From contig NZ_JAAVAU010000013.1 in assembly GCF_014803895.1 (NCBI RefSeq), forward strand, positions 1-63,769: DNA of 63,769 nt, given 5' to 3'. Below, piece by piece: positions 1 to 63,769 of this stretch. Source of the stretch: Lactobacillus sp. GTDB taxonomy: Bacteria > Bacillota > Bacilli > Lactobacillales > Lactobacillaceae. The notes beneath the pieces were generated by a model, which was not told the DNA's origin, made no database searches, and saw nothing but the letters and a program-made list of their open reading frames with translations. The translations under genes and the position numbers were made by a program. Positions within the stretch are counted from its first letter, which is position 1. Each line of letters opens with the position of its first letter.

Positions 1-3000
1 AGTGAAGCTAAATCAGAAGCAGATGATGCAGCAAATGGAGAAGACACAGCAAGTCAAGCCAGTGAAGATGCATCAAACGCTGCAATTAGTTCAACAGCAG
101 TAGACTCCTATGAACAAGCCGCAAGCAGTGCGGCAAGTGCAGCCGGAAGCTACAGTACAGGAGCAAGTGAAAGCTCAAGTTCAGCAGCAAGTTCAGCAAA
201 AGATGCACAAAGTGCAGCAGAAGATGTAGCAAGCTTAGCAAGTGAATATCCAAATAACACAGTTGTAGCAAGTGCAGCAAGTGCAGCCAGCTCAGCCGCA
301 AGTAGTGCAACAAGTGCAGCAGCCAAGGCAAGTAGTGCAGCGACTGTAGCAAGCAGTGCAGCTAACGATGCGGTAAAACAACACGACAAGGCAAGTTCAG
401 AAGATGCAGTTGCATCCAGTGCCGCATCAGCAGCAAATAGTGCTGCAAGTGAGGCAGATAGTTACGCCAAGGCTGGTAATACAAGTGCAGCGCAAAGTGC
501 CGCATCAGTAGCAAGTGCCGCAAGTGAAGCCGCAAAGAGTGCAGAAAGTGCCGCAAGCGAAGCAGCAAGTCAAGCAATCGTAGATGAAGGAATTGCTAAG
601 AAAGCTTCAGAAGATGCAGCGAGTGCAGCCGCAGATGCCGCAAACTTTGATGATGCGGCAAACAAGGCCAAGAGCGAAGCAGAAGACAACTTGAAGCAAG
701 GTAGCGGTTCAACAAGCGAAGCAGGTAGTGCCTCAAGTGCAGCTGATTCAAGTGCAGTTAAGACTAGTGAATATGCAAGTCAAGCAAGCAGTTCAGCAAG
801 TTTAGCAGGTAATGATAGTAGTGCCGCAAGCACAAGTACCGACGAAGCAAGCAGCTCAGCAAGTGCCGCTAGTGATACAGCAAGTGAAGTCAAATCAATG
901 GCAGATGCACGACCAAATAATGATTTGGTATCAAGTGCCGCAACCAAGGCAAGCAGTGCAGCCAGCGTAGCAAGTAGTGCAGCAAATACTGCAAGTAGTG
1001 CAAGCGAAGCAGCAAGCAATGCGGCAAGCTCAGCTAGTGATGAATACGCTAAGGCAAGTGAAGCAGATTCAGTAGCTAAGAGTGCAGCATCAGAAGCAAG
1101 TGCAGCTAAGAGTGCAGCAGAAAGTGCAGCCGCAGCAGGTGATACAAGTGCCGCAAGTAGTGCAGCCAGCGCAGCAAGCAACGCAGCGAGTGCAGCTAAG
1201 AGTGCAGAAAGTGCAGCTAGTGACGCAGCCAAGGCCGCAAGTGAAGCAGAATCAGTAGCAAGCAGTGCGGCAAGCGTAGCAAGTGAAATGGCTAAGATCG
1301 CCAGTGAAGCAAATAAAACTGTAAGTGAAGCTAAATCAGAAGCAGATGATGCAGCAAATGGAGAAGACACAGCAAGTCAAGCCAGTGAAGATGCATCAAA
1401 CGCTGCAATTAGTTCAACAGCAGTAGACTCCTATGAACAGGCCGCAAGTAGTGCCGCAAGTGCCGCTGGCAGCTACAGTCATAATGCTTCTGAAAGTTCT
1501 AGCGAAGCTTCAAGTTCTGCAAGTCATGCAAGTGATGTTGCCAGTGAAGTAGCTTCAATGGCAAGTGAGCATCCAAGTAATACAGTTGTATCTAGTGCAG
1601 CCAAGGCAGCTAGTGAAGCTGCAAGTAGCGCAACAAGTGCTGCAGAAGTAGCAAGTAGCGCAGCTAGTGTGGCAAGCAGTGTTGCGAGCGATGCGGTAGA
1701 CCAACACGCCAAGGCAAGTGAAGCAGATTCTATTGCATCCAGTGCCGCAAGTGTTGCAAATAGTGCTGCAAGTGAGGCTGATAGTTACGCCAAGGCTGGT
1801 AATGCAAGTGCCGCAGAAAGCTTAGCTAGTGTAGCAAGTCAAGCTAGTTCTGCAGCTAAGAGTGCAGAAGCCATTGCATCAAGTGCCGCAAGTCAGGCAA
1901 TAGAAGATGAAAAGAAAGCATCAGATGCTGCAAGTACAGCTAAGAGTGCAGCTTCAGATGCCGCAAACTTTGATGATGAAGCAACTAAGGCTAAGAGCGA
2001 AGCAGAAGATAACTTGAAACAAGGTAGCGACTCTGCAAATAGTGCAAGTAGTGCAGCTAGTGATGCAAGTACTTCAGTAACGCAAACAAGTTCATATGCA
2101 AGTGTAGCAAGTAGTGCTGCAGATACTGCAAATTCAGAAACCAGTGAGGCATCAGACTCTACGAGTTCAGCCTCAAGTTCTGCAAGTCACGCAAGTGATG
2201 TAGCCAGCGAAGTAGCTTCAATGGCTAGCGAACATTCTGATAACTCATTAGTTTCAAGTGCAGCCGAAAAGGCATCCAGTGCAGCCAGCGTAGCAAGCAG
2301 TGCTGAAACTGAAGCCTCAAGTGCTACAAGCGCTGCATCAAGTGCCGCAAGTTTAGCTAGTGATGAATTTGATCAAGCTAGTGAAGCAGATTCAATAGCT
2401 AAGAGCGCAGCTAGCGAAGCAGACAAGGCTAAGAGTGAGGCAGAAAGCGCAGCAGCTGCTGGTGACATGAGCGCAGCAAGTAGCGCATCCAGTGCTGCAA
2501 GTAGTGCAGCCAGTGTGGCTAAGAGTGCAGAAAGTACTGCAAGTGCAGCAGCATCTATTGCTCAAAGTTATGCAAGTGTGGCTTCAAGTGGAGCAAGCGT
2601 AGCTAGTGAAATGGCTAAGATTGCAAGTGAAGCAGATGATACAGTAAATGAAGCTAAGAGCGAAGCACAAGACGCTATCAACGGTGAAAGTGCTGCAGAC
2701 GAAGCAAGTAGTGCGGCTTCAGATGCAGATACTGCTTCAACAGCAGTTCAGTCATACGAACAGTCAGCAAGCAGTGCCGCAAGTGAAGCAGATAGTTATA
2801 CTGATAATGCTTCAGAGAGTTCTAGCGAAGCTTCAAGTACTGCAAGTCACGCAAGTGATGTAGCCAGCGAAGTAGCTTCAATGGCGAGTGAATACCCAAC
2901 TAACTCTCTAGTTTCAAGTGCTGCTAAAGCCGCAAGTAGTGCTGCAAGTGCAGCCCAAAGCGCTTCTACTGTAGCTTCAAGTGCTGCAGATGTAGCTTCA

Positions 3001-4632
3001 AATGCTACAAATGATGCGCTTACCCAACATGAAGCTGCAAGTTCAGCAGATCAAGTCGCAAGCAGTGCCGCAAGTGTTGCAAATAGTGCCGCAAGTGCAG
3101 CAGATAGCTACGCAAAGGCAGGAAATACAAGTGCAGCTCAAAGTGCAGCTGCGGTAGCAAGTCAAGCCAGTGTTGCAGCATCCAGTGCCGCAAGTGCAGC
3201 ATCAAGCGCAGCAAGTCAAGCAATTGAAGATGAAAAGATAGCTTCAAGTGCTGCAAGCGTAGCATCTAGTGCAGCCCAAGATGCTGTAAACTTTGATGAA
3301 GCCGCAAGTACAGCTAAGAATGAAGCAGAAGCTGCAATTATTGATGAAGATAATGCAGATACAGCTAAAGATCATGCAAGCTCTGCTGCTTCAGTTAAAA
3401 CTAGTGAATACGCAAGTGAGGCAAGCAGCGCCGCAAGTGCTACAGGAAGTTATGGTACTAAGACTAGCGAATCTGCAAGTCAAGCTTCATCAGTTGCACA
3501 ACAAGCTAACAGTGTTTCTAATGATGTCACATCAATGGCAAATACTCATCCAACTAATAGTTTGGTAGCAAGTGCAGCAGCTAAAGCAAGCAGTGCCGCA
3601 AGCGTAGCAAGTAGCGCCGCAAGTTTAGCAACTAGTGCCGCTTCAACTGCAACCAGTGCAGAAAACGATGCAAGTACAGCAACTACAATTGCTAAGCAAG
3701 CAGATGCTAAGGCTAAATCTGCTGCTGACTTAGCTAATAGTTATGCTGAAGTTGCCGTAAGTGCAGCTGCCGCTGGTAACCATGCAGTAGCAAGTAGTGC
3801 CGCAAGTGCAGCTGTTGATGCATACGCTACAGCTAAGAATGCTGAATCTGAAGCTAAGAGTGCTGCCGATCGCGCTATTTCTGATGAGGCCCTTGCTGCA
3901 GAGTTAGCTGATCTTGCACAAAATGCTGGTTTAGAATTTATTGCTGCTAACGGAATTGTTTCTGAAGCTAAGAGTGAAGCCCAAAGTGCTATTGATGGTG
4001 AAAATGCCGCAAGTCAAGCAAGTGAAGAAGCTAAGAGTGCGAGTGTAGCATCAGCTGATGTTCATTCATATGAACAAGCTGCAAGTAGTGCTGCAAATGG
4101 TACAGATGGTTACAGTAGTGAAGCAAGTGAATCTGTAGAGCAAGCTTCTTCAACTGCTAACCTTGCCACTAGCGTGGCTGACGAAGTAGCATCAATGGCT
4201 GATGCTTACCCAACTAATCCTACTGTAGTAAGTGCTGCCAGCGTGGCAAGCAGTGCTGCAAGTGCAGCATCTAGTGCAGCCAGTGTGGCAACCAGTGCAG
4301 GAAATGTAGCTTCAAGTGCAGCTAATGATGCGGTAGACCAACACGCTAAGGCTAGTGAAGCAGATGCAATTGCTAAGAGTGCAGCTGATGTAGCTAATAG
4401 CGCTGCAGCTGCAGCAGATAGCTATGCTAAGGCAGGTAATACTAGTGCGGCAGAAGGTCTTGCAAGTTTAGCAAGTGCCGCAAGCGATGCTGCTAAGAGT
4501 GCTGAAGCAGTAGCATCAACTGCTGCAAGTCAAGCAGCTCTTGATGAAGAAATTGCTAAGAGTGCAGCTAGTGTAGCCGCAAGCGCAGCAAATGCTGAAA
4601 TGGAATTTGCTAAAGTAGCAAGTGCCGCTAAG
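1..4632 (+). repeat. Seven long-period coding repeats, 654-663 bp each, in two alternating types
   Basis: A landmark S-(M/L)-A followed by an N..VxSAA motif recurs at 232, 895, 1555, 2218, 2878, 3532 and 4192, giving spacings of 663, 660, 663, 660, 654 and 660 bp. Two unit types alternate: one opens with EAKSEA..A.xGE (1, 1324, 2647, 3961) and the other with AKSEAE (661, 1984, and diverged at 3307). The higher-order period is therefore 1314-1323 bp. The first 116 bases are identical to 1324-1439, which points to recent homogenisation, while the copies nearer the C-terminus are more diverged. Confidence 0.88.
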
Positions 4633-5244
4633 AGTGAGGCTGAAAATAGCTTATACCAAACTAGCGATACACCTAGTCAAGCAAGTAGTGCTGCTTCTCA
4701 AGCAAGTTCAAGTGCAAGCAGCGCAGCTTCCTCTGCTACAAGCTCACATGCTTCTAAAGCAGTGAAGCCAAGTGTTAAGCATGTTCAAACTACTTTAGGT
4801 ACACTTCCAGATGCAAGTGAAAGTATTCAAAACTTACCTAAGGGTGCTACTGTAAAATGGATTAAGGAACCAAATGTTTCTACATTAGGAGTACACACAG
4901 GTGTAGTAGAAATTACTTATGCTGATGGACATACTGAAACAAGAACTGTTGAAGTAGTGGTTCGTCCACGTGCAACTAATATGCCTGATGAAGGTCGTAC
5001 AAGTCGCTCAGCTACCCGTACAGCTTCAAGACATCGTTATGGCAATGCAAATGAGCGTCGTATTCAATGGCTTAAAGATCATGGTTATGAAAATGATAGT
5101 CAAAACGCTAAAGAGAGTGATAAGCAATTACCACAAACTGGTGCAAGCCAATTAGACAATATGGCAACAATCTTAGGATTAGCCTTAGCAAGTCTAGGAT
5201 TCATCTTTGGATTGGCAGACATCAAAAAACGGAAGAAGGACTAA
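1..5244 (+). CDS. Giant Ser/Ala-repeat LPxTG surface adhesin, 5' end outside window
   Basis: The reading frame is open from the first base, so the start and signal peptide lie upstream; 1747 codons are visible. Almost the whole visible part is Ser/Ala with scattered Lys, Glu, Asp and Val, built from repeats of about 220 residues (see the repeat entry). From about 4777 to 4965 there is a compact non-repetitive domain resembling a Rib/alpha-like module (a Trp-containing strand, then ITYADGHTE and VEVVVRP). A basic linker, LPQTG (5128-5142), a hydrophobic helix and the tail KKRKKD follow, which is the classical sortase anchor. Proteins of this kind in lactobacilli and streptococci are usually O-glycosylated and exported by the accessory SecA2/SecY2 system. 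Those genes are not in the window, so this is inference. Role: surface adhesin or matrix binding. Confidence 0.93.
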   Translation, partial: SEAKSEADDAANGEDTASQASEDASNAAISSTAVDSYEQAASSAASAAGSYSTGASESSSSAASSAKDAQSAAEDVASLASEYPNNTVVASAASAASSAASSATSAAAKASSAATVASSAANDAVKQHDKASSEDAVASSAASAANSAASEADSYAKAGNTSAAQSAASVASAASEAAKSAESAASEAASQAIVDEGIAKKASEDAASAAADAANFDDAANKAKSEAEDNLKQGSGSTSEAGSASSAADSSAVKTSEYASQASSSASLAGNDSSAASTSTDEASSSASAASDTASEVKSMADARPNNDLVSSAATKASSAASVASSAANTASSASEAASNAASSASDEYAKASEADSVAKSAASEASAAKSAAESAAAAGDTSAASSAASAASNAASAAKSAESAASDAAKAASEAESVASSAASVASEMAKIASEANKTVSEAKSEADDAANGEDTASQASEDASNAAISSTAVDSYEQAASSAASAAGSYSHNASESSSEASSSASHASDVASEVASMASEHPSNTVVSSAAKAASEAASSATSAAEVASSAASVASSVASDAVDQHAKASEADSIASSAASVANSAASEADSYAKAGNASAAESLASVASQASSAAKSAEAIASSAASQAIEDEKKASDAASTAKSAASDAANFDDEATKAKSEAEDNLKQGSDSANSASSAASDASTSVTQTSSYASVASSAADTANSETSEASDSTSSASSSASHASDVASEVASMASEHSDNSLVSSAAEKASSAASVASSAETEASSATSAASSAASLASDEFDQASEADSIAKSAASEADKAKSEAESAAAAGDMSAASSASSAASSAASVAKSAESTASAAASIAQSYASVASSGASVASEMAKIASEADDTVNEAKSEAQDAINGESAADEASSAASDADTASTAVQSYEQSASSAASEADSYTDNASESSSEASSTASHASDVASEVASMASEYPTNSLVSSAAKAASSAASAAQSASTVASSAADVASNATNDALTQHEAASSADQVASSAASVANSAASAADSYAKAGNTSAAQSAAAVASQASVAASSAASAASSAASQAIEDEKIASSAASVASSAAQDAVNFDEAASTAKNEAEAAIIDEDNADTAKDHASSAASVKTSEYASEASSAASATGSYGTKTSESASQASSVAQQANSVSNDVTSMANTHPTNSLVASAAAKASSAASVASSAASLATSAASTATSAENDASTATTIAKQADAKAKSAADLANSYAEVAVSAAAAGNHAVASSAASAAVDAYATAKNAESEAKSAADRAISDEALAAELADLAQNAGLEFIAANGIVSEAKSEAQSAIDGENAASQASEEAKSASVASADVHSYEQAASSAANGTDGYSSEASESVEQASSTANLATSVADEVASMADAYPTNPTVVSAASVASSAASAASSAASVATSAGNVASSAANDAVDQHAKASEADAIAKSAADVANSAAAAADSYAKAGNTSAAEGLASLASAASDAAKSAEAVASTAASQAALDEEIAKSAASVAASAANAEMEFAKVASAAKSEAENSLYQTSDTPSQASSAASQASSSASSAASSATSSHASKAVKPSVKHVQTTLGTLPDASESIQNLPKGATVKWIKEPNVSTLGVHTGVVEITYADGHTETRTVEVVVRPRATNMPDEGRTSRSATRTASRHRYGNANERRIQWLKDHGYENDSQNAKESDKQLPQTGASQLDNMATILGLALASLGFIFGLADIKKRKKD

Positions 5245-5264
5245 TTTTAGTTCAAAAATGAAGG

Positions 5265-5295
5265 GAAGTACTTTTTAGTACTTCTCTTTTTTTTT
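5265..5295 (+). terminator. Rho-independent terminator of the adhesin gene
   Basis: An 8-bp stem GAAGTACT / AGTACTTC with a TTTT loop is followed by CTC and a run of nine T. It lies 20 bases after the adhesin stop and just before the infC promoter. Confidence 0.85.
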
Positions 5296-5299
5296 GTAC

Positions 5300-5327
5300 T
5301 TGACGAATCTTGTCTAGGTGGTATAAT
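5300..5327 (+). promoter_or_regulatory. Sigma-A promoter of the infC-rpmI-rplT operon
   Basis: TTGACG (5300-5305) and a perfect TATAAT (5322-5327) are separated by 16 bp. Transcription would start near 5334, giving a leader of about 150 nt before infC. Confidence 0.8.
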
Positions 5328-5333
5328 ACAATA

Positions 5334-5460
5334 GTTGAGAACAAGAAGAAGCACCCGCTTCTCGCCTAAGTTAAAACAAGAAGGACCTCTGGGCTAATCG
5401 ATAATATCTGTTGATTAAAGGCGGGCGTTACTTTTGCCCGTCTTTTTCTTGTCCTCGAAA
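5334..5460 (+). promoter_or_regulatory. L20-type autoregulatory leader with intrinsic terminator
   Basis: The leader contains an early hairpin (GAGAA...AAGAAGC / GCTTCTC) and ends in a GC-rich hairpin GGCGGGC / GCCCGTC (5420-5442) followed by a T run. The position in front of infC-rpmI-rplT and the layout match the Firmicutes L20 leader, in which ribosomal protein L20 promotes premature termination when in excess. That the same mechanism acts here is inferred from family knowledge. Confidence 0.75.
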
Positions 5461-5481
5461 TTAACGTGGAGGTGAATACCC

Positions 5482-6015
5482 ATACCAAGAAATATGATTT
5501 TAAACGAAGATATCCGTGCTCGTGAAGTTCGTTTGATTGGTGCAGATGGCCAACAAGTTGGTGTTGTATCTAAGCAAGAAGCTTTACGTGCAGCTGCTGA
5601 TGCTGACATGGATTTGGTTCTTATTTCTCCAAATGCTAAGCCACCTGTTGCTCGTGTAATGGATTACGGTAAGTACCGCTTCGAACAACAAAAGAAAGCT
5701 AAAGAGAATCGTAAAAATCAAAAGGTAATTGCAGTTAAGGAAATTCGTTTAAGTCCAACAATCGAAGGAAATGACTTTGACACAAAGTTAAAGCATGTTC
5801 GTAAATTCTTAACTAAAGGCGCTAAAGTTAGAGTTTCTATTCGCTTTAGAGGCCGTGCTATCACTCACAAAGAATTAGGTAAGCAAGTTTTAGAGAAGAT
5901 GGCTGATGAAGCTAGCGACTTATCTAAGGTAATTACTAAGCCTAAGATGGAAGGCCGTTCTATGTTCTTGATGCTTGCTCCTTTGAGTGAAAAAGAAAAG
6001 AAGCAAAAGAAATAG
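5482..6015 (+). CDS. infC: Translation initiation factor IF-3, probable AUA start
   Basis: IF-3 binds the 30S subunit, prevents premature subunit joining and rejects non-canonical start codons. The protein begins with the typical ILNEDIRAREVRLIGADG and has the two-domain length of about 177 residues, ending in a Lys-rich tail. The first ATG in frame is at 5494, but the only strong Shine-Dalgarno (GGAGGTG, 5468-5474) is 21 bases away from it. It is 9 bases from an in-frame ATA at 5482, giving a start M-P-R-N-M. Rare AUU/AUA starts are known for infC in other bacteria and allow IF-3 to repress itself. It is the first gene of the infC-rpmI-rplT operon. Confidence 0.95.
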   Translation: MPRNMILNEDIRAREVRLIGADGQQVGVVSKQEALRAAADADMDLVLISPNAKPPVARVMDYGKYRFEQQKKAKENRKNQKVIAVKEIRLSPTIEGNDFDTKLKHVRKFLTKGAKVRVSIRFRGRAITHKELGKQVLEKMADEASDLSKVITKPKMEGRSMFLMLAPLSEKEKKQKK

Positions 6016-6033
6016 TTAATTGGAGGAATAGAT

Positions 6034-6234
6034 ATGCCAAAGCAAAAGACACACCGCGCTTCCGCAAAGCGTTTTAAGAGAACTGCTAATGGTGGTTTAA
6101 AGCGTCATCACGCTTACACTGGTCACCGTTTCCACGGTAAGACTAAGAAACAACGTCGTCATTTGAGAAAAGCTGCAATGGTTTCAGCAAGTGATATGAA
6201 GCGCATCAAACAGATGCTTTCCCAAATGCGTTAA
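6034..6234 (+). CDS. rpmI: 50S ribosomal protein L35
   Basis: 66 residues, strongly basic, beginning [15 protein letters not shown], with the [18 protein letters not shown] core typical of bL35. It lies 18 bases after infC with its own GGAGG site, as expected for this conserved operon. L35 is an assembly component of the large subunit. Length and sequence are standard and nothing unusual was seen. Confidence 0.98.
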
Positions 6235-6266
6235 TTTTAGAAAGACTTTTTGAGGAGGAATTTTAG

Positions 6267-6623
6267 ATGCCAAGAACTAAAGGTGGAACCGTAACACGTG
6301 CACGTCGTAAGAAGCTTTTGAAGTTAGCCAAGGGTTACCGTGGCTCAAAGCACGTTCAATTTAAAGCAGCAAGTACTCAAATCTTCGTATCACGTAAGTA
6401 TGCTTTCCGTGACCGTAAGAAGCGTAAGAGTGAATTCAGAAGATTATGGATCGCTCGTATCAACGCAGCTGCAAGACAAAATGGTCTTTCATACAGCAAG
6501 TTAATGCACGGTCTTAAGGTTGCAGGTGTTGACATGAACCGTAAGATGTTAGCTGACCTTGCTTACAACGATGAAAAGGCATTTGCTGATTTAGCAGAAA
6601 CTGCTAAGAAAGCTTTAGCATAA
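6267..6623 (+). CDS. rplT: 50S ribosomal protein L20
   Basis: 118 residues beginning [19 protein letters not shown], with the conserved [13 protein letters not shown] and the C-terminal globular half. L20 is needed early in 50S assembly and in Firmicutes is the repressor that acts on the leader in front of infC. The gene has a strong AGGAGG site 32 bases after rpmI and is followed by a terminator that closes the operon. Confidence 0.98.
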
Positions 6624-6642
6624 GCCAAATATTAAAAATTAA

Positions 6643-6673
6643 GACTTCAGATTAAATTCTGAAGTCTTTTTTT
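6643..6673 (+). terminator. Terminator after rplT
   Basis: Perfect 8-bp stem GACTTCAG / CTGAAGTC with an 8-base loop and a seven-T tail. Confidence 0.88.
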
Positions 6674-6709
6674 GTACTTAGATAAATTATGATAATTTTA
6701 TGAGAGATT

Positions 6710-6738
6710 TTGACGACTTTTTATTTTTAATATATAAT
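6710..6738 (+). promoter_or_regulatory. Promoter of the POT peptide transporter
   Basis: TTGACG (6710-6715), a 17-bp spacer and TATAAT (6733-6738). The predicted start of transcription (about 6745) lies downstream of the ATG at 6741, so translation must begin at 6786. Confidence 0.8.
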
Positions 6739-6785
6739 TAATGCTGACTCTGTTATTAAAAGTTAAGGAGAGTGTTTTTTATTTA

Positions 6786-8282
6786 ATGGATAAGAAGAAA
6801 AATATGGACACGGCGTTCTTCGGTCAGCCTCGAGGTCTATCCACTTTATTCTTCACTGAAATGTGGGAACGTTTTAGTTACTACGGAATGCGGGCAATCC
6901 TGCTATTCTACATGTATTATGCAGTAACTAAGGGTGGTTTAGGCATGAACCAAACTACCGCAGCCTCAGTGATGTCGATTTACGGCTCATTGGTTTACCT
7001 TTCAAGTGTTGTTGGTGGTTGGCTTTCTGACCGTGTTTGGGGACCAAGACGAACTGTTTTTATCGGTGGTGTCTTGATTATGATTGGTCATATGGTTTTA
7101 GCTGTTCCCTGGGGTGAAGCAGCTCTATATGCTTCCATTGCCTTAATTGTTGCTGGTACTGGTTTACTTAAGCCTAATGTATCTGATATGGTTGGTGGTT
7201 TATATTCAGAGAATGACCGCCGTCGAGATGCAGGATTCAGTTTATTTGTATTTGGTATTAACTTAGGTTCAGCAATTGCGCCAATCTTAGTACCTTGGGC
7301 ATCAGATGGATTTGGGATGCATTTGTTTGGCAATACCACTAACTTCCATGCTGGATTCGCATTAGCAGCGATTGGTATGTTCTTTGGACTTTTACAATAT
7401 TATTTTGGTGGTAAGAAGTACCTTTCTAATGCAAGTTTACTTCCAACTGATCCAATCGATAAAAAAGATTTAAATGCAATTATTAAGAAGGTTGTAATTG
7501 CCGTTGTAGTTGTAATTCTCTTGCTTGCAGCTATGGCAGCCTTTGGTCAATTGACTATTGACAACATTGTTAACTTGTTGACAATCCTAGCAATCGCAAT
7601 TCCAATTTACTACTTCGTAATTATGCTTCGTAGTAAGAAAGTTACTAAGGTTGAAAAGTCTCGTGTAACTGCATATATTCCTTTATTTATCGCAGCCGCA
7701 ATTTTCTGGGGAATTGAAGAATCAGGTTCTGTTGTTTTAGCATTATTTGCTCAAGAAAGAACTGTACTTCACATTGGTGGCTGGCATTTCCAAGCCGCTA
7801 ACTTCCAAACTTTGAACCCATTATTTATTATGATTTTAACGCCATTCTTTGTTTGGCTATGGGAACACTGGAAGAACCAACCAAGTTCTCCTAAGAAGTT
7901 TGCTGCTGGTTTAGTTTTTGCTGGACTTTCTTATGCATGGATGGCTATTCCTGGTATCTTATTCGGTACTAGTGGTCGTGTAAGTCCACTTTGGTTAGTA
8001 GGTTCATGGTTTATTGTGGAAATTGCTGAAATGCTTATTTCTCCAATTGGTTTATCAGTTACTACTAAGCTTGCACCTAAGGCCTACAAGTCTCAGATGA
8101 TGAGTATGTGGTTCTTAGCCGATGCTGCTGGTCAAGCTGTGAACGCCCAAATTGTTAAGTACTATTCAACTGCTACTGAAGTTCCATATTTCTTAGCTGT
8201 CGGTGTAGTAAGTATCATATTTGGTATTATTTTATTCGCTATGTCCAAGAAGATTTTCAGTCTAATGGACGGTGTACATTAA
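6786..8282 (+). CDS. dtpT: Proton-dependent di/tripeptide transporter (POT/PTR family)
   Basis: About 498 residues with 12-14 predicted membrane helices. The N-terminus carries the POT signature: [18 protein letters not shown] (the ExxERFxYY motif) and, later, a conserved [11 protein letters not shown] helix. Members import di- and tripeptides driven by protons, the main nitrogen route in amino-acid-auxotrophic lactobacilli. I place the start at 6786 because the promoter excludes 6741 and because the family begins shortly before [12 protein letters not shown]. The AAGGAG site (6765-6770) is then rather far away at 15 bases. The gene is monocistronic between its own promoter and a terminator. 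It fits functionally with the pepX and pepN peptidases further downstream. Confidence 0.93.
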
Positions 8283-8294
8283 TAAATAATTTTC

Positions 8295-8332
8295 AAAATA
8301 TCGTTAAAAATTAATTTTTAACGATATTTTTT
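8295..8332 (+). terminator. Terminator after dtpT
   Basis: Long AT-rich stem ATATCGTTAAAAA / TTTTTAACGATAT with a TTAA loop, flanked by A and T runs, so it could act in both directions. Confidence 0.85.
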
Positions 8333-8398
8333 GTTAATATTTTTAATACTCCTTAATTTTTGATAATATATATATGATATAAATTTGGAGACGATGTA

Positions 8399-8926
8399 AT
8401 GTTATTTAGACCCCGATATACAATTGATACAATTTATAATCTTGATCCTAAGCAGCTTAATAAGATGGGAATAAAGGCCATATTTTCTGATTTAGATAAT
8501 ACTTTGTTGGCCTGGAATAAAGCAGATACAGCTGTAGAAATGGATCAATTGAATAAAAAATTAGCCAAGGCTGGTATCAAGCTAGTTGTAATTTCTAATA
8601 ATAATGCTGAAAGAATTGGTAAAGTACTTAATCCTTATCATATTCAATTTATTGCTAAGGCTCGTAAACCTTTACCAATCGGTATTAATAAAGAACTTAA
8701 GATTTTAAAGCTTAATAAGAATCAGGTTTTAATGGTCGGTGACCAATTGATTACTGATATTCAAGCAGGTAATCTGGCTGGTGTTGGTACAGTTTTAGTT
8801 AAACCATTAGTAGAAACTGATAAATGGAATACAAGAATAAATCGTTTCTTTGAAAAATTTATCTTTTTCTTTTTAGGCTTAAAAAAGCCGGTAACTTTTA
8901 AGGAGAAACTTGAACAAAATGGATGA
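8399..8926 (+). CDS. yqeG: YqeG-family HAD-IIIA phosphatase
   Basis: 175 residues. HAD motif I is FSDLDNTLLAW (DxDxT with the nucleophile Asp), motif II VISNNN, motif III the Lys in AKARKPLP, and motif IV GDQLITDI. The family is annotated as HAD-IIIA phosphatase, with some members proposed to act on phosphatidylglycerophosphate; the substrate here is unknown. It is the first gene of a Firmicutes-typical cluster (yqeG-yqeH-nadD-yqeK-rsfS) and overlaps yqeH by a few bases, which suggests translational coupling. GGAG lies 8 bases before the ATG. Confidence 0.9.
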   Translation: MLFRPRYTIDTIYNLDPKQLNKMGIKAIFSDLDNTLLAWNKADTAVEMDQLNKKLAKAGIKLVVISNNNAERIGKVLNPYHIQFIAKARKPLPIGINKELKILKLNKNQVLMVGDQLITDIQAGNLAGVGTVLVKPLVETDKWNTRINRFFEKFIFFFLGLKKPVTFKEKLEQNG

Positions 8927-10028
8927 AGAAATTAAATGTATTGGCTGTGGTAGTACACTTCAAAGTGAAGATCCAACAAAGTCTGGATATTTACCGAAAA
9001 GTGCTTTAGAAAAAGCAATTAAGAATGAAGATAGTGATGTTTACTGTCAACGTTGTTTCCGTTTGCGTCACTATAATGAAATTATGCCTGTTGAGGAAAA
9101 TAACGACGACTTTTTAGCACTACTTAACTCAATCGGTGAGAAGAATGCCTTAGTGGTTAATGTTGTCGATCTTTTTGACTTTAGTAACTCTCTTATCCCA
9201 GCTCTTAAACGTTTCATTGGTGGTAATGAATATGTTCTTGTTGGTAATAAAGTTGACCTTTTCCCTAAGAACACTAAGGAAAGCAAGGTTAAAGATTGGA
9301 TGCGTCAAGAATCTAACCGCAATGGTTTACAACCAGAAAAGATTTTCTTAGTTAGTGCAGCCAAGAAACGTAATTTAGATGAGTTGATTGATTTCTTAGC
9401 TAAAAAGGGAAAAAAGAAGGATATTTACTTCGTTGGTACCACTAATGTTGGTAAATCTACTTTAATTAATGCCATTATTAGTGCTCGTAGTGAATTAAAG
9501 GATGTTATTACTACTTCTAAATTCCCAGGTACAACTTTAGATGCAATCAAGATTCCACTTTCTGATGGTCATTATTTGATTGACACACCGGGGATTATGA
9601 GCAAGAACCAGCTGGCAAGTCATTTAACTGGTAAGGAATTAGAGATGGTTGAGCCTAAAAAGCCATTAAAGCCAGCTACTTACCAATTACAACCTGGTCA
9701 AACTTTATTTTTAGCAGGATTGGGTCGATTTGACTTTTTAGAAGGTGAACCTTCAGGTGTAACAGTTTATGCTGCACGTGATTTATATATTCACCGAACT
9801 AAATTAGAAAATGCAGATGCATTTTATGAAAAGCATAAGGATGACTTACTCTTACCACCAAGTCCAAAAGACGATTTAGGACCAATGAAAGGTCAAACTT
9901 TTGCTACTAAAGATAAAAGTGACATCTTATTTGGTGGGGTAGGTTTTATTACTGTACCAAAAGATCTTGTTGTTAAAGCTTATACTCCAGATGGAATTGG
10001 ATTAGGAATTAGAAGAGCTCTGATTTAA
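8919..10028 (+). CDS. yqeH: YqeH, circularly permuted ribosome-assembly GTPase
   Basis: About 369 residues. The N-terminus has a zinc finger (CIGCGS...CQRCFRLRHYNE). The GTPase motifs occur in permuted order: NKVD (G4) and SAAK (G5) come before GTTNVGKST (G1 P-loop) and DTPG (G3). This order defines the YqeH/YlqF/YjeQ group. YqeH is required for 30S subunit biogenesis in Bacillus. AGGAG at 8901-8905 lies 13 bases before the ATG at 8919 and 4 bases before a TTG at 8910, so a start three codons earlier is possible. The gene overlaps the end of yqeG. Unlike in many Firmicutes, no yhbY gene follows; nadD starts one base later. Confidence 0.96.
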   Translation: MDEEIKCIGCGSTLQSEDPTKSGYLPKSALEKAIKNEDSDVYCQRCFRLRHYNEIMPVEENNDDFLALLNSIGEKNALVVNVVDLFDFSNSLIPALKRFIGGNEYVLVGNKVDLFPKNTKESKVKDWMRQESNRNGLQPEKIFLVSAAKKRNLDELIDFLAKKGKKKDIYFVGTTNVGKSTLINAIISARSELKDVITTSKFPGTTLDAIKIPLSDGHYLIDTPGIMSKNQLASHLTGKELEMVEPKKPLKPATYQLQPGQTLFLAGLGRFDFLEGEPSGVTVYAARDLYIHRTKLENADAFYEKHKDDLLLPPSPKDDLGPMKGQTFATKDKSDILFGGVGFITVPKDLVVKAYTPDGIGLGIRRALI

Positions 10029-10029
10029 A

Positions 10030-10668
10030 ATGCAATTTATTGTAAATGAAAAGCCAGAAGTAAAGTTTGAACCAACTTCTGCCTCCAAGTTAAGAATTGG
10101 GATTATGGGTGGAACTTTCAATCCAGTTCATATTGCTCACTTGTTAATGGCAGAACAAGTTCGAAAACAATTAGACTTAGATGAAATTTGGTTTATTCCT
10201 AATAATGTGCCTCCCCATAAGGAAATGACAGGTAATGTAAGTGCTAGAGATCGGGTAAATATGCTCGAATTAGCTACCCGTACGAATCCGCACTTTAGAG
10301 TCATGCTTTTTGAAATTATGCGTGGAGGAGTTTCATATACGGTTGATACTTTACGATATTTGAAGCGTCGTGCACCGCGTAATCAATATTATTTGATTAT
10401 GGGTGGGGATGAAGTGAATGATTTTGAAAAATGGAAGGAACCAGAGACAATATCTCTCTTAGCCACTTTAGTAGGGGTTAGAAGACCAAATTATCCTCAA
10501 AATCCTAAATATCCAATGATTTGGGTTGATATGCCTAATTTGGATATTAGTTCATCGCGAATTCGTCAAAATATCGCTACAGGACAATCTATCCGCTATT
10601 TGGTTCCAGAAGAAGTAAGATTATATATCGAGCAAAGAGGCTTATATCTTGGAGAACATCGAGTTTAA
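10030..10668 (+). CDS. nadD: Nicotinate-nucleotide adenylyltransferase
   Basis: 212 residues. NadD joins nicotinate mononucleotide and ATP to make deamido-NAD in NAD synthesis. The nucleotidyltransferase fingerprint is clear: GIMGGTFNPVHIAHLLMAEQ (GTFxPxHxGH type), PNNVPPHK, and the ISSSRIR loop near the C-terminus. It has about 20 extra N-terminal residues before the Rossmann strand, as in other lactobacilli. It starts one base after yqeH and its end overlaps yqeK by 20 bases, so the operon is tightly coupled. Confidence 0.96.
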   Translation: MQFIVNEKPEVKFEPTSASKLRIGIMGGTFNPVHIAHLLMAEQVRKQLDLDEIWFIPNNVPPHKEMTGNVSARDRVNMLELATRTNPHFRVMLFEIMRGGVSYTVDTLRYLKRRAPRNQYYLIMGGDEVNDFEKWKEPETISLLATLVGVRRPNYPQNPKYPMIWVDMPNLDISSSRIRQNIATGQSIRYLVPEEVRLYIEQRGLYLGEHRV

Positions 10669-11248
10669 AAATACTTATTCACCACTTTCTAGTGAAGAAA
10701 TTGTTGCTAAAGAAAAAGCTAATATGGATGAAAAAAGATTCAAGCACTGTATTGGGGTGAGTGAAACTAGTCGCAAATTAGCTCGTTTAAATAATTACGA
10801 TGAAGAGAAGGCTGCTTTAGCTGGTTTTATCCATGATTATGCTAAGCAGGTGGCACCAGAACGTTTTATTGAAGTAATCAAGACGCAGGGATTTGATTCT
10901 GATTTATTGAATTATAATCGGGCCATCTGGCATGGTATTGTTGGAGCTTATTTTATTGAACATGAATTAAAGATTACTGATCCAGAGATTTTGACCGCTA
11001 TTAGACGTCATACAACTGGGGATGTAGAAATGACTACATTAGATAAGATTGTCTTTGTGGCAGATTTTATTGAACCTGGAAGAGATTTTCCTGGAGTACA
11101 GGAAGCTCGAGAGGTTGCTTTTGCAAACTTAGACGAGGGAGTAGCTTTTGAACTAGCTCATACCTTGGAATTTTTAATAAAAAATAGACAAAAAATTTAT
11201 CCTAAAACTCTAGCTGCTTATAACCAATGGGCAGTTAAGCGTAAATAA
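10649..11248 (+). CDS. yqeK: YqeK, HD-domain Ap4A hydrolase
   Basis: 199 residues with the HD phosphohydrolase signature: H in RFKHCIGVSETSR, the pair HD in GFIHDYAKQ, IWHGIVGAYF, RRHTTGD and the final D in VFVADFIEPGRD. Family members hydrolyse diadenosine tetraphosphate symmetrically to ADP. I accept a TTG start at 10649 inside the end of nadD because AAAGAGG sits 8 bases upstream and no ATG occurs before the HD core at a sensible distance; 10724 would be the next ATG. Some 20 residues precede the usual family start. Confidence 0.92.
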   Translation: MENIEFKNTYSPLSSEEIVAKEKANMDEKRFKHCIGVSETSRKLARLNNYDEEKAALAGFIHDYAKQVAPERFIEVIKTQGFDSDLLNYNRAIWHGIVGAYFIEHELKITDPEILTAIRRHTTGDVEMTTLDKIVFVADFIEPGRDFPGVQEAREVAFANLDEGVAFELAHTLEFLIKNRQKIYPKTLAAYNQWAVKRK

Positions 11249-11263
11249 TTGAAAGGAAAAAGA

Positions 11264-11617
11264 ATGTTAGAAAGTAAAAAATTATTAGATTTAACTATTG
11301 AAGCAATCGATGAACGTCATGGTGAAGATACTGAAGCTTATGATATGCAAGGCGTAAGTATTTTATCTGATTACTACGTAGTAACTACTGCTGGTTCTAA
11401 TAGACAATTACATGCTATTGCTAATAGCATTATTGATAAAATTCACGAAAGTGGTAATGAAGACTACCGTATTGAAGGTAGTAAAGATTCTAACTGGTTA
11501 TTGTTGGATATGGGTGATGTTGTAGCTAATATTTTTACTGAAGAAGCTCGTGAATTTTATGGCCTTGAAAAGCTTTGGAGTAATGGTAAAAAGCTTGAAT
11601 TAAACTTAGAAGACTAG
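11264..11617 (+). CDS. rsfS: Ribosomal silencing factor RsfS
   Basis: 117 residues, DUF143 fold: LDLTIEAIDERHGEDTEAYD, SDYYVVTTAGSNRQ and WLLLDMGDVVANIF are conserved family blocks. RsfS binds L14 on the 50S subunit and blocks subunit joining in starvation. The frame is open from a TTG at 11249, but the AAAGG site (11252-11256) lies just in front of the ATG at 11264, so that is the start. The gene follows yqeK directly. Confidence 0.96.
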   Translation: MLESKKLLDLTIEAIDERHGEDTEAYDMQGVSILSDYYVVTTAGSNRQLHAIANSIIDKIHESGNEDYRIEGSKDSNWLLLDMGDVVANIFTEEAREFYGLEKLWSNGKKLELNLED

Positions 11618-11626
11618 GAGAAGATT

Positions 11627-12793
11627 ATGGGTGTTGTTGGGATCGTAGCTGAATATAATCCCTTTCATAGTGGTCATGAGTTTTTACTCAATCAAGCGCG
11701 TCTAGTTGCTGGAAATGATCCAATTATCGTCATGATGTCTGGTAACTATGTTCAACGTGGACAGATGGCAATTATGGATAAGTGGAGTAGAGCCAAGGCC
11801 GCTTTGGCATCCGGCGCTGACTTAGTATTCGAGTTACCTTTTTCGTTTGCTGTTCAACCAGCAGATATTTTTGCGGGTGGAAGTGTTAAGCTCTTACATG
11901 ATCTAGGTGCACAAGATTTAGTTTTTGGAGTAGAAGATGCTAATTTGAATTTTTCATATTTAGCCCAGAAGATTTCACAAATTCCACAAGGTCGTTTTGA
12001 TTTTAAAGATTATACTCAAACTTACGCTACCCAATATAATCAGATGGTAGCGAGTGAAGTAGGTCATGAAGTCAATCAGCCTAATTTGATGCTAGCAATT
12101 GCCTATGCTGTGGCTAGTCAATCATTAGAAAATCCTTTAAACCTTCATCCGATTCATCGGATTGGAAGTGGACATGATGATATCTTAATGCGTGAAAATA
12201 TTGTTTCTTCTGCCACTTCAATTAGAAACTATATCTTACATCATCAAGATGGTGATTTAAGTGCCTTAAAAAATATCGTTCCTAAGCAGGAATTATTGCA
12301 ATTAGAAAAGCAAAAAGTTTATCCAAACTGGAACTTATTGTATAAATTCCTTAAATATCGCATCGAGAGTTCCAGTGTAGAAGAATTACGAAAAATTTAT
12401 CAAATGAGCGAAGGACTTGAATATAAAATGAAGGAAGAAATTCATGAAGCCTTTGATTTTACTGATTTTCTTCGTCGAATTAAGTCAAAGCGTTATACAT
12501 ATGCTCGCTTACGTCGCTTGTGTTTGTATACTTTGTTAAATATACAGTCAGATGAACTTTTTGCTTCGTTTGATAATATTTCTACCATGCTTTTAGGGTA
12601 CAGTACACGTGGTCGTAATTATTTAAAAAAGATGCGTAAAGATTTTGAAGTTCCCGTAATTTCTAAAGTTGATAAAAAGGGTGCTAGTTCAGGAACTTTA
12701 GCCCTACAAGTAAAAACTGATCGTTTATTTGAACAAGTGATGGGAGTAGATCAAAATTTTGGTCGTTTCCCAATTGAGGTGAAAAATGCTTAA
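11627..12793 (+). CDS. tmcAL: tRNA(Met) cytidine acetate ligase TmcAL
   Basis: 388 residues, formerly YlbM. It begins [18 protein letters not shown], the nucleotidyltransferase HxGH-type motif, and has [18 protein letters not shown] and a C-terminal RNA-binding half with SVEELRK and [10 protein letters not shown]. TmcAL activates acetate with ATP and makes N4-acetylcytidine at the wobble base of elongator tRNA-Met. It lies 9 bases after rsfS and overlaps the next gene by 8 bases. In many Firmicutes the neighbour yqeM lies in this operon; it is absent here. Confidence 0.95.
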
Positions 12794-13331
12794 TTATTCT
12801 TATTCACAAATAAAAAATAGTAGAAATCCTTTAACTCACATTGATAGTGATGTTGAATTAAGTCCAGAATTTTTTGAACGTAGCAAGGAACTTTTAAATA
12901 AAGCAGAAAATGTCCATGTATCTGGTGACTTTTTCTACCAAGAACCATTTGTTACTGGTAGCTTTACGGTAGAAGCTGATGTGGAAGCACCTTCTACTCG
13001 TAGTTTAAAGCCTGTAAAATTACACCAAGATTTTACTTTTACTGAAAATTATTCAGATGTTAAACCAACTCAAGAACAACTTGAAGAAGAAGAAACAATT
13101 ATCAAAGTAGAAAATGATTTGATTGATCTTCAAACTGCAGTTGAAGATAATTTATTGTTAAGTTTGCCTTCCGTAATCTTAACTGAAGATGAAAAAGAAA
13201 ATGGCGATTTCCCTGCCGGAAATGAATGGCGAGTTGTTTCTGAAAAAGAATATCAAGAAGAAAAATCTGACCAAGAGAATCCAGCATTCGCAAAATTAAA
13301 AGATTTATTCAAGGATCAAGATAAAAATTAA
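12786..13331 (+). CDS. YceD/DUF177 family protein
   Basis: 181 residues. The N-terminal half contains the YceD pattern: [20 protein letters not shown] (the conserved xGxF...G.. strand pair), followed by an acidic C-terminal tail rich in Glu and Asp. YceD homologues almost always precede rpmF and have a proposed role in 23S rRNA accumulation. Here no rpmF follows, and the downstream 110 bases hold no gene. It overlaps tmcAL (ATGCTTAA), so it is translated from the same message. Confidence 0.85.
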
Positions 13332-13442
13332 ATAGTGCTTGCATTGGCGATTTTTTAAAATTAAAATTAAATTATTAATAAAAAATTCCGATTCATAGCT
13401 GATGAATTGCCAATAAAATTAGAAGGTAGTGAAATAACTGGT

Positions 13443-14171
13443 ATGAGTAAAATTTTGATTGTTGAGGATGAAAAAAGCTTAGCTCGATTTGTAGAATTAG
13501 AGCTTCAACATGAGAATTATGAAACTGAAGTTGAAAGTGATGGTCGTAAGGCTTTAGATTTAGCATTAAAAGAAGACTTTGATGCTATCTTATTGGACTT
13601 AATGTTGCCTAATTTAAATGGGTTAGAAATTGCACGTCGCGTACGTCAAGTAAAGACTACACCAATTATCATGATGACTGCGCGTGATTCAGTGATTGAT
13701 CGTGTTTCAGGACTTGATCATGGTGCAGATGACTATATTGTTAAGCCTTTTGCAATTGAAGAACTCTTGGCTCGTCTACGTGCTGTTTTGCGTCGAGTTC
13801 AAATTGAAAAGAAATCTATGGGTGAGACTATGGGGGTACAAAAGGTAGTACATTTCAATGATTTAACCATTGAAACCGCTAACCGTATTGTTCACCGTGG
13901 TGATAAGCAAGTAGATTTGACTAAGCGTGAATACAACTTATTGATGACTTTAATTGAAAATAAGAACAATGTTGTAACGCGTGAACAATTGCTTAATACT
14001 ATCTGGGGTCCAGAATCAAAGATTGAAACTAATGTTGTCGAAGTTTATGTACGTTACTTGCGTAATAAGATCGATGTTCCTGGGCGCCCATCTTATATCA
14101 AGACTGTTCGTGGTACTGGTTACATGGTCAGAACAGATGAAAACGATGAGCATCGTGAAGAAATCGAATAA
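13443..14171 (+). CDS. OmpR-family response regulator
   Basis: 242 residues. The receiver domain has the acidic pair EDEKS, phospho-acceptor Asp52 in LLDLMLPNLNG, the switch Thr in MMTARD and Lys in IVKPF. The C-terminal winged helix ends in YIKTVRGTGYMVR. Closest in feel to ArlR/CsrR-type regulators of Firmicutes. The open frame extends up to a TTG at 13407, but homology begins with MSKILIVEDE at 13443; the ribosome site is weak (AGAAGG, 16 bases upstream). The partner kinase overlaps its last 26 bases. Confidence 0.93.
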   Translation: MSKILIVEDEKSLARFVELELQHENYETEVESDGRKALDLALKEDFDAILLDLMLPNLNGLEIARRVRQVKTTPIIMMTARDSVIDRVSGLDHGADDYIVKPFAIEELLARLRAVLRRVQIEKKSMGETMGVQKVVHFNDLTIETANRIVHRGDKQVDLTKREYNLLMTLIENKNNVVTREQLLNTIWGPESKIETNVVEVYVRYLRNKIDVPGRPSYIKTVRGTGYMVRTDENDEHREEIE

Positions 14172-15684
14172 AAAAGAAAAGAAAGAGACTAAGAAATCGT
14201 CATTAACTTTTAAATGGGTCAGCATAGTTGCTGCGACGATTACAGTCTCTTTTGTAATATTTTCGATAGCAATTTATTCTTTAATTCGACAACAACTGAT
14301 TCAAAATGATCAAAGTAATACTCAAGAAATAGTCAGTACCTTTCAAAAAAGATTAGTTGGGATTCCTGAAAAATTACAAATTTCTAACGTGGTTCCTCAG
14401 TTATCTCCCAATACTAGTCGTATCTTAGAGAATAGCCCAGTTACAAGTAGTAGTGAAACTAGCGTTTTTAATGATGAAGTTTTAGCTACTCTGGCTAATC
14501 GAGATACAAGTATTACAATTTATGATACAAGTGGTGATATTGTTTTTAGTAATGGGAACAATATTTCTGAACGAATGCCCAAAATTACGGCTAATAATGT
14601 TCATAAGTTAGTTTATACTTCTAGTGGTTTACACTTAGATATTTACCAAAAGATTTATTCTGATCGTACTCATAAGCTCACAGGATATTTGGTAGTTGAT
14701 AATTCAATGACCCAAACTAATAAAGTTTTACATACTATTCGTTGGTGGATGGTCATTTTATCATTTCTTGCCATAGTTATCTTTATTATTCTGTCTTATT
14801 TAGTAGTTAATAGCGTCGTCAAACCAATTAAAAAGATGTCAAAGATCTCGCATAAAATTAATGCCGACCCTAATAGTCAGGAGCGAATTCCTGATTTAAA
14901 TCGTACAGATGAATTAGGGGAGTTGGCAAATAGTTTTAATCAAATGCTTGATCGAATGCAGGCATATATTCAACAACAAAAGCAGTTTGTTGGGGATGTT
15001 TCTCATGAATTGCGAACACCTGTTGCAGTTATTCAGGGTCACATGAGTTTGTTACAACGCTGGGGTAAGGATGATCCAAAAGTTTTGGATGAATCAATCG
15101 AATCCTCACTTCAAGAAGCTAATAGAATGAAGCATTTGATTCAAGAAATGCTTGATTTAACTCGTGCTGAGCAAATTGATATCCAATTCCCGAATGAGGT
15201 AACAGAAGTTAATGGTGTATTAAAACGTACAGTAGATAATATGCAAATGATTCATCCTGATTTTAGAATTAGTTATGATGACGCGGATCTTAAACCCCAT
15301 TGTTTCATTAAAATGTATAGCAATCATTTAGAGCAGGTATTGATCATTTTGATGGATAATGCAATTAAGTATTCTAAGGATCGGAAAGAAATCCTAGTAG
15401 ATGCTGCTAATGATCAAGATAGTGTGATTATCACTGTACAAGATTTTGGTGAAGGGATTGCAGCAGAAGAGCAGAAGAAAATTTTTAATCGCTTCTACCG
15501 TGTTGATAAAGCTCGTACTCGCGAAAAAGGTGGGAATGGTTTAGGTTTATCAATTGCTCAAAAATTAGTTGAAAGTTATCATGGTAAAATTGGTGTAACT
15601 TCACAACTTGGTTCAGGTAGTAAGTTTAAAATTGAATTTCCACTTCTAAAGGAAGATAACAAAAAATCTAAAAATGATAAATAA
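14146..15684 (+). CDS. Membrane sensor histidine kinase
   Basis: About 512 residues. After a very basic cytosolic start come TM1 (about 24-46), an extracellular sensor of about 150 residues rich in Ser/Thr, TM2 (about 198-222), a HAMP linker (NRTDELGELANSFNQM), HisKA with His287 in GDVSHELRTPVAV, and an ATPase domain with DNAIKYS, DFGEGI and GGNGLGLSI. ArlS-like organisation. The frame is open from 13981, but that start is deep inside the regulator gene; I place it at the ATG at 14146 (a GTG at 14155 is an alternative). Autophosphorylates and passes phosphate to the regulator just upstream. The signal is unknown. Confidence 0.92.
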   Translation: MSIVKKSNKKEKKETKKSSLTFKWVSIVAATITVSFVIFSIAIYSLIRQQLIQNDQSNTQEIVSTFQKRLVGIPEKLQISNVVPQLSPNTSRILENSPVTSSSETSVFNDEVLATLANRDTSITIYDTSGDIVFSNGNNISERMPKITANNVHKLVYTSSGLHLDIYQKIYSDRTHKLTGYLVVDNSMTQTNKVLHTIRWWMVILSFLAIVIFIILSYLVVNSVVKPIKKMSKISHKINADPNSQERIPDLNRTDELGELANSFNQMLDRMQAYIQQQKQFVGDVSHELRTPVAVIQGHMSLLQRWGKDDPKVLDESIESSLQEANRMKHLIQEMLDLTRAEQIDIQFPNEVTEVNGVLKRTVDNMQMIHPDFRISYDDADLKPHCFIKMYSNHLEQVLIILMDNAIKYSKDRKEILVDAANDQDSVIITVQDFGEGIAAEEQKKIFNRFYRVDKARTREKGGNGLGLSIAQKLVESYHGKIGVTSQLGSGSKFKIEFPLLKEDNKKSKNDK

Positions 15685-15738
15685 AAAATTCCTGGTAACA
15701 GATTTGATAATTTTAATCTGCTATCAGGAATTTTTTTT
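15683..15738. terminator. Bidirectional terminator between the kinase and yidC
   Basis: AAAAATTCCTG...CAGATT pairs with AATCTG...CAGGAATTTTT, with A runs on one side and T runs on the other. It serves both convergent genes. Confidence 0.85.
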
Positions 15739-15739
15739 G

Positions 15740-16717
15740 CTATTTTTTATTGTTAGGCTTTTTTTGCTTTCCAGCATTACGTTGACGTAAGTCTTGATTT
15801 AATTGCTTCTGTTTAATGGAAGTCTTAGAACTGTTGTCACCTTTACCTAAAATATTGTTAATAACTTCTGGAGTTACAACTTGCTTAAGTGGACGTTCTT
15901 GTAATTCAGCAGCTACATCTTTTTTAACCTTAGGCATAATAATGAAGGTTGTAATTAATTGTTGGATTACAATTACGACACCACCGGCCATGAAGTAAAG
16001 GGCTAAAGCACCAGAATATGAAATAGAAATAAAGAAAGTCATTGCTGGACTTAAAAATAAAGTCATGCGCATAGTTTTCTTTTGTTCTTCTGGTAAGCCA
16101 ATCATTGAAAGGTAACCTTGAAGAAGGTAAAGTGCTGTGGCAATGACGGTGAAGACAATGGATCTTTGACTAAGTGAGATACCAAAGAAAGTTGAATGAG
16201 CCAAAGTAGATGAATAAGCTACCGCTTGATAAATACCGGCCATAATTGGCAATTGGATAAGCAAAGGAAGACATCCCATTCCACCCGTCATGGAAAGATT
16301 ATTTTCACGGTAAATCTTCATTTGAAGTTGGCTAATTTCCATTTGTTGTGATTGAGTAATCCCAGGAGTCTTCAAAGCTTTTTGGATCAACTTTATTTGT
16401 GGTTGCAATTTTTGCATTTTTTCTTGTTGAGTTGTCATTTTTCTTTGAGAAATTAATCTCAATGGCATAACAATAAACTGTACCACTAAAGTAATAATAC
16501 TGATTGCCCAACCAGCTCCATTTGCACCACCAATTTTTTGGCTAACTGTGATCATAATATTTTGAAGTGGACGACCAAAAATATTATAAATCCAACCATA
16601 TGGACCGCTAGAAGGTGGTTGTAAAGCACCAGAACTAGTTCTGCTAGCACAAGCAGTTAAGAAGATAGCCATAACTGCTAAAAGTCCTGCTAATTTTAAG
16701 TATTTTGATTTTTTCAT
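15740..16717 (-). CDS. yidC: YidC/Oxa1-type membrane insertase (lipoprotein form)
   Basis: 325 residues. The N-terminus is a lipoprotein signal (hydrophobic core then LTAC, Cys about residue 23). Five membrane helices typical of Gram-positive YidC follow, with the Oxa1 cytosolic loop after GWAISIITLVVQFIVMPLRL, where an Arg lies in the membrane groove. The C-terminal tail is strongly basic (KQKKPNNKK), as in the YidC2 paralogue that can bind ribosomes. It inserts and folds membrane proteins alone or with Sec. Only one copy is in the window; lactobacilli usually have a second. Confidence 0.94.
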   Translation of the reverse strand: MKKSKYLKLAGLLAVMAIFLTACASRTSSGALQPPSSGPYGWIYNIFGRPLQNIMITVSQKIGGANGAGWAISIITLVVQFIVMPLRLISQRKMTTQQEKMQKLQPQIKLIQKALKTPGITQSQQMEISQLQMKIYRENNLSMTGGMGCLPLLIQLPIMAGIYQAVAYSSTLAHSTFFGISLSQRSIVFTVIATALYLLQGYLSMIGLPEEQKKTMRMTLFLSPAMTFFISISYSGALALYFMAGGVVIVIQQLITTFIIMPKVKKDVAAELQERPLKQVVTPEVINNILGKGDNSSKTSIKQKQLNQDLRQRNAGKQKKPNNKK

Positions 16718-16792
16718 TCTTAAATTAAATCGAGCCTTTCTACAAAGTCTGTCTTAAGTTTACTAGTAATTTGCAATCCTAGCAATGTCGTT

Positions 16793-17065
16793 CTAAAAAA
16801 TGACATTAAAAGAATGTAGTGGCTTTTCTTCAATATCAGTAACTTCGATTCTGTCGACATGTCCAGCAGGTGTTGGGGATGCCTTGACCTTAGAAATAAA
16901 CTCAGCTAGTTTCAAGGGTTCAGCTTGGGCAATAATTGTTACACTACCATCGGCATTATTTTTTACATTACCATGAACCCCCATTTGTTGAGCTAGGGCT
17001 TGGGTTGACCACCTAAATCCAACACCTTGAACAATTCCGTAGACATTAATTTGTTTAGTTTGCAT
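16793..17065 (-). CDS. Acylphosphatase
   Basis: 90 residues, the normal length for the family. The phosphate loop GIVQGVGFR contains the catalytic Arg, and GNVKNNADGSV holds the catalytic Asn. Hydrolyses acyl phosphates such as carbamoyl or 1,3-bisphosphoglycerate phosphoanhydrides. The frame is open for 16 more codons upstream, but these are Ile/Lys-rich and lack a site, whereas MQTKQINVYG starts just after GAAGTGAAAAT, so I choose 17065. It is divergent from the rRNA methyltransferase gene. Confidence 0.93.
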   Translation of the reverse strand: MQTKQINVYGIVQGVGFRWSTQALAQQMGVHGNVKNNADGSVTIIAQAEPLKLAEFISKVKASPTPAGHVDRIEVTDIEEKPLHSFNVIF

Positions 17066-17170
17066 ATTTTCACTTCTTTTCTTAATATTCTTTATTAACT
17101 TCAATATTAACATTTTATTTTTTCATAGGGTAATCTAAAATAATACATAGAAATAGAAAGAAGAATCAAA

Positions 17171-17938
17171 ATGTTAGAAATTAGTTCAGTAAACAATAAA
17201 GTTATCAAAGAAATTCGTAAATTAGATAAGAAAAAATATCGTAAAGAAAGACATTTATATCTTATCGAAGGCTTTCATTTAGTAAAGGAAGCTTTACAGA
17301 GTAAAGAAAATTATCATTATCTATTAGGGACAGACTCTGCATTAAGACGGTTAGAAGATGAAACTAACCGTAGTTTTACTGATGACAAAACTATTTTAAT
17401 TAATGATATGATTTGTGATCATTTATCATCTACTAAAAATAGTCAAGATATATTTATGGTCTTACCGATTAATCAGCCAAAATCTTTTAGTTTTGAATAC
17501 GGTAAATGGGTTGTTTTAGATGATGTGACTGATCCAGGAAATGTAGGAACAATTATTAGAACTGCAGATGCGGCAGGTTTTGATGGGGTAGTTTTATCGA
17601 AAGAGTCAGTGGATCTCTATAATCCAAAAGTTCAACGTAGTATGCAAGGAAGTCAATTCCATATTCAAATTATTCAAACGCCAATTATGGAGGCAATTGC
17701 TAGTTTTAAAGAAAATGGGATGCCAGTATACGTGAGTGTCTTAGATAAGGGGGCTAAGAAGTTAAATAATACACCAGCTGTACCCCAGTTAGCACTAATT
17801 ATTGGTAATGAAGCTCATGGTGCTAGTCAAGAAGTAATTGAAAGTGCTGATAAAAAAATTTATATTCCAATTTATGGTCAAGCAGAATCTTTAAATGCAG
17901 CAGTAGCAGCGGGAATTATGATTTATCATTTTGCCTAA
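17171..17938 (+). CDS. TrmH-family (SPOUT) rRNA methyltransferase
   Basis: 255 residues. An N-terminal substrate-binding domain precedes the SpoU core with its three motifs: LDDVTDPGNVGTIIRTADAAG (motif 1, catalytic Arg), IIGNEAHGAS (motif 2) and IYIPIYGQAESLNAAVAAGI (motif 3, the SAM knot). Such YsgA-like enzymes 2'-O-methylate rRNA; the exact position is not predictable. In many Firmicutes it lies next to acylphosphatase and pheST, as here. Confidence 0.92.
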   Translation: MLEISSVNNKVIKEIRKLDKKKYRKERHLYLIEGFHLVKEALQSKENYHYLLGTDSALRRLEDETNRSFTDDKTILINDMICDHLSSTKNSQDIFMVLPINQPKSFSFEYGKWVVLDDVTDPGNVGTIIRTADAAGFDGVVLSKESVDLYNPKVQRSMQGSQFHIQIIQTPIMEAIASFKENGMPVYVSVLDKGAKKLNNTPAVPQLALIIGNEAHGASQEVIESADKKIYIPIYGQAESLNAAVAAGIMIYHFA

Positions 17939-17948
17939 AGTATTAAGC

Positions 17949-17978
17949 TTGTTTTTAGTAAGTAATTTTTTGTATAAT
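17949..17978 (+). promoter_or_regulatory. Promoter of the HxlR regulator
   Basis: TTGTTT (17949-17954), an 18-bp spacer and TATAAT (17973-17978), followed 46 bases later by the start codon with an AGGAGG site. Confidence 0.6.
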
Positions 17979-18024
17979 TAGTATTAGATTAATGAGTTTA
18001 AAGTTTATTTTAGGAGGAATCATT

Positions 18025-18378
18025 ATGGCTGAAACTGTTGAAAAGAAAATGGTAACACCCTGTAGCGACCCAGAAGATTACTCATTATGTGGTCACTTTG
18101 TAAGTGCTTTTGACATTATTGGAAAGAAGTGGAATGGATTAATTATTAGTTCATTGTGCGATACCCAAGCAATGCGTTTCAAGGACTTAGCGCGTTGTAT
18201 TAGTCGCTGCAGTGACCGTGTTTTAGTTGAAAGACTAAAAGAATTGGAAAAGCAAGAAATCGTTAAACGTAATGTTAATAGCGATACTGGTATTATTTCT
18301 TATACTTTGACTAAAAAGGGCGTAGAATTGAAACCAGTATTTGACCAAGTTCATGGTTGGGCTGATAAATGGGCTTAA
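18025..18378 (+). CDS. HxlR-family winged-helix regulator, Cys-rich
   Basis: 117 residues. The family core is clear: F.IIGKKWNGLIISSLC, RFKDLAR.I..CSDRVLVERLKELE and YTLTKKGVEL. HxlR proteins are dimeric DNA-binding regulators; several sense thiol stress through a conserved Cys. Five cysteines are visible (PCSD, LCGH, LCDT, RCIS, RCSD), which is many for this size and suggests redox or metal sensing, an inference. The start at 18025 follows a perfect AGGAGG site by 7 bases; an earlier in-frame start at 17992 lies too close to the promoter. No target gene is evident next to it. Confidence 0.9.
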   Translation: MAETVEKKMVTPCSDPEDYSLCGHFVSAFDIIGKKWNGLIISSLCDTQAMRFKDLARCISRCSDRVLVERLKELEKQEIVKRNVNSDTGIISYTLTKKGVELKPVFDQVHGWADKWA

Positions 18379-18421
18379 AGTCATTGCAAGTTGATAGATT
18401 TTGTTTTAATATACTATTTGA

Positions 18422-18650
18422 AATAAAAATGTAATGATCAAGATTAGTAGTGTGGATTCTTTTTAGAGAGAACTTTAATTGGTGCAAGAGGTTTACTGAT
18501 GAAGCATGAATTTCATCTTGGGAGCAGAATCTAATCAATTCCGGTATTTCCCCGTTATCTGAAGAGAGTGTGAACACGCACTTTTTGTGCTGGTTTAAAC
18601 TAGGGTGGTACCGCGAAGCTTCGTCCCTTTGAGGACGGGGCTTTTTTTGT
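18422..18650 (+). promoter_or_regulatory. T-box riboswitch controlling pheST
   Basis: A leader of about 240 nt after a TATACT -10 (18410-18415) contains the diagnostic AGGGTGGTACCGCG (18602-18615). A terminator hairpin with arms AAGC..CGTCC / GGACG..GCTT and a seven-T tail follows (about 18616-18649). Uncharged tRNA pairing with the T-box favours the antiterminator and expression of the synthetase. Phe specificity follows from the downstream genes; I could not place the specifier codon with certainty. Confidence 0.93.
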
Positions 18651-18667
18651 TGGAAAGGAAAAAATAG

Positions 18668-19717
18668 ATGGACTTATTCGAGAAATTAAATAAGTTAAAA
18701 GAACAAGGAATGGAAAAGATCAAGCAAGCTGATACGCAAAAAAAGCTTGATGAAATTAGAGTTGAATTAATTGGACGTAAGGGACAATTAACTGAAATTT
18801 TGCACTCGATGAAGGATGTTGCTCCAGAAAACAGACCTAAAGTAGGGCAACAAGTTAACCAATTACGTGACTTATTCCAATCTTCTTTTGACGAAGCAAA
18901 AGAAAAAATGGTCCAAGCTTTGATTGCTAAAAGACTTGAAGAAGAAAAAATTGATGTTGCCTTACCAGGTCGACAAGCTCACTTGGGTTCTAAGCATCCA
19001 ATGTATGTGATTTTGGATGACTTAGAAAGATATTTCATTGGGATGGGTTACCAAGTTGTTCAAGGTCCAGAAATTGAAACTGATCACTACTGCTTTGAAA
19101 TGATGAACTTGCCAAAAGATCACCCAGCCCGTGATATGCAAGCTACTTTCTATATTGATGTAGAAAATTTACTTAGAACTCAAACTTCTGGTGATCAAGC
19201 ACGTGTTTTAGAAAAGCATGATTTTTCTAAGGGTCCATTAAAGATGGTTGGTCCTGGTAAGGTTTACCGTCGTGATGATGATGATGCAACTCACTCTCAC
19301 CAATTTATGCAAATGGAAGGTTTAGTAATTGATAAAAACGTTACTATGTCTGATTTAAAGGGTACGCTTGAAATGATTGCTAAGCATGAGTTTGGTCAAG
19401 ACCGTAAGACTAGACTTCGTCCAAGTTATTTCCCATTTACTGAACCATCTGTTGAAATGGATGTATCTTGCTTTAACTGTGATGGTAAGGGATGTCCTAT
19501 TTGTAAATATACTGGCTGGATTGAAGTTTTAGGTGCTGGTATGGTTCACCCTAATGTTTTAGAAAATGCTGGTGTTGATTCTAACGTTTACGGTGGATTT
19601 GCCTTTGGTTTAGGTATTGACCGTTTTGCAATTTTGAAGTACGGAGTTTCTGATATTCGTGACTTCTACACTAATGACGTTCGTTTCTTAGAACAATTCC
19701 GTAAGGAGGAAGATTAA
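18668..19717 (+). CDS. pheS: Phenylalanyl-tRNA synthetase alpha subunit
   Basis: 349 residues: an N-terminal coiled coil (about 1-85) that binds tRNA, then the class II catalytic core with HPMYVILDDLERYFIGMGYQ, the motif 2 region KVYRRDDDDATHSHQFMQMEG and the C-terminal GGFAFGLGIDRFAILKYG (motif 3). A Cys cluster CFNCDGKGCPICK lies near residue 265, as in other Gram-positive PheS. Works as an alpha2beta2 enzyme with PheT, which overlaps by one base (TAATG). Confidence 0.98.
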   Translation: MDLFEKLNKLKEQGMEKIKQADTQKKLDEIRVELIGRKGQLTEILHSMKDVAPENRPKVGQQVNQLRDLFQSSFDEAKEKMVQALIAKRLEEEKIDVALPGRQAHLGSKHPMYVILDDLERYFIGMGYQVVQGPEIETDHYCFEMMNLPKDHPARDMQATFYIDVENLLRTQTSGDQARVLEKHDFSKGPLKMVGPGKVYRRDDDDATHSHQFMQMEGLVIDKNVTMSDLKGTLEMIAKHEFGQDRKTRLRPSYFPFTEPSVEMDVSCFNCDGKGCPICKYTGWIEVLGAGMVHPNVLENAGVDSNVYGGFAFGLGIDRFAILKYGVSDIRDFYTNDVRFLEQFRKEED

Positions 19718-22131
19718 TGCTCGTTTCATATAATTGGTTACAAGATTTCCTTGATTTAAATGAAGATCCCAAAGATTTAGCTGAAAAGATTACTAGAACT
19801 GGTGTTGAAATTGCCTCAGTTGACCATCCTCAAGAAGGTCTTAAGAAGTTAGTAGTGGGTCATATTTTAGAATGTGAAGATATTGAAGGTACTCACTTAC
19901 ATAAATGTTTGGTAGATGTTGGTGAAGAAGAACCAATTCAAATCGTTTGTGGTGCACCAAATGTAGCTGCCGGACAAGATGTTATTGTTGCTCTTCATGG
20001 TGCTCGTATTGCCGGTAATGAAAAGATTAAGCGTGGTAAAATTCGTGGTATCAAGTCCAATGGTATGATTTGTGGTTTACAAGAAATTGGCTTTACCGAT
20101 AAAGTTGTTCCTGCAAAATACGCTGATGGTATTTGGGTATTTCCAAAAGATAGCGATGTGAAACCAGGTGATGATGTTTACCAAGCACTTGGAATGGATG
20201 ACTATATCTTAGACTTTGATATTACCCCTAATCGCGCTGATACTCTTTCTATGGAAGGAGCTGCTTATGAAGTTGGTGCAATTGTTGACCAAAAACCTAA
20301 GATTGAAGAAGTAGTTTTAAAAGAAGATGGTCAAGACTGGACTAGTGAATTAGAAGCTAAAGTTGATGAAAAATTAGCGCCTAAGTTTTACTTAAGAAAG
20401 GTTTCTGGCATTAAAATCGGCGAAAGTCCAATGTGGATGCAACGTCGCTTATGGAATGCGGGTATTCGCCCAGTTAATAACGTAGTAGACGTTACTAATT
20501 ATGTCATGCTTTTAACCGGTCAACCTATGCATGCTTATAATGCTAAGGCTTTTGCTAATGGCAAATTAGAAGTTAGAAAAGCTAATAAAGATGAAAAATT
20601 AACCTTGCTTAATGGTAAGGAAGTTGACTTAGATCCAAATGATATTGTCATTACTGATGGTGAAAAACCAGTAATGATGGCTGGAGTAATGGGTGGCTTA
20701 AGTTCTGAAATTACTGATGACACTACCGATGTAATTTTAGAATCTGCTATTTTTGATGGTACTTTAGTTAGAAAAGCAGCTTTGCGTCATGCTAACCGTA
20801 CTGAAGCTTCAAGTCGCTATGAAAAAGGTGTGAACTGGGATAATACAGAAAAAGCTCTTAATATGGCAGCTCTTTTGTTAAGAAATGATGCTCAAGCTAC
20901 TATAGAGTCTGGTATTTTAAAGGCTACCGATGAAAAGCGTGAACCTGCTGTTGTTAAGACTACTATTTCTTACATTAACAAAGTTTTAGGTACTAAGCTT
21001 TCTAGTGATGAAATGATTAAAATTTTTGATCGTTTGAACTTTGCTACTGAAGTTGATGGTGATAACTTGACCGTTACTGTTCCTAACAGACGTTGGGACA
21101 TCAGTATTCCAGCTGACTTGGTAGAAGAAGTTGGCCGAATCTATGGCTATGATAACTTAGAATCTACTCAACCTTTACTTGAAGAAACTCATGGTGGCTA
21201 TTCTGAAAAAGAAACTGCAATGAGAAGAATTAAGGCAATTGCTCAAGGTCAAGGTTTAATGGAGGCAATTTCCTACTCACTAACTTCTCCTGAAAAAGCA
21301 GTTCGTTATACTAAAGATCCAAAAGAGTTAGTCAAAGTTGCCATGCCACTTAACTCAAATCGTAGCGCAATGCGTGAAAACTTGATGACAGGTTTGGTAG
21401 ATGCAGCTAGCTATAATATGGCTCGCAAGCAAAAGGAATTGGCTTTCTTTGAACAAGGTCGTGTTTATGACCACGAAGGTGGTAATTTTAATGAACATGA
21501 ACATTTAGCCGCTTTATATTCAGGTCATACTTTTGCAAATAATTGGCAACATGAAACGCAAAAGATTGATTTCTTCTTTGTAAAGGGACAATTGACTAAC
21601 TTGTTTACTGCTATTGGTATCAAGGATAGTGATGTTGTTTACAAAGCTGAAGAAATCGAAGGGATGCATCCAACTCGAACAGCGGGTATTTATATCAATG
21701 ATCAATATGTAGGAATGGTTGGTATGCTTGCCCATGAAGTAACTGTTCAAGATAAGGCTTTGCGTGGTAGTGAGATTTATGGCTATGAATTAGATTTAGA
21801 TGCTATTGTTCCAATGCTTACAAAAGGAATGAAGGCCAAAGAAGCACCTAAATTCCCAGCTATTGAACGTGACTTGTCTGTTTTAGTAGATGAAGACATT
21901 ACCAATGCTCAAATTGTTGACCAAATTAAACAAAGTGGTGGTAAATACTTACATAAGATTCAAGTAATTGATGTTTATGATGGTGCTCAAATTGAGAGTG
22001 GTAAGAAATCTTTAGCATATTCTTTGACTTTCTTGAATGAAAAGGATACTTTAACTGACGAAGTCGTAACCAAGGCAATGGATAAGGTCGAAGAAGATTT
22101 GAAAGAAAACTTAAAGATTAAGATTCGTTAA
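19717..22131 (+). CDS. pheT: Phenylalanyl-tRNA synthetase beta subunit
   Basis: 804 residues, the standard length. Domains in order: an N-terminal strand, an OB-fold tRNA-binding domain (about 40-150), the B3/B4 editing domain with ARNVVDVTNYVM-like NNVVDVTNYVML and FDITPNRADTLS, the B5 domain, a class II-like catalytic fold, and the C-terminal ferredoxin-like anticodon-binding domain (FPAIERDLSVLV...). It removes mischarged Tyr-tRNA-Phe. Co-translated with pheS and under the same T-box. Confidence 0.98.
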   Translation: MLVSYNWLQDFLDLNEDPKDLAEKITRTGVEIASVDHPQEGLKKLVVGHILECEDIEGTHLHKCLVDVGEEEPIQIVCGAPNVAAGQDVIVALHGARIAGNEKIKRGKIRGIKSNGMICGLQEIGFTDKVVPAKYADGIWVFPKDSDVKPGDDVYQALGMDDYILDFDITPNRADTLSMEGAAYEVGAIVDQKPKIEEVVLKEDGQDWTSELEAKVDEKLAPKFYLRKVSGIKIGESPMWMQRRLWNAGIRPVNNVVDVTNYVMLLTGQPMHAYNAKAFANGKLEVRKANKDEKLTLLNGKEVDLDPNDIVITDGEKPVMMAGVMGGLSSEITDDTTDVILESAIFDGTLVRKAALRHANRTEASSRYEKGVNWDNTEKALNMAALLLRNDAQATIESGILKATDEKREPAVVKTTISYINKVLGTKLSSDEMIKIFDRLNFATEVDGDNLTVTVPNRRWDISIPADLVEEVGRIYGYDNLESTQPLLEETHGGYSEKETAMRRIKAIAQGQGLMEAISYSLTSPEKAVRYTKDPKELVKVAMPLNSNRSAMRENLMTGLVDAASYNMARKQKELAFFEQGRVYDHEGGNFNEHEHLAALYSGHTFANNWQHETQKIDFFFVKGQLTNLFTAIGIKDSDVVYKAEEIEGMHPTRTAGIYINDQYVGMVGMLAHEVTVQDKALRGSEIYGYELDLDAIVPMLTKGMKAKEAPKFPAIERDLSVLVDEDITNAQIVDQIKQSGGKYLHKIQVIDVYDGAQIESGKKSLAYSLTFLNEKDTLTDEVVTKAMDKVEEDLKENLKIKIR

Positions 22132-22194
22132 TCCATTAAAGCTAAGTTTTGCTATAATTGCCTTAGATTTTTGCGATAGTCGGAGGATTTTTTA

Positions 22195-23301
22195 TTGCTA
22201 GATCAAGACAAAAAGAAAAGAAAACAACGAGAGTTAGAGCAACAAGCTTCTAAAAAAATTACCCGCTGGATTTTAAGCATCATTGGTGGAGTAATTCTCT
22301 TAGCAGTTTTAGGTACAGGGATTTATACTGCCTATGCTCTTCAACCTGTTAATCGTCATAATGAGGATGTAGTTAGCGTTCATATTCCTGAAGGAGCAAC
22401 TAATTCACAGATTTCCCAAATTTTGAAAAAGAAAAACTTGATTCATAGTTCAAGAATTTTCAACATTTGGTTGAAATTACATAGTGAATCAAATTTCCAA
22501 GCAGGGGACTTTTATGTTTCTCAGTCAATGAATAATAAACAAATTGTTAGTCAACTTCAGGGTGGAGGAGACCGTCCAGTTAAGGGACATGTCCTAGTTA
22601 AGGAAGGCCAAACTATTGAAGACATTGCTACTACGGTAAGTAAGAATACTAAGTATTCACGTAAAGAATTCCTAGCTTTGATGAAAGACGAATCCTTTAT
22701 GAAGACTTTGGAAAAACGTTATCCTAAATTACTCGCTAGTTCAATGGCAAGTAAGAATGTACGTTACCACTTAGAAGGATACTTATTCCCTGCTAAGTAC
22801 GATGTTTACCAAGGTGCATCTTTGAAGGAATTAGTTACTCAAATGGTCGAAAAGACTAATGAAGTGATGACCCCATATTATTCAACTATTAAGAAGAAAC
22901 ATTTAACAGTGCAGAAGGTGTTAACTCTAGCTTCTTTAGTTGAACGTGAAGGTGTAACAACTAAGGACCGTCGTAAGATTGCAGGAGTATTCTTTAACCG
23001 TTTGGCTGCAGGGATGCCACTTCAATCAGATATTGCGGTAATGTATGCCCTTAATAAACATAAGAATTCATTGACTATTAAGGATACCAAAGTTAAGTCA
23101 CCATATAACTTGTATGTTCATAAAGGTTATGGACCTGGTCCATTTAACAATCCAAGTTTAGATTCCATTACTGCAGTACTTAACCCAGCAGATCGGAGTG
23201 AAGATTATCTTTACTTTGTTGCTAACTTGAAGACGGGTAAGGTTTACTACTCTCACACTTATGATGAACACTTAAAGAGAAATAGTAGTTTAGGTCAATA
23301 A
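22195..23301 (+). CDS. mltG: Endolytic murein transglycosylase MltG
   Basis: 368 residues with a basic cytosolic start, one membrane helix (about 24-46) and an extracellular YceG domain. The catalytic Glu lies in LASLVEREG, and NRLAAGMPLQSD and PYNLYVHKGYGPGPFNNPS are family signatures. MltG cuts nascent glycan strands and sets their length, together with elongation enzymes. TTG start at 22195 with GGAGG 8 bases upstream; a TATAAT lies at 22153-22158. Confidence 0.95.
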   Translation: MLDQDKKKRKQRELEQQASKKITRWILSIIGGVILLAVLGTGIYTAYALQPVNRHNEDVVSVHIPEGATNSQISQILKKKNLIHSSRIFNIWLKLHSESNFQAGDFYVSQSMNNKQIVSQLQGGGDRPVKGHVLVKEGQTIEDIATTVSKNTKYSRKEFLALMKDESFMKTLEKRYPKLLASSMASKNVRYHLEGYLFPAKYDVYQGASLKELVTQMVEKTNEVMTPYYSTIKKKHLTVQKVLTLASLVEREGVTTKDRRKIAGVFFNRLAAGMPLQSDIAVMYALNKHKNSLTIKDTKVKSPYNLYVHKGYGPGPFNNPSLDSITAVLNPADRSEDYLYFVANLKTGKVYYSHTYDEHLKRNSSLGQ

Positions 23302-23372
23302 TTAGTTGACTTTTTAGTGAATAAACAATAAGCTGTTTCTTGCAAAAAAGAATTAGTTAGGAGTAATTAAAT

Positions 23373-23852
23373 ATGCCAGAAAAAGTATATCCAATGACTG
23401 CTGAAGGTAAAGAAAAACTTCAACAGGAATTAAAAGATTTAAAATTAGTTAAACGTCCAGAAGTTGTTGAACGTATCAAGGTTGCTAGATCATTTGGTGA
23501 CTTGTCAGAAAACTCTGAATATGATGCAGCTAAGGATGAACAAAGTGCTGTAGAACAACGTATTCTTCAAATTGAACAAATGTTGAAGTATGCTCAAGTT
23601 ATTGATGCAGATAGTGTTGATCCAGATGAAGTTTCAATCAGTAAGACTGTTACTTTCACTGAAGTAGGTACAGATGATTCAGAAACTTATACTATTGTGG
23701 GTTCAGACGAATCTGATCCATTGAATGGTAAGATTTCTAATGATTCACCAATTGCTCAAGCTATTTTGGGTAAAAAGAAGGGTGACACTGTTACAGTTAA
23801 TACTCCAGGTGGTAGTTTTGACGTAACCATCAATGAAGTTAAGAATAGCTAA
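23373..23852 (+). CDS. greA: Transcription elongation factor GreA
   Basis: 159 residues. Starts [20 protein letters not shown]; the N-terminal antiparallel coiled coil contains the conserved acidic tip region ([18 protein letters not shown]), and the C-terminal FKBP-like domain includes [13 protein letters not shown] and [14 protein letters not shown]. It stimulates transcript cleavage by stalled RNA polymerase. The mltG-greA order is common in lactobacilli; a terminator follows. Confidence 0.98.
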
Positions 23853-23866
23853 TTAATTTAAACAAA

Positions 23867-23898
23867 AAGTCCAGCTGCTCAGCAGTTGGACTTTTTTT
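23867..23898. terminator. Terminator between greA and the convergent YfhO gene
   Basis: Stem AAGTCCAGCTGC / GCAGTTGGACTT with one G-T pair, TCA loop and T7; A residues on the other side allow use by the opposite strand. Confidence 0.87.
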
Positions 23899-23902
23899 AT
23901 GG

Positions 23903-26476
23903 CTAAGATTTTCGCCTGTGGTGGCTAATTAATAAGCCGATAACTGTAATTAGTGAAAGGATTATTCCAGCAATAAATGCGAAAGGCACGTAAATTAATG
24001 TAATGTGATTTTTACCTGGTTTAAGATTAAAACTTAAGAAGGTATCTGCCCATAATTGCTTCTTCACTAGGTGGCCATTATTAAAGACCAACCAGTTATT
24101 AGAAAATGGAATTGTTGAAGCAAGTTTTTGAGTTGTTTTCCTAGAATTATTTGCCGTCATCTTCAAAGATAAAGCTGATGTTTGATAAACAGTAGGTTGA
24201 GTCTTATTATACTTTTTAATCGTTGACTGAAGTTTATTAGTATTTAACCGCCAAATTCTAGCGTTAGTTAAATTAATTGATGAAGTGTGTAATAAGAAGT
24301 TAATTCGAATAGTTTGTCCTTTATCATTGGAGGCAAAATTGATTAATTTTGGCGAATTTCCAAGACTATCAGTATCAACTGAATTTCCATTAACGTACAT
24401 ACTTGCCGCAGCATTGTTGATATCACTTGGTAGTTCGAAGTAGTAAGGATCATTAGTCTGAGGTTTAAAGAAGAAAGAAACACTACTATCTTTATTTTTC
24501 TTGATTCGATCGTATTGTCGCCAACCACCAGGCCAAGCATCAGCATTTCTAGTTTCGGGATTGTCAGGTAAATCTAATGAAGTAAAGAACTTTTCATTAG
24601 TACCTAAGATATTTTGTAAAATTCTAGTTTGGTTGCCGACCGGATCACCTGATTTTAAGGTAAGTTTCTTAGAAGAGTTAATTTTAAAGAATAACGGTAA
24701 AGCGGCTGAATTTTTTCGAGTTTGAATCTGTTTAGAGCGGTTGATAATTTGATCTTTATCCAAATCAGGTCGCCAATAAACCTCAGTTAAATTAATTTGT
24801 TGGTTAACAGGTAATGTACGAAAGCTGGAAGTAGGGATAAAGTAATATTTTATTCCTAAAATGGTATCAGTTGCTAAAGTTGAGTAATTATTTGAAAATG
24901 AATTGTCATTATTCTTCAAGCCTAGTTTGTCAATAAATTGTAGTGTTTTCCAATCAGAAATTGAATTAAAGTGAGATACACCATTGTATCCTTGACTTAA
25001 AGCATCATTTTCTGACCGGTCAAAGTTCTTTTCACTTCGAAAAAGTGAAGAATCTTTACTGGTAGTGTAACTACTTGCCTGAGAAACAGCTTCAGTGGTG
25101 TTGCGGTAAGAATAGTTTCGTTGGTAGGTGATTGAATCTAGACTAAACATTAAATTGACACCTACTTCTAAACCAGCTAAGCCTAAAATAAATAAGGGAG
25201 CCCATTTATAACGGTAAAAGATAATTATTAATAAATCACAAACCATAAAAATTATTGAAAGTTCAAATTTAGTTTGGTTCATGAAACTATAGTGACTTTG
25301 ACTAATAAAGAAAAAGACTCCTAAAGCTACTGCTATGGCTGTTACTATAACTTTTTGAATTATTGTGAAATTCTTTTGTTTACTTAAAACTTGTATTGCT
25401 AAATTAATGGCAAAGAAGATAAAAACAAAACTAAAACGTCCAGGATACCAAACAGGGAATTGTCCCATATGCCAGAGTAAAATTAGTGGGTTAAAACTGA
25501 ATGATATTAAGAGAAATAGGAGTAAAATAAGATTACTGATTTTTGCTCTAATAGAAATCTTTTTACTGAAAAAGTAAGTTAAACAAATAAAGAGTAGGAA
25601 GGAGCTGAGGTAAATATTAGGCATCCCACTTTCCATTTCACTAAAATTATAACTTCCTATCTCTAATTTGGTAAAAATATTCCAAGGTAGAAATTGAAAG
25701 TTAAAATTAAAATCAGTATTACTGTGAGCCTTCCCTTGGAGTAACTCAAAGAAAGTAGGAAGCAAAGTGAAGCCTGCTAGGAGGCTACCAAGGATACTTT
25801 TTAAAAAGTAAGATTTGACGAAAGTAAAAATCTGCTTCCTTTTTTCACTAAATAACTGGCAACCGAAATATAGGAGCCCAAATAAAAGCGCCATAAAACC
25901 GGTATAAAAATTAGTGAACCATAGGAGAAAGGTAATCAAAATGAGCCAATTATTTTTTTGGTTGGCAAGTATTTGGTCAATACAGTTAATTAACAAAGGC
26001 AGTAAAATTAGTGTATCAAGCCACATTAAATTTAAATTATTAGCTACTACATAGCCACATAAGGCATAGGCAAGACTAGCTGTTAAAGCAATTGCCTTGT
26101 GGTAATCGCTAAATCTTTTTTGCCAGAAATAGTAACTACTTAGACCAATCAAACCAATTTTGATTGAAATTAATCCTAAAATAGCTTCTGGAAGAATTTT
26201 TTTAGGAAATAAAAATAGAATTAGGTTAAGTGGACTGTTGAGATAATAGGCATCTGTTCCCAACATCGAGCCTCCCAATCCTTTAGCAAAGCTATAAACT
26301 AAATTGAGAGGTGATGAGAATAAATTATCACGGTAGTAGGCTAAAAAATCTACATATTGCTGTCCTAAGTCCACCGTTAAAATCTCTGTTCCGCGATAAA
26401 CGAAATAGAAAAAGAAAATTAAACTAGGTAATAAAAATGAAATGATATAAAATATTTTTTTGCAATATTTTGACAT
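23903..26476 (-). CDS. YfhO-family polytopic membrane protein
   Basis: 857 residues. Residues about 1-450 form roughly a dozen membrane helices with a GT-C-like start (TVDLGQQYVDFLAYYRDNLF, an acidic motif after TM1). A large extracytoplasmic part follows (about 460-830) and one last membrane helix with a basic tail. YfhO proteins in Bacillus and Listeria act with CsbB and GtcA in adding sugars to lipoteichoic acid outside the cell. The partner genes are not next to it, so the exact substrate is unknown. It is divergent from the penicillin-binding protein gene. Confidence 0.88.
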   Translation of the reverse strand: MSKYCKKIFYIISFLLPSLIFFFYFVYRGTEILTVDLGQQYVDFLAYYRDNLFSSPLNLVYSFAKGLGGSMLGTDAYYLNSPLNLILFLFPKKILPEAILGLISIKIGLIGLSSYYFWQKRFSDYHKAIALTASLAYALCGYVVANNLNLMWLDTLILLPLLINCIDQILANQKNNWLILITFLLWFTNFYTGFMALLFGLLYFGCQLFSEKRKQIFTFVKSYFLKSILGSLLAGFTLLPTFFELLQGKAHSNTDFNFNFQFLPWNIFTKLEIGSYNFSEMESGMPNIYLSSFLLFICLTYFFSKKISIRAKISNLILLLFLLISFSFNPLILLWHMGQFPVWYPGRFSFVFIFFAINLAIQVLSKQKNFTIIQKVIVTAIAVALGVFFFISQSHYSFMNQTKFELSIIFMVCDLLIIIFYRYKWAPLFILGLAGLEVGVNLMFSLDSITYQRNYSYRNTTEAVSQASSYTTSKDSSLFRSEKNFDRSENDALSQGYNGVSHFNSISDWKTLQFIDKLGLKNNDNSFSNNYSTLATDTILGIKYYFIPTSSFRTLPVNQQINLTEVYWRPDLDKDQIINRSKQIQTRKNSAALPLFFKINSSKKLTLKSGDPVGNQTRILQNILGTNEKFFTSLDLPDNPETRNADAWPGGWRQYDRIKKNKDSSVSFFFKPQTNDPYYFELPSDINNAAASMYVNGNSVDTDSLGNSPKLINFASNDKGQTIRINFLLHTSSINLTNARIWRLNTNKLQSTIKKYNKTQPTVYQTSALSLKMTANNSRKTTQKLASTIPFSNNWLVFNNGHLVKKQLWADTFLSFNLKPGKNHITLIYVPFAFIAGIILSLITVIGLLISHHRRKS

Positions 26477-26590
26477 TTGTTCTTCTTTCTGTAAGTAATC
26501 ATTAAGATTACTCCTACTCTAACATTAAGAATAGAATTTGTGACCATTTTTTGCTAAAATTTATTTTAGTTTTAAGTGAGGTTAAGAAAT

Positions 26591-28690
26591 TTGAACTATC
26601 TAAATAATAAAAACAGTTCTAGAAAAGCTGCGTCAACGCCTTTAAGAATGAAAATTATTTTAGGCGTTATTTTAGCTTTATTTCTTGTCTTAGTAGGTCA
26701 GCTTGTCTACCTGCAATTAATTTATGGGGGACGCTTTAAAGCTGAAGTACAAAAGACAGATCAACAGGTTATAACAACTAATGTTCCCCGGGGAGTCATG
26801 TATGATTCTACTGGGAAGATTTTAGTAGGTAATAAAGCTAATAATGCGATTACTTATACTAAGGGTGCAAGTACAACTACTAGTCAGATTTATGAAGTAG
26901 CAACGCGTTTAAGCAACTATATTACTATAAGTGATGAAAAACCTACTAAGCGTCAACTTTATGATTATTACTTAGCTGATAGTAAAGTATCAAATAAAGA
27001 ATTAGCTAAATTGCCAAAATCTGAACGTTATGATGAGGATGGTAATGAATTAAGTAGTTCTGAAGTTAATAATAATCTTATTAAACAGCTTTCTAAAGAA
27101 AATATCCATTTTACTAAAAAGCAAAAAACAGCTGCATTGATTTACAATAAAATTTCAGGTGCTTATCAACTTTCCACTATTTATATCAAGAATAAGAATC
27201 TGACTAATAAAGAAATGGCATTAGTCGGTGAGCACTTGTCAGAACTTCCTGGTGTAGGTATTGGTACTGACTGGGCGAGAAATTATCCAAATGGTAAATC
27301 TATCCAAAGTATCATTGGCTCGGTTTCTTCTGAAAAATCTGGTCTACCAAGTGATAATTTACAATATTACTTAACTCAAGGTTACTCTCGTAATGATCGG
27401 GTAGGTACGAGTTATCTAGAAGAAAAATATGAATCACTTCTTAAGGGTACCAAGTCACAATCAGAAGTTGTTTCTGAAAATAAAAATGGTAGTATCCAAC
27501 AAACTAAGACCGTTTATAAGGGTGAAAGTGGAGCAAGTTTAATTTTGACGTTGAATGCTAAATATCAACAAGAAATTACTAAGTCACTAAAGAAGATTTA
27601 TGCTTCTGCTGAAGCAGCTGGTGCTACTCAATATTCTAATGGTGCTTACGCAGTCGTAATGAATCCTAAAACTGGTGCACTTTTAGCAATTGCAGGTATT
27701 AGCCACAACCCTAAGACTAACAAAAATACTGATGATGCTTTAGGTGTTATTAACCGGTCATTCGTTATGGGATCAGTTGTTAAAGGGGCAATGGTTGCTG
27801 GAGGTTTAATAAATAAAGTTATTACTCCAACTAATAACACCCTCTCTGATACGCCGATTTACTTACCTGGATCTCCAGTTAAGAAATCTGTTTACCCTGT
27901 TGGTACTTTTAGCTCTTTAGATGCCCCAACTGCACTAGAAGTTTCAAGTAACATTTACATGATGCATTTGGCTATGAATTGGCTTAAGGCGAAGTATGTT
28001 CCTAAGAGTTATATTTCTATGCCAGATAATGCTTTCCAAGTTTTGAGACGTAACTTTGCTATGTTTGGGTTAGGTCAAAAGACAGGGGTTGACTTACCAG
28101 GTGAAGTTTCTGGTATTACTGGTAGTTCTTACAACTCTAGTGGTCAACTACTTACTGGTTCTGTACTTGACTTGTCATATGGTAACTATGATGCTTACAC
28201 ACCAATTCAATTAGTTCAATATGTTTCAACAATTGCTAATGGTGGTTATAGAATGAAACCATATATCGTTCAATCAGTTGGTCAGACAAATTCAGCTGGT
28301 ACGAAAGTTTCAATTTTATATAATACTAAGCCAACAGTTCAAATGCGCATTCCATGGACAAGTAGTGAATTAAATGTTATTCGCCAAGGTTTCTACCGTG
28401 TTGTTCATGGTTCTAACAGTTGGGGAACTGCCCACAAGTTGAGTAGCGTAAAACCATCAATTTCTGGTAAGTCAGGTACTGCTGAAACTTTCTACTATGA
28501 TGAAGATAATCCAGGTAATGCAAATGCACCAGAAGTTATTAACGCTTCATTTGTAGGATATGCTCCTTCAAGTAATCCAAAGATTGCTTTTGCAATTGTC
28601 TTCCCAGGACTTGATCCTGATAAGGAAGGTTCATATACTTTGCAAATGGCTAAAGCTATCGTAGAAGATTACTTTGCATTACATAAATAA
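26591..28690 (+). CDS. Class B penicillin-binding protein (PBP2B / FtsI type)
   Basis: About 699 residues. One membrane helix (about 23-46), a dimerisation domain starting at VPRGVMYDSTGK, and a transpeptidase domain with S395-V-V-K398, S452-S-N454 and K627-S-G-T. Makes septal or lateral peptidoglycan cross-links; the length and N-terminus resemble PBP2B of lactobacilli. I prefer the TTG at 26591 because AAGTGAGG lies 8 bases in front; a GTG at 26576 inside that site would give five more residues. No dedicated SEDS partner is next to it. Confidence 0.92.
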   Translation: MNYLNNKNSSRKAASTPLRMKIILGVILALFLVLVGQLVYLQLIYGGRFKAEVQKTDQQVITTNVPRGVMYDSTGKILVGNKANNAITYTKGASTTTSQIYEVATRLSNYITISDEKPTKRQLYDYYLADSKVSNKELAKLPKSERYDEDGNELSSSEVNNNLIKQLSKENIHFTKKQKTAALIYNKISGAYQLSTIYIKNKNLTNKEMALVGEHLSELPGVGIGTDWARNYPNGKSIQSIIGSVSSEKSGLPSDNLQYYLTQGYSRNDRVGTSYLEEKYESLLKGTKSQSEVVSENKNGSIQQTKTVYKGESGASLILTLNAKYQQEITKSLKKIYASAEAAGATQYSNGAYAVVMNPKTGALLAIAGISHNPKTNKNTDDALGVINRSFVMGSVVKGAMVAGGLINKVITPTNNTLSDTPIYLPGSPVKKSVYPVGTFSSLDAPTALEVSSNIYMMHLAMNWLKAKYVPKSYISMPDNAFQVLRRNFAMFGLGQKTGVDLPGEVSGITGSSYNSSGQLLTGSVLDLSYGNYDAYTPIQLVQYVSTIANGGYRMKPYIVQSVGQTNSAGTKVSILYNTKPTVQMRIPWTSSELNVIRQGFYRVVHGSNSWGTAHKLSSVKPSISGKSGTAETFYYDEDNPGNANAPEVINASFVGYAPSSNPKIAFAIVFPGLDPDKEGSYTLQMAKAIVEDYFALHK

Positions 28691-28701
28691 AATAAATTTT
28701 G

Positions 28702-28737
28702 AAGATATCGCTAGTGAGTATTAGCGGTATCTTTTTT
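28702..28737 (+). terminator. Terminator after the penicillin-binding protein gene
   Basis: Stem AAGATATCGCTA / TAGCGGTATCTT with one wobble pair, followed by T6. Confidence 0.85.
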
Positions 28738-28784
28738 GGTTTATAATAGATGTGACAAACAATAGTTAGAAATGGGGAAGATAA

Positions 28785-29948
28785 ATGAAGCTTAATAAGA
28801 AAATTTCTATTGCAGCTATTACTGCTACCATGTTTGTAAGTCCACTTGCTTTAATAGGATCACATCTTGCTCCGCAAACTCAAACAGTCCAAGCGGCCAC
28901 ATCATTAAAAGGTAAGATTAATTTTACTAAAGATTACACTAATCCTTTAATTTATAATGAAAAAGGGGTCGCTTTAGAAAAGCAGCCAACTTTTAATTTT
29001 GCTAAAGCAACTACATATTATGGTAGTCCTGTGGTAAAAAATGGTGCTAAAGATTATGCTAATGCCTTTGTGTTTGGAATGCCGCAAGCAATTATTAACG
29101 GTACTAGATATGCAGATTTAGGCGATGGCGGTTACATTAATTGGAATAATATTGGTTCATATAATTGGACTAGTGGTAAGTTTGATGTAATTAAAAATTC
29201 TTATGTCTATGACAAGAATGGTAAGCGTCTTTCAACTTATCGTGGGCAAAAAGCTTACTATGCTAAGAAATCTACAGTTGAATATACTGGCAAGAAATAC
29301 ATTTACCAACCGAATTCATATCTAAATGTCGGTAACGGCTATTATATTAGCACTGACAATGTTAATAATATGGATGGTAAAGGTGTTTTGAAGTTAAATT
29401 CTGATTCTTATGTCTATGATAAGAATGGCCAGCGTACTACTTACAATGGGAAGAGTAAGTTTTTCAAGTATGATTTAGTAAATTACTCGGGTAAGAAGAG
29501 AACTAAGACTAGTGCAGATGACTATTACTATTATGCTGGCTCAAGTTCTAAAAAATCGACTATTAAAAATTACAAGATTAAGGGACAAGATTACTACTAT
29601 TTAGGCAACGGTGCGTATATTAAGGCAATTAATATTGGCGCAATCAATGGTCATGCAGTTTATCGTGATGGTGGAGCAACTTACGTAACTCCAAAGAGTG
29701 ATCTATTCATCTACAATAATGACTTAGAACAAACCACTAAATCTGTTGAACAAGGTAAAAAGATTAAGGTAGATGCAACTAAAATTACTGGGGAAGGAGA
29801 CTCAACTCAACGTTGGTTTAGAATTGCGGGTACCAAAGGTACAAAGTCTCAGTGGTTACTTTGGGGTGATGACAGTTCTTATGGCTCTCTCTGTGCAGAA
29901 AATTACATGAATGGAGGATATCTTACTGTTAGAACTCATATCGAATAA
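28785..29948 (+). CDS. Secreted SLAP-domain surface protein
   Basis: 387 residues. A signal peptide (KLNKKISIAAITATMF..., cleavage probably after VQAA) is followed by Tyr/Lys-rich modules with the pattern YVYDKNG(K/Q)R and YLNVGNGYYIS / YYLGNGAYIKA. These are Lactobacillus surface-layer-protein (SLAP) modules, which bind cell-wall polymers non-covalently. At least three imperfect modules are visible. It has its own promoter (TATAAT 28742-28747) and a GGGGAAG site. Function beyond wall attachment is not clear; it has no enzyme domain. Confidence 0.85.
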   Translation: MKLNKKISIAAITATMFVSPLALIGSHLAPQTQTVQAATSLKGKINFTKDYTNPLIYNEKGVALEKQPTFNFAKATTYYGSPVVKNGAKDYANAFVFGMPQAIINGTRYADLGDGGYINWNNIGSYNWTSGKFDVIKNSYVYDKNGKRLSTYRGQKAYYAKKSTVEYTGKKYIYQPNSYLNVGNGYYISTDNVNNMDGKGVLKLNSDSYVYDKNGQRTTYNGKSKFFKYDLVNYSGKKRTKTSADDYYYYAGSSSKKSTIKNYKIKGQDYYYLGNGAYIKAINIGAINGHAVYRDGGATYVTPKSDLFIYNNDLEQTTKSVEQGKKIKVDATKITGEGDSTQRWFRIAGTKGTKSQWLLWGDDSSYGSLCAENYMNGGYLTVRTHIE

Positions 29949-30034
29949 GAGATTTTGTTAAAAGACTGGAAATATAATTCAAAAAGTTATATAATTTAAC
30001 AGTCGATATAAAAAGCAAATAGGTGGTGGAAAAG

Positions 30035-30184
30035 ATGGCAGAACATATCATCCTTGAATGTACTGAATGTGGTGACAGAAGTTACTTATCTTCAAAGAAC
30101 AAGCGTAAGCATCCAGAACGTTTAACTTTAAAGAAGTATTGCCCAGTTGAAAGAAAGGCAACTCTTCACCGTGAAACTAAGTAA
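30035..30184 (+). CDS. rpmG: 50S ribosomal protein L33
   Basis: 49 residues: [15 protein letters not shown], then [11 protein letters not shown] and [15 protein letters not shown]. This is the L33 zinc-ribbon form, but the second Cys pair is reduced to a single Cys (KYCPV instead of CxxC), so only three cysteines are present. The gene is too short for many gene finders. A good AGGTGG site lies upstream, and TATAAT at 29990-29995 is a likely -10. It is followed by a terminator and then by the 5-formyl-THF cyclo-ligase gene, the same order as in Bacillus (rpmG-yqgN). Confidence 0.95.
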
Positions 30185-30190
30185 TTAGAG

Positions 30191-30219
30191 ACAACAGGTA
30201 ATGCCTGTTGTTTTTTTGT
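30191..30219 (+). terminator. Terminator after rpmG
   Basis: Perfect stem ACAACAGG / CCTGTTGT, loop TAATG, then a T7 run. Confidence 0.85.
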
Positions 30220-30242
30220 ATCTAAAAGAAATGAGGCGTTGA

Positions 30243-30788
30243 GTGGAAAAAAATAAATTTAGAAAATTACAATTAAATCAGTTAGAAGAATTTGCCCAAA
30301 CTAATAGAAAGAAAAAAGAAGATAAAATTTTAACTGAAAAGTTTTTAAAGTCAGATTTACTTATAAACGCCCAAAAAATTGGTATTACTCTTTCTATGCC
30401 TTTAGAAGTAGATACTTCTGAAATTATTGCTCAATTATGGGAATTAGGAAAAGATGTCTATATTCCACGTTGCTTACCGAAGAGACAAATGGAATTTACT
30501 CGATTTACTTACGAAACGCAATTAACAACCACTAAATTTGGGGTTCAAGAAAATCACGAACCTGATGCATTTGTAGATAATAATTTAGATTTAATTGTGG
30601 TACCATTGTTAGCATATGGAAAAGCTGAGCATGCTCGTTTAGGCTTTGGCGGTGGTTACTATGATCGCTTTTTAGCTAAAAATAATTTAAGTAAGGTTTC
30701 ACTGGTTAATTCTAAACAATTAATTGAAAAGACAGCGTGGCCAATTGAGCAAACTGATATTCCAATTGAAAATCATATAACAATTTAA
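30243..30788 (+). CDS. 5-formyltetrahydrofolate cyclo-ligase
   Basis: 181 residues, GTG start. The ATP and folate-binding signatures are the N-terminal Arg/Lys-rich helix and GHARLGFGGGYYDRFL-like HARLGFGGGYYDRFL. It converts 5-formyl-THF to 5,10-methenyl-THF with ATP. The central PLEVDTSEIIAQLWELGKDVYIPRC strand block also fits the family. It is followed by the rhomboid gene 19 bases downstream, the same order as yqgN-yqgP in Bacillus. Confidence 0.93.
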   Translation: MEKNKFRKLQLNQLEEFAQTNRKKKEDKILTEKFLKSDLLINAQKIGITLSMPLEVDTSEIIAQLWELGKDVYIPRCLPKRQMEFTRFTYETQLTTTKFGVQENHEPDAFVDNNLDLIVVPLLAYGKAEHARLGFGGGYYDRFLAKNNLSKVSLVNSKQLIEKTAWPIEQTDIPIENHITI

Positions 30789-30806
30789 ATTTAGTGGGGA
30801 GAATGT

Positions 30807-31493
30807 ATGGAAAATTCAAACTCTAGCAAGTTCTCAAGAAATTTTGTCACAATGACCATTCTAATTGTCCTCTTCCTTGTTTTCCTAGTTGAAACTTTTA
30901 TGGGCGGATCAGAAAATCTCAATACTTTGATTCGACTAGGAGCAATGAATAATCAATTAGTTGCAATTAAGGGGCAATGGTGGCGTTTATTTACAGCCCA
31001 ATTTTTACATATTGGTTGGCTTCATATTGCTTCCAATGCAGTAATGATTTACTATTTAGGTCAATTTTTAGAGCCGTTATTAGGTCATTGGCGCTTTTTG
31101 GGAATCTATCTATTGAGTGGTGTTGGTGGTAACCTTTTAAGCTTTGGTTTAGGTAGTGACGGAACTGTTAGTGCTGGGGCATCCACTGCTCTTTTTGGTT
31201 TATTTGGTGCAGTGATTGCGATGTATTTTGCTAACCGTAATGTGCCACAGATGAGATATTTGGGTAAGCAAGCGATTGCTTTAGCAGTAATTAATATCGT
31301 GTTAGACTTATTTGCCAGTGGAATTGATATTTTAGGTCACATTGGTGGTTTAGTGGCTGGATTTTTGTTGACAATTGTTATCGGCAATAAATATCTGCGT
31401 AAATATCATTCTAAGATAAGAATATTAGCAGTAGTATTTTTAATAATTTATATAGTATTTTGTGTTCACCAAGGAATGGTGATTAGTAACTAA
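30807..31493 (+). CDS. Rhomboid-family intramembrane serine protease
   Basis: 228 residues with six or seven membrane helices. WWRLFTAQFLHIGWLHIASN is the L1/TM2 region with the His-x2-His-Asn pattern, catalytic Ser is in GASTALFG, and catalytic His in HIGGLVAGF. It cuts membrane proteins within the bilayer; the Bacillus relative GluP (YqgP) also feeds FtsH and has a cytosolic domain that is missing here. The gene is followed, overlapping by one base, by yqgQ. Confidence 0.93.
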   Translation: MENSNSSKFSRNFVTMTILIVLFLVFLVETFMGGSENLNTLIRLGAMNNQLVAIKGQWWRLFTAQFLHIGWLHIASNAVMIYYLGQFLEPLLGHWRFLGIYLLSGVGGNLLSFGLGSDGTVSAGASTALFGLFGAVIAMYFANRNVPQMRYLGKQAIALAVINIVLDLFASGIDILGHIGGLVAGFLLTIVIGNKYLRKYHSKIRILAVVFLIIYIVFCVHQGMVISN

Positions 31494-31726
31494 TGAAAAC
31501 TTTATACGATGTACAGCAATTACTAAAACAATTTAATATCTTAGTTCATGTTGGTAAACGTAAATGGGATATTGAATTAATGGGATTAGAGTTAGATAAT
31601 CTCCATTTAGCTGGGGTAATTTCTGAAAAAGAATATATGACGGCAAAGTTAATTTTGCGTCACCAATATGAAATAGAAGAACAAAAAGAAGCCTCTAGCG
31701 CAAATAAGGATAAAGGATTATCATAA
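31493..31726 (+). CDS. yqgQ: YqgQ-family (DUF910) small protein
   Basis: 77 residues. The pattern LYDVQQLLKQFN...VGKRKWDIELMGLELDNLHLAGVIS and a final basic/acidic tail match the DUF910 YqgQ family, whose biochemical role is not known. It overlaps the rhomboid gene by one base, as in Bacillus where yqgP-yqgQ precede glcK. No glucokinase follows in this window. Confidence 0.88.
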   Translation: MKTLYDVQQLLKQFNILVHVGKRKWDIELMGLELDNLHLAGVISEKEYMTAKLILRHQYEIEEQKEASSANKDKGLS

Positions 31727-31762
31727 TAGGTGATAGACTACAGAAGGGCATTTTAGTGATTT

Positions 31763-32161
31763 ATGAATATTTGGGGAATTATCAATATCATTTTAGTTAT
31801 CATTATTTTAGCAATCGGTGGTAGCTGGTTATGGATCAAGATTGAGTCCAAACGAGTTGGCGGTGCTATTACTAATGAGGAATTTGAAAAAGGAAAGCGG
31901 AAAGCTCAAATTATTGATGTTCGTGAAAAGAACGCTTTTAAAAAGAAACATATTTTGGGTGCAAGAAATATCCCAATGACTATGTTTAAATATCAATACA
32001 ATGAAATTAGACCGGACTTACCAGTTTACATCTATTCCGATGCACCATCAGTTTCTCTTAGAGCCGTAAAGATTTTAAAGAAAAATGGTTATAAAAAAGT
32101 TTATTGGTTAAAAGATGGTTTTGAAGGTTGGAAAGGTCAAACTAAGGCTTCAAAATATTAA
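31763..32161 (+). CDS. Membrane-anchored rhodanese-like protein lacking the catalytic Cys
   Basis: 132 residues. A membrane helix (about 2-24) precedes a rhodanese fold: AQIIDVREKNAFKKKHILGARNIPM (strand, DxRE, HIxGAxNIP), then the active-site loop. In active sulfurtransferases this loop starts with Cys (YCxxGxRS); here the sequence is YIYSDAPSVSLRA, so a Ser stands where Cys is expected. It is therefore probably not a sulfurtransferase and may bind a partner protein. Last gene of the rpmG-distal cluster, followed by a shared terminator. Confidence 0.85.
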   Translation: MNIWGIINIILVIIILAIGGSWLWIKIESKRVGGAITNEEFEKGKRKAQIIDVREKNAFKKKHILGARNIPMTMFKYQYNEIRPDLPVYIYSDAPSVSLRAVKILKKNGYKKVYWLKDGFEGWKGQTKASKY

Positions 32162-32165
32162 ATAA

Positions 32166-32196
32166 AAAAGAGGATCTATTATAGACCCTCTTTCTT
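32166..32196. terminator. Bidirectional terminator
   Basis: AAAGAGG-TCTA / TAGA-CCTCTTT hairpin with A and T runs, between the rhodanese gene and the convergent DUF3042 gene. Confidence 0.75.
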
Positions 32197-32201
32197 TATA
32201 T

Positions 32202-32381
32202 CTAAGCTTGGTGTGAAGCAAAACTCTTACGGTTAGCGCGTTTACGATTTTCTTCAATCTTGTTGTTTTGTTCTACTTCTGGTTCAACAACCTTCTTTTT
32301 GTAAGTGAATAAACCAGCAGCAATTGCGCCAACAGTAGCAGCAATACCAGTTGCAACACCAGCACCAAATTTCTTAGCCAT
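32202..32381 (-). CDS. DUF3042 family small protein
   Basis: 59 residues, below the usual ORF cutoff. It begins MAKKFGAGVATGIAATVGAI (a Gly/Ala-rich membrane helix), continues with a Tyr-Lys-Lys-Lys stretch and ends in IEENRKRANRKS, the typical DUF3042 layout of lactobacilli. A perfect AGGAGGT site lies about 8 bases before the ATG. Function unknown; probably a single-pass membrane protein with a cytosolic basic tail. Confidence 0.88.
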   Translation of the reverse strand: MAKKFGAGVATGIAATVGAIAAGLFTYKKKVVEPEVEQNNKIEENRKRANRKSFASHQA

Positions 32382-32454
32382 GCGACATACCTCCTAAATT
32401 TTTATCTTCATTATGATTTTAACAGTCTTTTCATATTAAATAAAGGATTTACAC

Positions 32455-33375
32455 ATGCAAAAAATAATTATTATGGTTGGACCAACCGCTATTGGAAAAA
32501 CTAGTCTTGCTTTAAATTTAGCGCCAAAAATTGATGCTGAGATTATTTCAGGCGATTCAATGCAAATTTATAAAGAAGTTGAGATTGGTACAGCTAAGCC
32601 AACTCCAGTTGAACAAAGAAAAGTAAAACATTACCTTATTGATGAAAAATCAATTTTTGATGAATATTCGGTCAAAGATTTTGTTAAAGCTGCGACTAGT
32701 GCAGTAGATTCCATTGCTGAAAAAAATAAGATTCCATTAGTTGTTGGAGGAACTGGCTTTTATATTAATGCCCTAGTTAATAAGATGCAATTAGGGGAAC
32801 CTGGTGAATATAAAACCAGCGTTGATGAAAAATGGGAAAAATATTTAACCACCCACGGGGAACAAAAATTATGGGATGAATTAAATAAGATTGATCCTCA
32901 AGCGGCAAGTAAGATTGCCGTACAAAATAGTCGCCGTACTTTAAGAGCCCTAACAGTTATTAGTCGAACGGGAAAGTTATTTTCTCAGCAACAAAACAAG
33001 ATTGAACCACGGTACAATGCCTTGATTATTGGATTAAATACTGAAAGACAGATTGTGTATGACCGAATTAATAAACGCGTTGACCTAATGATGGAAGAAG
33101 GATTGCTTGAAGAAGCAAAATTAATTTATAAAAACCGTGATCGTGAGCATCAAGTAATTCAAGCAATCGGATATAAGGAATTTTTTCCATATTTTACAGG
33201 AGAAAAAAGCTTAGAGGAATGTATTTCTAAACTTAAACAAGCATCACGTAAATATGCAAAACGACAGTTGACATACTTTAAACATCAGTTACCAGTTCAG
33301 TGGTTTGATCCAATTAAGGATGAGAAGTGTCAAGAAAAGATAAATCAGAGAGTTGAAGATTTTATAAATGAATAA
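32455..33375 (+). CDS. miaA: tRNA dimethylallyltransferase
   Basis: 306 residues. P-loop GPTAIGKTSLAL, the substrate Asp/Ser motif IISGDSMQIYKEVEIGTAKP, VGGTGFYINAL and RALTVISRTGK are all diagnostic of MiaA. It prenylates A37 of tRNAs that read UNN codons. In many Firmicutes miaA is followed by hfq and glnR; here the next gene is glnA behind its own promoter. Confidence 0.97.
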   Translation: MQKIIIMVGPTAIGKTSLALNLAPKIDAEIISGDSMQIYKEVEIGTAKPTPVEQRKVKHYLIDEKSIFDEYSVKDFVKAATSAVDSIAEKNKIPLVVGGTGFYINALVNKMQLGEPGEYKTSVDEKWEKYLTTHGEQKLWDELNKIDPQAASKIAVQNSRRTLRALTVISRTGKLFSQQQNKIEPRYNALIIGLNTERQIVYDRINKRVDLMMEEGLLEEAKLIYKNRDREHQVIQAIGYKEFFPYFTGEKSLEECISKLKQASRKYAKRQLTYFKHQLPVQWFDPIKDEKCQEKINQRVEDFINE

Positions 33376-33441
33376 AATATGAAAATAATTATTAAACATA
33401 GATAAATTTTCCAAAAAAATCAAAATAATTGTGTAATTATA

Positions 33442-33470
33442 TTGACGATACCAATTTAGTCTGCTACTGT
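33442..33470 (+). promoter_or_regulatory. Promoter of glnA
   Basis: TTGACG (33442-33447), a 17-bp spacer and TACTGT (33465-33470) with the TG of an extended -10. An imperfect TGTNA...TNAC pair overlaps the -35 and might be a GlnR site, but its spacing is one base short, so this is uncertain. Confidence 0.55.
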
Positions 33471-33565
33471 AGTTAATGTGCAATGGCACAAGAAAAAAGG
33501 AGAATTTCAAGGACTATACCAATCGCTAAAAATTGGCTGAGAATCCTTTAGAACAGGTATGTACA

Positions 33566-34903
33566 ATGAGTAAACAAATTACTGCAGAAGATATTAAAAA
33601 AAGCGTTGAAGAAAACGACGTTCGTTTTTTACGTTTAGCTTTTACCGATATTAACGGCACTTTAAAAGCTGTTGAAGTTCCTAAGAGCCAATTAGATAAG
33701 GTTTTAACTAATGACATTCGTTTTGATGGTTCTTCAATTGATGGTTTTGTGCGTTTAGAAGAAAGTGACATGGTTTTATACCCAGACTTTTCTACTTGGT
33801 CCGTACTTCCATGGACTGATAATCGTGGTGGTAAAGTTGGTCGCTTGATTTGTTCCGTGCATATGACTAATGGTGAACCATTTGAAGGTGATCCAAGAAA
33901 TAATTTAAAACGTGTTCTTGGTGAAATGAAGGAAATGGGCTTTTCTGACTTTGATATTGGTTTTGAAGCTGAATTCCACTTGTTTAAGTTAGGTGAAGAC
34001 GGTAATTGGACTACTGAATTCCCTGACCACGCATCATACTTCGATATGACTTCAGATGATGAAGGTGCAAGATGTCGTCGTGATATTGTTGAAACTTTGG
34101 AAGAAATGGGCTTTGAAATTGAAGCTGCTCACCATGAAGTTGGTGATGGTCAACAAGAAATTGACTTTAAGTTTGATGATGCTTTAACTACAGCTGATCG
34201 GGTTCAAACTTTTAAGATGGTTGTTCGCGAAGTAGCTAGAAAGCATGGTTTATTTGCTACCTTTATGGCTAAACCAGTTCAAGGTCAAGCTGGTAACGGC
34301 ATGCACACTAACATGTCTCTCTTTAAAGACGGCAAGAATGTCTTTTATGATAAAGATGGTGAATTCCACTTATCAAAGACTGCTTTGACTTTCTTAAATG
34401 GTATTTTAGAACATGCTCGTGCAATTACTGCAATTGGTAACCCAACGGTTAACTCATATAAGCGTTTAATTCCTGGTTTTGAAGCACCAGTTTATATTTC
34501 ATGGGCTTCAAAGAACCGTTCACCATTAGTTCGTATTCCAGATGCCAATGAAATTGGTACTCGTCTTGAAATGCGTTCTGCTGATCCTACAGCTAACCCA
34601 TATCTATTATTAGCTGCTTGCCTTACTGCCGGATTACAAGGTATTAAAGAAGGTAAGATGCCAATGGATCCAATTACTTCTAATGTTTTTGAAATGAGTG
34701 AAGAAGAAAGAAAAGAAAGAGGTATTAAGCCACTTCCATCAACTCTTCACAATGCTATTAAGGCTTTCAAAGAAGATGACTTAATCAAAGATGCCTTAGG
34801 TGAACACTTAACTAAGAGTTTCGTTGATTCTAAGGAATTAGAATGGTCCCAATACACTCAAAGCGTTTCTGATTGGGAAAGAAATAAATACATGAATTAT
34901 TAA
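33566..34903 (+). CDS. glnA: Glutamine synthetase, type I
   Basis: 445 residues from the ATG at 33566 ([14 protein letters not shown]). [15 protein letters not shown] is the conserved N-terminal block; [32 protein letters not shown] and [21 protein letters not shown] are active-site motifs of the Gram-positive GSI-alpha form, which is feedback-inhibited with GlnR rather than adenylylated (no Tyr adenylylation motif). The in-frame TTG at 33533 has no ribosome site. Makes glutamine from glutamate, ammonia and ATP. No glnR gene is adjacent. Confidence 0.97.
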
Positions 34904-34918
34904 TTGAAAATAATCTAA

Positions 34919-34954
34919 AATAGTGATTACTTTCGGGTAATCACTATTTTTTTG
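34919..34954 (+). terminator. Terminator after glnA
   Basis: Stem AATAGTGATTAC / GTAATCACTATT with loop TTTCGG and a T7 tail. Confidence 0.9.
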
Positions 34955-35047
34955 TACTGAAAACACTTACTTTTTGAAAAAGGGGTTAAAAAATCATGAG
35001 AAAAGTAGGATAATATAAGTGTTAATTAAAAAAGGAGTTGTTTTAAT

Positions 35048-36544
35048 TTGAAAGATAGTAATAGTGTCAAAATTAAAACTGGCTCGTTAGTTTTGATGAT
35101 CTTTTCAGCCATTTTCGGCTTTAGTAATTCACTAACTGCCTTTTACCAGATGGGTTATTCCAGTATTATCTGGTATATTTTGACAGCAATTTTCTTCTTC
35201 GTACCATCAGCATTGATGTTCGCAGAGTACGGTGCCTCATTTAAAGGGGCTAAGGGTGGTATCTTCTCATGGTTGCGTGGTTCTGTTAGTGAAAAGACTG
35301 CCTTCATAGGTACATTTATTTGGTTGGCTGCTTGGGTAGTCTGGTTAGTATCATCAACTCAGTTCTTCCTTGTATCCTTGTCAACTGCTATTTGGGGTCA
35401 TGATACAACTCAAAGTTGGCATTTAGGGCCAATTGGTTCGACCCAATTATTAGGTATCTTAGAAGTAGTTTTCTTAGTGGTGGTAACCTTTTGTGCGGCT
35501 AGAGGTATTGATAAGATTAAGGCTGTAAGCAATATCGGTGGTATCTTCACCTTAGCAATTGCAATTGGTTTTATGGTTGTATCAGCTTTAGTATTTATCT
35601 TAAATCATGGTCAATTAGCAGAACCATTAACAACTGCTAATTTAACTCATTCACCAAACCCAGCCTTCCAGTCTCCAATTGCGATTGTTTCATTTATTGT
35701 CTATGCTTTATTTGCTTATGGCGGTTTAGAAACTTCTGCAGGGGTAATTGACTCAGTGGATAAGCCAGAAAAGACTTTCCCAAAGGCTTTAATTATTTCT
35801 ATGGTAGTAATGACTGCACTTTATGTATTAAACATCTTGATGTGTGGGGTTGCAGTTAACTGGAATCATAGTTTATCTGGTAAGAATGTTGACTTAGCTA
35901 ATGTTGAATATGTTTTGATTAATAATTTAGGTGTTGTAACTGGGCACGCTTTAGGTTTATCATCTTCAGCATCTCTTGGCTTAGGTGCTGCCTTTTCTAG
36001 ATTTGCCGGTATTGCCGATGTTTTGGCCGGTATTTCTGCAGCATTTTTAATGGTATATTCACCAATTAAGTCCTTTATTGAGGGTTGTGATCCTAAGTTA
36101 ATGCCTAAAAAATTAACTAAACTTAATAAACACAACATGCCAGAATATGCAATGTGGGCTCAAGCTGTTATCGTAAGTATTATTATCTTATTTATCTCAT
36201 TTGGTGGTAATGCAGCCTCTCAATTCTATACTATTTTAATGGACATGATGAACGTATCATCTTCTGCACCATACTTATTCTTGATTGGTGCATTCCCATT
36301 CTTCAAGATGAAGAAGGATTTAGATCGTCCATTTGTCTTTATAAAAAATATGAAGTTTGTTTGGGTGATGACAATTATTGTTTGGTTAGTAGTGGCAATT
36401 GGTATAGTCTTTACTTGTATTGAACCATTATTTACTCATGACTATGCTACTTCATTCTGGACTGCAATTGGTCCTGTGGCCTTTGGTATTGTTGCTTGGG
36501 TATATTATACTTATCAAGAACGTAAGAATAATTCATTAGAATAA
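35048..36544 (+). CDS. APC-family amino acid permease, YjeM-like
   Basis: 498 residues with 12 membrane helices. IFSAIFGFSNSLTAFYQMGY is the TM1 block (the GxxNxxxA substrate-binding break), and AEYGASFKGAKGGIFSWLR follows. The pattern matches the glutamate/GABA antiporter group and in particular YjeM, whose substrate is not established. TTG start at 35048 with AAGGAG about 10 bases upstream. It is a single-gene unit after glnA; a link with glutamate or glutamine metabolism is only suggested by the neighbour. Confidence 0.85.
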   Translation: MKDSNSVKIKTGSLVLMIFSAIFGFSNSLTAFYQMGYSSIIWYILTAIFFFVPSALMFAEYGASFKGAKGGIFSWLRGSVSEKTAFIGTFIWLAAWVVWLVSSTQFFLVSLSTAIWGHDTTQSWHLGPIGSTQLLGILEVVFLVVVTFCAARGIDKIKAVSNIGGIFTLAIAIGFMVVSALVFILNHGQLAEPLTTANLTHSPNPAFQSPIAIVSFIVYALFAYGGLETSAGVIDSVDKPEKTFPKALIISMVVMTALYVLNILMCGVAVNWNHSLSGKNVDLANVEYVLINNLGVVTGHALGLSSSASLGLGAAFSRFAGIADVLAGISAAFLMVYSPIKSFIEGCDPKLMPKKLTKLNKHNMPEYAMWAQAVIVSIIILFISFGGNAASQFYTILMDMMNVSSSAPYLFLIGAFPFFKMKKDLDRPFVFIKNMKFVWVMTIIVWLVVAIGIVFTCIEPLFTHDYATSFWTAIGPVAFGIVAWVYYTYQERKNNSLE

Positions 36545-36652
36545 TTATTATTAAGAAGGATGTTGTTTTTCGTAAACTGCATCTTTCTTTTTTTCTTGTT
36601 ATACTATTTTTAGATAGTGCAATTAGTATCATTGAAGATTGGAGAAAAATAT

Positions 36653-37465
36653 ATGACTTTACCTTTTAAAGCTGTTGCGGTTGATATGGATGGAACCTTT
36701 TTAAATGGTGAAAGAACTTACGATAAAGAATTATTTAATAAAGTCTTAACGCAACTTGAAGAACGTAATGTTCACTTTATTGTTGCATCTGGTCGACCTT
36801 ATGCAAGATTAAAAGATGACTTCATTGATTTTAGCGATAGAATGGACTTTGTAACAGCTAATGGCTCACGGTTAATGTCTGATGATAAAGAAATTGGGAT
36901 TACCACAATGAAGCGTGAGACGGTTTTGTCATTAATTGAAGAAGTACATGCAAAATATGGTAAGATGGCTACAATTTTATTTGCTCCTAATATGGCTTAT
37001 GTAGGAGCGGATGCACCTAAGCGAGATAAGGATTTTTTAAGATATTTTGCAGGAAATTCGACCGAAGTAAAAGATTGGAATACTCTTCCAGATGCACCAT
37101 TTATTGAATTAACTTTCCATTACGATAGAAAATTTGCCCCACAAATTGAACGTGAATTTAATCGAAAATATGGTAATTTAGTCTCAGTTTTTGGATCTGC
37201 TAAAAAGGCAATTGATGTTAATGCCTACGGTGTAAGTAAAGGAAAAGGTTTAAAAGAAATGCTTACCAAGTTTGGTTTAACAGGGGATGATTTGATTGCT
37301 TTTGGCGATGGTGGTAATGATATTCCAATGTTAGATTTGGCCAAGTATTCTTATGCAATGGAAAATGGAATGACAGAAGTTAAAAATCATGCTCGCTTTA
37401 TTGCTCCTAAAAATACTGAAAATGGAGTTTTAAGAGTTTTACAAGAGTATTTAAATAAAGATTAA
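36653..37465 (+). CDS. Cof-type HAD-superfamily sugar-phosphatase
   Basis: 270 residues. HAD motif I VAVDMDGTFLN, motif II IVASGRPY, motif III Lys in DVNAYGVSKGKGLKEML and motif IV GDGGNDIPML define the Cof IIB group, which dephosphorylates sugar phosphates or flavin. The start at 36653 has GGAG 8 bases upstream; the frame is open further but without a site. Single gene with a terminator after it. Confidence 0.92.
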   Translation: MTLPFKAVAVDMDGTFLNGERTYDKELFNKVLTQLEERNVHFIVASGRPYARLKDDFIDFSDRMDFVTANGSRLMSDDKEIGITTMKRETVLSLIEEVHAKYGKMATILFAPNMAYVGADAPKRDKDFLRYFAGNSTEVKDWNTLPDAPFIELTFHYDRKFAPQIEREFNRKYGNLVSVFGSAKKAIDVNAYGVSKGKGLKEMLTKFGLTGDDLIAFGDGGNDIPMLDLAKYSYAMENGMTEVKNHARFIAPKNTENGVLRVLQEYLNKD

Positions 37466-37487
37466 GTAGTAAACATAATAAGAATGA

Positions 37488-37517
37488 CAGAGTTGAGTTT
37501 TTAACTCTCTCTTTTTT
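37488..37517 (+). terminator. Terminator after the Cof-type phosphatase gene
   Basis: Short stem AGAGTT / AACTCT with loop GAGTTTTT, then CTC and T6. Confidence 0.7.
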
Positions 37518-37586
37518 GTAATTTTTAACTAAATTGATGCAAACTCTTGGTTATTTATCCCAGATAGTGAGAAAATAAAAAGGATT

Positions 37587-38573
37587 ATGTCTATAGGAGA
37601 AATTAATGAAAACAAGATGATTAGATATCAAAATATCACCAAAAAATATGGTGAAAATATTATTTTAAAAGATATCTCTTTTCAAGTAGATGAAAGTGAA
37701 ATTTTCGTTCTTGTTGGACCAAGTGGAAGTGGTAAAACTACACTTTTAAAAATGTTTAATCGCTTAATTGAACCGACAAGTGGAGATATTTTTTATAACA
37801 AAAAGAATATTAAAGATTATAAAATTAGAAATTTAAGACAAGATGTTGGCTATGTATTACAGACGCCCAGTTTATTCCCTAACTTAACAGTTGGAGAGAA
37901 TATAACAATTGCACTTGAGAAAAAATTGAGTCGAGCCAAGCGAATTGACCGACAAAAAGAGTTACTTAAAAGTGTAGATATGGATCCCACCCTATATTTA
38001 AACCGCATGCCTCAAGATTTATCTGGTGGTGAGCAGCAACGGGTAGGGATAATTCGAGCTTTAGCCTCTAATCCACCAGTGGTATTGATGGATGAACCTT
38101 TTTCGGCATTAGATCCTGTTGTTAGAAAGCAACTACAAGATTTAGTATTGAATTTACATAAAAAAATAGGAAAAACAATCTTATTTGTAACTCATGATAT
38201 GCAGGAAGCTGTACGAATGGGTGATAGAATTGGAGTGGTTCATCAGGGACAACTTGAACAAGTTGGGAAACCACGTGAGATTTTACAACATCCTGCTACA
38301 GATTTTGTTAAAAAGTTTTTTGCAGGGAATGGAATCCAAAATACTCTAGATTTAGAAAGTTTACTTAAAGGTGAATTAGGGGTAGATCCACGTTTTTATC
38401 CTAAAACTGAAACATTACCGCATTATCATGTTTATAGTATTGAAGATTTAGTGAAAGATTGTTCCAATCACCCTAACTCACTCTTTATTGCTGAAACTGA
38501 ATTTGGTGTGTTCTTGATTGAACCAAAACGAGTTTGGAATTTCTTATTAAAGAGGGTGGCCAATAATGTTTAA
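37587..38573 (+). CDS. ABC transporter ATPase of the Opu/EgtU type
   Basis: 328 residues. Walker A GPSGSGKTT, Q-loop LQTPSLFPNL, signature LSGGEQQRVGI, Walker B VVLMDEPFSALDP and H-loop VTHDMQEA. It belongs to the quaternary-amine (OpuA/OpuC) group. The C-terminal 85 residues are short and look like one degenerate CBS-like module rather than the CBS pair of OpuCA. Substrate could be an osmoprotectant (choline, betaine, carnitine) or, as in pneumococcal EgtU, ergothioneine. The start may be 37587 (AAGG upstream) or the ATG at 37617. Overlaps the permease gene by 8 bases. Confidence 0.9.
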   Translation: MSIGEINENKMIRYQNITKKYGENIILKDISFQVDESEIFVLVGPSGSGKTTLLKMFNRLIEPTSGDIFYNKKNIKDYKIRNLRQDVGYVLQTPSLFPNLTVGENITIALEKKLSRAKRIDRQKELLKSVDMDPTLYLNRMPQDLSGGEQQRVGIIRALASNPPVVLMDEPFSALDPVVRKQLQDLVLNLHKKIGKTILFVTHDMQEAVRMGDRIGVVHQGQLEQVGKPREILQHPATDFVKKFFAGNGIQNTLDLESLLKGELGVDPRFYPKTETLPHYHVYSIEDLVKDCSNHPNSLFIAETEFGVFLIEPKRVWNFLLKRVANNV

Positions 38574-40110
38574 ATCACTGTGGAATATGATATTAACTGA
38601 GCATGATCAAATTTTAGCGACAACCTTAGTTCATATTAAGATATCCCTAATTTCGTTATTTATTGCGATGGTAATTGCTATTCCATTAGCTTTTATCTTA
38701 AAAAATCATAAAAAAGCTGCTGAGTTCACCTTACAAGTGGCTGGAGTTGTTCAAACGATTCCAAGTTTAGCAATTTTAGGTTTGTTATTACCCTTTGTTG
38801 GGATTGGAACAGTACCCGCAATAATTGCTCTGGTCCTATATGCGATTATGCCAATTTTTCAAAATACTTATTCTGGGTTGGCTAGTATACCACCTAACTT
38901 ACAAGAAGCAGCCGATGCATTTGGTTTATCTCGTTGGAAAAAATTACAAAGATTAGAAATTCCATTGGCAATGCCTATGATTTTATCAGGAATTAGAATT
39001 GCCCTGGTAATGATTATTGGTACGGCAACTTTAGCAGCCCTAATTGGTGGGGGAGGTCTTGGTACTTATATCTATGTTGGTATCAATTCTAATAATAATG
39101 CTGAAGTCTTGTTAGGTGCGATATTATCTGCATTATTAGCCCTCTTCTTTAGTTGGTTCTTGAACTTTATTTCTAAAAATAAAAAGAGAACAAAGATTGG
39201 ATTAGGGATTATTATTGTTTGCTTACTAGGTTGGGGAGCAAATAGTGTTTATCACACTTTTCAATCACAAACTAGTAGTAAAGCTGAGCCACAAGAAGTT
39301 GTTATTGCTGGTAAGATGGGATCAGAACCAGATATCTTGATTAATATGTATAAAGAATTAATTGAAAAGAATGATCCTAATGTAAAAGTAACGCTTAAGT
39401 CTAATTTTGGTGGTACTACTTTCTTATTTAAGGCTTTGCAAAGTAACAAGATTGATATTTATCCTGAATTTACAGGAACTGTTTTACAAACTTTAGTTAA
39501 AACAAATAAAAAAACAGGGTCTGATCCTAAGCAAGTCTATGTAGAAGCTCAAAGTGCTTTAAAAAAGCAGTACGATATGGAATATCTTAAGCCAATGCAA
39601 TATCAAAATGGGTATGCTTTGGCTACAACAAAAGAGTTTGCTAATAAATATCATTTAACTAAAGTAAGTGATTTAAAACGAGTAAATAAAAAAATTCAAG
39701 CAGCTTTTGATCCAGATTTCTACAATTTGAAAGATGGTTATCCTGGCTTAAAGAAGGTTTATCAATTAGATTTCAAGTCAATTAAAACAACAGAATCAAG
39801 TATTCGTTATCATGCAATTGCTAATGGGGATGCTAATGTGGTGGATGGCTATACGACTGATGCTGAAATCAAAAAGTATAACTTAGTAATGCTTGAAGAT
39901 GATAAGAATTACTTCCCACCATATCAAGGTGCCCCATTAATGAAGGCAAGTTTTGCAGAAAGAAATCCTAAAATTGTCAAAGCCTTAAATAAGTTGGCTG
40001 GTAAAATCACGACTAAGCAAATGCAAGAGATGAACTATTTAGTTAACGTGAAGCATGAAAAAGCAGCCAAAGTTGCTCATGACTTTTTAGTAAAGCATAA
40101 TTTGTTGTAA
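38566..40110 (+). CDS. Fused permease and substrate-binding protein of the Opu/EgtU importer
   Basis: 514 residues. Residues about 1-210 are the ABC permease domain with six helices (EAADAFGLSRWKKLQRLEIP is the EAA loop; GGGGLGTYIYVGI). After a seventh helix, residues about 245-514 form an OpuAC-type binding domain: GKMGSEPDILINMYKELIE, DIYPEFTGTVLQTLVK, ANVVDGYTTDAEI. The same fusion occurs in OpuABC and in EgtU. The ligand pocket cannot be read from sequence with confidence. It is co-translated with the ATPase; together they form a complete importer. Confidence 0.9.
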   Translation: MFKSLWNMILTEHDQILATTLVHIKISLISLFIAMVIAIPLAFILKNHKKAAEFTLQVAGVVQTIPSLAILGLLLPFVGIGTVPAIIALVLYAIMPIFQNTYSGLASIPPNLQEAADAFGLSRWKKLQRLEIPLAMPMILSGIRIALVMIIGTATLAALIGGGGLGTYIYVGINSNNNAEVLLGAILSALLALFFSWFLNFISKNKKRTKIGLGIIIVCLLGWGANSVYHTFQSQTSSKAEPQEVVIAGKMGSEPDILINMYKELIEKNDPNVKVTLKSNFGGTTFLFKALQSNKIDIYPEFTGTVLQTLVKTNKKTGSDPKQVYVEAQSALKKQYDMEYLKPMQYQNGYALATTKEFANKYHLTKVSDLKRVNKKIQAAFDPDFYNLKDGYPGLKKVYQLDFKSIKTTESSIRYHAIANGDANVVDGYTTDAEIKKYNLVMLEDDKNYFPPYQGAPLMKASFAERNPKIVKALNKLAGKITTKQMQEMNYLVNVKHEKAAKVAHDFLVKHNLL

Positions 40111-40206
40111 TTTGTAGGCAAATAAAGTGCTTTCTTAAGGAAGATATAGTTTAATAAAGGTAGGAAAATTGTAAGAACTATTCATAATCAGAAAGAGGTG
40201 GTGCCT

Positions 40207-40308
40207 ATGGATAAGGATCAATCAATAGCTGATTTGGTAGATACTCCTTGGCAAATAAAAAGTAACATTTTGTACTACACTTCTATTGTTTACCACATAG
40301 TTTCTTAA
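40207..40308 (+). CDS. 33-residue small ORF, possible leader or small membrane peptide
   Basis: A 33-codon ORF (begins MDKDQSIADLVDT, ends with a Tyr/Ile-rich hydrophobic half ILYYTSIVYHIVS) has a strong ribosome site GAGGTGG 5 bases before the ATG, in the 250-base gap between the importer and osmC genes. A good terminator follows 16 bases later and then the osmC ribosome site. It could be a regulatory leader, a small membrane peptide, or chance. No family recognised. Confidence 0.4.
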   Translation: MDKDQSIADLVDTPWQIKSNILYYTSIVYHIVS

Positions 40309-40324
40309 TAATTAAATATTTAGA

Positions 40325-40350
40325 AGGTCCCTTAGCCAGGGACCTTTTTT
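40325..40350 (+). terminator. Terminator in front of the OsmC-like gene
   Basis: Perfect 8-bp stem AGGTCCCT / AGGGACCT, loop TAGCC, T6 tail. The osmC ribosome site AGGAG begins directly after it, so no separate promoter fits between; read-through or attenuation is likely. Confidence 0.85.
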
Positions 40351-40360
40351 AGGAGAAAAG

Positions 40361-40768
40361 ATGAGCGAATATACTGTAAGTACTAAATTAGAGCAACCAT
40401 GGAAGATTAAAAACAAGACTGGAGAGTTTTCTTTTTTAGCCGATGAACCTAAAAGTGCTGGTGGGCAAGGTTTAGGACCTAATCCAGTCCAATATTTAAT
40501 TGGGGCAGTTAATAGTTGTATTACTATTTCTGCAGGGATGATCAATCAAGTTCATGATTTGGGAGTGACAAATTTTCAAGTTCGAAGTAAAGCAATAACT
40601 GAAAAGGTGGGCCATAAATCAAGCGTAACTAAGATTATTGCAAAAGTTTCTTTCAATTCTGAAATGGATGAAAAGGAAAGAGAGAATTTTTTAAGTCATA
40701 CCTTACATGTTTCTACAATTTATCAAACTTTGAGGAAAGGCATTAATATTGAGGTAAAGTTAGTCTAA
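40361..40768 (+). CDS. OsmC/Ohr-family protein with one of two active-site cysteines
   Basis: 135 residues. FLADEPKSAGGQGLGPNPVQYLIGAVNSCITISA is the OsmC core with the first Cys. The second family Cys, normally in a (V)CPV(S/H)xTL motif, is replaced by Ser (HVSTIYQTL), so a classical peroxide-reducing disulfide cannot form. It may be an OsmC relative with a different role. It lies after the terminator described above; its own promoter was not found. Confidence 0.85.
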   Translation: MSEYTVSTKLEQPWKIKNKTGEFSFLADEPKSAGGQGLGPNPVQYLIGAVNSCITISAGMINQVHDLGVTNFQVRSKAITEKVGHKSSVTKIIAKVSFNSEMDEKERENFLSHTLHVSTIYQTLRKGINIEVKLV

Positions 40769-40780
40769 ATGTTGAAGAAA

Positions 40781-40814
40781 AGAAGATTTCAAACTTAAGA
40801 AATCTTCTTTTTTC
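40781..40814 (+). terminator. Terminator after the OsmC-like gene
   Basis: Perfect stem AGAAGATTTC / GAAATCTTCT with an 8-base loop and T-rich tail. Confidence 0.87.
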
Positions 40815-40909
40815 TTTAAATAAAGATTTAAAATACTTTACTGATTGATAGTTATTGACTCCATTTCTTACTTTTTTTGTTATGATAATGATTAAAGGAG
40901 TGAAAATGT

Positions 40910-41521
40910 ATGGATATATATGGTGGCTATCACCCAATTTTAGATGATATTTTAAACCAAACACTCAACCACTTTAATGAAGTAAATCAAGCTCATCAGG
41001 AAAAAACTGGTGATCGCTTGTATGAACATATAATTGGTCGGGTAAAGACACCAGCTAGTATGACTGAAAAATGTCAACGTAAGAACTTACCATTAACTCC
41101 ACACTCAGCTTTAAAAGAAAATCGGGATAGTATTGGAATACGGGTAGTATGTAATTTTATTGATGATATTTATACTTGGATCGATTTAATTAATAAGTGG
41201 ACTAGTACTGAAATTATTAAGAAAAAAGACTATATTACTAATGCTAAACCTAATGGTTATCGATCTTATCATTTGATTTTAGAAGAAACTTTTCCCTATG
41301 AAGATATTGATGGCAATAATCCTGGTAGATATTATATTGAAGTTCAATTAAGAACAATTGCTATGGATACCTGGGCTAGTTTAGAGCATGAAATGAAATA
41401 TAAACATCAAATTAATAATCCTGAAATGATTGGTAATGAATTGAAGCGCGTAGCGGATGAGTTGGCTTCGTGCGATGTAAGTATGCAGACGATTCGCCAA
41501 TTAATTAGAGAAGAGGGCTAA
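40910..41521 (+). CDS. Small alarmone synthetase (RelQ/SasB type)
   Basis: 203 residues, only the synthetase domain of RelA/SpoT. HIIGRVKTPASMTEK, KENRDSIGIRVVCNFIDDIY (RxxD), NGYRSYHLILE (the Tyr-x-Ser-x-His stacking motif) and IEVQLRTIAMDTWASLEHEMKYK are the catalytic blocks. Makes (p)ppGpp from GTP/GDP and ATP. It has no hydrolase domain. The gene is followed with one spacer base by a two-component system, which suggests that alarmone synthesis is co-expressed with that signalling pathway. Confidence 0.93.
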   Translation: MDIYGGYHPILDDILNQTLNHFNEVNQAHQEKTGDRLYEHIIGRVKTPASMTEKCQRKNLPLTPHSALKENRDSIGIRVVCNFIDDIYTWIDLINKWTSTEIIKKKDYITNAKPNGYRSYHLILEETFPYEDIDGNNPGRYYIEVQLRTIAMDTWASLEHEMKYKHQINNPEMIGNELKRVADELASCDVSMQTIRQLIREEG

Positions 41522-41522
41522 C

Positions 41523-42194
41523 ATGAAAATCTTAATAGCAGAAGATGAACCGCAATTATCTCGTGTATTAGTTGCAGCTATAACTCATGCAGGTTATGAG
41601 GTCGATGCGGTATTAGATGGTAAAGAAGCCGTTGAATATGCTCAAAAAAATTCTTATGATGTAATTATTTTGGATATCATGATGCCAGTGATGGACGGAA
41701 TTACCGCTCTTAAAAAAATTCGTGCTAGTGGTGACAAGACTTATGTTTTAATGTTAACGGCTAAAGCTGAAGTTGATGATCGAGTAACTGGTTTAGACAG
41801 TGGTGCGGATGATTATTTGACTAAGCCTTTTTCTTTAAAGGAATTACTTGCACGTTTGCGGTCGAAAGAGCGTCGTGAAGATGAATTTACTCCAACTGAA
41901 TTAGAATTCGGTGACTTAAGTTTAGATACTGAAGAACAAGAACTTGTCAGTCATAATTCGATTCGTCTAAATAATAAAGAAACTCAGTTGATGAATTACT
42001 TGTTATTGAATAAGGATAAGGAACTATCTACTGAAGATATTTTTAATCATGTTTGGAAAAATGAAGATAATGTAACTGATGAGATTGTTTGGATTTATAT
42101 TTCTTATTTACGGCGAAAACTTGAATCGATTCAAAGTAAAGTCCAAATTGTAGGCGAAAAAGGTGGTAGCTATAAGATAATCGATGATAAGTAG
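41523..42194 (+). CDS. OmpR-family response regulator
   Basis: 223 residues. Acidic pair EDEPQ, Asp51 in ILDIMMPVMDG, Thr in LMLTAKA and Lys in LTKPFS make a normal receiver, followed by a winged helix ending in VGEKGGSYKI. It starts directly after the alarmone synthetase stop (one base between) and its kinase follows 8 bases later. The target genes are not evident from the window. Confidence 0.93.
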   Translation: MKILIAEDEPQLSRVLVAAITHAGYEVDAVLDGKEAVEYAQKNSYDVIILDIMMPVMDGITALKKIRASGDKTYVLMLTAKAEVDDRVTGLDSGADDYLTKPFSLKELLARLRSKERREDEFTPTELEFGDLSLDTEEQELVSHNSIRLNNKETQLMNYLLLNKDKELSTEDIFNHVWKNEDNVTDEIVWIYISYLRRKLESIQSKVQIVGEKGGSYKIIDDK

Positions 42195-42202
42195 GTGAGA
42201 AG

Positions 42203-43477
42203 ATGATTCAGAAATTCCGCTGGAAGTTTATTTATATGTCGATTGCTTCTTTATTTATAGTCTTGATTGTAACGATGGGGATGCTATTATTTGTTAATTA
42301 TCATCAAGCTCAAACTGAAGTTGATCGAGTAATGGTAGCTTTGATAAAAAATGAAGGTCACCTCACTCCTCGTAACGCTCAGCCAGCTTTTGGTAATCAA
42401 AATGATGCAATAAATAGGACCTTCTTAGCAGGGAGATATAATCCAGAGGCAGTATATCAATATCGCTACTTTTCGGTGAAAATTAATCCTAAAAATAAAA
42501 TTCAAATTATTAATGATGATAATGTTTATCAACTTTCTAGTAAACAAGTTAAGCAAATCACAAAAAAGATTCTTAAACTTAAACAAAGTGAAGGAAGTAT
42601 TGATATTGGTCAAAATAAATATCGATACCGTAAGAGTAAGAATAAATTAGGTGATCACTTTATTGTCTTTTTAAATGAATCATTAATTTTTGCAAAATTT
42701 TGGCTTTTATTAAGAATATCATTAGCATTATCGCTTGCTGCTTTGTTTATTTTTGCATTAGTCTTGATTAGTGTTTCTCGGAAAGCAATCAAGCCAATTA
42801 TTGTAACTTATAATAAACAGCGTGAGTTTATTACTAATGCAGGTCATGAATTAAAAACGCCATTAGCAATTATTTCAGCCAATACAGAAATGGAAGAGAT
42901 GTTAGGTAATGATTCTGAGTGGCTACAGAGTACTAAGGATCAGACTGAAAGATTAACTCAATTAATTAATCGTTTAATTGCACTAGCTAGAACTGGTGAA
43001 ACAGGTGAATTAGTTGTTGGTAAGGTCAACTTTTCTAAAATTGTAAAAAATGATGCTCAATCTTTTAAGTCAGTAATGCAAAAAAATGGTCTGCATTATG
43101 AAATACAAATTAATACGGGAATATTTGTTAGAGGTGAGGAGCATTCTTTAAAAGAATTAGTAAATATTTTGCTTGATAATGCTTGCAAATACTGTGATAA
43201 GGATGGGAAAGTTGTTATTTCCTTAACTCGAAGTCGATTAGGAAAGCATGCAATTTTAAAAGTGAAGAATACCTATGTAGATGGTAAAGGAAAGAATTAC
43301 CAGCATTTCTTTGATCGATTTTATCGTCAAGATGAGTCCCATAATTCTAAGAAATCAGGTTTTGGGATTGGTTTAGCCATGGCAAAAGATATAGTTGAAG
43401 CCTTCCAGGGTAAAATTAATGTTCATTGGAAAAACAATATGATTAGTTTTGTGGTTAATTTAAAGATTATGAAATAA
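42203..43477 (+). CDS. Membrane sensor histidine kinase
   Basis: 424 residues. TM1 about 11-31, an extracellular loop of about 130 residues rich in Lys/Asn, TM2 about 165-192, almost no HAMP, then HisKA with His215 in NAGHELKTPLAII and an ATPase domain with DNACKY and the G-box KSGFGIGLAMAKD. The D-box glycine pattern is weak (KVKNTYVDGKGKNYQHFFDRFYRQ). CiaH-like in plan. It phosphorylates the regulator just upstream. Confidence 0.9.
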   Translation: MIQKFRWKFIYMSIASLFIVLIVTMGMLLFVNYHQAQTEVDRVMVALIKNEGHLTPRNAQPAFGNQNDAINRTFLAGRYNPEAVYQYRYFSVKINPKNKIQIINDDNVYQLSSKQVKQITKKILKLKQSEGSIDIGQNKYRYRKSKNKLGDHFIVFLNESLIFAKFWLLLRISLALSLAALFIFALVLISVSRKAIKPIIVTYNKQREFITNAGHELKTPLAIISANTEMEEMLGNDSEWLQSTKDQTERLTQLINRLIALARTGETGELVVGKVNFSKIVKNDAQSFKSVMQKNGLHYEIQINTGIFVRGEEHSLKELVNILLDNACKYCDKDGKVVISLTRSRLGKHAILKVKNTYVDGKGKNYQHFFDRFYRQDESHNSKKSGFGIGLAMAKDIVEAFQGKINVHWKNNMISFVVNLKIMK

Positions 43478-43478
43478 T

Positions 43479-43521
43479 AAAAAGTATGAATTGTGTTTAT
43501 ATAGTTCATACTTTTCTTTTT
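43479..43521 (+). terminator. Terminator after the second two-component system
   Basis: Stem AAAAGTATGAA / TTCATACTTTT with a 14-base loop and T-rich tail. Confidence 0.82.
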
Positions 43522-43534
43522 AGGAAAGGAAATT

Positions 43535-44086
43535 ATGTCACCAAGAACAAAATTAGATTTATTAAAAACAACAGAAGAGTTATTATCTGAACGTAAATTT
43601 GAAGATATTACTATTAATGATATTTGTGAAAAAGCTTTAGTTACCCGGAGTACTTTTTATCGTTATTTTACTGATAAGTATCAGTTAATAGAAGTAATGG
43701 TTAAGTATATTGGTGAGCGTGATTTACAATATAGTAATTCAGATTCTTTTTTTAATGAACTAGAAAAAATGATTATTAAAAATAATAATCTTATTCGTAA
43801 TTTAAATCCTTTAAATCAAAATCATTTAAATTTTTACAGTGATTTTTTAAAAATTATTGAAAAGGGATTAACATCCTATGTTAATAATGACAGTAATAAT
43901 AAAAATGATATTATTGTTGCTCCAATTAAACAAAGTACTGATCCAGAAGCAATGATTAAGTTTATAGCTGGTGGTGTATCAGCATTATTAATTAATGCGG
44001 GAAATGGTAATGAATATAAAAAAGATATCGAATTTATTAAAGACACTCTAGAAAAATTATCTTCTCACAATGAAACAAATTCTTAA
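43535..44086 (+). CDS. TetR-family regulator
   Basis: 183 residues. The helix-turn-helix is clear: FEDITINDICEKALVTRSTFYRYFTDKYQLI. The C-terminal domain is Asn/Lys-rich and AT-rich in codon use, of the TetR_C ligand-binding type. It lies directly in front of an MMPL exporter, so it probably represses that gene in response to a substrate of the pump. RBS AGGAAAGGA is about 10 bases upstream. Confidence 0.9.
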   Translation: MSPRTKLDLLKTTEELLSERKFEDITINDICEKALVTRSTFYRYFTDKYQLIEVMVKYIGERDLQYSNSDSFFNELEKMIIKNNNLIRNLNPLNQNHLNFYSDFLKIIEKGLTSYVNNDSNNKNDIIVAPIKQSTDPEAMIKFIAGGVSALLINAGNGNEYKKDIEFIKDTLEKLSSHNETNS

Positions 44087-44146
44087 TAATGTCTCATTTT
44101 GAAACAACTATCTTATTTTGTAGCTAGGATTTATCTGTCTTCTCTA

Positions 44147-44171
44147 CTAGAATTAGAAAATATTAATTCTA
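44147..44171. promoter_or_regulatory. Inverted repeat between tetR and the exporter, candidate operator
   Basis: Arms CTAGAATTA and TAATTCTAG separated by seven bases. It lies 18 bases before the exporter start, close to the ribosome site GAGGGG, a position suited for TetR binding or for an RNA hairpin. Confidence 0.5.
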
Positions 44172-44188
44172 GAGAGGGGAACAAATTA

Positions 44189-46771
44189 GTGAATCAAATA
44201 TTTGGTAAATGGGCTAAAAATATTCTGAAGCATTCTAAAATATATATTGCGATAGTTTGTTTATTAACGGTTATTTTTAGTTTTGGTCTTACTAGAATTC
44301 AGATGAAGATGGGAAATGATGTCTTTGTCAGCACGAATTCTGATATTTATAAAAATACTAGAACATACCAAAAAAACTTTGGTGGTGATTCTGCTTACTT
44401 AATGCTTAGTGGGAGTCAAAAGGAAATCTTGTCTCATAAGACAATGAGAAAGGTTAGTGATTTTAGTAAGCAAGCAGAAAAAATTGATAATGTTAAATCT
44501 ACAACAAGTGTAGTAAGTTTACTCAATGACTTAATTAAGAAGTCTGATATATCTAGCATGATGACTTCAACTTCTTCTACAAATAATAGTAACTTACAAA
44601 AAGATTTGTTTGATAACTTATCTACTAAGCAAAAAACAAGCTTGCAAGAAAAATTGCAGCAGTCATTAACTCAAAAGCAACAAGCCTCAATGGCACAATA
44701 TGCAACTGGTTTATTGACTGATAAGCAGAAATTAACTCTTGCATCTAAGGTGCAAGCAGGTGCTAATCAAAATGCAGCCTTACAAAGTATTTTAACTAAA
44801 AAACAAGCTCAACAATTGCAAGCTTATACACTTAGTTTATTAAATGCTAAGCAAAAGAAAGCCTTCATGAATACCGTAATTAAGATGATGCCAAGTGTTG
44901 AAGATATGTCAACACCGTTATTACGCGATATTATGATTGGTGAAAATGGTAAGGTTCGTAGCCAATTCAAGCAATTATTACCACAAAATGGTAAGAATAT
45001 CTTGGTGTTAGTAAACACTACAGATAAGACTAGTGATATGTCTACCAATGTGCAATTGCGTTCAGATTTAGAAAAGGCAATCAAGCAAACACATTTTGGC
45101 TCAGAGTATAAAATTAACTTAGCTGGTCAACCTGTAATTATGGGGCAAATTAAGACAAGTGTAATGAATACAATGGTCAAGATGGTTATCATTGCTTTAA
45201 TCTTAATGGTTCTCGTTTTACTTTTATTATTTGCGGTGAGAAGACGATTATTTTCATTATTGTTTGTTCTCTTGGGTATGATTTGGACCTTTGGTTTAAT
45301 GGGCTGGATTGGATTACCAATTACTTTAGCTACAATGGCTACTCTTCCAATTATCATTGGTCTAGGAACTGACTTTGGTGTACAATTCCATAATCGTTAT
45401 GAAGAGGAATTTCGAAAGAACCAAAATGCTGCTCAATCTAGTGTTAAGGCTGCGGCTAACATTGGACCAGCAGTTGGTGTAGCTGTAATTATGATGGCTT
45501 TAAGTTTCTTGACGATGCTTTTATCTAAAGCTCCAATGATGCAACAGTTTGGAATTACTTTAGCTATTGGTGTAGTCTGTGTTTACTTAGTTGAGTTCAT
45601 TATGGTTTTTGCTGTAATGCCAAGTTTAGATGCTCGAACTAGCAAGAAAGAATTAAAGCTTAAGAAATCAAATAAAGTTGGCAAACTTTTAGCTAAATAT
45701 GCTAACTTCATTATGAAACATTCTGCTATTGTTTTAATTATTGGTGGAGTAATTGCAGTTTGTGGTTTTGCAGTAGAAAATAAAATTGGTACTGAAACCA
45801 ATTTGACTAAATTAATTCCAGAAAGTTTACCTTCTTTAGTTCAAACTAAGAATTTGCAAAAGAAAGTAGGATCAACCACTTATTTAACTTATCTAGTAAA
45901 AGCTGATGATATTAAAGATAAGAATAATTTAAAAGAAATTGATAGAATTGGTAAGCAAGTAAATAATAAATATGCTGATGTGACTGAGGTTCAGAGTATT
46001 TCAACTATTTATAAGCAATTAGGTGGAACTTATTCTGAATCACAAAGTCAGATTAATAAAACTATCAATAATTTACCTGCTTCGATGAAGGATACAACCA
46101 TTAGTAGTAATAATCACTATGCCGCAATCCAATTTAAGGTGAAAAATAGCTTAAATAGTGATCAACAATATCAACTAATGGAAAAAATTAACCAAGATAT
46201 TGATGGTAAACATGGTGCAGTTACAGTTTCAGCTGCAGGAGCAACAATGATGCAACTAGTTGGGGTGAAGAATATGACTTCTAACCATTACTTAATTATT
46301 GGGGCTGGATTGGTAATTATTTTTATCGTGTTATTAATTGTTTACCGTAATTGGAAATTAGCAATGTATCCATTAGTACCAATCTTAATCGTATTAGGTG
46401 CTTCACCACTTACTTTATGGGTGAGAGGTGGAGAATACAATCCTGTTACTGTTACCTTAAGTTCATTGATTTTAGGGGTAGGTATTGAATTTACTATCTT
46501 AATTCTTGAGCGCTATCAAGAAGAGATTAAGAAGACTAATACTCGTAATGCAGTTTTGACCGCTATTTCTTCAGTAGGTTCAGCAATTACAGTATCTGGC
46601 TTAACCGTAATTGTCGGCTTCTCTGCGATTATATTTGCTGACTTCCCGGCTCTGAGCTCATTTGGTGCTAATACAGTAACTGATACGGCATATTCTTTGT
46701 TTGCAGCTTTAACATTTATGCCAGCAATAATTTATCTTTGCCGTAATCGAAAGGAGGATAATAAAAACTAG
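44189..46771 (+). CDS. MMPL/RND-superfamily exporter
   Basis: About 860 residues in two homologous halves. Each half has one helix, a large extracellular domain and five further helices; GLGTDFGVQFHNRYEEEFRKN (half 1) and LGVGIEFTILILERYQEEIKKT (half 2) are the conserved TM4 Asp/Glu-containing motifs of the family. The first outer domain contains a Gln/Lys-rich stretch with repeated LTxKQ(K/Q) units (about residues 150-250). Start GTG at 44189 after GAGGGG; the in-frame TTG at 44099 has no site and would span the inverted repeat. It probably exports lipids, drugs or peptides under TetR control. Confidence 0.88.
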   Translation: MNQIFGKWAKNILKHSKIYIAIVCLLTVIFSFGLTRIQMKMGNDVFVSTNSDIYKNTRTYQKNFGGDSAYLMLSGSQKEILSHKTMRKVSDFSKQAEKIDNVKSTTSVVSLLNDLIKKSDISSMMTSTSSTNNSNLQKDLFDNLSTKQKTSLQEKLQQSLTQKQQASMAQYATGLLTDKQKLTLASKVQAGANQNAALQSILTKKQAQQLQAYTLSLLNAKQKKAFMNTVIKMMPSVEDMSTPLLRDIMIGENGKVRSQFKQLLPQNGKNILVLVNTTDKTSDMSTNVQLRSDLEKAIKQTHFGSEYKINLAGQPVIMGQIKTSVMNTMVKMVIIALILMVLVLLLLFAVRRRLFSLLFVLLGMIWTFGLMGWIGLPITLATMATLPIIIGLGTDFGVQFHNRYEEEFRKNQNAAQSSVKAAANIGPAVGVAVIMMALSFLTMLLSKAPMMQQFGITLAIGVVCVYLVEFIMVFAVMPSLDARTSKKELKLKKSNKVGKLLAKYANFIMKHSAIVLIIGGVIAVCGFAVENKIGTETNLTKLIPESLPSLVQTKNLQKKVGSTTYLTYLVKADDIKDKNNLKEIDRIGKQVNNKYADVTEVQSISTIYKQLGGTYSESQSQINKTINNLPASMKDTTISSNNHYAAIQFKVKNSLNSDQQYQLMEKINQDIDGKHGAVTVSAAGATMMQLVGVKNMTSNHYLIIGAGLVIIFIVLLIVYRNWKLAMYPLVPILIVLGASPLTLWVRGGEYNPVTVTLSSLILGVGIEFTILILERYQEEIKKTNTRNAVLTAISSVGSAITVSGLTVIVGFSAIIFADFPALSSFGANTVTDTAYSLFAALTFMPAIIYLCRNRKEDNKN

Positions 46772-46845
46772 GATTTATTCCTAATAATTCCTTCTTGAAA
46801 AGTTATAATTGTAAGCTTATATAATCATATCTAATCATACTTTTT

Positions 46846-46879
46846 AACCCTAAAATCTAAAGTGATTTTAGGGTTTTTC
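46846..46879 (+). terminator. Terminator after the exporter gene
   Basis: Perfect stem AACCCTAAAATC / GATTTTAGGGTT, 6-base loop, T5 tail. Confidence 0.9.
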
Positions 46880-46901
46880 TTTGGAAAATTTAAAAATACT
46901 A

Positions 46902-46930
46902 TTGACAGGTGAAATAAAGACCGCTATTAT
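46902..46930 (+). promoter_or_regulatory. Strong promoter of the Cys-leader / oppA transcript
   Basis: Perfect TTGACA (46902-46907), 17-bp spacer and TATTAT (46925-46930), 35 bases before the leader-peptide ATG. Confidence 0.85.
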
Positions 46931-46964
46931 TACTTGTAAATAATAAGTATCGAAGGAGAAAAAG

Positions 46965-47051
46965 ATGGTTTCATTAGAGCGTAACCAAGTTAAAATGGGC
47001 ATGTGTTGCTGTAAAAACAGTAGCTTTTTTATGGTACACATCCTATCTTAA
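46965..47051 (+). CDS. 28-residue leader peptide with three consecutive Cys codons
   Basis: A 28-codon ORF with a strong CGAAGGAG site contains MGMCCCKN; the three Cys codons are TGT TGC TGT at 47004-47012. It lies between a perfect promoter and two terminator-like hairpins in front of a peptide-binding lipoprotein gene. This is the layout of transcription attenuation by a leader peptide, here sensing cysteine supply (charged tRNA-Cys). Leader peptides with Cys runs that control sulfur genes are known from mycobacteria; I know of no description in lactobacilli. No family match beyond this logic. Confidence 0.65.
   Translation: MVSLERNQVKMGMCCCKNSSFFMVHILS
47005..47030 (+). terminator. Short hairpin overlapping the Cys codons
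   Basis: GTTGCTGT pairs with ACAGTAGC (8 bp with two wobble pairs), loop AAAA, followed directly by T6. The 5' arm consists of the Cys codons themselves, so a stalled ribosome would prevent the hairpin. Confidence 0.45.
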
Positions 47052-47090
47052 AACTCTGAAAGATCTTATTTTAAATTTAGCAATTAAAAT

Positions 47091-47133
47091 AAAGCGAGTT
47101 AGATTCTGGATGGTAGAATTTAACCCGCTTTTT
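47091..47133 (+). terminator. Main attenuator-type terminator in front of the OppA-type gene
   Basis: Stem of about 17 positions, AAAGCG-GTTA-ATTCT with AGAAT-TAAC-CGCTTT (one A-C mismatch and one G-T pair), loop GGATGGT, T5 tail. It ends 24 bases before the lipoprotein start. Confidence 0.8.
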
Positions 47134-47156
47134 ATATGCGAAGGAAGGATTAAGAA

Positions 47157-48779
47157 ATGTCTAAATTGAAAGTTGTTGCAGCTAGTTTAGTTACTTTAGC
47201 TACGGGAGCAATTTTAGCTGCATGTGGAAATAATAATGCTAATAACTCTACTACTGATACTACTACGTTAAATACTTCAACGGCGAACGAAATTTCTACA
47301 TTAGATTCAAGTAAGTATGGAGATACTACAAGTTCAGAAATTTTACAAAACTCTATGGAAGGACTTTATCGTTTTGATAAAAACAATAAAGTTCAATTAG
47401 CTGGAGCTAGTTCAGTTACGCGTTCAAAAGACCAAAAAGTATATACTTTTACTTTAAGAAAAGATGCTAAGTGGTCTAATGGAGATCCTGTTGTGGCACA
47501 AGATTATGTGACTGGTTGGCAAAGAACAGTAGATCCGAAGAATGAATCATTAGATTCAGATAGTTACGCTATTATTAAAAATGGGGATGCAATTTCGGAA
47601 GGAAAATTGTCGCCAAGTAAGCTCGGAATAAAGGCCATCGGAAAGTATAAACTTCAAATTACCTTAGAAAATCCAGTTCCATATCTTCCACAAATTTTGG
47701 AAGGAGCTCAATTTTATCCTCAGGATACTAAATTAGTGAAAAAATATGGTTCAAAATATGGTACAAGCAGCGATAAAATTGCTTATAATGGACCATTTGT
47801 TGTTAAGGGATGGACTGGTTCTAACTTGAAGTGGTCTTTAAAGAAGAACAATACTTATTGGAACAAAAAGACTGTTCATTTGAATACAGTAAATTACCAA
47901 GTTGTTAAGGAAACCTCAACTGGTATCAACATGTTCCAATCTAATGAAATTGCTTATACACCACTTTCATCCTCTTACGTAAAACAATACCGTAATAATA
48001 AGGAGTACCATTCACAAGTTACTCCAACCAATGGTTATATGAGCTTTAACTTAAAGCGCAAAGTTTCAGGAAATGTTCATGTACGTCGTGCAATTAGTCA
48101 AGCTATTAATAAAAAACAACTAGTAAACAATATTTTGTTTGCCGGAAAGGTTTCAAACGGAATTGTTGCTTCTAACTTTATTACTGATGAAGCTACTGGT
48201 AATGATTATCGTAAAGATGCTGGAGATTTAGTTACTTATAACTTAACTGCAGCCCGTAAAGAATGGAAAAAAGCTCAAAAAGAACTTGGTAAAAAGATTA
48301 CCATTGAATTACTTACTTCAGATATAACTGACTCAAAAGCAGTTGGAGAGTTTTTACAAAGTAATTTAATGGAAAATCTTCCAGGTCTTACCGTTAAAGT
48401 TCGTTCAATGCCATTGAAATCTCGTCTTGCTAATACAACTAGTCATAACTATGATATGGTTTATGGTACTTGGCAACCAAGTTATGAAGATCCAATTGAT
48501 TTCTTAACATTAGGAGGATTATTCAATTTAACAACAGATTATCATAATGATAATTTCTGGAACCAAATTGAAAATGCCCGTTCAAAATATGCAACAAATC
48601 CTAAGAAGCGTTTAGCATCATTGATTGCTGCTGAAAATCAATTAATTAAAAAAGATGCCTTTGCAGTGCCACTTTATCAATCTGCAACTTCTTACTTGTT
48701 GAAGTCTAATGTAAAGAATTTCCAATTGTCTCCTTACGGTAATGTAGTATATTACTGGAATACATATATTAAGAATTAA
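47157..48779 (+). CDS. OppA-type peptide-binding lipoprotein
   Basis: 540 residues. Lipoprotein signal: TLATGAILAAC with Cys at about 22. The mature protein is a family-5 solute-binding protein: NEISTLDSSKYGDTTSSEILQNSMEGLYR, KWSNGDPVVAQDYVTGWQRTVDP, AYNGPFVVKGW and PSYEDPIDFLTLGG. It delivers peptides to an Opp permease that is encoded elsewhere. Standing alone is common for lactobacilli with several OppA paralogues. Because of the Cys-rich leader I infer that it may favour Cys-containing peptides (or glutathione-like ligands). Confidence 0.92.
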   Translation: MSKLKVVAASLVTLATGAILAACGNNNANNSTTDTTTLNTSTANEISTLDSSKYGDTTSSEILQNSMEGLYRFDKNNKVQLAGASSVTRSKDQKVYTFTLRKDAKWSNGDPVVAQDYVTGWQRTVDPKNESLDSDSYAIIKNGDAISEGKLSPSKLGIKAIGKYKLQITLENPVPYLPQILEGAQFYPQDTKLVKKYGSKYGTSSDKIAYNGPFVVKGWTGSNLKWSLKKNNTYWNKKTVHLNTVNYQVVKETSTGINMFQSNEIAYTPLSSSYVKQYRNNKEYHSQVTPTNGYMSFNLKRKVSGNVHVRRAISQAINKKQLVNNILFAGKVSNGIVASNFITDEATGNDYRKDAGDLVTYNLTAARKEWKKAQKELGKKITIELLTSDITDSKAVGEFLQSNLMENLPGLTVKVRSMPLKSRLANTTSHNYDMVYGTWQPSYEDPIDFLTLGGLFNLTTDYHNDNFWNQIENARSKYATNPKKRLASLIAAENQLIKKDAFAVPLYQSATSYLLKSNVKNFQLSPYGNVVYYWNTYIKN

Positions 48780-48784
48780 AAAAA

Positions 48785-48811
48785 GAGAAGCTTTAAAGCT
48801 TCTCCTTTTTT
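48785..48811. terminator. Bidirectional terminator between the OppA-type gene and pepX
   Basis: A perfect 20-base palindrome built on GAGAAGCTTT / AAAGCTTCTC with A residues before and T6 after; serves both convergent genes. Confidence 0.87.
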
Positions 48812-48822
48812 GATTGTGTAAA

Positions 48823-51207
48823 TTACATTTGGCTGTATTTAATTTCTGATTGACTTAAATCAATTGTGTAAGTTTCTTCTTCTAATGAACGCTTGGTCAT
48901 TCCCTGATCAGTAGAGTAAATAATCAAGGCAAGTTGTGAACCAACGGGGACACGATAGAAGGTGGGTTGTAATTCAAATTCCAAGTCGTAGAATTCTCCA
49001 GGCTTAATTTTCTTCGCCTTCTTCATATCGCTGTAGTTCTGGATGTTCATGTGGCCTTTAGTAATTAATTTAGCCTTAGTTTCTTTATCGTTGACAAATT
49101 CTTTCATCACTTCAGTACCAAAGCGGTAACCCAGTTCTTGTATTTGGTCATTGAAGGCCTTGGGAACTGGAGTGAGACGCTTTCTTTTACCAATTTCAAC
49201 TAAGGCGACAGAAATTTGTCCCTTAGGGAGGCTGGTGCTGACGCGAAGTTTTACCTTAGGACGACCAACAACTGTGATAGGGTGAATAAATTCATCAGTT
49301 TCAAAGCGTAATTGTTGGTCGAGCCATTTTTCTTCACCAGAAATAAATTTATACTGCCAGTCATCTTCAGAAATTTTAGCTTCCTTGAAGACTTTACCAC
49401 CCTTATCGGTAAATGAAACTTTGCTTTCATCTTCGCCACCATTTTTGAGTAGTAAACCTTTTGCATCTGGATAATAGGTAACTTCTTGACCGAGTGAATT
49501 ATTCCAAGTTGGTTCTTGGTGCCAGATATCAGGATAGAGGTTGTCCTGAATCATAACATCATCCCATTGTTTGTAAGCATTATTTTCAATTTCAAGCAAT
49601 TCGTGGCAGAACCATAAGTTCATCAAGTCGGAAAAGTCAATTGAGAGCAGGTTGTTCATATTGTAGTGTGGGCCTTGGTGTAAGAAGAGCTTGTGAGCGA
49701 TTGGAAGTTTAGAAACTTTTTGCCAAATCTTGTAAACATTCTTAGGCTTAACATTCCAATCGTTCAAGCCGTGAACAGAAACCCAGGAACATTTAATGCC
49801 ATCAGTGTGGTGACGGTAGTTGCGAGCTTCCCAGAAATCAGAGTATTGACCTGTTTTACGGTCGGACTTTTCAAGGAGTCGTTTTTGCATTGCATCGTAC
49901 TTAGGCTTGATCTTTAAGTAGTCCCCAGAATCCCATAAGTTAGATTGACAAGTTTCAGCAAGCATATCAAGGTCTTCACCTTGGCAAGCTTCAGGAGCAA
50001 TTACCAAACCATGTTCACGATAGTAGTCGTACCAAGAAGAAATTGCCGCTTCAGAAACTACTGTTTTAAGTCCAGCTACACCAGTAGTGGCAATAGCAAT
50101 TTGTAAAGTACCCAAGTAAGAGCGACCAGTCATTCCAATATTGCCGTTGCACCAAGATGCTTTAGTTTCATGTTGGCGAGTGCGATCAGTATAAGCAATA
50201 CGATCACCATGAAGCCATTCGATAATTTCTTTAGCAGATTCAGTTTCTTCTGGACTACCAGTAATTCTCAACCCATCACTACCACGTGTTCCAATAGCAC
50301 CAGCGTAAACATTAGCAAAACCGCGCGCCAATAAGTATTCGTTTAAAGAATATGCAGCTTTATGAACTGCTTCTTCAGTTGCAGCTTCATCTTCGCTAGA
50401 GGGTTTTGTAGCTTTAACTTGAGGCATTGCTTCATATTTAGGATAAGTACTTTCACTTGCATCCTCTAAATTAACATCAACGTTATGGTTACGTTTGGCA
50501 TTATCAATAATTCCGCCAAAGTATGGGTCTGCAGTATAAAGGGCAGGAATTGGGAAGTTGTTAGATTGATATGGTCTGAAAACTGTCACTTGTAGTAAAT
50601 CAGGTTTACCATCTTCGTCAGTGTCTAGATCACTTTCAACATAAACAACTTCACGAATCACCTTGCTCATATCAAAGACAGGAAGAGATTTGCCGTTGAA
50701 AAACATGTGCTTGTTATTGCCGTAGAATTGGGTGAAGTAGCCGCGACCAGCCATATTATCGATTAAAGTCTGCCCATTTTTAGCTCGAGTATTAAGTAAA
50801 CGATAGAATACAGCTACTAATTCTTTTTTATCAATTTCTTCCTTATTAGTGTAAGGTAGTGCATTGCGCTTCATGCGGTCTAGTGGATCATTTAAGTCAT
50901 AATCATAACCCACATGGTAGCCAAGTAATTGTAAAGCTACATTATAGAAATTATTTCTACTCATCTTATCAGGATTAGTAGAAATGAAATCAGCTAAGGT
51001 CTGCTTTTCATCAACTGCGAATTCTGTGAGTTTTGCCTTTTTGGCTTCATAAGTTTTAGCTTCAGCAATTGCATTTTCTACTAAGGTTGCTAATAATTCT
51101 GAAAAGCTAATTTCTTGCCATTCAATAGGTAAGAAGTTAATTGATTCTAATTCTTTGACTTGCTTATCAAATTCTGTCTTCACATAGGCGTATTGATTGT
51201 ATTTCAT
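48823..51207 (-). CDS. pepX: Xaa-Pro dipeptidyl-peptidase
   Basis: 794 residues, the normal size. An N-terminal helical PepX domain (about 1-150) precedes the S15 alpha/beta-hydrolase with catalytic Ser363 in [12 protein letters not shown]; Asp and His follow in the later part (HQGPHYNMN contains the likely His region). A C-terminal jelly-roll domain ends the protein. It cuts Xaa-Pro dipeptides from the N-terminus of peptides, important for using casein-like proline-rich peptides. An AGGAG site precedes the ATG. It is divergent from pepN, with which it shares the role in peptide catabolism. Confidence 0.97.
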
Positions 51208-51354
51208 GTAATTTCTCCTTTACTTGAGTCTGTCTAGTTAGATTTTACTAGTTTTTTCATTAAAAAAGAAGAAAAGAAAATTCTAAAACTAGTAAGTAAA
51301 TGATTAAAAGCTTATAATGAGTAATTAAGAATAGATAATTTGGAGGCAAATTTA

Positions 51355-53889
51355 ATGGCAGAAGTAAAACGCTTATATGAAACTTTTCATCCCGACCACT
51401 ATGATGTATTCTTAGACATCAGTCGTAAGGATAAAAAATTCTCTGGTAAAGTAACTGTTACCGGAGATGCCCAAGAAGAAGTGGTTAAATTAAACCAAAA
51501 GTACTTGAAGATTACTAATGTTAAAGTTGATGGTGCAGATGCTAAGTACGACTTTAACGATAAAGACGAAGTAATTAATATTGAAGCTGGTAAGACTGGC
51601 AGTATCAAGATTGAAGTTGAATTTAATGGTCCACTTACTGATTCGATGATGGGTATTTATCCTTCATATTACAAGATCAATGGTGAAACTAAGCAGTTAA
51701 TTGGTACCCAATTTGAAACTACTTTTGCGCGTCAAGCATTTCCATGTGTGGACGAACCAGAAGCTAAAGCAACTTTCAGCTTAGCAATTAAGTTTGACGA
51801 ACAACCAGGTGAAACTATTATTTCTAATCAACCAGAAGAAAAGATTGAGGATGGCGTTCACTACTTCAAAGAAACTGTTAGAATGTCTAGTTATTTAGTT
51901 GCCTTTGTCTTTGGTGATATGCAAAAGAAGCTTACCAAGACTAAGTCTGGTGTTGAAATTGGTGTCTTTGCAACTAAGGCTCACAAGCCTAAAGAATTAG
52001 ACTTCGCATTAGATATTGCTAAGCGTTCAATTGAATTCTACGAAGATTACTATGAAACTCCATATCCTTTAGAACACTCATATCAAGTAGCTCTTCCAGA
52101 CTTTTCAGCAGGTGCAATGGAAAACTGGGGTTGTGTAACTTACCGTGAAGCTTACTTACTTCTTGACCCAGATAATACTTCACTTGATATGAAGCAAGTG
52201 GTGGCCACTGTAATTACTCACGAATTAGCTCACCAATGGTTCGGTGACTTGGTAACTATGAAGTGGTGGGATAACTTATGGCTTAACGAAAGTTTTGCTA
52301 ACATGATGGAATATGTGGCAGTTGATGCTTTAGAACCTGAATGGAAAATTTGGGAAATGTTCCAAACTTCTGAAGTTCCTGCTGCTCTTCAAAGAGATGC
52401 AACTGATGGTGTGCAATCTGTGCACGTTATGGTTAATGATCCAGCAGAAATTGATGCCTTATTTGATGGTGCGATTGTATATGCCAAGGGTTCAAGAATG
52501 CTTGTGATGGTTAGAGCATTACTTGGCGATGATGCTTTGCGTGAAGGTTTGAAGAATTACTTTGCTGCTCATAAGTATGGTAATGCAACTGGTGATGATT
52601 TATGGAAAGCTTTAGGTGATGCTAGTGGCTTAGATATTGGAGCTATTATGCACTCATGGCTTGAACAGCCTGGTTATCCAGTAGTGAGCGTTAGTGTTAA
52701 GGATGGTAAGTTGACCTTATCTCAAAAGCAATTCTTTATCGGTGAAGGTAAGGAAGTTGGCAGAAAGTGGCAAATTCCATTAAACGCTAACTACTCGGCT
52801 GCTCCTCAAATTATGAAAGATGAAGAAGTAGTTATTGGCGACTATGACCAATTACGTAAGGAAAATGGTGTACCATTTAGAATCAATGTTGGTAACAATT
52901 CTGATTTCATTGTGAAATATGATAAGGAGTTATTAGATGATATCTTAGCAAGCATTGAATCTTTAAAGGCCGTTGATAAGTTACAATTACTCCAAGACTT
53001 TAAGTTGTTAGCACAAGCTGGTCAAATTTCATACGCTGACATTATTCCGTTACTTCCTAAGTTTGCGGATTCTACTTCTCCAATTGTAAATAATGCACTT
53101 TACTCAATTGCTAACACTTTGCGTAACTTTGTTGATCCAGAATCTGATGAAGAAGCACAATTACGTAAATTTTACAACCTTCTTTCAGAAAAACAAGTTG
53201 ACCGTCTTGGCTTCTTACCTAAAGAAGGTGAATCGAATGATGATAGCTTAACTCGTCCTTATGTTTTAAGTGCATCATTATATGCTCAAAATCCTCATAC
53301 TATTGATAAGCTTCATGACTTATACCAGGAAAATTCCGATAATTTGGATAGCTTATCAGCAGATATTCGTGGGGTAGTCTTAGATAACGAAGTAAGAAAC
53401 TTCGGTAATATGAGCTTGCATGATAAGTTAATGCATGAATATGTGACAACTAATGATCCAAGTTACAAACAAGATTTACGTGCAGCTATTACTTATACTA
53501 AACAACCAGATTTGATTGATGCTATTGTTGATAGTTTTGAAGATTCGGAAGTAATTAAGCCACAAGATTTACGTGCTTGGTACCGTGGCGTTCTTGCTAA
53601 CAACTATGGTCAAGAACAAGCTTGGAACTGGATCAGAACTCAATGGTCATGGCTTGAAGCTACTGTTGGTGGCGATATGGAATTTGCAACCTTCGTGACT
53701 GTAACTGCTAATGTCTTCCACACTAGAGAAAGATTAGAACAATTCAAGGACTTCTTTGAACCTAAACTTAATACTCCAGGTTTAACTCGTGAAATCAACA
53801 TGGACATCCGTGTAATTGAATCCAAGGTTAACTTGATTGAAAAAGAACAAGCTAGCGTTGTTGAAGCAATTAACAAGGTTGTTGATTAG
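51355..53889 (+). CDS. pepN: Aminopeptidase N
   Basis: 844 residues, M1 family: G253-A-M-E-N, zinc motif H289-E-L-A-H293 and the third ligand Glu in NESFAN (about 312), then a large C-terminal helical domain. Start at 51355 with GGAGG 8 bases upstream; TATAAT at 51313-51318. General cytosolic aminopeptidase that completes peptide breakdown. The 3' end (from about 53417) is the source, or relative, of a damaged copy at 60359-60535. A 14-bp direct repeat (CAAGATTTACGTGC) occurs in it at 53470-53483 and 53563-53576. Confidence 0.97.
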   Translation: MAEVKRLYETFHPDHYDVFLDISRKDKKFSGKVTVTGDAQEEVVKLNQKYLKITNVKVDGADAKYDFNDKDEVINIEAGKTGSIKIEVEFNGPLTDSMMGIYPSYYKINGETKQLIGTQFETTFARQAFPCVDEPEAKATFSLAIKFDEQPGETIISNQPEEKIEDGVHYFKETVRMSSYLVAFVFGDMQKKLTKTKSGVEIGVFATKAHKPKELDFALDIAKRSIEFYEDYYETPYPLEHSYQVALPDFSAGAMENWGCVTYREAYLLLDPDNTSLDMKQVVATVITHELAHQWFGDLVTMKWWDNLWLNESFANMMEYVAVDALEPEWKIWEMFQTSEVPAALQRDATDGVQSVHVMVNDPAEIDALFDGAIVYAKGSRMLVMVRALLGDDALREGLKNYFAAHKYGNATGDDLWKALGDASGLDIGAIMHSWLEQPGYPVVSVSVKDGKLTLSQKQFFIGEGKEVGRKWQIPLNANYSAAPQIMKDEEVVIGDYDQLRKENGVPFRINVGNNSDFIVKYDKELLDDILASIESLKAVDKLQLLQDFKLLAQAGQISYADIIPLLPKFADSTSPIVNNALYSIANTLRNFVDPESDEEAQLRKFYNLLSEKQVDRLGFLPKEGESNDDSLTRPYVLSASLYAQNPHTIDKLHDLYQENSDNLDSLSADIRGVVLDNEVRNFGNMSLHDKLMHEYVTTNDPSYKQDLRAAITYTKQPDLIDAIVDSFEDSEVIKPQDLRAWYRGVLANNYGQEQAWNWIRTQWSWLEATVGGDMEFATFVTVTANVFHTRERLEQFKDFFEPKLNTPGLTREINMDIRVIESKVNLIEKEQASVVEAINKVVD

Positions 53890-53906
53890 TTAATTGAATT
53901 TAAATA

Positions 53907-54006
53907 GATAAAGAAAAAGGCGATTCGTGAGAATCGTCTTTTTTGTGTGGATTGGGGTTGCCACTTTTGGGTTAAGTTAATATATAATTTATTAGCAGTG
54001 GGATGC
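53907..54006. repeat. 100-bp strip repeated at 60546-60645 (copy 1)
   Basis: Equal in length to the second copy and differing at one position only (G against T at 53957 / 60596). It holds the pepN terminator, a putative TTGCCA/TATAAT pair (53958-53963, 53983-53988, 19-bp spacer) and the last codons of the divergent small peptide. Confidence 0.9.
53916..53946. terminator. Bidirectional terminator between pepN and the divergent peptide
   Basis: Stem AAGGCGATTC / GAATCGTCTT with loop GTGA, A run before and T6 after. It would end pepN from one side and the minus-strand peptide from the other. Confidence 0.87.
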
Positions 54007-54099
54007 AAGAGCAATAAAAATATCACCACCAGCAAATATCATGCCACCCCATAAGCTAGCTAATAAAATATTTTTAATTAATTTTAATTTTGAACTCAT
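53992..54099 (-). CDS. 35-residue hydrophobic peptide divergent to rgg1 (candidate signal peptide)
   Basis: A short ORF: basic start (MSSKLKLIKNILL), then hydrophobic residues with two Gly-Gly pairs (SLWGGMIFAGG) and the end ALASHC. It is convergent with pepN, divergent from an Rgg regulator and terminated by a shared hairpin. This is the arrangement of Rgg/SHP quorum-sensing pairs of streptococci. AAAGGA lies 12 bases upstream, a little far. The second locus copy carries a relative with the same ends and a different middle, which supports that it is really translated. Processing at the Gly-Gly is speculation. Confidence 0.5.
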   Translation of the reverse strand: MSSKLKLIKNILLASLWGGMIFAGGDIFIALASHC

Positions 54100-54105
54100 T
54101 GTAAA

Positions 54106-54155
54106 GAAAGGTCCTTTCCATGGAAAAAATAAGTAGAAATTTAGGTCCTAAATTT
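54106..54155. promoter_or_regulatory. Two palindromes centred on GG-T-CC at the rgg1 / peptide divergent start
   Basis: GAAAGGTCCTTTC (54106-54118) and a perfect 19-bp inverted repeat with the centre TTAGGTCCTAA (54137-54155), centres 34 bp apart. The first holds the ribosome sites of both divergent genes; the second lies in the first codons of rgg1. Candidate Rgg binding sites. Confidence 0.4.
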
Positions 54156-54965
54156 AGAAAAATTAGGAAATCTAAAAAATTAACTATGAAACAGATTAGT
54201 GGAGAAATTATATCTAAGTCATCTCTTTCAAGATGGGAAAGAGGAGAACAAGATATATCTTTGGCTACATTTTATAAATTACTGGATGAGATTCACGTCT
54301 TTTCAGAAGAAGCATCTTCTAAAGAACTTATTCAATTTATAAGTAAAGTTAGTGACTTATATAGGAAAGACGAAATTAAACAGCTAAAGAATATATCACA
54401 AGCTTTACTAAAGCAATATGCAAAAGACCGTAGTTATGAAACTTTAATAAAAGTTACTACTGTATGTGATTTGTATATGGATTTGTCTGATGAAGATTTA
54501 ACAGATACAAAGTTTAAACATATTTTGACTCTACAAGTATGTAGAATTAAGACTTGGTATAAACAAGATTTATTTTTGTTTGCCAACAGCCAATTCTTTT
54601 TGGAGTCACCTGTGATTTATAAAAAAGCTTATTCATTAATTGAAGCTGTCTATAATATGACAGTGGTGCCAGATTTGGAATCACGTGCATTATTAAATGC
54701 AGTATTTGTATTGTTAAAGAAAAAAGATCTTACTCATGCAGAGACGCTGCTAAATAGTATAAAAGAATTAAACTTTTCTTCTTCTAATTTAGGAGCAGTA
54801 TACAGGGAAAATTACTTTAGTGAGGTCATAAGATATATTAAAACTGGAAATTCCTATGGTGTCGAGCAATGTATAGCTCGTTTAGGTAATTCAAAAATGG
54901 AGAAACAATTAGCCAAAGATTCAAAGTTTTCATTATCTCAGATAAAGAAAATTTACAAACTTTAA
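54120..54965 (+). CDS. Rgg/GadR/MutR-family regulator (copy 1)
   Basis: 281 residues. The N-terminal helix-turn-helix reads LGPKFRKIRKSKKLTMKQIS...SSLSRWERGEQDISL (about 6-60). The C-terminal two thirds are helical repeats (TPR-like, Rgg_C), the pheromone-binding part. Members respond to short hydrophobic peptides imported by Opp/Ami. The divergent peptide is the obvious candidate ligand, and the bacteriocin-like genes downstream the likely targets. RBS AAAGG is about 8 bases upstream. Moderate similarity to the second copy at 60760; both end in a (F)S..Q(I/V)(K/R)(K/E)IYK(L/I) motif. Confidence 0.9.
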   Translation: MEKISRNLGPKFRKIRKSKKLTMKQISGEIISKSSLSRWERGEQDISLATFYKLLDEIHVFSEEASSKELIQFISKVSDLYRKDEIKQLKNISQALLKQYAKDRSYETLIKVTTVCDLYMDLSDEDLTDTKFKHILTLQVCRIKTWYKQDLFLFANSQFFLESPVIYKKAYSLIEAVYNMTVVPDLESRALLNAVFVLLKKKDLTHAETLLNSIKELNFSSSNLGAVYRENYFSEVIRYIKTGNSYGVEQCIARLGNSKMEKQLAKDSKFSLSQIKKIYKL

Positions 54966-55007
54966 CTCTCCATAATGTATTTTGACATAGTTAAGTTTTA
55001 AAAAAGA

Positions 55008-55036
55008 AAAATTCCCATTTAATGGGAATTTTAAAA
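55008..55036 (+). terminator. Terminator after rgg1
   Basis: AAAATTCCCA / TGGGAATTTT hairpin with a short T run; separates rgg1 from the double-glycine peptide genes. Confidence 0.75.
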
Positions 55037-55127
55037 AATATTTTTCAAATTGTTGTAGATTATATATGTAGCAAGCAAAAGATTCTTGCTATCAATGGAT
55101 GATTTGTATATTAAGAAGGTGATATGT

Positions 55128-55223
55128 ATGTCAAGACTTGATGAATACAAAACTGTTTCAATTTCTGAATTATCCCAAGTTGTTGGTGGCATAGACACGG
55201 ATAAACAGAAAGGAAAAGAATAG
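55128..55223 (+). CDS. Double-glycine precursor peptide 1 (31 residues)
   Basis: The leader ends in SISELSQVVGG, a classical class II double-glycine motif recognised by C39-peptidase transporters. Only ten residues, charged and Lys/Asp-rich (IDTDKQKGKE), follow before the stop, too short for a normal bacteriocin, so it may be an inducing peptide or a truncated product. Start at 55128 with AAGGTG upstream; an overlapping ATG at 55124 gives only five codons. It lies in front of the transporter genes. Confidence 0.75.
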   Translation: MSRLDEYKTVSISELSQVVGGIDTDKQKGKE

Positions 55224-55389
55224 TACTCTTCAAAAGTTTAATACTATTTCTACTGATAATTTAACTAATGTAACCGGTGGTGAAATTGCCAAAGAAATTT
55301 GGGACAGTGCTAGAGATTTTGGTACTGGTGTAATTGACGGTTTTGAGGGACACTATCACAGTCATAAATATAGACATAGAGATAGATAA
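55219..55389 (+). pseudogene. Double-glycine bacteriocin-like peptide 2, no normal start codon
   Basis: In the +1 frame relative to peptide 1, an open stretch encodes KFNTISTDNLTNVTGG, a leader resembling those of gassericin/acidocin-type class II bacteriocins, followed by 35 residues: an amphipathic part (EIAKEIWDSARDFGTGVIDG) and a tail rich in His, Arg and Tyr. No ATG, GTG or TTG precedes the leader in frame; AGT stands where ATG would be expected after AAAGGAAAAG. Thus either start loss or an unusual start. It may be a dead gene or a fused tail of peptide 1. Confidence 0.6.
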
Positions 55390-55402
55390 GTTTTAGTAAC
55401 TT

Positions 55403-55453
55403 GCAAAAAGGTGAAAGAAAAGTACAAGTTAGTTTTCCTTTCACCTTTTTGCT
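55403..55453 (+). terminator. Long hairpin after the double-glycine peptides
   Basis: GCAAAAAGGTGAAAG pairs with CTTTCACCTTTTTGC, separated by about 20 bases, with T run inside the 3' arm. It lies between the peptides and the first Abi gene and may attenuate expression of the transport genes. Confidence 0.75.
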
Positions 55454-55476
55454 AGGTATTTTTAAGGATATTAGCA

Positions 55477-56148
55477 ATGAGATTTATTGGAAATATTTTA
55501 AAGTGGTTAGTAATACTGTTTTTAGGTTTTGTAATTTTAATTATTATGGAATTTCCAGCTATTTTTGTAACTCCTAGTCCTAGTAATGCTACAGTAAAGT
55601 TCAATTTTTGGCATAATGTCAGTTTAGTAATAGGTTTTGCAATTCTATCATTTATTTTGGAATATTTAGTATGCTGGTGGGCCGGAAATAAAATCAATTT
55701 TTTTAAAAAGATATCTTTTAAAAAATTAATTTTAGCAATAAGCTCAGGAATTGCTCTTTATATTGTAGAAACATTAATGACGATGAATATGAAAGGAGGT
55801 ACTGGTGAAACAAGTCTTTATGGACAGACAATGAGAACAAGTCTCTGTATTCCCTTATGGATAACAATAGCTGTTATTACTCCAACATTAGAAGAATTGT
55901 TCTTTCAGGGATTGATACAGAAAGGAATCTTGAAGTTTTTAAATCCGTGGGTTTCTATGATTATTACTGCTGTCTTTTTCGGGGTAATGCATGCAATGTC
56001 ATTCAGTTTGATATTCTTTGTACATTGGATTTCAGGGATGGTCTTAGCCTATGTTTATTACAAAACAGATGATATTAAAGTTCCAATTATAACTCATGGA
56101 ATGTTTAATCTAATTTTATTAATACAAACAGGGATGCAATTTTTGTAA
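55477..56148 (+). CDS. CPBP (Abi) family membrane protease, probable bacteriocin immunity
   Basis: 223 residues with six to seven helices. The CPBP motifs are PTLEELFFQGLIQKG (EExxxQ instead of the usual EExxxR), HAM in FFGVMHAMS and HGMFN in TM6. Such proteins next to bacteriocin genes (for example PlnI, SkkI) protect the producer. It does not share the MNNNLALSDYV start of the other Abi genes of this locus. RBS AAGGA about 8 bases before the ATG; 12 bases separate it from the transporter gene. Confidence 0.85.
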   Translation: MRFIGNILKWLVILFLGFVILIIMEFPAIFVTPSPSNATVKFNFWHNVSLVIGFAILSFILEYLVCWWAGNKINFFKKISFKKLILAISSGIALYIVETLMTMNMKGGTGETSLYGQTMRTSLCIPLWITIAVITPTLEELFFQGLIQKGILKFLNPWVSMIITAVFFGVMHAMSFSLIFFVHWISGMVLAYVYYKTDDIKVPIITHGMFNLILLIQTGMQFL

Positions 56149-56159
56149 GAGGATAAAAT

Positions 56160-58300
56160 ATGAAAAATAGAGATTACGTTCCACAAGTTGATGAAATGGA
56201 TTGTGGTGCTGCATGTTTAGCAATGATTTTGAAGCATTAAATGTATCAATTGCTTATATACGTAACTTAGCGCGTACTACGGATAAAGGAACTACAGCAC
56301 TTGGAATAGTTAAAACTGCTGAAAAATTGGATTTTGAAACTAAAGCTATTAAAGCAGATATGAGTTTGTTTGATGGCTCAGATATTCCGTTACCTTGTAT
56401 TGTTCATGTGGTAAAAAAGAATTATTTGCACTACTATGTAGTATTAAAAGTTAAAAAGAATTATCTGTTAATTGCGGATCCTGATTCGACTGTTGGTGTA
56501 GTAAAGATGGATAAGGCCACTTTTGCACATCAATGGAGTGGGATTGCTATATTTATGGTACCGAAGCCTGATTACACGCCAATTAAGCAATCAAAGCAAA
56601 CATTACTTTCATTCTTACCCAGATTGTTTAAGCAACGTAAGTTAATTATTAATATTATCTTAGCTGCATTTTTAATTACTGTAATCAGTATTGCAGGTTC
56701 ATATTTTTTACAAACAATAATTGATACTTATATTCCTAATAATATGCATAATACCTTGGTTGTCATAGCTATGGGATTGTTTGTATTTTATATTTTTGAA
56801 GCTTTGTTTACTTATGCTCAAAATTTTTTGTTAACTATTTTTGGACAAAGATTTTCAATTGATATTATTCTAGGATATATTCGTCATATTTTTACTTTGC
56901 CAATGAGTTTTTTTGCTACAAGAAGAACAGGTGAAATAACGTCACGTTTTACTGATGCTAATAAAATCATCGATGCGTTAGCAAGCGCAGTAATATCTAT
57001 TTTTCTAGATGCAAGTATCGTGGTAATTATGGGGATTGTATTGGCCATTCAGAATGCTACTTTGTTTTGGATAACTTTAGTTTCATTGCCGATTTATATT
57101 GTAATCATTTTAGGATTTATTAAACCATTTGAAAAATTAAATCAAAAAGAAATGGAAAGTGGGGCCGTTTTAAGTTCCTCCGTTATTGAGGATATCCGTG
57201 GAATGGAAACAATTAAAGCTCTTAATAGTGAAGATGAACGGTATTTTAAAGTAGACACAGAATTTGTAGATTTTTTAAAAAGAGGGTTGAAATATTCAAA
57301 GGCTGATATTTTACAACAAGCATTAAAATTAGTGGTTCAGCTATCGTTAAATTTAGTAGTTTTAACTGTCGGAGCAATTTTAGTAATGCATAATAAGTTA
57401 TCGGTTGGTCAACTGATGACTTATAATGCTTTATTAGCTTATTTTGTGAATCCTTTACAAAATGTAATCAATCTTCAAACTAAATTACAAAGTGCTCGTG
57501 TAGCAAATAATCGGTTGAATGAAGTTTATTTAGTTAAAAGTGAATTTCAAGCAAAGCGGTCTATTAATAACCTTCAACAGATTATAGGAAATATTATTTT
57601 TGAAAATATTGAATATCAATATGGTTATGGACAAAAAATTTTAAATGGTATCAATTTAAAAATTAATGTTGGGGATAAATTGACTATTGTTGGTATGAGT
57701 GGCTCAGGTAAATCAACTTTAATGAAATTATTAGTTGGCTTCTTTGAGCCGGTCAAAGGCGATATTTTATTAAACTCACAATCAATAAAAAATATTGATC
57801 GTCATACTTTAAGAACTTATATCAATTACACGCCACAAGAACCTTATATTTTTTCTGGAACAATTTTAGAAAATTTAAAATTAGGAAATCGTGATGGTGT
57901 GACTCATGATGATATTGTGGAAGCTTGTAAGATAGCAATGATTGAAAAAGATATTGAAAAAATGCCCTTGCAATTTAATACAAAATTAGATGAAATGGGG
58001 AGTGTATTATCAGGAGGCCAGCGCCAAAGATTAACAATTGCAAGAGCTTTGCTTTCACCTGCCCAAGTATTAATCTTAGATGAAGCTACAAGTGGTCTGG
58101 ATGCCATAACTGAAAGAAAAGTAGTAGATAATCTGATAAATTTAAAAAATAAGACAATTATTTTTATTGCACATAGATTGGCCATTGCACGAAGAACTGA
58201 TAATATCGTGGTTTTGGATGATGGGAAAATTGTGGAGCAAGGTTCTCATGAAGAATTATTAGCTAAAAAAGGATATTATTATAACTTGGTTGAAGGTTAG
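56160..58300 (+). pseudogene. C39-peptidase bacteriocin ABC transporter, frameshifted near the N-terminus
   Basis: The true start is ATG 56160 (MKNRDYVPQVDEMDC...), with catalytic Cys15 in DCGAACLAMIL. The frame ends at TAA 56238-56240 and the homology continues in another frame from about 56240 (NVSIAYIRNLARTTDKGTTALG) to 58300, fitting loss of one base, or seven, near LKH. The rest is complete: His and Asp of C39 (HYYVVLKV, ADPDS), six helices, Walker A GMSGSGKST, LSGGQRQR and ILDEATS. Expected length about 715 residues. If the shift is real, leader cleavage and export fail; a start inside the second frame would lack the active Cys. Confidence 0.85.
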
Positions 58301-58311
58301 GAGTTAAAGCA

Positions 58312-59433
58312 ATGAATAAGAAATATCTTGAAAGTAGTGAATTTTATTCTGCGAGATTTACTAATTTTTCGACCATAATAATTATTCCGATTTTTGTTTT
58401 ATTGGTATTAATAGTATTATTTTCTTTCGTTGGTCAGCGACAGATAACTGTGGAAAGTGTTGGAAATATTGAACCAGTCGGTAGCGTACCAACTATTCAA
58501 GCAAGTGTAAATGGGAAGATAACTTATAGTGCATTGAGAGAAGGAAAATATGTAGCTAAAAATCAAATTTTGCTTAAATATAATAATCAAACTAGTAAAA
58601 GTAAACTAAGTTTATATCAATCTGAAAAGAAAGAATTGGATGAACAAATTGATGATTTAGAGTTACTTAAATCTGGTATCTCTGTTAATAGGGATGTATT
58701 TAATTATGATGATAAATTTGGCTATAGAAGTTTGTTAAAGAATTACTTAAGTCAAAGAAATACATATATTTTAGAAAATAATCAATTAACTCAAAAGCAA
58801 GAAGAGAATAAACAAAGAAGAAAAAATAATAAAAAAACCAAGGAAGATGCCGAAATAACTACCCAAATTGAAGAAAATAATCAAAAATTATCTATGCTTC
58901 AAGATAAATATTTGGAAGAGAACGCGCAGGATATTATTAAAGCTAAACAGCAGCTTACTCAGGTGAGAGCTCAAATTACTGAATTAAACAGTAATCTAAG
59001 AAGTTATACTGTAAAAGCCCCTAAAAGCGGCATTTTACATATAAATGATGAGTATACCGAAAATAAGTATATTAGCCCTGGCGTGGAAGTAGCTAAAATA
59101 TATCCAATTATAAGTAAGCAAAATAAAGTTAAATTAAAAGCATATATTTCTACGGCAGATATTTCATCGGTAAAAAAGGGACAAATAATGCAATTCAAAG
59201 TTGCTAGAAATGTTCCAAAACCGATAATAATTTCGGGAAAAATAAATAACATAAGCGTGTCTACTACTCAGATTGATAAAAATACTAATGGCTATGTAGT
59301 ATCTGCTACTGCTAATTTATTACCAGCACAGCGCAAAATTTTGAAATATGGTATGAGTGGTAATATTTCAATCATTATTGGAAAGATAAGCTTCTTTAAT
59401 TACTATAAGAACAAACTACTTAACGGAGAATAA
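58312..59433 (+). CDS. Bacteriocin secretion accessory protein (HlyD/LcnD type)
   Basis: 373 residues. One membrane helix (about 20-42), a beta strand block (GNIEPVGSVPTIQASVNGKI), a long Gln/Lys/Glu coiled coil (about 100-225) and a beta-rich C-terminus (VKAPKSGILHINDE, then ISGKINNIS and KYGMSGNISIIIGK). It works with the C39 ABC transporter just upstream, 12 bases away. The C-terminus has a diverged, truncated copy at 61720-61965. Confidence 0.9.
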   Translation: MNKKYLESSEFYSARFTNFSTIIIIPIFVLLVLIVLFSFVGQRQITVESVGNIEPVGSVPTIQASVNGKITYSALREGKYVAKNQILLKYNNQTSKSKLSLYQSEKKELDEQIDDLELLKSGISVNRDVFNYDDKFGYRSLLKNYLSQRNTYILENNQLTQKQEENKQRRKNNKKTKEDAEITTQIEENNQKLSMLQDKYLEENAQDIIKAKQQLTQVRAQITELNSNLRSYTVKAPKSGILHINDEYTENKYISPGVEVAKIYPIISKQNKVKLKAYISTADISSVKKGQIMQFKVARNVPKPIIISGKINNISVSTTQIDKNTNGYVVSATANLLPAQRKILKYGMSGNISIIIGKISFFNYYKNKLLNGE

Positions 59434-59459
59434 GTAAGCCATAATTAAAATGGAGATAT

Positions 59460-59497
59460 ATACGATGATATCTAAAAAGATACCGTCGTATTTTTTA
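59460..59497 (+). terminator. Terminator after the accessory gene
   Basis: TACGATGATATC and GATACCGTCGTA pair with one mismatch and one wobble, then T6. A further palindrome TTTTGC-GCATAT-GCAAAA follows at 59503-59520. Confidence 0.75.
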
Positions 59498-59531
59498 ATT
59501 ATTTTTGCGCATATGCAAAATTTTTTAAATG

Positions 59532-59557
59532 GTCTATTATAAAAGTATGTAATAGAC
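59532..59557 (+). promoter_or_regulatory. Conserved leader inverted repeat in front of the Abi gene (copy 1)
   Basis: GTCTATTA and TAATAGAC, 10 bases apart, directly before the ribosome site ACAGGAG. The same element stands before the intact Abi gene at 62731 (62693-62716), but not before the broken one at 61984. Confidence 0.6.
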
Positions 59558-59570
59558 AGGAGAATTTATT

Positions 59571-60381
59571 ATGAATAATAATCTAGCATTATCAGATTAT
59601 GTAGATTTAGATGATAAACAAGCAAGAAATAAAAGTATATTAAAGATGGTAATTGCTTTTTTAGTATTAGCTGTTAGCTATGAGTTAGCTCCATTAATAA
59701 CATTATCTAGAAAAATTAAAAATGTTCCTATAGAAATACTTATATATGTAGCTATAGCAGGTATTATTACATATATAGGGTGTTATATAGGTAATACTAC
59801 TAAAGTTACTAAAAAACCTATCAAATTAGGAAAAGTTACTTTAACTATTTTTATTGTCTTTATAGTATTATGGTTATCCTTGTTAATTATGAATAAAGTA
59901 GGATTGTTTAAAATGCCACTACTGAAAATCCTAGATGTTTTTACTTTAGCAATTTTTGGTGGAATAATAGAGGAGGTTTTATTTAGAGAATTAATTTTTA
60001 ATATTTTTATTGAAGTTTTTAGTAAAAGAAAATATCTTTTTGTGTGGGCTTCATTAGCAGAAAGTTTTTGTTTTGCTATATTCCATTTTCTTAATTTGAC
60101 TCATCAGTCATTACTTTCAACTTTAGGACAAGTGATAATTGTTTTTGGTACTGGATTGTTAATAACTTATATACGATTAGCCAGTAACGGTATCTGGTTA
60201 GGAATGCTATTCCATATATATTGATATTTCACCATCATTAGCCACCTCATCAAACTATGGTAATTCATATATCTCAGGAGAATTTATTTTTATGCTAGTT
60301 ATGCTTGCAATAGCGCTTCCAGCAATTTACTCTTACAACAAGAGATATAACGAAGGAATTACACGACAAGTTGATGCATAA
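59571..60381 (+). pseudogene. CPBP (Abi) membrane protease with a C-terminal frameshift
   Basis: Frame 1 (59571-60224, 217 residues) begins MNNNLALSDYVDLDD and contains GGIIEEVLFREL (EExxxR) and IFHFLNLTHQS, but stops after FHIY. Two bases appear to be missing: in the next frame DISPSLATSSNYG...YSYNKRYNEGI continues the family C-terminus to 60381, where the last residues (TRQVDA) come from fused pepN-like sequence. The conserved catalytic motifs are before the break, so partial function is possible. Compare the intact gene at 62731 (263 residues). Confidence 0.85.
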
Positions 60382-60535
60382 CTACGTAACTATTAATGAT
60401 CCAAGTTACAAGCAAGATTTACGCGCGTGGTACGGTGGTATTGTTGCTAACAACTATGGTCAAGAACAAGCTTGGAACTGATGGTCATGGCTTGAAGCTA
60501 CTATTGGTGGTGACATGGAGTTCGCAACCTTGTAA
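60359..60535 (+). pseudogene. Decayed fragment of the pepN 3' region
   Basis: Encodes LHDKLMHNYVTINDPSYKQ and WYGGIVANNYGQEQAWN, matching PepN residues from about 689. Compared with pepN it lacks 93 bp between two copies of CAAGATTTACGTGC, has a 12-base loss that creates TGA (60479-60481), and lacks the end of the gene. Many third positions differ, unlike the strip after it, which is almost identical. Confidence 0.9.
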
Positions 60536-60545
60536 TTGAATAAAT

Positions 60546-60645
60546 GATAAAGAAAAAGGCGATTCGTGAGAATCGTCTTTTTTGTGTGGATTGTGGTTGC
60601 CACTTTTGGGTTAAGTTAATATATAATTTATTAGCAGTGGGATGC
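60546..60645. repeat. 100-bp strip repeated from 53907-54006 (copy 2)
   Basis: 99 of 100 positions identical to copy 1, no gaps. Includes the bidirectional terminator (60555-60585) and the promoter-like TTGCCA...TATAAT. Confidence 0.9.
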
Positions 60646-60741
60646 GAGGGTGTTCATGGTAGCAATAAAAGAGCTACCAACTACGTAAGCCGCATTTCCC
60701 CCGTGAGTGGTAAGTAAAATATTTTTAATTTTTAAATATAT
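60631..60741 (-). CDS. Second divergent small peptide, different core, no ATG start
   Basis: Open frame homologous to the peptide at 53992: shared IKNILL and LASHC ends, but the middle reads TTHGGNAAYVVGSSFIATMNT. The first in-frame ATG lies inside the core; the position of the ATG of copy 1 is taken by ATA (60739-60741). AAAGGA is 12 bases upstream of that ATA. So it may be dead, or start at a rare codon. It is divergent to rgg2 and shares the duplicated terminator. Confidence 0.35.
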   Translation of the reverse strand: MYLKIKNILLTTHGGNAAYVVGSSFIATMNTLASHC

Positions 60742-60759
60742 AAGGGAGATATTCCTTTC

Positions 60760-61611
60760 ATGAAAAAAATAGATAAAAGTATTGGTCACAATTTTAGAAA
60801 GCTTCGAGAATCCAAAGGATTTTCGGGTCCAGAAGTATGTGATGGAATAGCTGCAAAATCTACACTTTCCCGATGGGAAAATGGAAAATCAAATTTATCG
60901 GTAAATTTGTTTTATAAGTTCTTGGATAGAATTCATGCAACGCCAGAAGATGTAATGCCTCAGAAAGAAGATATTTCTGACTTCATTGATAGTGTAAGTC
61001 TATTATTTATGCATAATGATATCAAAGGACTATATGAAAAAGCTAAGCAATCATTAGTAATGTATTCACAAAGCAAGACAGATAAAGATTTGCTTTGTGC
61101 AGCAATGGCAAGCAACTTTTATTTTGATTTAACGAATATCAATCTGATAGATAATTCTTTCAAAGAAGATATCTCTTCAAAAGTTAGGAAAATTAAGAGT
61201 TGGCAAGAAAGCGATTTAATTCTCTTTGCTAATACTCAATTCTTATTAGATGCTTCCTTAATTTACAGATTAGCTAGAGAATTAGCTAGTTTTGATTTCG
61301 AAAAGGAAGTAGTTCCTACTATGGAAATGGAAACTTTACTTAATTCTATTTACACATTAATAAGAAAAAAAGATGTTATGCGTGCGAAGAAGTTATTTCG
61401 CAGCGTAAAGCAACTTGAATATTCTCTTAATAATCAATCAATAGAATATAAAGAAAAGTTTTATGATCTTTTATTACATTACATTGATAGACCTAATCCA
61501 ATAAAAATAAAACAATTTTTAACTTCTATTTCAAACTCACGAAGTGGAAACCAATTAGCAGCAGACTTAAATTTTTCATTTCAACAAGTTAGAGAAATAT
61601 ATAAAATTTAG
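60760..61611 (+). CDS. Rgg/GadR/MutR-family regulator (copy 2)
   Basis: 283 residues. Helix-turn-helix IGHNFRKLRESKGFSGPEVCDGIAAKSTLSRWENGKSN, then the helical Rgg_C part with the same blocks as rgg1 (IDSVSLLF, FYFDLTN, KIKSWQESDLILFANTQFLL). It is intact while most of its own cassette downstream has been lost, so it might act on targets of rgg1 or others. The divergence from rgg1 is much greater than that of the DNA strip in front of it. Confidence 0.9.
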   Translation: MKKIDKSIGHNFRKLRESKGFSGPEVCDGIAAKSTLSRWENGKSNLSVNLFYKFLDRIHATPEDVMPQKEDISDFIDSVSLLFMHNDIKGLYEKAKQSLVMYSQSKTDKDLLCAAMASNFYFDLTNINLIDNSFKEDISSKVRKIKSWQESDLILFANTQFLLDASLIYRLARELASFDFEKEVVPTMEMETLLNSIYTLIRKKDVMRAKKLFRSVKQLEYSLNNQSIEYKEKFYDLLLHYIDRPNPIKIKQFLTSISNSRSGNQLAADLNFSFQQVREIYKI

Positions 61612-61658
61612 TACGTTAAGCTTCCAAATAGTAGTTTTACATATAATTAATTTTTTAT

Positions 61659-61703
61659 TAAAGTCAGTTGCGTTTACGCAACTTGCTTTAAGGCGATTTT
61701 TTT
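61659..61703 (+). terminator. Hairpin after rgg2
   Basis: TAAAG-AGTTGCG / CGCAACT-CTTTA with a two-base internal loop, TTTA loop; a T7 run follows after six further bases. Probably a terminator. Confidence 0.55.
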
Positions 61704-61719
61704 CTAAGTGCTAGTATAG

Positions 61720-61965
61720 GGCTGTAGCTTTGAACTTAATGATCGAAACAACGGAACTACCATAATTACTGGAAAGATACAGAGTATTTCGGTTTATCCT
61801 GAGACGAATAAAAGGCAATCAGAATACGAAGTAATATCTTTGATAAAGCCAACTAAAAAAGAGAAGAGTTCTTTAAGATATGGAATGCAGGGACAAGTCT
61901 CTGTAATTACAGGTAAGGAAACGTATTTTAATTATCTGAAATCATTATTTTTAGATGAAAAATGA
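61720..61965 (+). pseudogene. C-terminal fragment of a bacteriocin secretion accessory gene
   Basis: Open frame after a TAG (61717-61719) encoding GTTIITGKIQSISVYPET...LRYGMQGQVSVITGKETYFNYLKSL, the same as the end of the accessory protein at 58312 but diverged. No start codon or N-terminal part remains, so it is a remnant. It shows that the second cassette once held a transporter unit too. Confidence 0.88.
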
Positions 61966-61983
61966 TAAACAGGAGATGTTACT

Positions 61984-62557
61984 ATGAATAATAACTTAGC
62001 ATTGTCAGACTATGTAAATTTAGATGATAGTGAGGCTAAAAAGAAAAGTATAATTACGATGATAGTTACGCTTGTAATATTAGTGATCATTTATCAAAGT
62101 TTAATTCCGTTAATAATAGAGAAGTTGGCTTTGTGGCCTGCTGTAATCCTTACCTTAGTTGTATCTGTGTTAGTCGCTTGTGTAGCGCGTTATTTTGCTA
62201 AAACTTTTTAGTAAAACTAAATATGTTTTTATTTGGGCTTCATTATGTGAATGTATTTGCTTCAGTCTATATCATTTTCTTAATTTAGGACACCAGTCTT
62301 TAGAATCTACTATAGGACAAGTTATATCAGTTTTTAGTATGGGATTAATTTGGACTTATGTCCGTTTTGCAAGCAATGGAATTATATTAGGAATTATTTG
62401 GCATATTTATCAAGATATATCACCCCAGCTTCTTAGTTCCAATATTGGTGTCACTGATATAAAGGCTGCAATAATTTATACAACCATTTTAAGTTTGTTT
62501 GCATTTATCTGCATTTACTCTTATAACAAGAGATACAACGAAGGAATTTTAAGATAA
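61984..62557 (+). pseudogene. CPBP (Abi) gene with an internal deletion removing the active site
   Basis: The 5' part (61984-62211) encodes MNNNLALSDYVNLDD and three helices; the 3' part continues in another frame (from about 62213) with SKTKYVFIWASLCECICFSLYHF and YSYNKRYNEGILR. Compared with the intact gene at 62731, about 80 codons including the EExxxR motif are lost, with a frameshift. The ribosome site AGGAG is intact. Not expected to be a protease; a short membrane peptide of 75 residues could still be made. Confidence 0.87.
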
Positions 62558-62569
62558 GTATTCAACTAG

Positions 62570-62604
62570 AAGATAGACGTTAATAGTAACGTTTATCTTT
62601 TTCA
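62570..62604 (+). terminator. Terminator after the broken Abi gene
   Basis: AAGATA-ACGTTA / TAACGT-TATCTT hairpin with loop ATAG and T5. A similar hairpin follows the next Abi gene. Confidence 0.8.
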
Positions 62605-62692
62605 TCTATAAAGTTTCTAATTTAGTAGCAAGTAAAATTTTCTGCTACTAAACTAATATCAGGTCAGAAGAAGCTTTTAAAATACAAAAGGA

Positions 62693-62716
62693 TCTATTAT
62701 AGAAGTATGTAATAGA
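62693..62716 (+). promoter_or_regulatory. Conserved leader inverted repeat in front of the Abi gene (copy 2)
   Basis: TCTATTA / TAATAGA directly before ACAGGAG, same layout and nearly the same bases as at 59532-59557. Confidence 0.6.
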
Positions 62717-62730
62717 CAGGAGATGTTACT

Positions 62731-63522
62731 ATGAATAATAATCTAGCATTATCAGACTATGTAAATCTAGATGATAAACGAGCAAGGAATACAAGTATCA
62801 TAAAGATGGTAATTGCCTTTATAGTATTAATGGCTGCTTATTTAGCGATACCATTTTTACAATATGTAATTAAAAGCGTTCCAATTTTGCTTATAACATA
62901 TTTAGTTTTAGCAATAATTGTTGCATATATAGCTTATCGATTAGCCGATACAACTAAAGTAACTAAGAAACCAATCAAGCTAGGAAAGGTTACGCTAATT
63001 ATCTTTATTATATTTATAGTATTGTGGCAACTTGTTTTACTCTTTAATAAAGTAAGCATATTTAAATTATCTGAAATGAAGTTAATTGATGTTTTGGCAC
63101 AAGCTATATTTGCTGGGATAATTGAAGAAGCACTTTTTAGAGGATTATTATTAAATGTGTTTATTGATGTTTTTTATAGCAAGAAATACATGTTTATTTG
63201 GGCAGCTGTTTTAGAAAGTTTGTGTTTTGCCTTATTTCACTTTTTAGATTTGGCTCACCAATCATTTGCTTCAACTTTAGGTCAAGTTATTATTGTGCTT
63301 GGGTCCGGTTTGATAATGACTTATATGCGTTTTGCTATTAATGGTATTTGGTTAGCTACTATTTATCACATTTATTCAGATATTTCACCTCAATTGGCAA
63401 GTTCGAACTTCGGAAATTCTGATGTAATTGGTGAATTTATTTTTATGATTGTGATAGCGGTTATTGGACTCTCCTGCATTTATTCCTACAACAAGAGATA
63501 TAACGACGGAATTTTAAGATAA
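62731..63522 (+). CDS. CPBP (Abi) family membrane protease, intact copy
   Basis: 263 residues, about eight helices. Starts MNNNLALSDYVNLDD, with AGIIEEALFRGLLLN (EExxxR, metal and catalytic site), ALFHFLDLAHQS (His) and IYHIYSDISPQLASSN, then ends YSYNKRYNDGILR. Probable bacteriocin self-immunity or signalling protease. The shared polar N-terminal tag in three paralogues is not part of the CPBP fold and suggests a common partner or export feature. It has a leader inverted repeat and AGGAG site upstream and a terminator downstream. Confidence 0.9.
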   Translation: MNNNLALSDYVNLDDKRARNTSIIKMVIAFIVLMAAYLAIPFLQYVIKSVPILLITYLVLAIIVAYIAYRLADTTKVTKKPIKLGKVTLIIFIIFIVLWQLVLLFNKVSIFKLSEMKLIDVLAQAIFAGIIEEALFRGLLLNVFIDVFYSKKYMFIWAAVLESLCFALFHFLDLAHQSFASTLGQVIIVLGSGLIMTYMRFAINGIWLATIYHIYSDISPQLASSNFGNSDVIGEFIFMIVIAVIGLSCIYSYNKRYNDGILR

Positions 63523-63532
63523 ATATTCAACT

Positions 63533-63571
63533 AGAAGATAAACGTTAGTAGTAATGTTTATCTTCTTTTTT
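63533..63571 (+). terminator. Terminator after the intact Abi gene
   Basis: AGAAGATAAAC / GTTTATCTTCT with a 12-base loop and T6. Confidence 0.85.
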
Positions 63572-63634
63572 GTACCTCAAAACTTTTACTATTACATAAA
63601 AAGTGTCTGGGAAAAAACTAGATACTTAAAATAG

Positions 63635-63672
63635 AAAATCCGTTAGAACTCGTTTGTTCTAACGGATTTTTT
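63635..63672. terminator. Bidirectional terminator inside the element end
   Basis: Perfect stem AAAATCCGTTAGAAC / GTTCTAACGGATTTT, 6-base loop, T tail. Such hairpins near IS ends block read-through into the transposase. Confidence 0.87.
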
Positions 63673-63740
63673 CTATACATTATCTTCCAGCCTTGATATT
63701 ATTAAATCACCACAAAATAAAAACAAGAAGGTGGAATTTC

Positions 63741-63769
63741 ATGTATCAAAATTATATCACAGGTCAAAC
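63741..63769 (+). CDS. First codons of a putative transposase (partial)
   Basis: GAAGGTGG lies 6 bases before an ATG; nine codons, MYQNYITGQ, remain in the window. The start resembles IS1182-family transposases, but nine residues are too few to be sure. Confidence 0.45.

Follow-up and report, generated by a model that had tools for sequence, protein, structure and literature searches.

The window analysed here, a stretch of 63,769 nucleotides of a Lactobacillus sp. contig, contains two genes for Rgg-family regulators, each faced by a short open frame on the minus strand. The question raised by this locus is whether such frames encode peptide signals received by the adjacent regulators, as a preliminary description of the sequence had suggested.

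Gene rgg1 (54120..54965, plus strand) encodes a protein of 281 aa with matches above the cut-off to both Pfam Rgg_C (1.3e-10) and HTH_3. Gene rgg2 (60760..61611, plus strand) encodes a protein of 283 aa with an Rgg_C match above the cut-off (6.3e-08) and an HTH_3 score of 21.5 bits, below the cut-off of 23 bits. Both belong to the Rgg receptor family; they are 35% identical across 283 aa and are sisters in the phylogenetic tree (support 100/92). The AlphaFold2 model, built for Rgg1 only (pLDDT 92.8), matches Rgg144 (TM 0.70), Rgg2 and Rgg3 of the streptococcal Rgg/SHP systems, as well as PrgX, and according to this model Rgg1 has the fold of a peptide receptor. A relative of Rgg1, P0002, is 74% identical. 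No relatives of rgg1 were found in the scan of viral contigs. Plasmid and phage records matched the Rgg query with identities from 25.2% or less up to 29.8% over most of its length and 33–40% over short parts, and the plasmid regions L173 and L174 have neither an annotated small gene nor a peptide frame at the rgg relative. A perfect palindrome, AAATTTAGGTCCTAAATTT, lies inside rgg1 (54137..54155) and is a candidate operator. No shared operator emerged: a palindrome of this kind was absent in the eight relatives scanned.

Peptide gene 1 (53992-54099, minus strand) starts with ATG at 54097-54099, encodes 35 aa (MSSKLKLIKNILLASLWGGMIFAGGDIFIALASHC) and lies 20 nt from the start codon of rgg1. 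The head-to-head gap (54100..54119, 20 nt) contains, as judged by eye, ribosome-binding-like stretches for both genes (aaaggtcctttcc). The second minus-strand frame (frame 2, 60631-60741) is open and reads IYLKIKNILLTTHGGNAAYVVGSSFIATMNTLASHC, so that both frames are present as described earlier. The expected start of frame 2 (60739-60741) is ATA, with no ATG, GTG or TTG at this position, and the only listed start is a GTG at 60789, inside rgg2; judging from the sequence, frame 2 is probably inactive. The middles of the two frames, reported as strongly different, have indeed diverged but are not unrelated, since the alignment shows Gly-Gly and G-x-x-FIA in both. Neither frame has Asp or Glu before Gly-Gly, and the one acidic residue of peptide 1 is an Asp at position 26. 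The promoter scan returned five promoter-like sites, compared with 7.1 expected in shuffled sequences. The minus-strand site nearest to peptide gene 1 overlaps its start codon, and the promoter of this gene would have to sit within rgg1.

The ends shared by the two frames coincide with repeated DNA. A direct repeat of 103 nt (53907-54009 and 60546-60648) extends from the terminator after pepN to the last peptide codons. Copy 1 contains a terminator-like stem (53921-53936, reported on the minus strand), the last codons of peptide 1 and a promoter-like TTGCCA..TATAAT stretch before rgg1, which was spotted by eye and was not returned by the promoter scan; copy 2 contains a minus-strand terminator-like site at 60560-60575. 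The flank is thus near-identical on one side, with an identity of 98% and not the 99% given previously. The LASHC codons of peptide 1 and frame 2 differ by one synonymous replacement, and the KNIL stretch lies within a short run of identical DNA. As LASHC stands at the edge of the 98% repeat and KNIL in this identical run, the shared ends cannot count as separate support for coding; they come from a duplicated or homogenised flank.

Small antisense ORFs of 28–52 aa were found at 20 other Lactobacillus rgg genes, the class being defined as antisense ATG ORFs of 24–60 aa that start 5–30 nt from rgg. In 15 of the 20 relatives the ATG is located 13–20 nt upstream of rgg. The encoded peptides have a common plan: a stretch of Lys and hydrophobic residues, Gly-Gly usually near residue 15 and a variable tail of about 10–20 residues. 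The relatives keep the hydrophobic/Gly-Gly core and vary the C-terminal tail, which is the reverse of the window pair; together with the origin of the shared end in a repeated DNA block, this does not support treating conserved ends with a swapped core as a signature of specificity. Under a strict test, the ORF was present at 15 of 30 rgg genes of the clade (and absent at the other 15), at 7 of 35 other rgg genes and at 21 of 454 other genes (Fisher 3.9e-11, clade rgg genes versus other genes). Locus L048 has a peptide beside an rgg fragment whose shortness kept it out of the tree; it was counted there among the other rgg genes and left out of the covariation analysis. A second control relied on the Gly-Gly motif, which was picked after looking. 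The tree clade has 32 rows, including 17 peptide rows beside frame 2, and L091_73 without such a frame. The peptide profile gave 24 matches over 75 genomes, namely 14 training members, four others adjoining rgg, one second copy of a training member and five inside open frames of 383–696 aa.

Random frameshifts or stops in homologous loci had been named as the observation that would speak against coding. Such damage occurs at single loci (a shifted frame in L051 and L068, no recognisable frame in L054 and the lost start of frame 2) and is not a property of the class. The terminal Cys, earlier taken as one hint of a possible new signal class, was found in none of the 20 relatives and is confined to the window locus. 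Four other antisense ORFs ending in Cys are 15–20 aa long and do not follow the class plan, and Cys was rejected as a class feature.

The class peptides are under purifying substitution, with pS exceeding pN in all seven pairs. The covariation with the Rgg C-terminal domain that the preliminary description had called for was sought across the class, in a set that comprised frame 2 and covered 21 of its 22 entries, related loci not being independent. Peptide distance follows the C-terminal, peptide-binding domain when the N-terminal domain is accounted for (partial r 0.51, p 0.0002, n = 21; partial r 0.37, p 0.0024, n = 16 in the thinned set), whereas for the DNA-binding domain the partial r is −0.06. 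The notion of a signal/receptor pair is thereby sustained by the class plan, the substitution pattern and the receptor-domain covariation, and not by the shared ends and swapped core from which it had been drawn.

Peptide 1 agrees with the class definition in its ATG, antisense orientation and spacing, and frame 2, with its ATA, does not. A profile built without window sequences assigned peptide 1 a score of 5.0 bits, the 12th among 1502 window segments; with a profile of L098, L140 and L143, peptide 1 ranked 11th and frame 2 third. In Smith–Waterman comparisons over the same 1502 segments, peptide 1 ranked first with the L098 peptide, fifth with L140 and third with L143. The probable assignment of peptide 1 to the class draws on its position, its ATG and its distance from rgg1, together with the pairwise scores.

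Both regulators stand in a pepN-anchored cassette that occurs twice in the window. The complete copy of the gene that we take to be pepN, for aminopeptidase N, is located at 51340..53889 (plus strand, 849 aa); its product has an 89% identical protein in genome G010 and matches in 72 of 75 Lactobacillus genomes. Downstream of rgg1, on the plus strand, follow two double-glycine-leader bacteriocin-like peptides. Peptide A (55128..55223) keeps its leader and has a truncated core, matching residues 1–31 of the 58 residues of an L140 peptide. Peptide B (55201..55391) is 34% identical to an L143 peptide over residues 3–60, weakly matches the NCBIfam lactococcin G-beta/enterocin 1071B model (19.7 bits at a cut-off of 37) and has no standard start codon, ATA being the sole candidate among the starts tried. 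Next, still on the plus strand, are a CPBP-family membrane protease (55477..56148, PF02517, 3.9e-19), a possible immunity protein, and a C39-peptidase bacteriocin export ABC transporter (56160..58300, TIGR01193). The transporter frame is broken near 56237-56240 into two pieces that lie in different frames and show 88% and 82% identity to the transporter of L143. An HlyD-type secretion accessory protein (58312..59433, TIGR01000, 57% identical to that of L143) is followed by a CPBP-family gene (59571..60366) broken near 60208-60224 into two overlapping pieces in different frames.

The second cassette begins at 60359..60540, where repeats of 82–91% and an alignment reveal the degenerate 3′ end of a pepN copy that has undergone internal deletions. 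Downstream of rgg2 it contains an HlyD-type remnant (61762..61953, 41% identical to L143 HlyD residues 307–370) and a CPBP-family gene broken into two frames (61984..62557), all on the plus strand. Cassette 1 has kept its receptor and peptide and has damaged bacteriocin genes. In cassette 2 the receptor persists, but the start codon of the peptide is gone, as is most of the operon, and this cassette may be a relic or serve as a receptor that eavesdrops. A similar operon faces rgg and a class peptide in L143, and also in L140, where rgg is in two frames. The position after pepN was rejected as a conserved place for rgg on the basis of 20 downstream regions, one of them only 606 bases long, taken from the 16 genomes with the most similar pepN and from three others. 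Of these regions, 19 had no Rgg match at 1e-5; L116 of genome G035 contains two weak matches of 23 bits, at distances of roughly 4 and 8 kb.

What the computation shows is a class of ORFs linked to rgg, together with its purifying substitution, the receptor C-terminal covariation, the gene neighbourhood and the frame damage. The class ORFs most likely encode SHP-like pro-pheromones of Rgg receptors. We propose, with a probability of about 0.72, that peptide 1 and Rgg1 form an RRNPP-type quorum-sensing pair of a Lactobacillus-centred family of head-to-head rgg and peptide genes, located beside a bacteriocin export locus. The 35-aa product would be a pro-pheromone exported by means of its hydrophobic N-terminal half, presumably cut and then re-imported. 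The C-terminal domain of Rgg1 would bind the presumed mature signal, after which Rgg1 would switch on its peptide gene together with the adjacent bacteriocin operon.

The proposed pair resembles streptococcal Rgg/SHP groups I and II in that the small gene is divergent and its hydrophobic product carries both an aliphatic stretch and Gly-Gly. The activity of SHP2 and SHP3 is described as residing in the last 8–9 residues, DI[I/L]IIVGG, with Gly-Gly at the very end, and an acidic residue is described as conserved in SHPs of both groups (PMC3150281; PMC13361665). In the Lactobacillus class, however, Gly-Gly is internal and followed by the tail, and no conserved Asp/Glu marks the start of a mature C-terminal peptide: only 8 of the 22 entries contain an acidic residue, and these share no position. 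The spacing of start codons (13–20 nt in 15 of 20 relatives) is a further point of difference from the streptococcal arrangement. Peptide 1 is similar to C39-processed double-glycine pheromones such as BlpC in having Gly-Gly at about residue 15 and a gene for a C39 transporter in its neighbourhood. Such pheromones have an E-L-x-x-I leader signature before Gly-Gly; peptide 1 has neither this signature nor an acidic residue there. Receptors of the Rgg type that face a very small divergent gene are also known in Lactobacillaceae from LCP/RopB systems, including that of Limosilactobacillus reuteri (PMC10518010). LCPs are described as leaderless, mostly 8–10 aa long and divergent from their Rgg, and one with an extra C-terminal stretch is a partial precedent for the tail (PMC10518010); the class peptides (22 entries), in contrast, are 28–52 aa long with a hydrophobic leader-like half. 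MutRS of Streptococcus mutans, compared by description, likewise combines an RRNPP-type regulator, its own pheromone and bacteriocin control (PMC13234698; PMC12445099), but its bacteriocin is a lantibiotic, unlike those in the window.

Of the other explanations, the most serious regards the whole window locus as a bacteriocin island in decay, with the class at work elsewhere, neither pair in use here and the swapped cores reflecting only neutral divergence. The breaks in the C39 transporter and in two CPBP genes, the truncation of peptide A, the missing start of peptide B, the HlyD remnant and the ATA of frame 2 agree with this, and present use in the strain is doubtful because the bacteriocin genes are broken. 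On the other hand, rgg1, rgg2 and peptide 1 are intact ORFs, Rgg1 has a relative at 74% identity and assembly error could partly account for the frame damage; decay is a real possibility, towards which we lean less than away from it. It is unlikely that the peptides are membrane-active, of the type I toxin or bacteriocin-like kind, and under Rgg control without being Rgg signals. They are short, very hydrophobic and basic at the N-terminus, some class members adjoin transporter or CPBP genes, and overlapping head-to-head transcripts would resemble antisense control; yet peptide distance covaries with the peptide-binding and not the DNA-binding domain of Rgg, and the modelled fold of Rgg1 is that of peptide receptors.

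The frames could also be incidental to a conserved 5′ leader of rgg in which regulatory DNA or RNA is selected and the antisense reading arises by chance. Most of the repeat block, with its 98% identity, is non-coding, frame 2 has no start codon, and the rgg transcript probably starts past the peptide stop, so that the ORF would wholly overlap the leader. Such an origin is nevertheless improbable given that the relatives' amino acids are more alike than their DNA, with pS above pN in every pair, and that the ORF mostly has an ATG at a fixed distance and is enriched over other genes. A leaderless octapeptide MNTLASHC, translated from the in-frame internal ATG of frame 2, would match the RopB-clan LCPs, most of which are described as 8–10 aa long and divergent from their Rgg (PMC10518010); with no ribosome-binding stretch seen by eye before this ATG and no matching ATG in frame 1, we give it hardly any credence.

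Beyond the pairing of peptide 1 with Rgg1, we tentatively suggest, at somewhat less than even odds, that Rgg pro-pheromones of a separate class exist in Lactobacillus, in which the SHP-like aliphatic/Gly-Gly core sits within the precursor and the tail can be removed and changes fast. Start codons mostly 13–20 nt apart would imply that the control DNA of each gene lies within the other. The modules would be exchanged before bacteriocin operons, as may be indicated by an export transporter 82% identical to that of G070 next to an Rgg only 30% identical, and cassettes without a peptide would keep the receptor as an eavesdropper. Of the new Rgg-linked signal class suggested earlier, a family of probable signals beside many Lactobacillus rgg genes is retained, without the terminal Cys as a family trait.

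Rgg peptide signalling has been worked out mainly in streptococci. For Lactobacillaceae, leaderless peptides have been described, among them one of 8 residues from L. reuteri (PMC10518010). No prior description of this Lactobacillus peptide class was found in the best-ranked open-access literature; the supplementary tables of PMC10518010 and PMC10075063 may list some of the ORFs. The 20 further peptide/receptor gene pairs, together with the covariation, would allow synthetic peptides to be used for direct tests of how lactobacilli signal, cross-talk and control their bacteriocins.

Two small minus-strand frames face the rgg genes of the window (rgg1, 54120..54965; rgg2, 60760..61611). Peptide 1 (53992-54099, minus strand) has 35 codons, an ATG start separated by 20 nt from the rgg1 start and the residues LASHC at its end. 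Frame 2 (60631-60741, minus strand) lies 18 nt from rgg2 and has the same last five residues. The preliminary description had presented both as mini-peptides; the two frames are uninterrupted despite their differing lengths and frame 2 retains the LASHC end, but its codon at 60741 is ATA, not a start codon. The middles have Gly-Gly and G-x-x-FIA in common.

The matching ends had been taken for conserved protein. They are explained instead by a direct repeat (53907-54009 and 60546-60648; 103 nt, 98% identity) that takes in the final codons of the peptide, a stem resembling a terminator downstream of pepN and a promoter-like stretch ahead of rgg; the LASHC codons of the two frames differ by one synonymous base. 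A decayed remnant of the pepN 3′ end precedes the second repeat copy (surviving pieces 82–91% identical). Hence, cassette 2, the second set of pepN flank, peptide frame, rgg and bacteriocin-type genes, includes a separate fragment of the pepN flank. The ends match because this flank was duplicated or homogenised, not because of selection on the protein ends. The pair ranks sixth in similarity among 210 peptide pairs, as expected from the shared repeat block. The nearest genome by pepN is G010 (89%), followed by 15 genomes at 79–84%.

A search with an Rgg alignment matched 49 of 75 Lactobacillus genomes at 1e-20; the loci fetched to that stage gave 86 distinct Rgg frames, 73 of which were used for a tree. 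Besides the two frames of the window, an antisense ORF of 28–52 codons was found opposite rgg at 20 relatives, e.g., MSKFKFIKLISSIVWGGALVVVGANVINSLAQRFLY (L098), MKNIKSIIISIIIGGGLTVNVPIVLSLLSHLS (L100, genome G010) and MQRSKLISLLSKLIIGGGIVISHIALPAITALSTFSH (L035). The ATG is 13–20 nt from the rgg start in 15 of the 20. L099 has an ATG 9 or 21 nt from rgg, L082 a TTG start at 13 nt, L037 and L104 peptide ORFs overlapping the assigned rgg start, and L052 a peptide start 124 nt away. Ribosome-binding-like stretches were seen by eye in the gaps. The Gly motif starts at residue 13–18 in entries having a start codon and, by the pattern used, is absent from L091, L062 and L082 among the relatives listed. 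L139 (G036; regions 5640-6503 and 11934-12101) carries the peptide gene twice, about 5.5 kb apart in a tandem-like manner, and the second copy comes with what looks like the beginning of rgg. A second divergent peptide type faces rggs of another clade in L036 and L040, with the middle LQLWRDM-GxGASKLIYLPP conserved and the ends diverging.

As a control, a strict test was applied (antisense ATG ORF of 24–60 codons starting 5–30 nt from the gene). Such ORFs occur at 15/30 Rggs of the clade of the window genes, 7/35 other Rggs and 21/454 other genes of the fetched loci (Fisher 3.9e-11, clade Rggs against other genes), 1/31 clade rows and 9/44 other rows having been dropped for want of a recognised start codon. 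Adding Gly-[GDSN] at residues 12–20, a motif picked only after the sequences had been viewed, leaves 13/30, 3/35 and 0/454, respectively. A model of 15 peptides gave 24 matches (E up to 0.05) in 16 of the 75 genomes: 14 are training members, one duplicates such a member (G036), four more lie beside rgg (G001:C24, G017:C67, G002:C31 and G069:C8; two are frame-shifted, in L068 and L051), and five, inside open frames of 383–696 aa, are probably chance hits. Of 397 family genomes, seven had a match at 0.001, three of them new; G186 has an ORF opposite rgg, MKSKLVSLLLSGIVFGGGIVITRAVELTDLITKL, and G371 and G274 have no rgg within the fetched stretch. The wider Rgg alignment A3 matched 15 of 301 family genomes at 1e-40, 13 of which belong to the 75-genome genus set.

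Judged by its location, its ATG start, its distance from rgg1 and where its Gly-Gly falls, peptide 1 fits this class of probable SHP-like pro-pheromones. Among 1502 window segments, the class profile gives it 5.0 bits (rank 12), and a second profile places it at rank 11 and frame 2 at rank 3. With frame 2 left out, its pairwise scores rank 1 against the L098 peptide, 5 against L140 and 3 against L143. Random frame breaks at homologous loci had been named as the sign of a non-coding frame. Breaks occur at single loci (L051 and L068 read as frame-shifted, L054 is without a recognisable frame; sequencing error may account for them), and pS exceeds pN in 7/7 compared pairs (0.57/0.18, 0.47/0.18, 0.98/0.24, 0.58/0.19, 0.49/0.36, 0.63/0.47 and 0.42/0.23), in which L062 enters twice and the L036/L040 pair is of a related but different plan.

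Covariation of the peptide with the C-terminal domain of its receptor is supported for the class, with shared ancestry only partly removed: over 21 entries, distances between peptides track those between Rgg C-terminal domains when the N-terminal part is controlled (partial r 0.51, p 0.0002), and do not track N-terminal distances when the C-terminal part is controlled (−0.06, p 0.71). Cutting the C-terminal columns to the N-terminal number gives median values of 0.38 and 0.11, removal of frame 2 gives 0.57 and −0.19, and one row per close pair gives 0.37 and −0.26 (0.25 and −0.17 with cut columns). Plain linkage would not favour a correlation with the far half, since the DNA-binding half of rgg is nearest to the peptide gene.

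Rgg1 and Rgg2 are 35% identical, both contain the Rgg C-terminal domain, and they are sisters in the 73-Rgg tree (support 100/92). The predicted Rgg1 model (pLDDT 92.8) matches Rgg144, NrpR, Rgg2, Rgg3 and PrgX. A perfect 9+1+9 palindrome, AAATTTAGGTCCTAAATTT, at 54137-54155 within the rgg1 coding sequence is a possible operator; a second AGGTCCT lies in the head-to-head gap, about 34 nt from it. In another Rgg group (L055, L087, L090, L094 and L095), GCAGATCTGCAA-like palindromes are located just upstream of rgg, and the listed antisense ORFs include no divergent peptide of the class plan. L042 has a TGCATATATGCA-like palindrome. From a reading of the sequence by eye, the rgg promoter probably sits past the end of the peptide ORF, and that of the peptide gene within rgg, which would make their leaders complementary to each other; a promoter scan found no excess of promoter-like sites (5 versus 7.1 in shuffles).

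By likeness to SHP systems, the peptide would most likely be exported, cut, re-imported and bound by Rgg. According to the available text of PMC3150281, SHP3 activity resides in the last 8–9 residues, with Gly-Gly at the very end. The accessible portions of PMC13361665 and PMC10518010 cover Rgg/SHP group definitions and LCP systems, respectively; that of PMC10075063 gives six candidate regulated biosynthetic clusters in Lactobacillaceae (RRNPP_detector), and that of PMC9765709 no propeptides beside Rgg by its method. The rgg-facing Lactobacillus peptide class is not mentioned in the available parts of PMC12700828, PMC12445099 and PMC13234698, and no prior description was found in the best-ranked open-access papers.

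Downstream of rgg1 are double-glycine peptide frames, a CPBP protein, a C39 transporter and an accessory protein. This operon (55128-58300) is damaged: the core of peptide A is missing, peptide B is without a start, and the transporter frame is broken near 56237-56240. Two CPBP genes of the window have frame breaks, and the cassette 2 operon is reduced to remnants. Three related CPBP-family genes, the two frame-broken ones included, stand in a row at 59571-63522 with repeated DNA at both ends. The peptide-bearing rggs of L142, L145 and L150 adjoin genes for proteins whose starts look signal-peptide-like by eye, and in the plasmid locus L173 an rgg lacking the peptide is flanked by genes annotated with SLAP domains. 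Part of the operon occurs in L140 (G001, L. ultunensis), where rgg lies in two frames and the transporter frame is shorter. In L143 (G070), a similar operon faces rgg with the peptide gene in between. The window and L143 transporters share 82% identity, whereas Rgg1 is 30% identical to the Rgg of the L143 locus; so, judging from these identities, regulator and signal would change faster than the exporter, or be exchanged.
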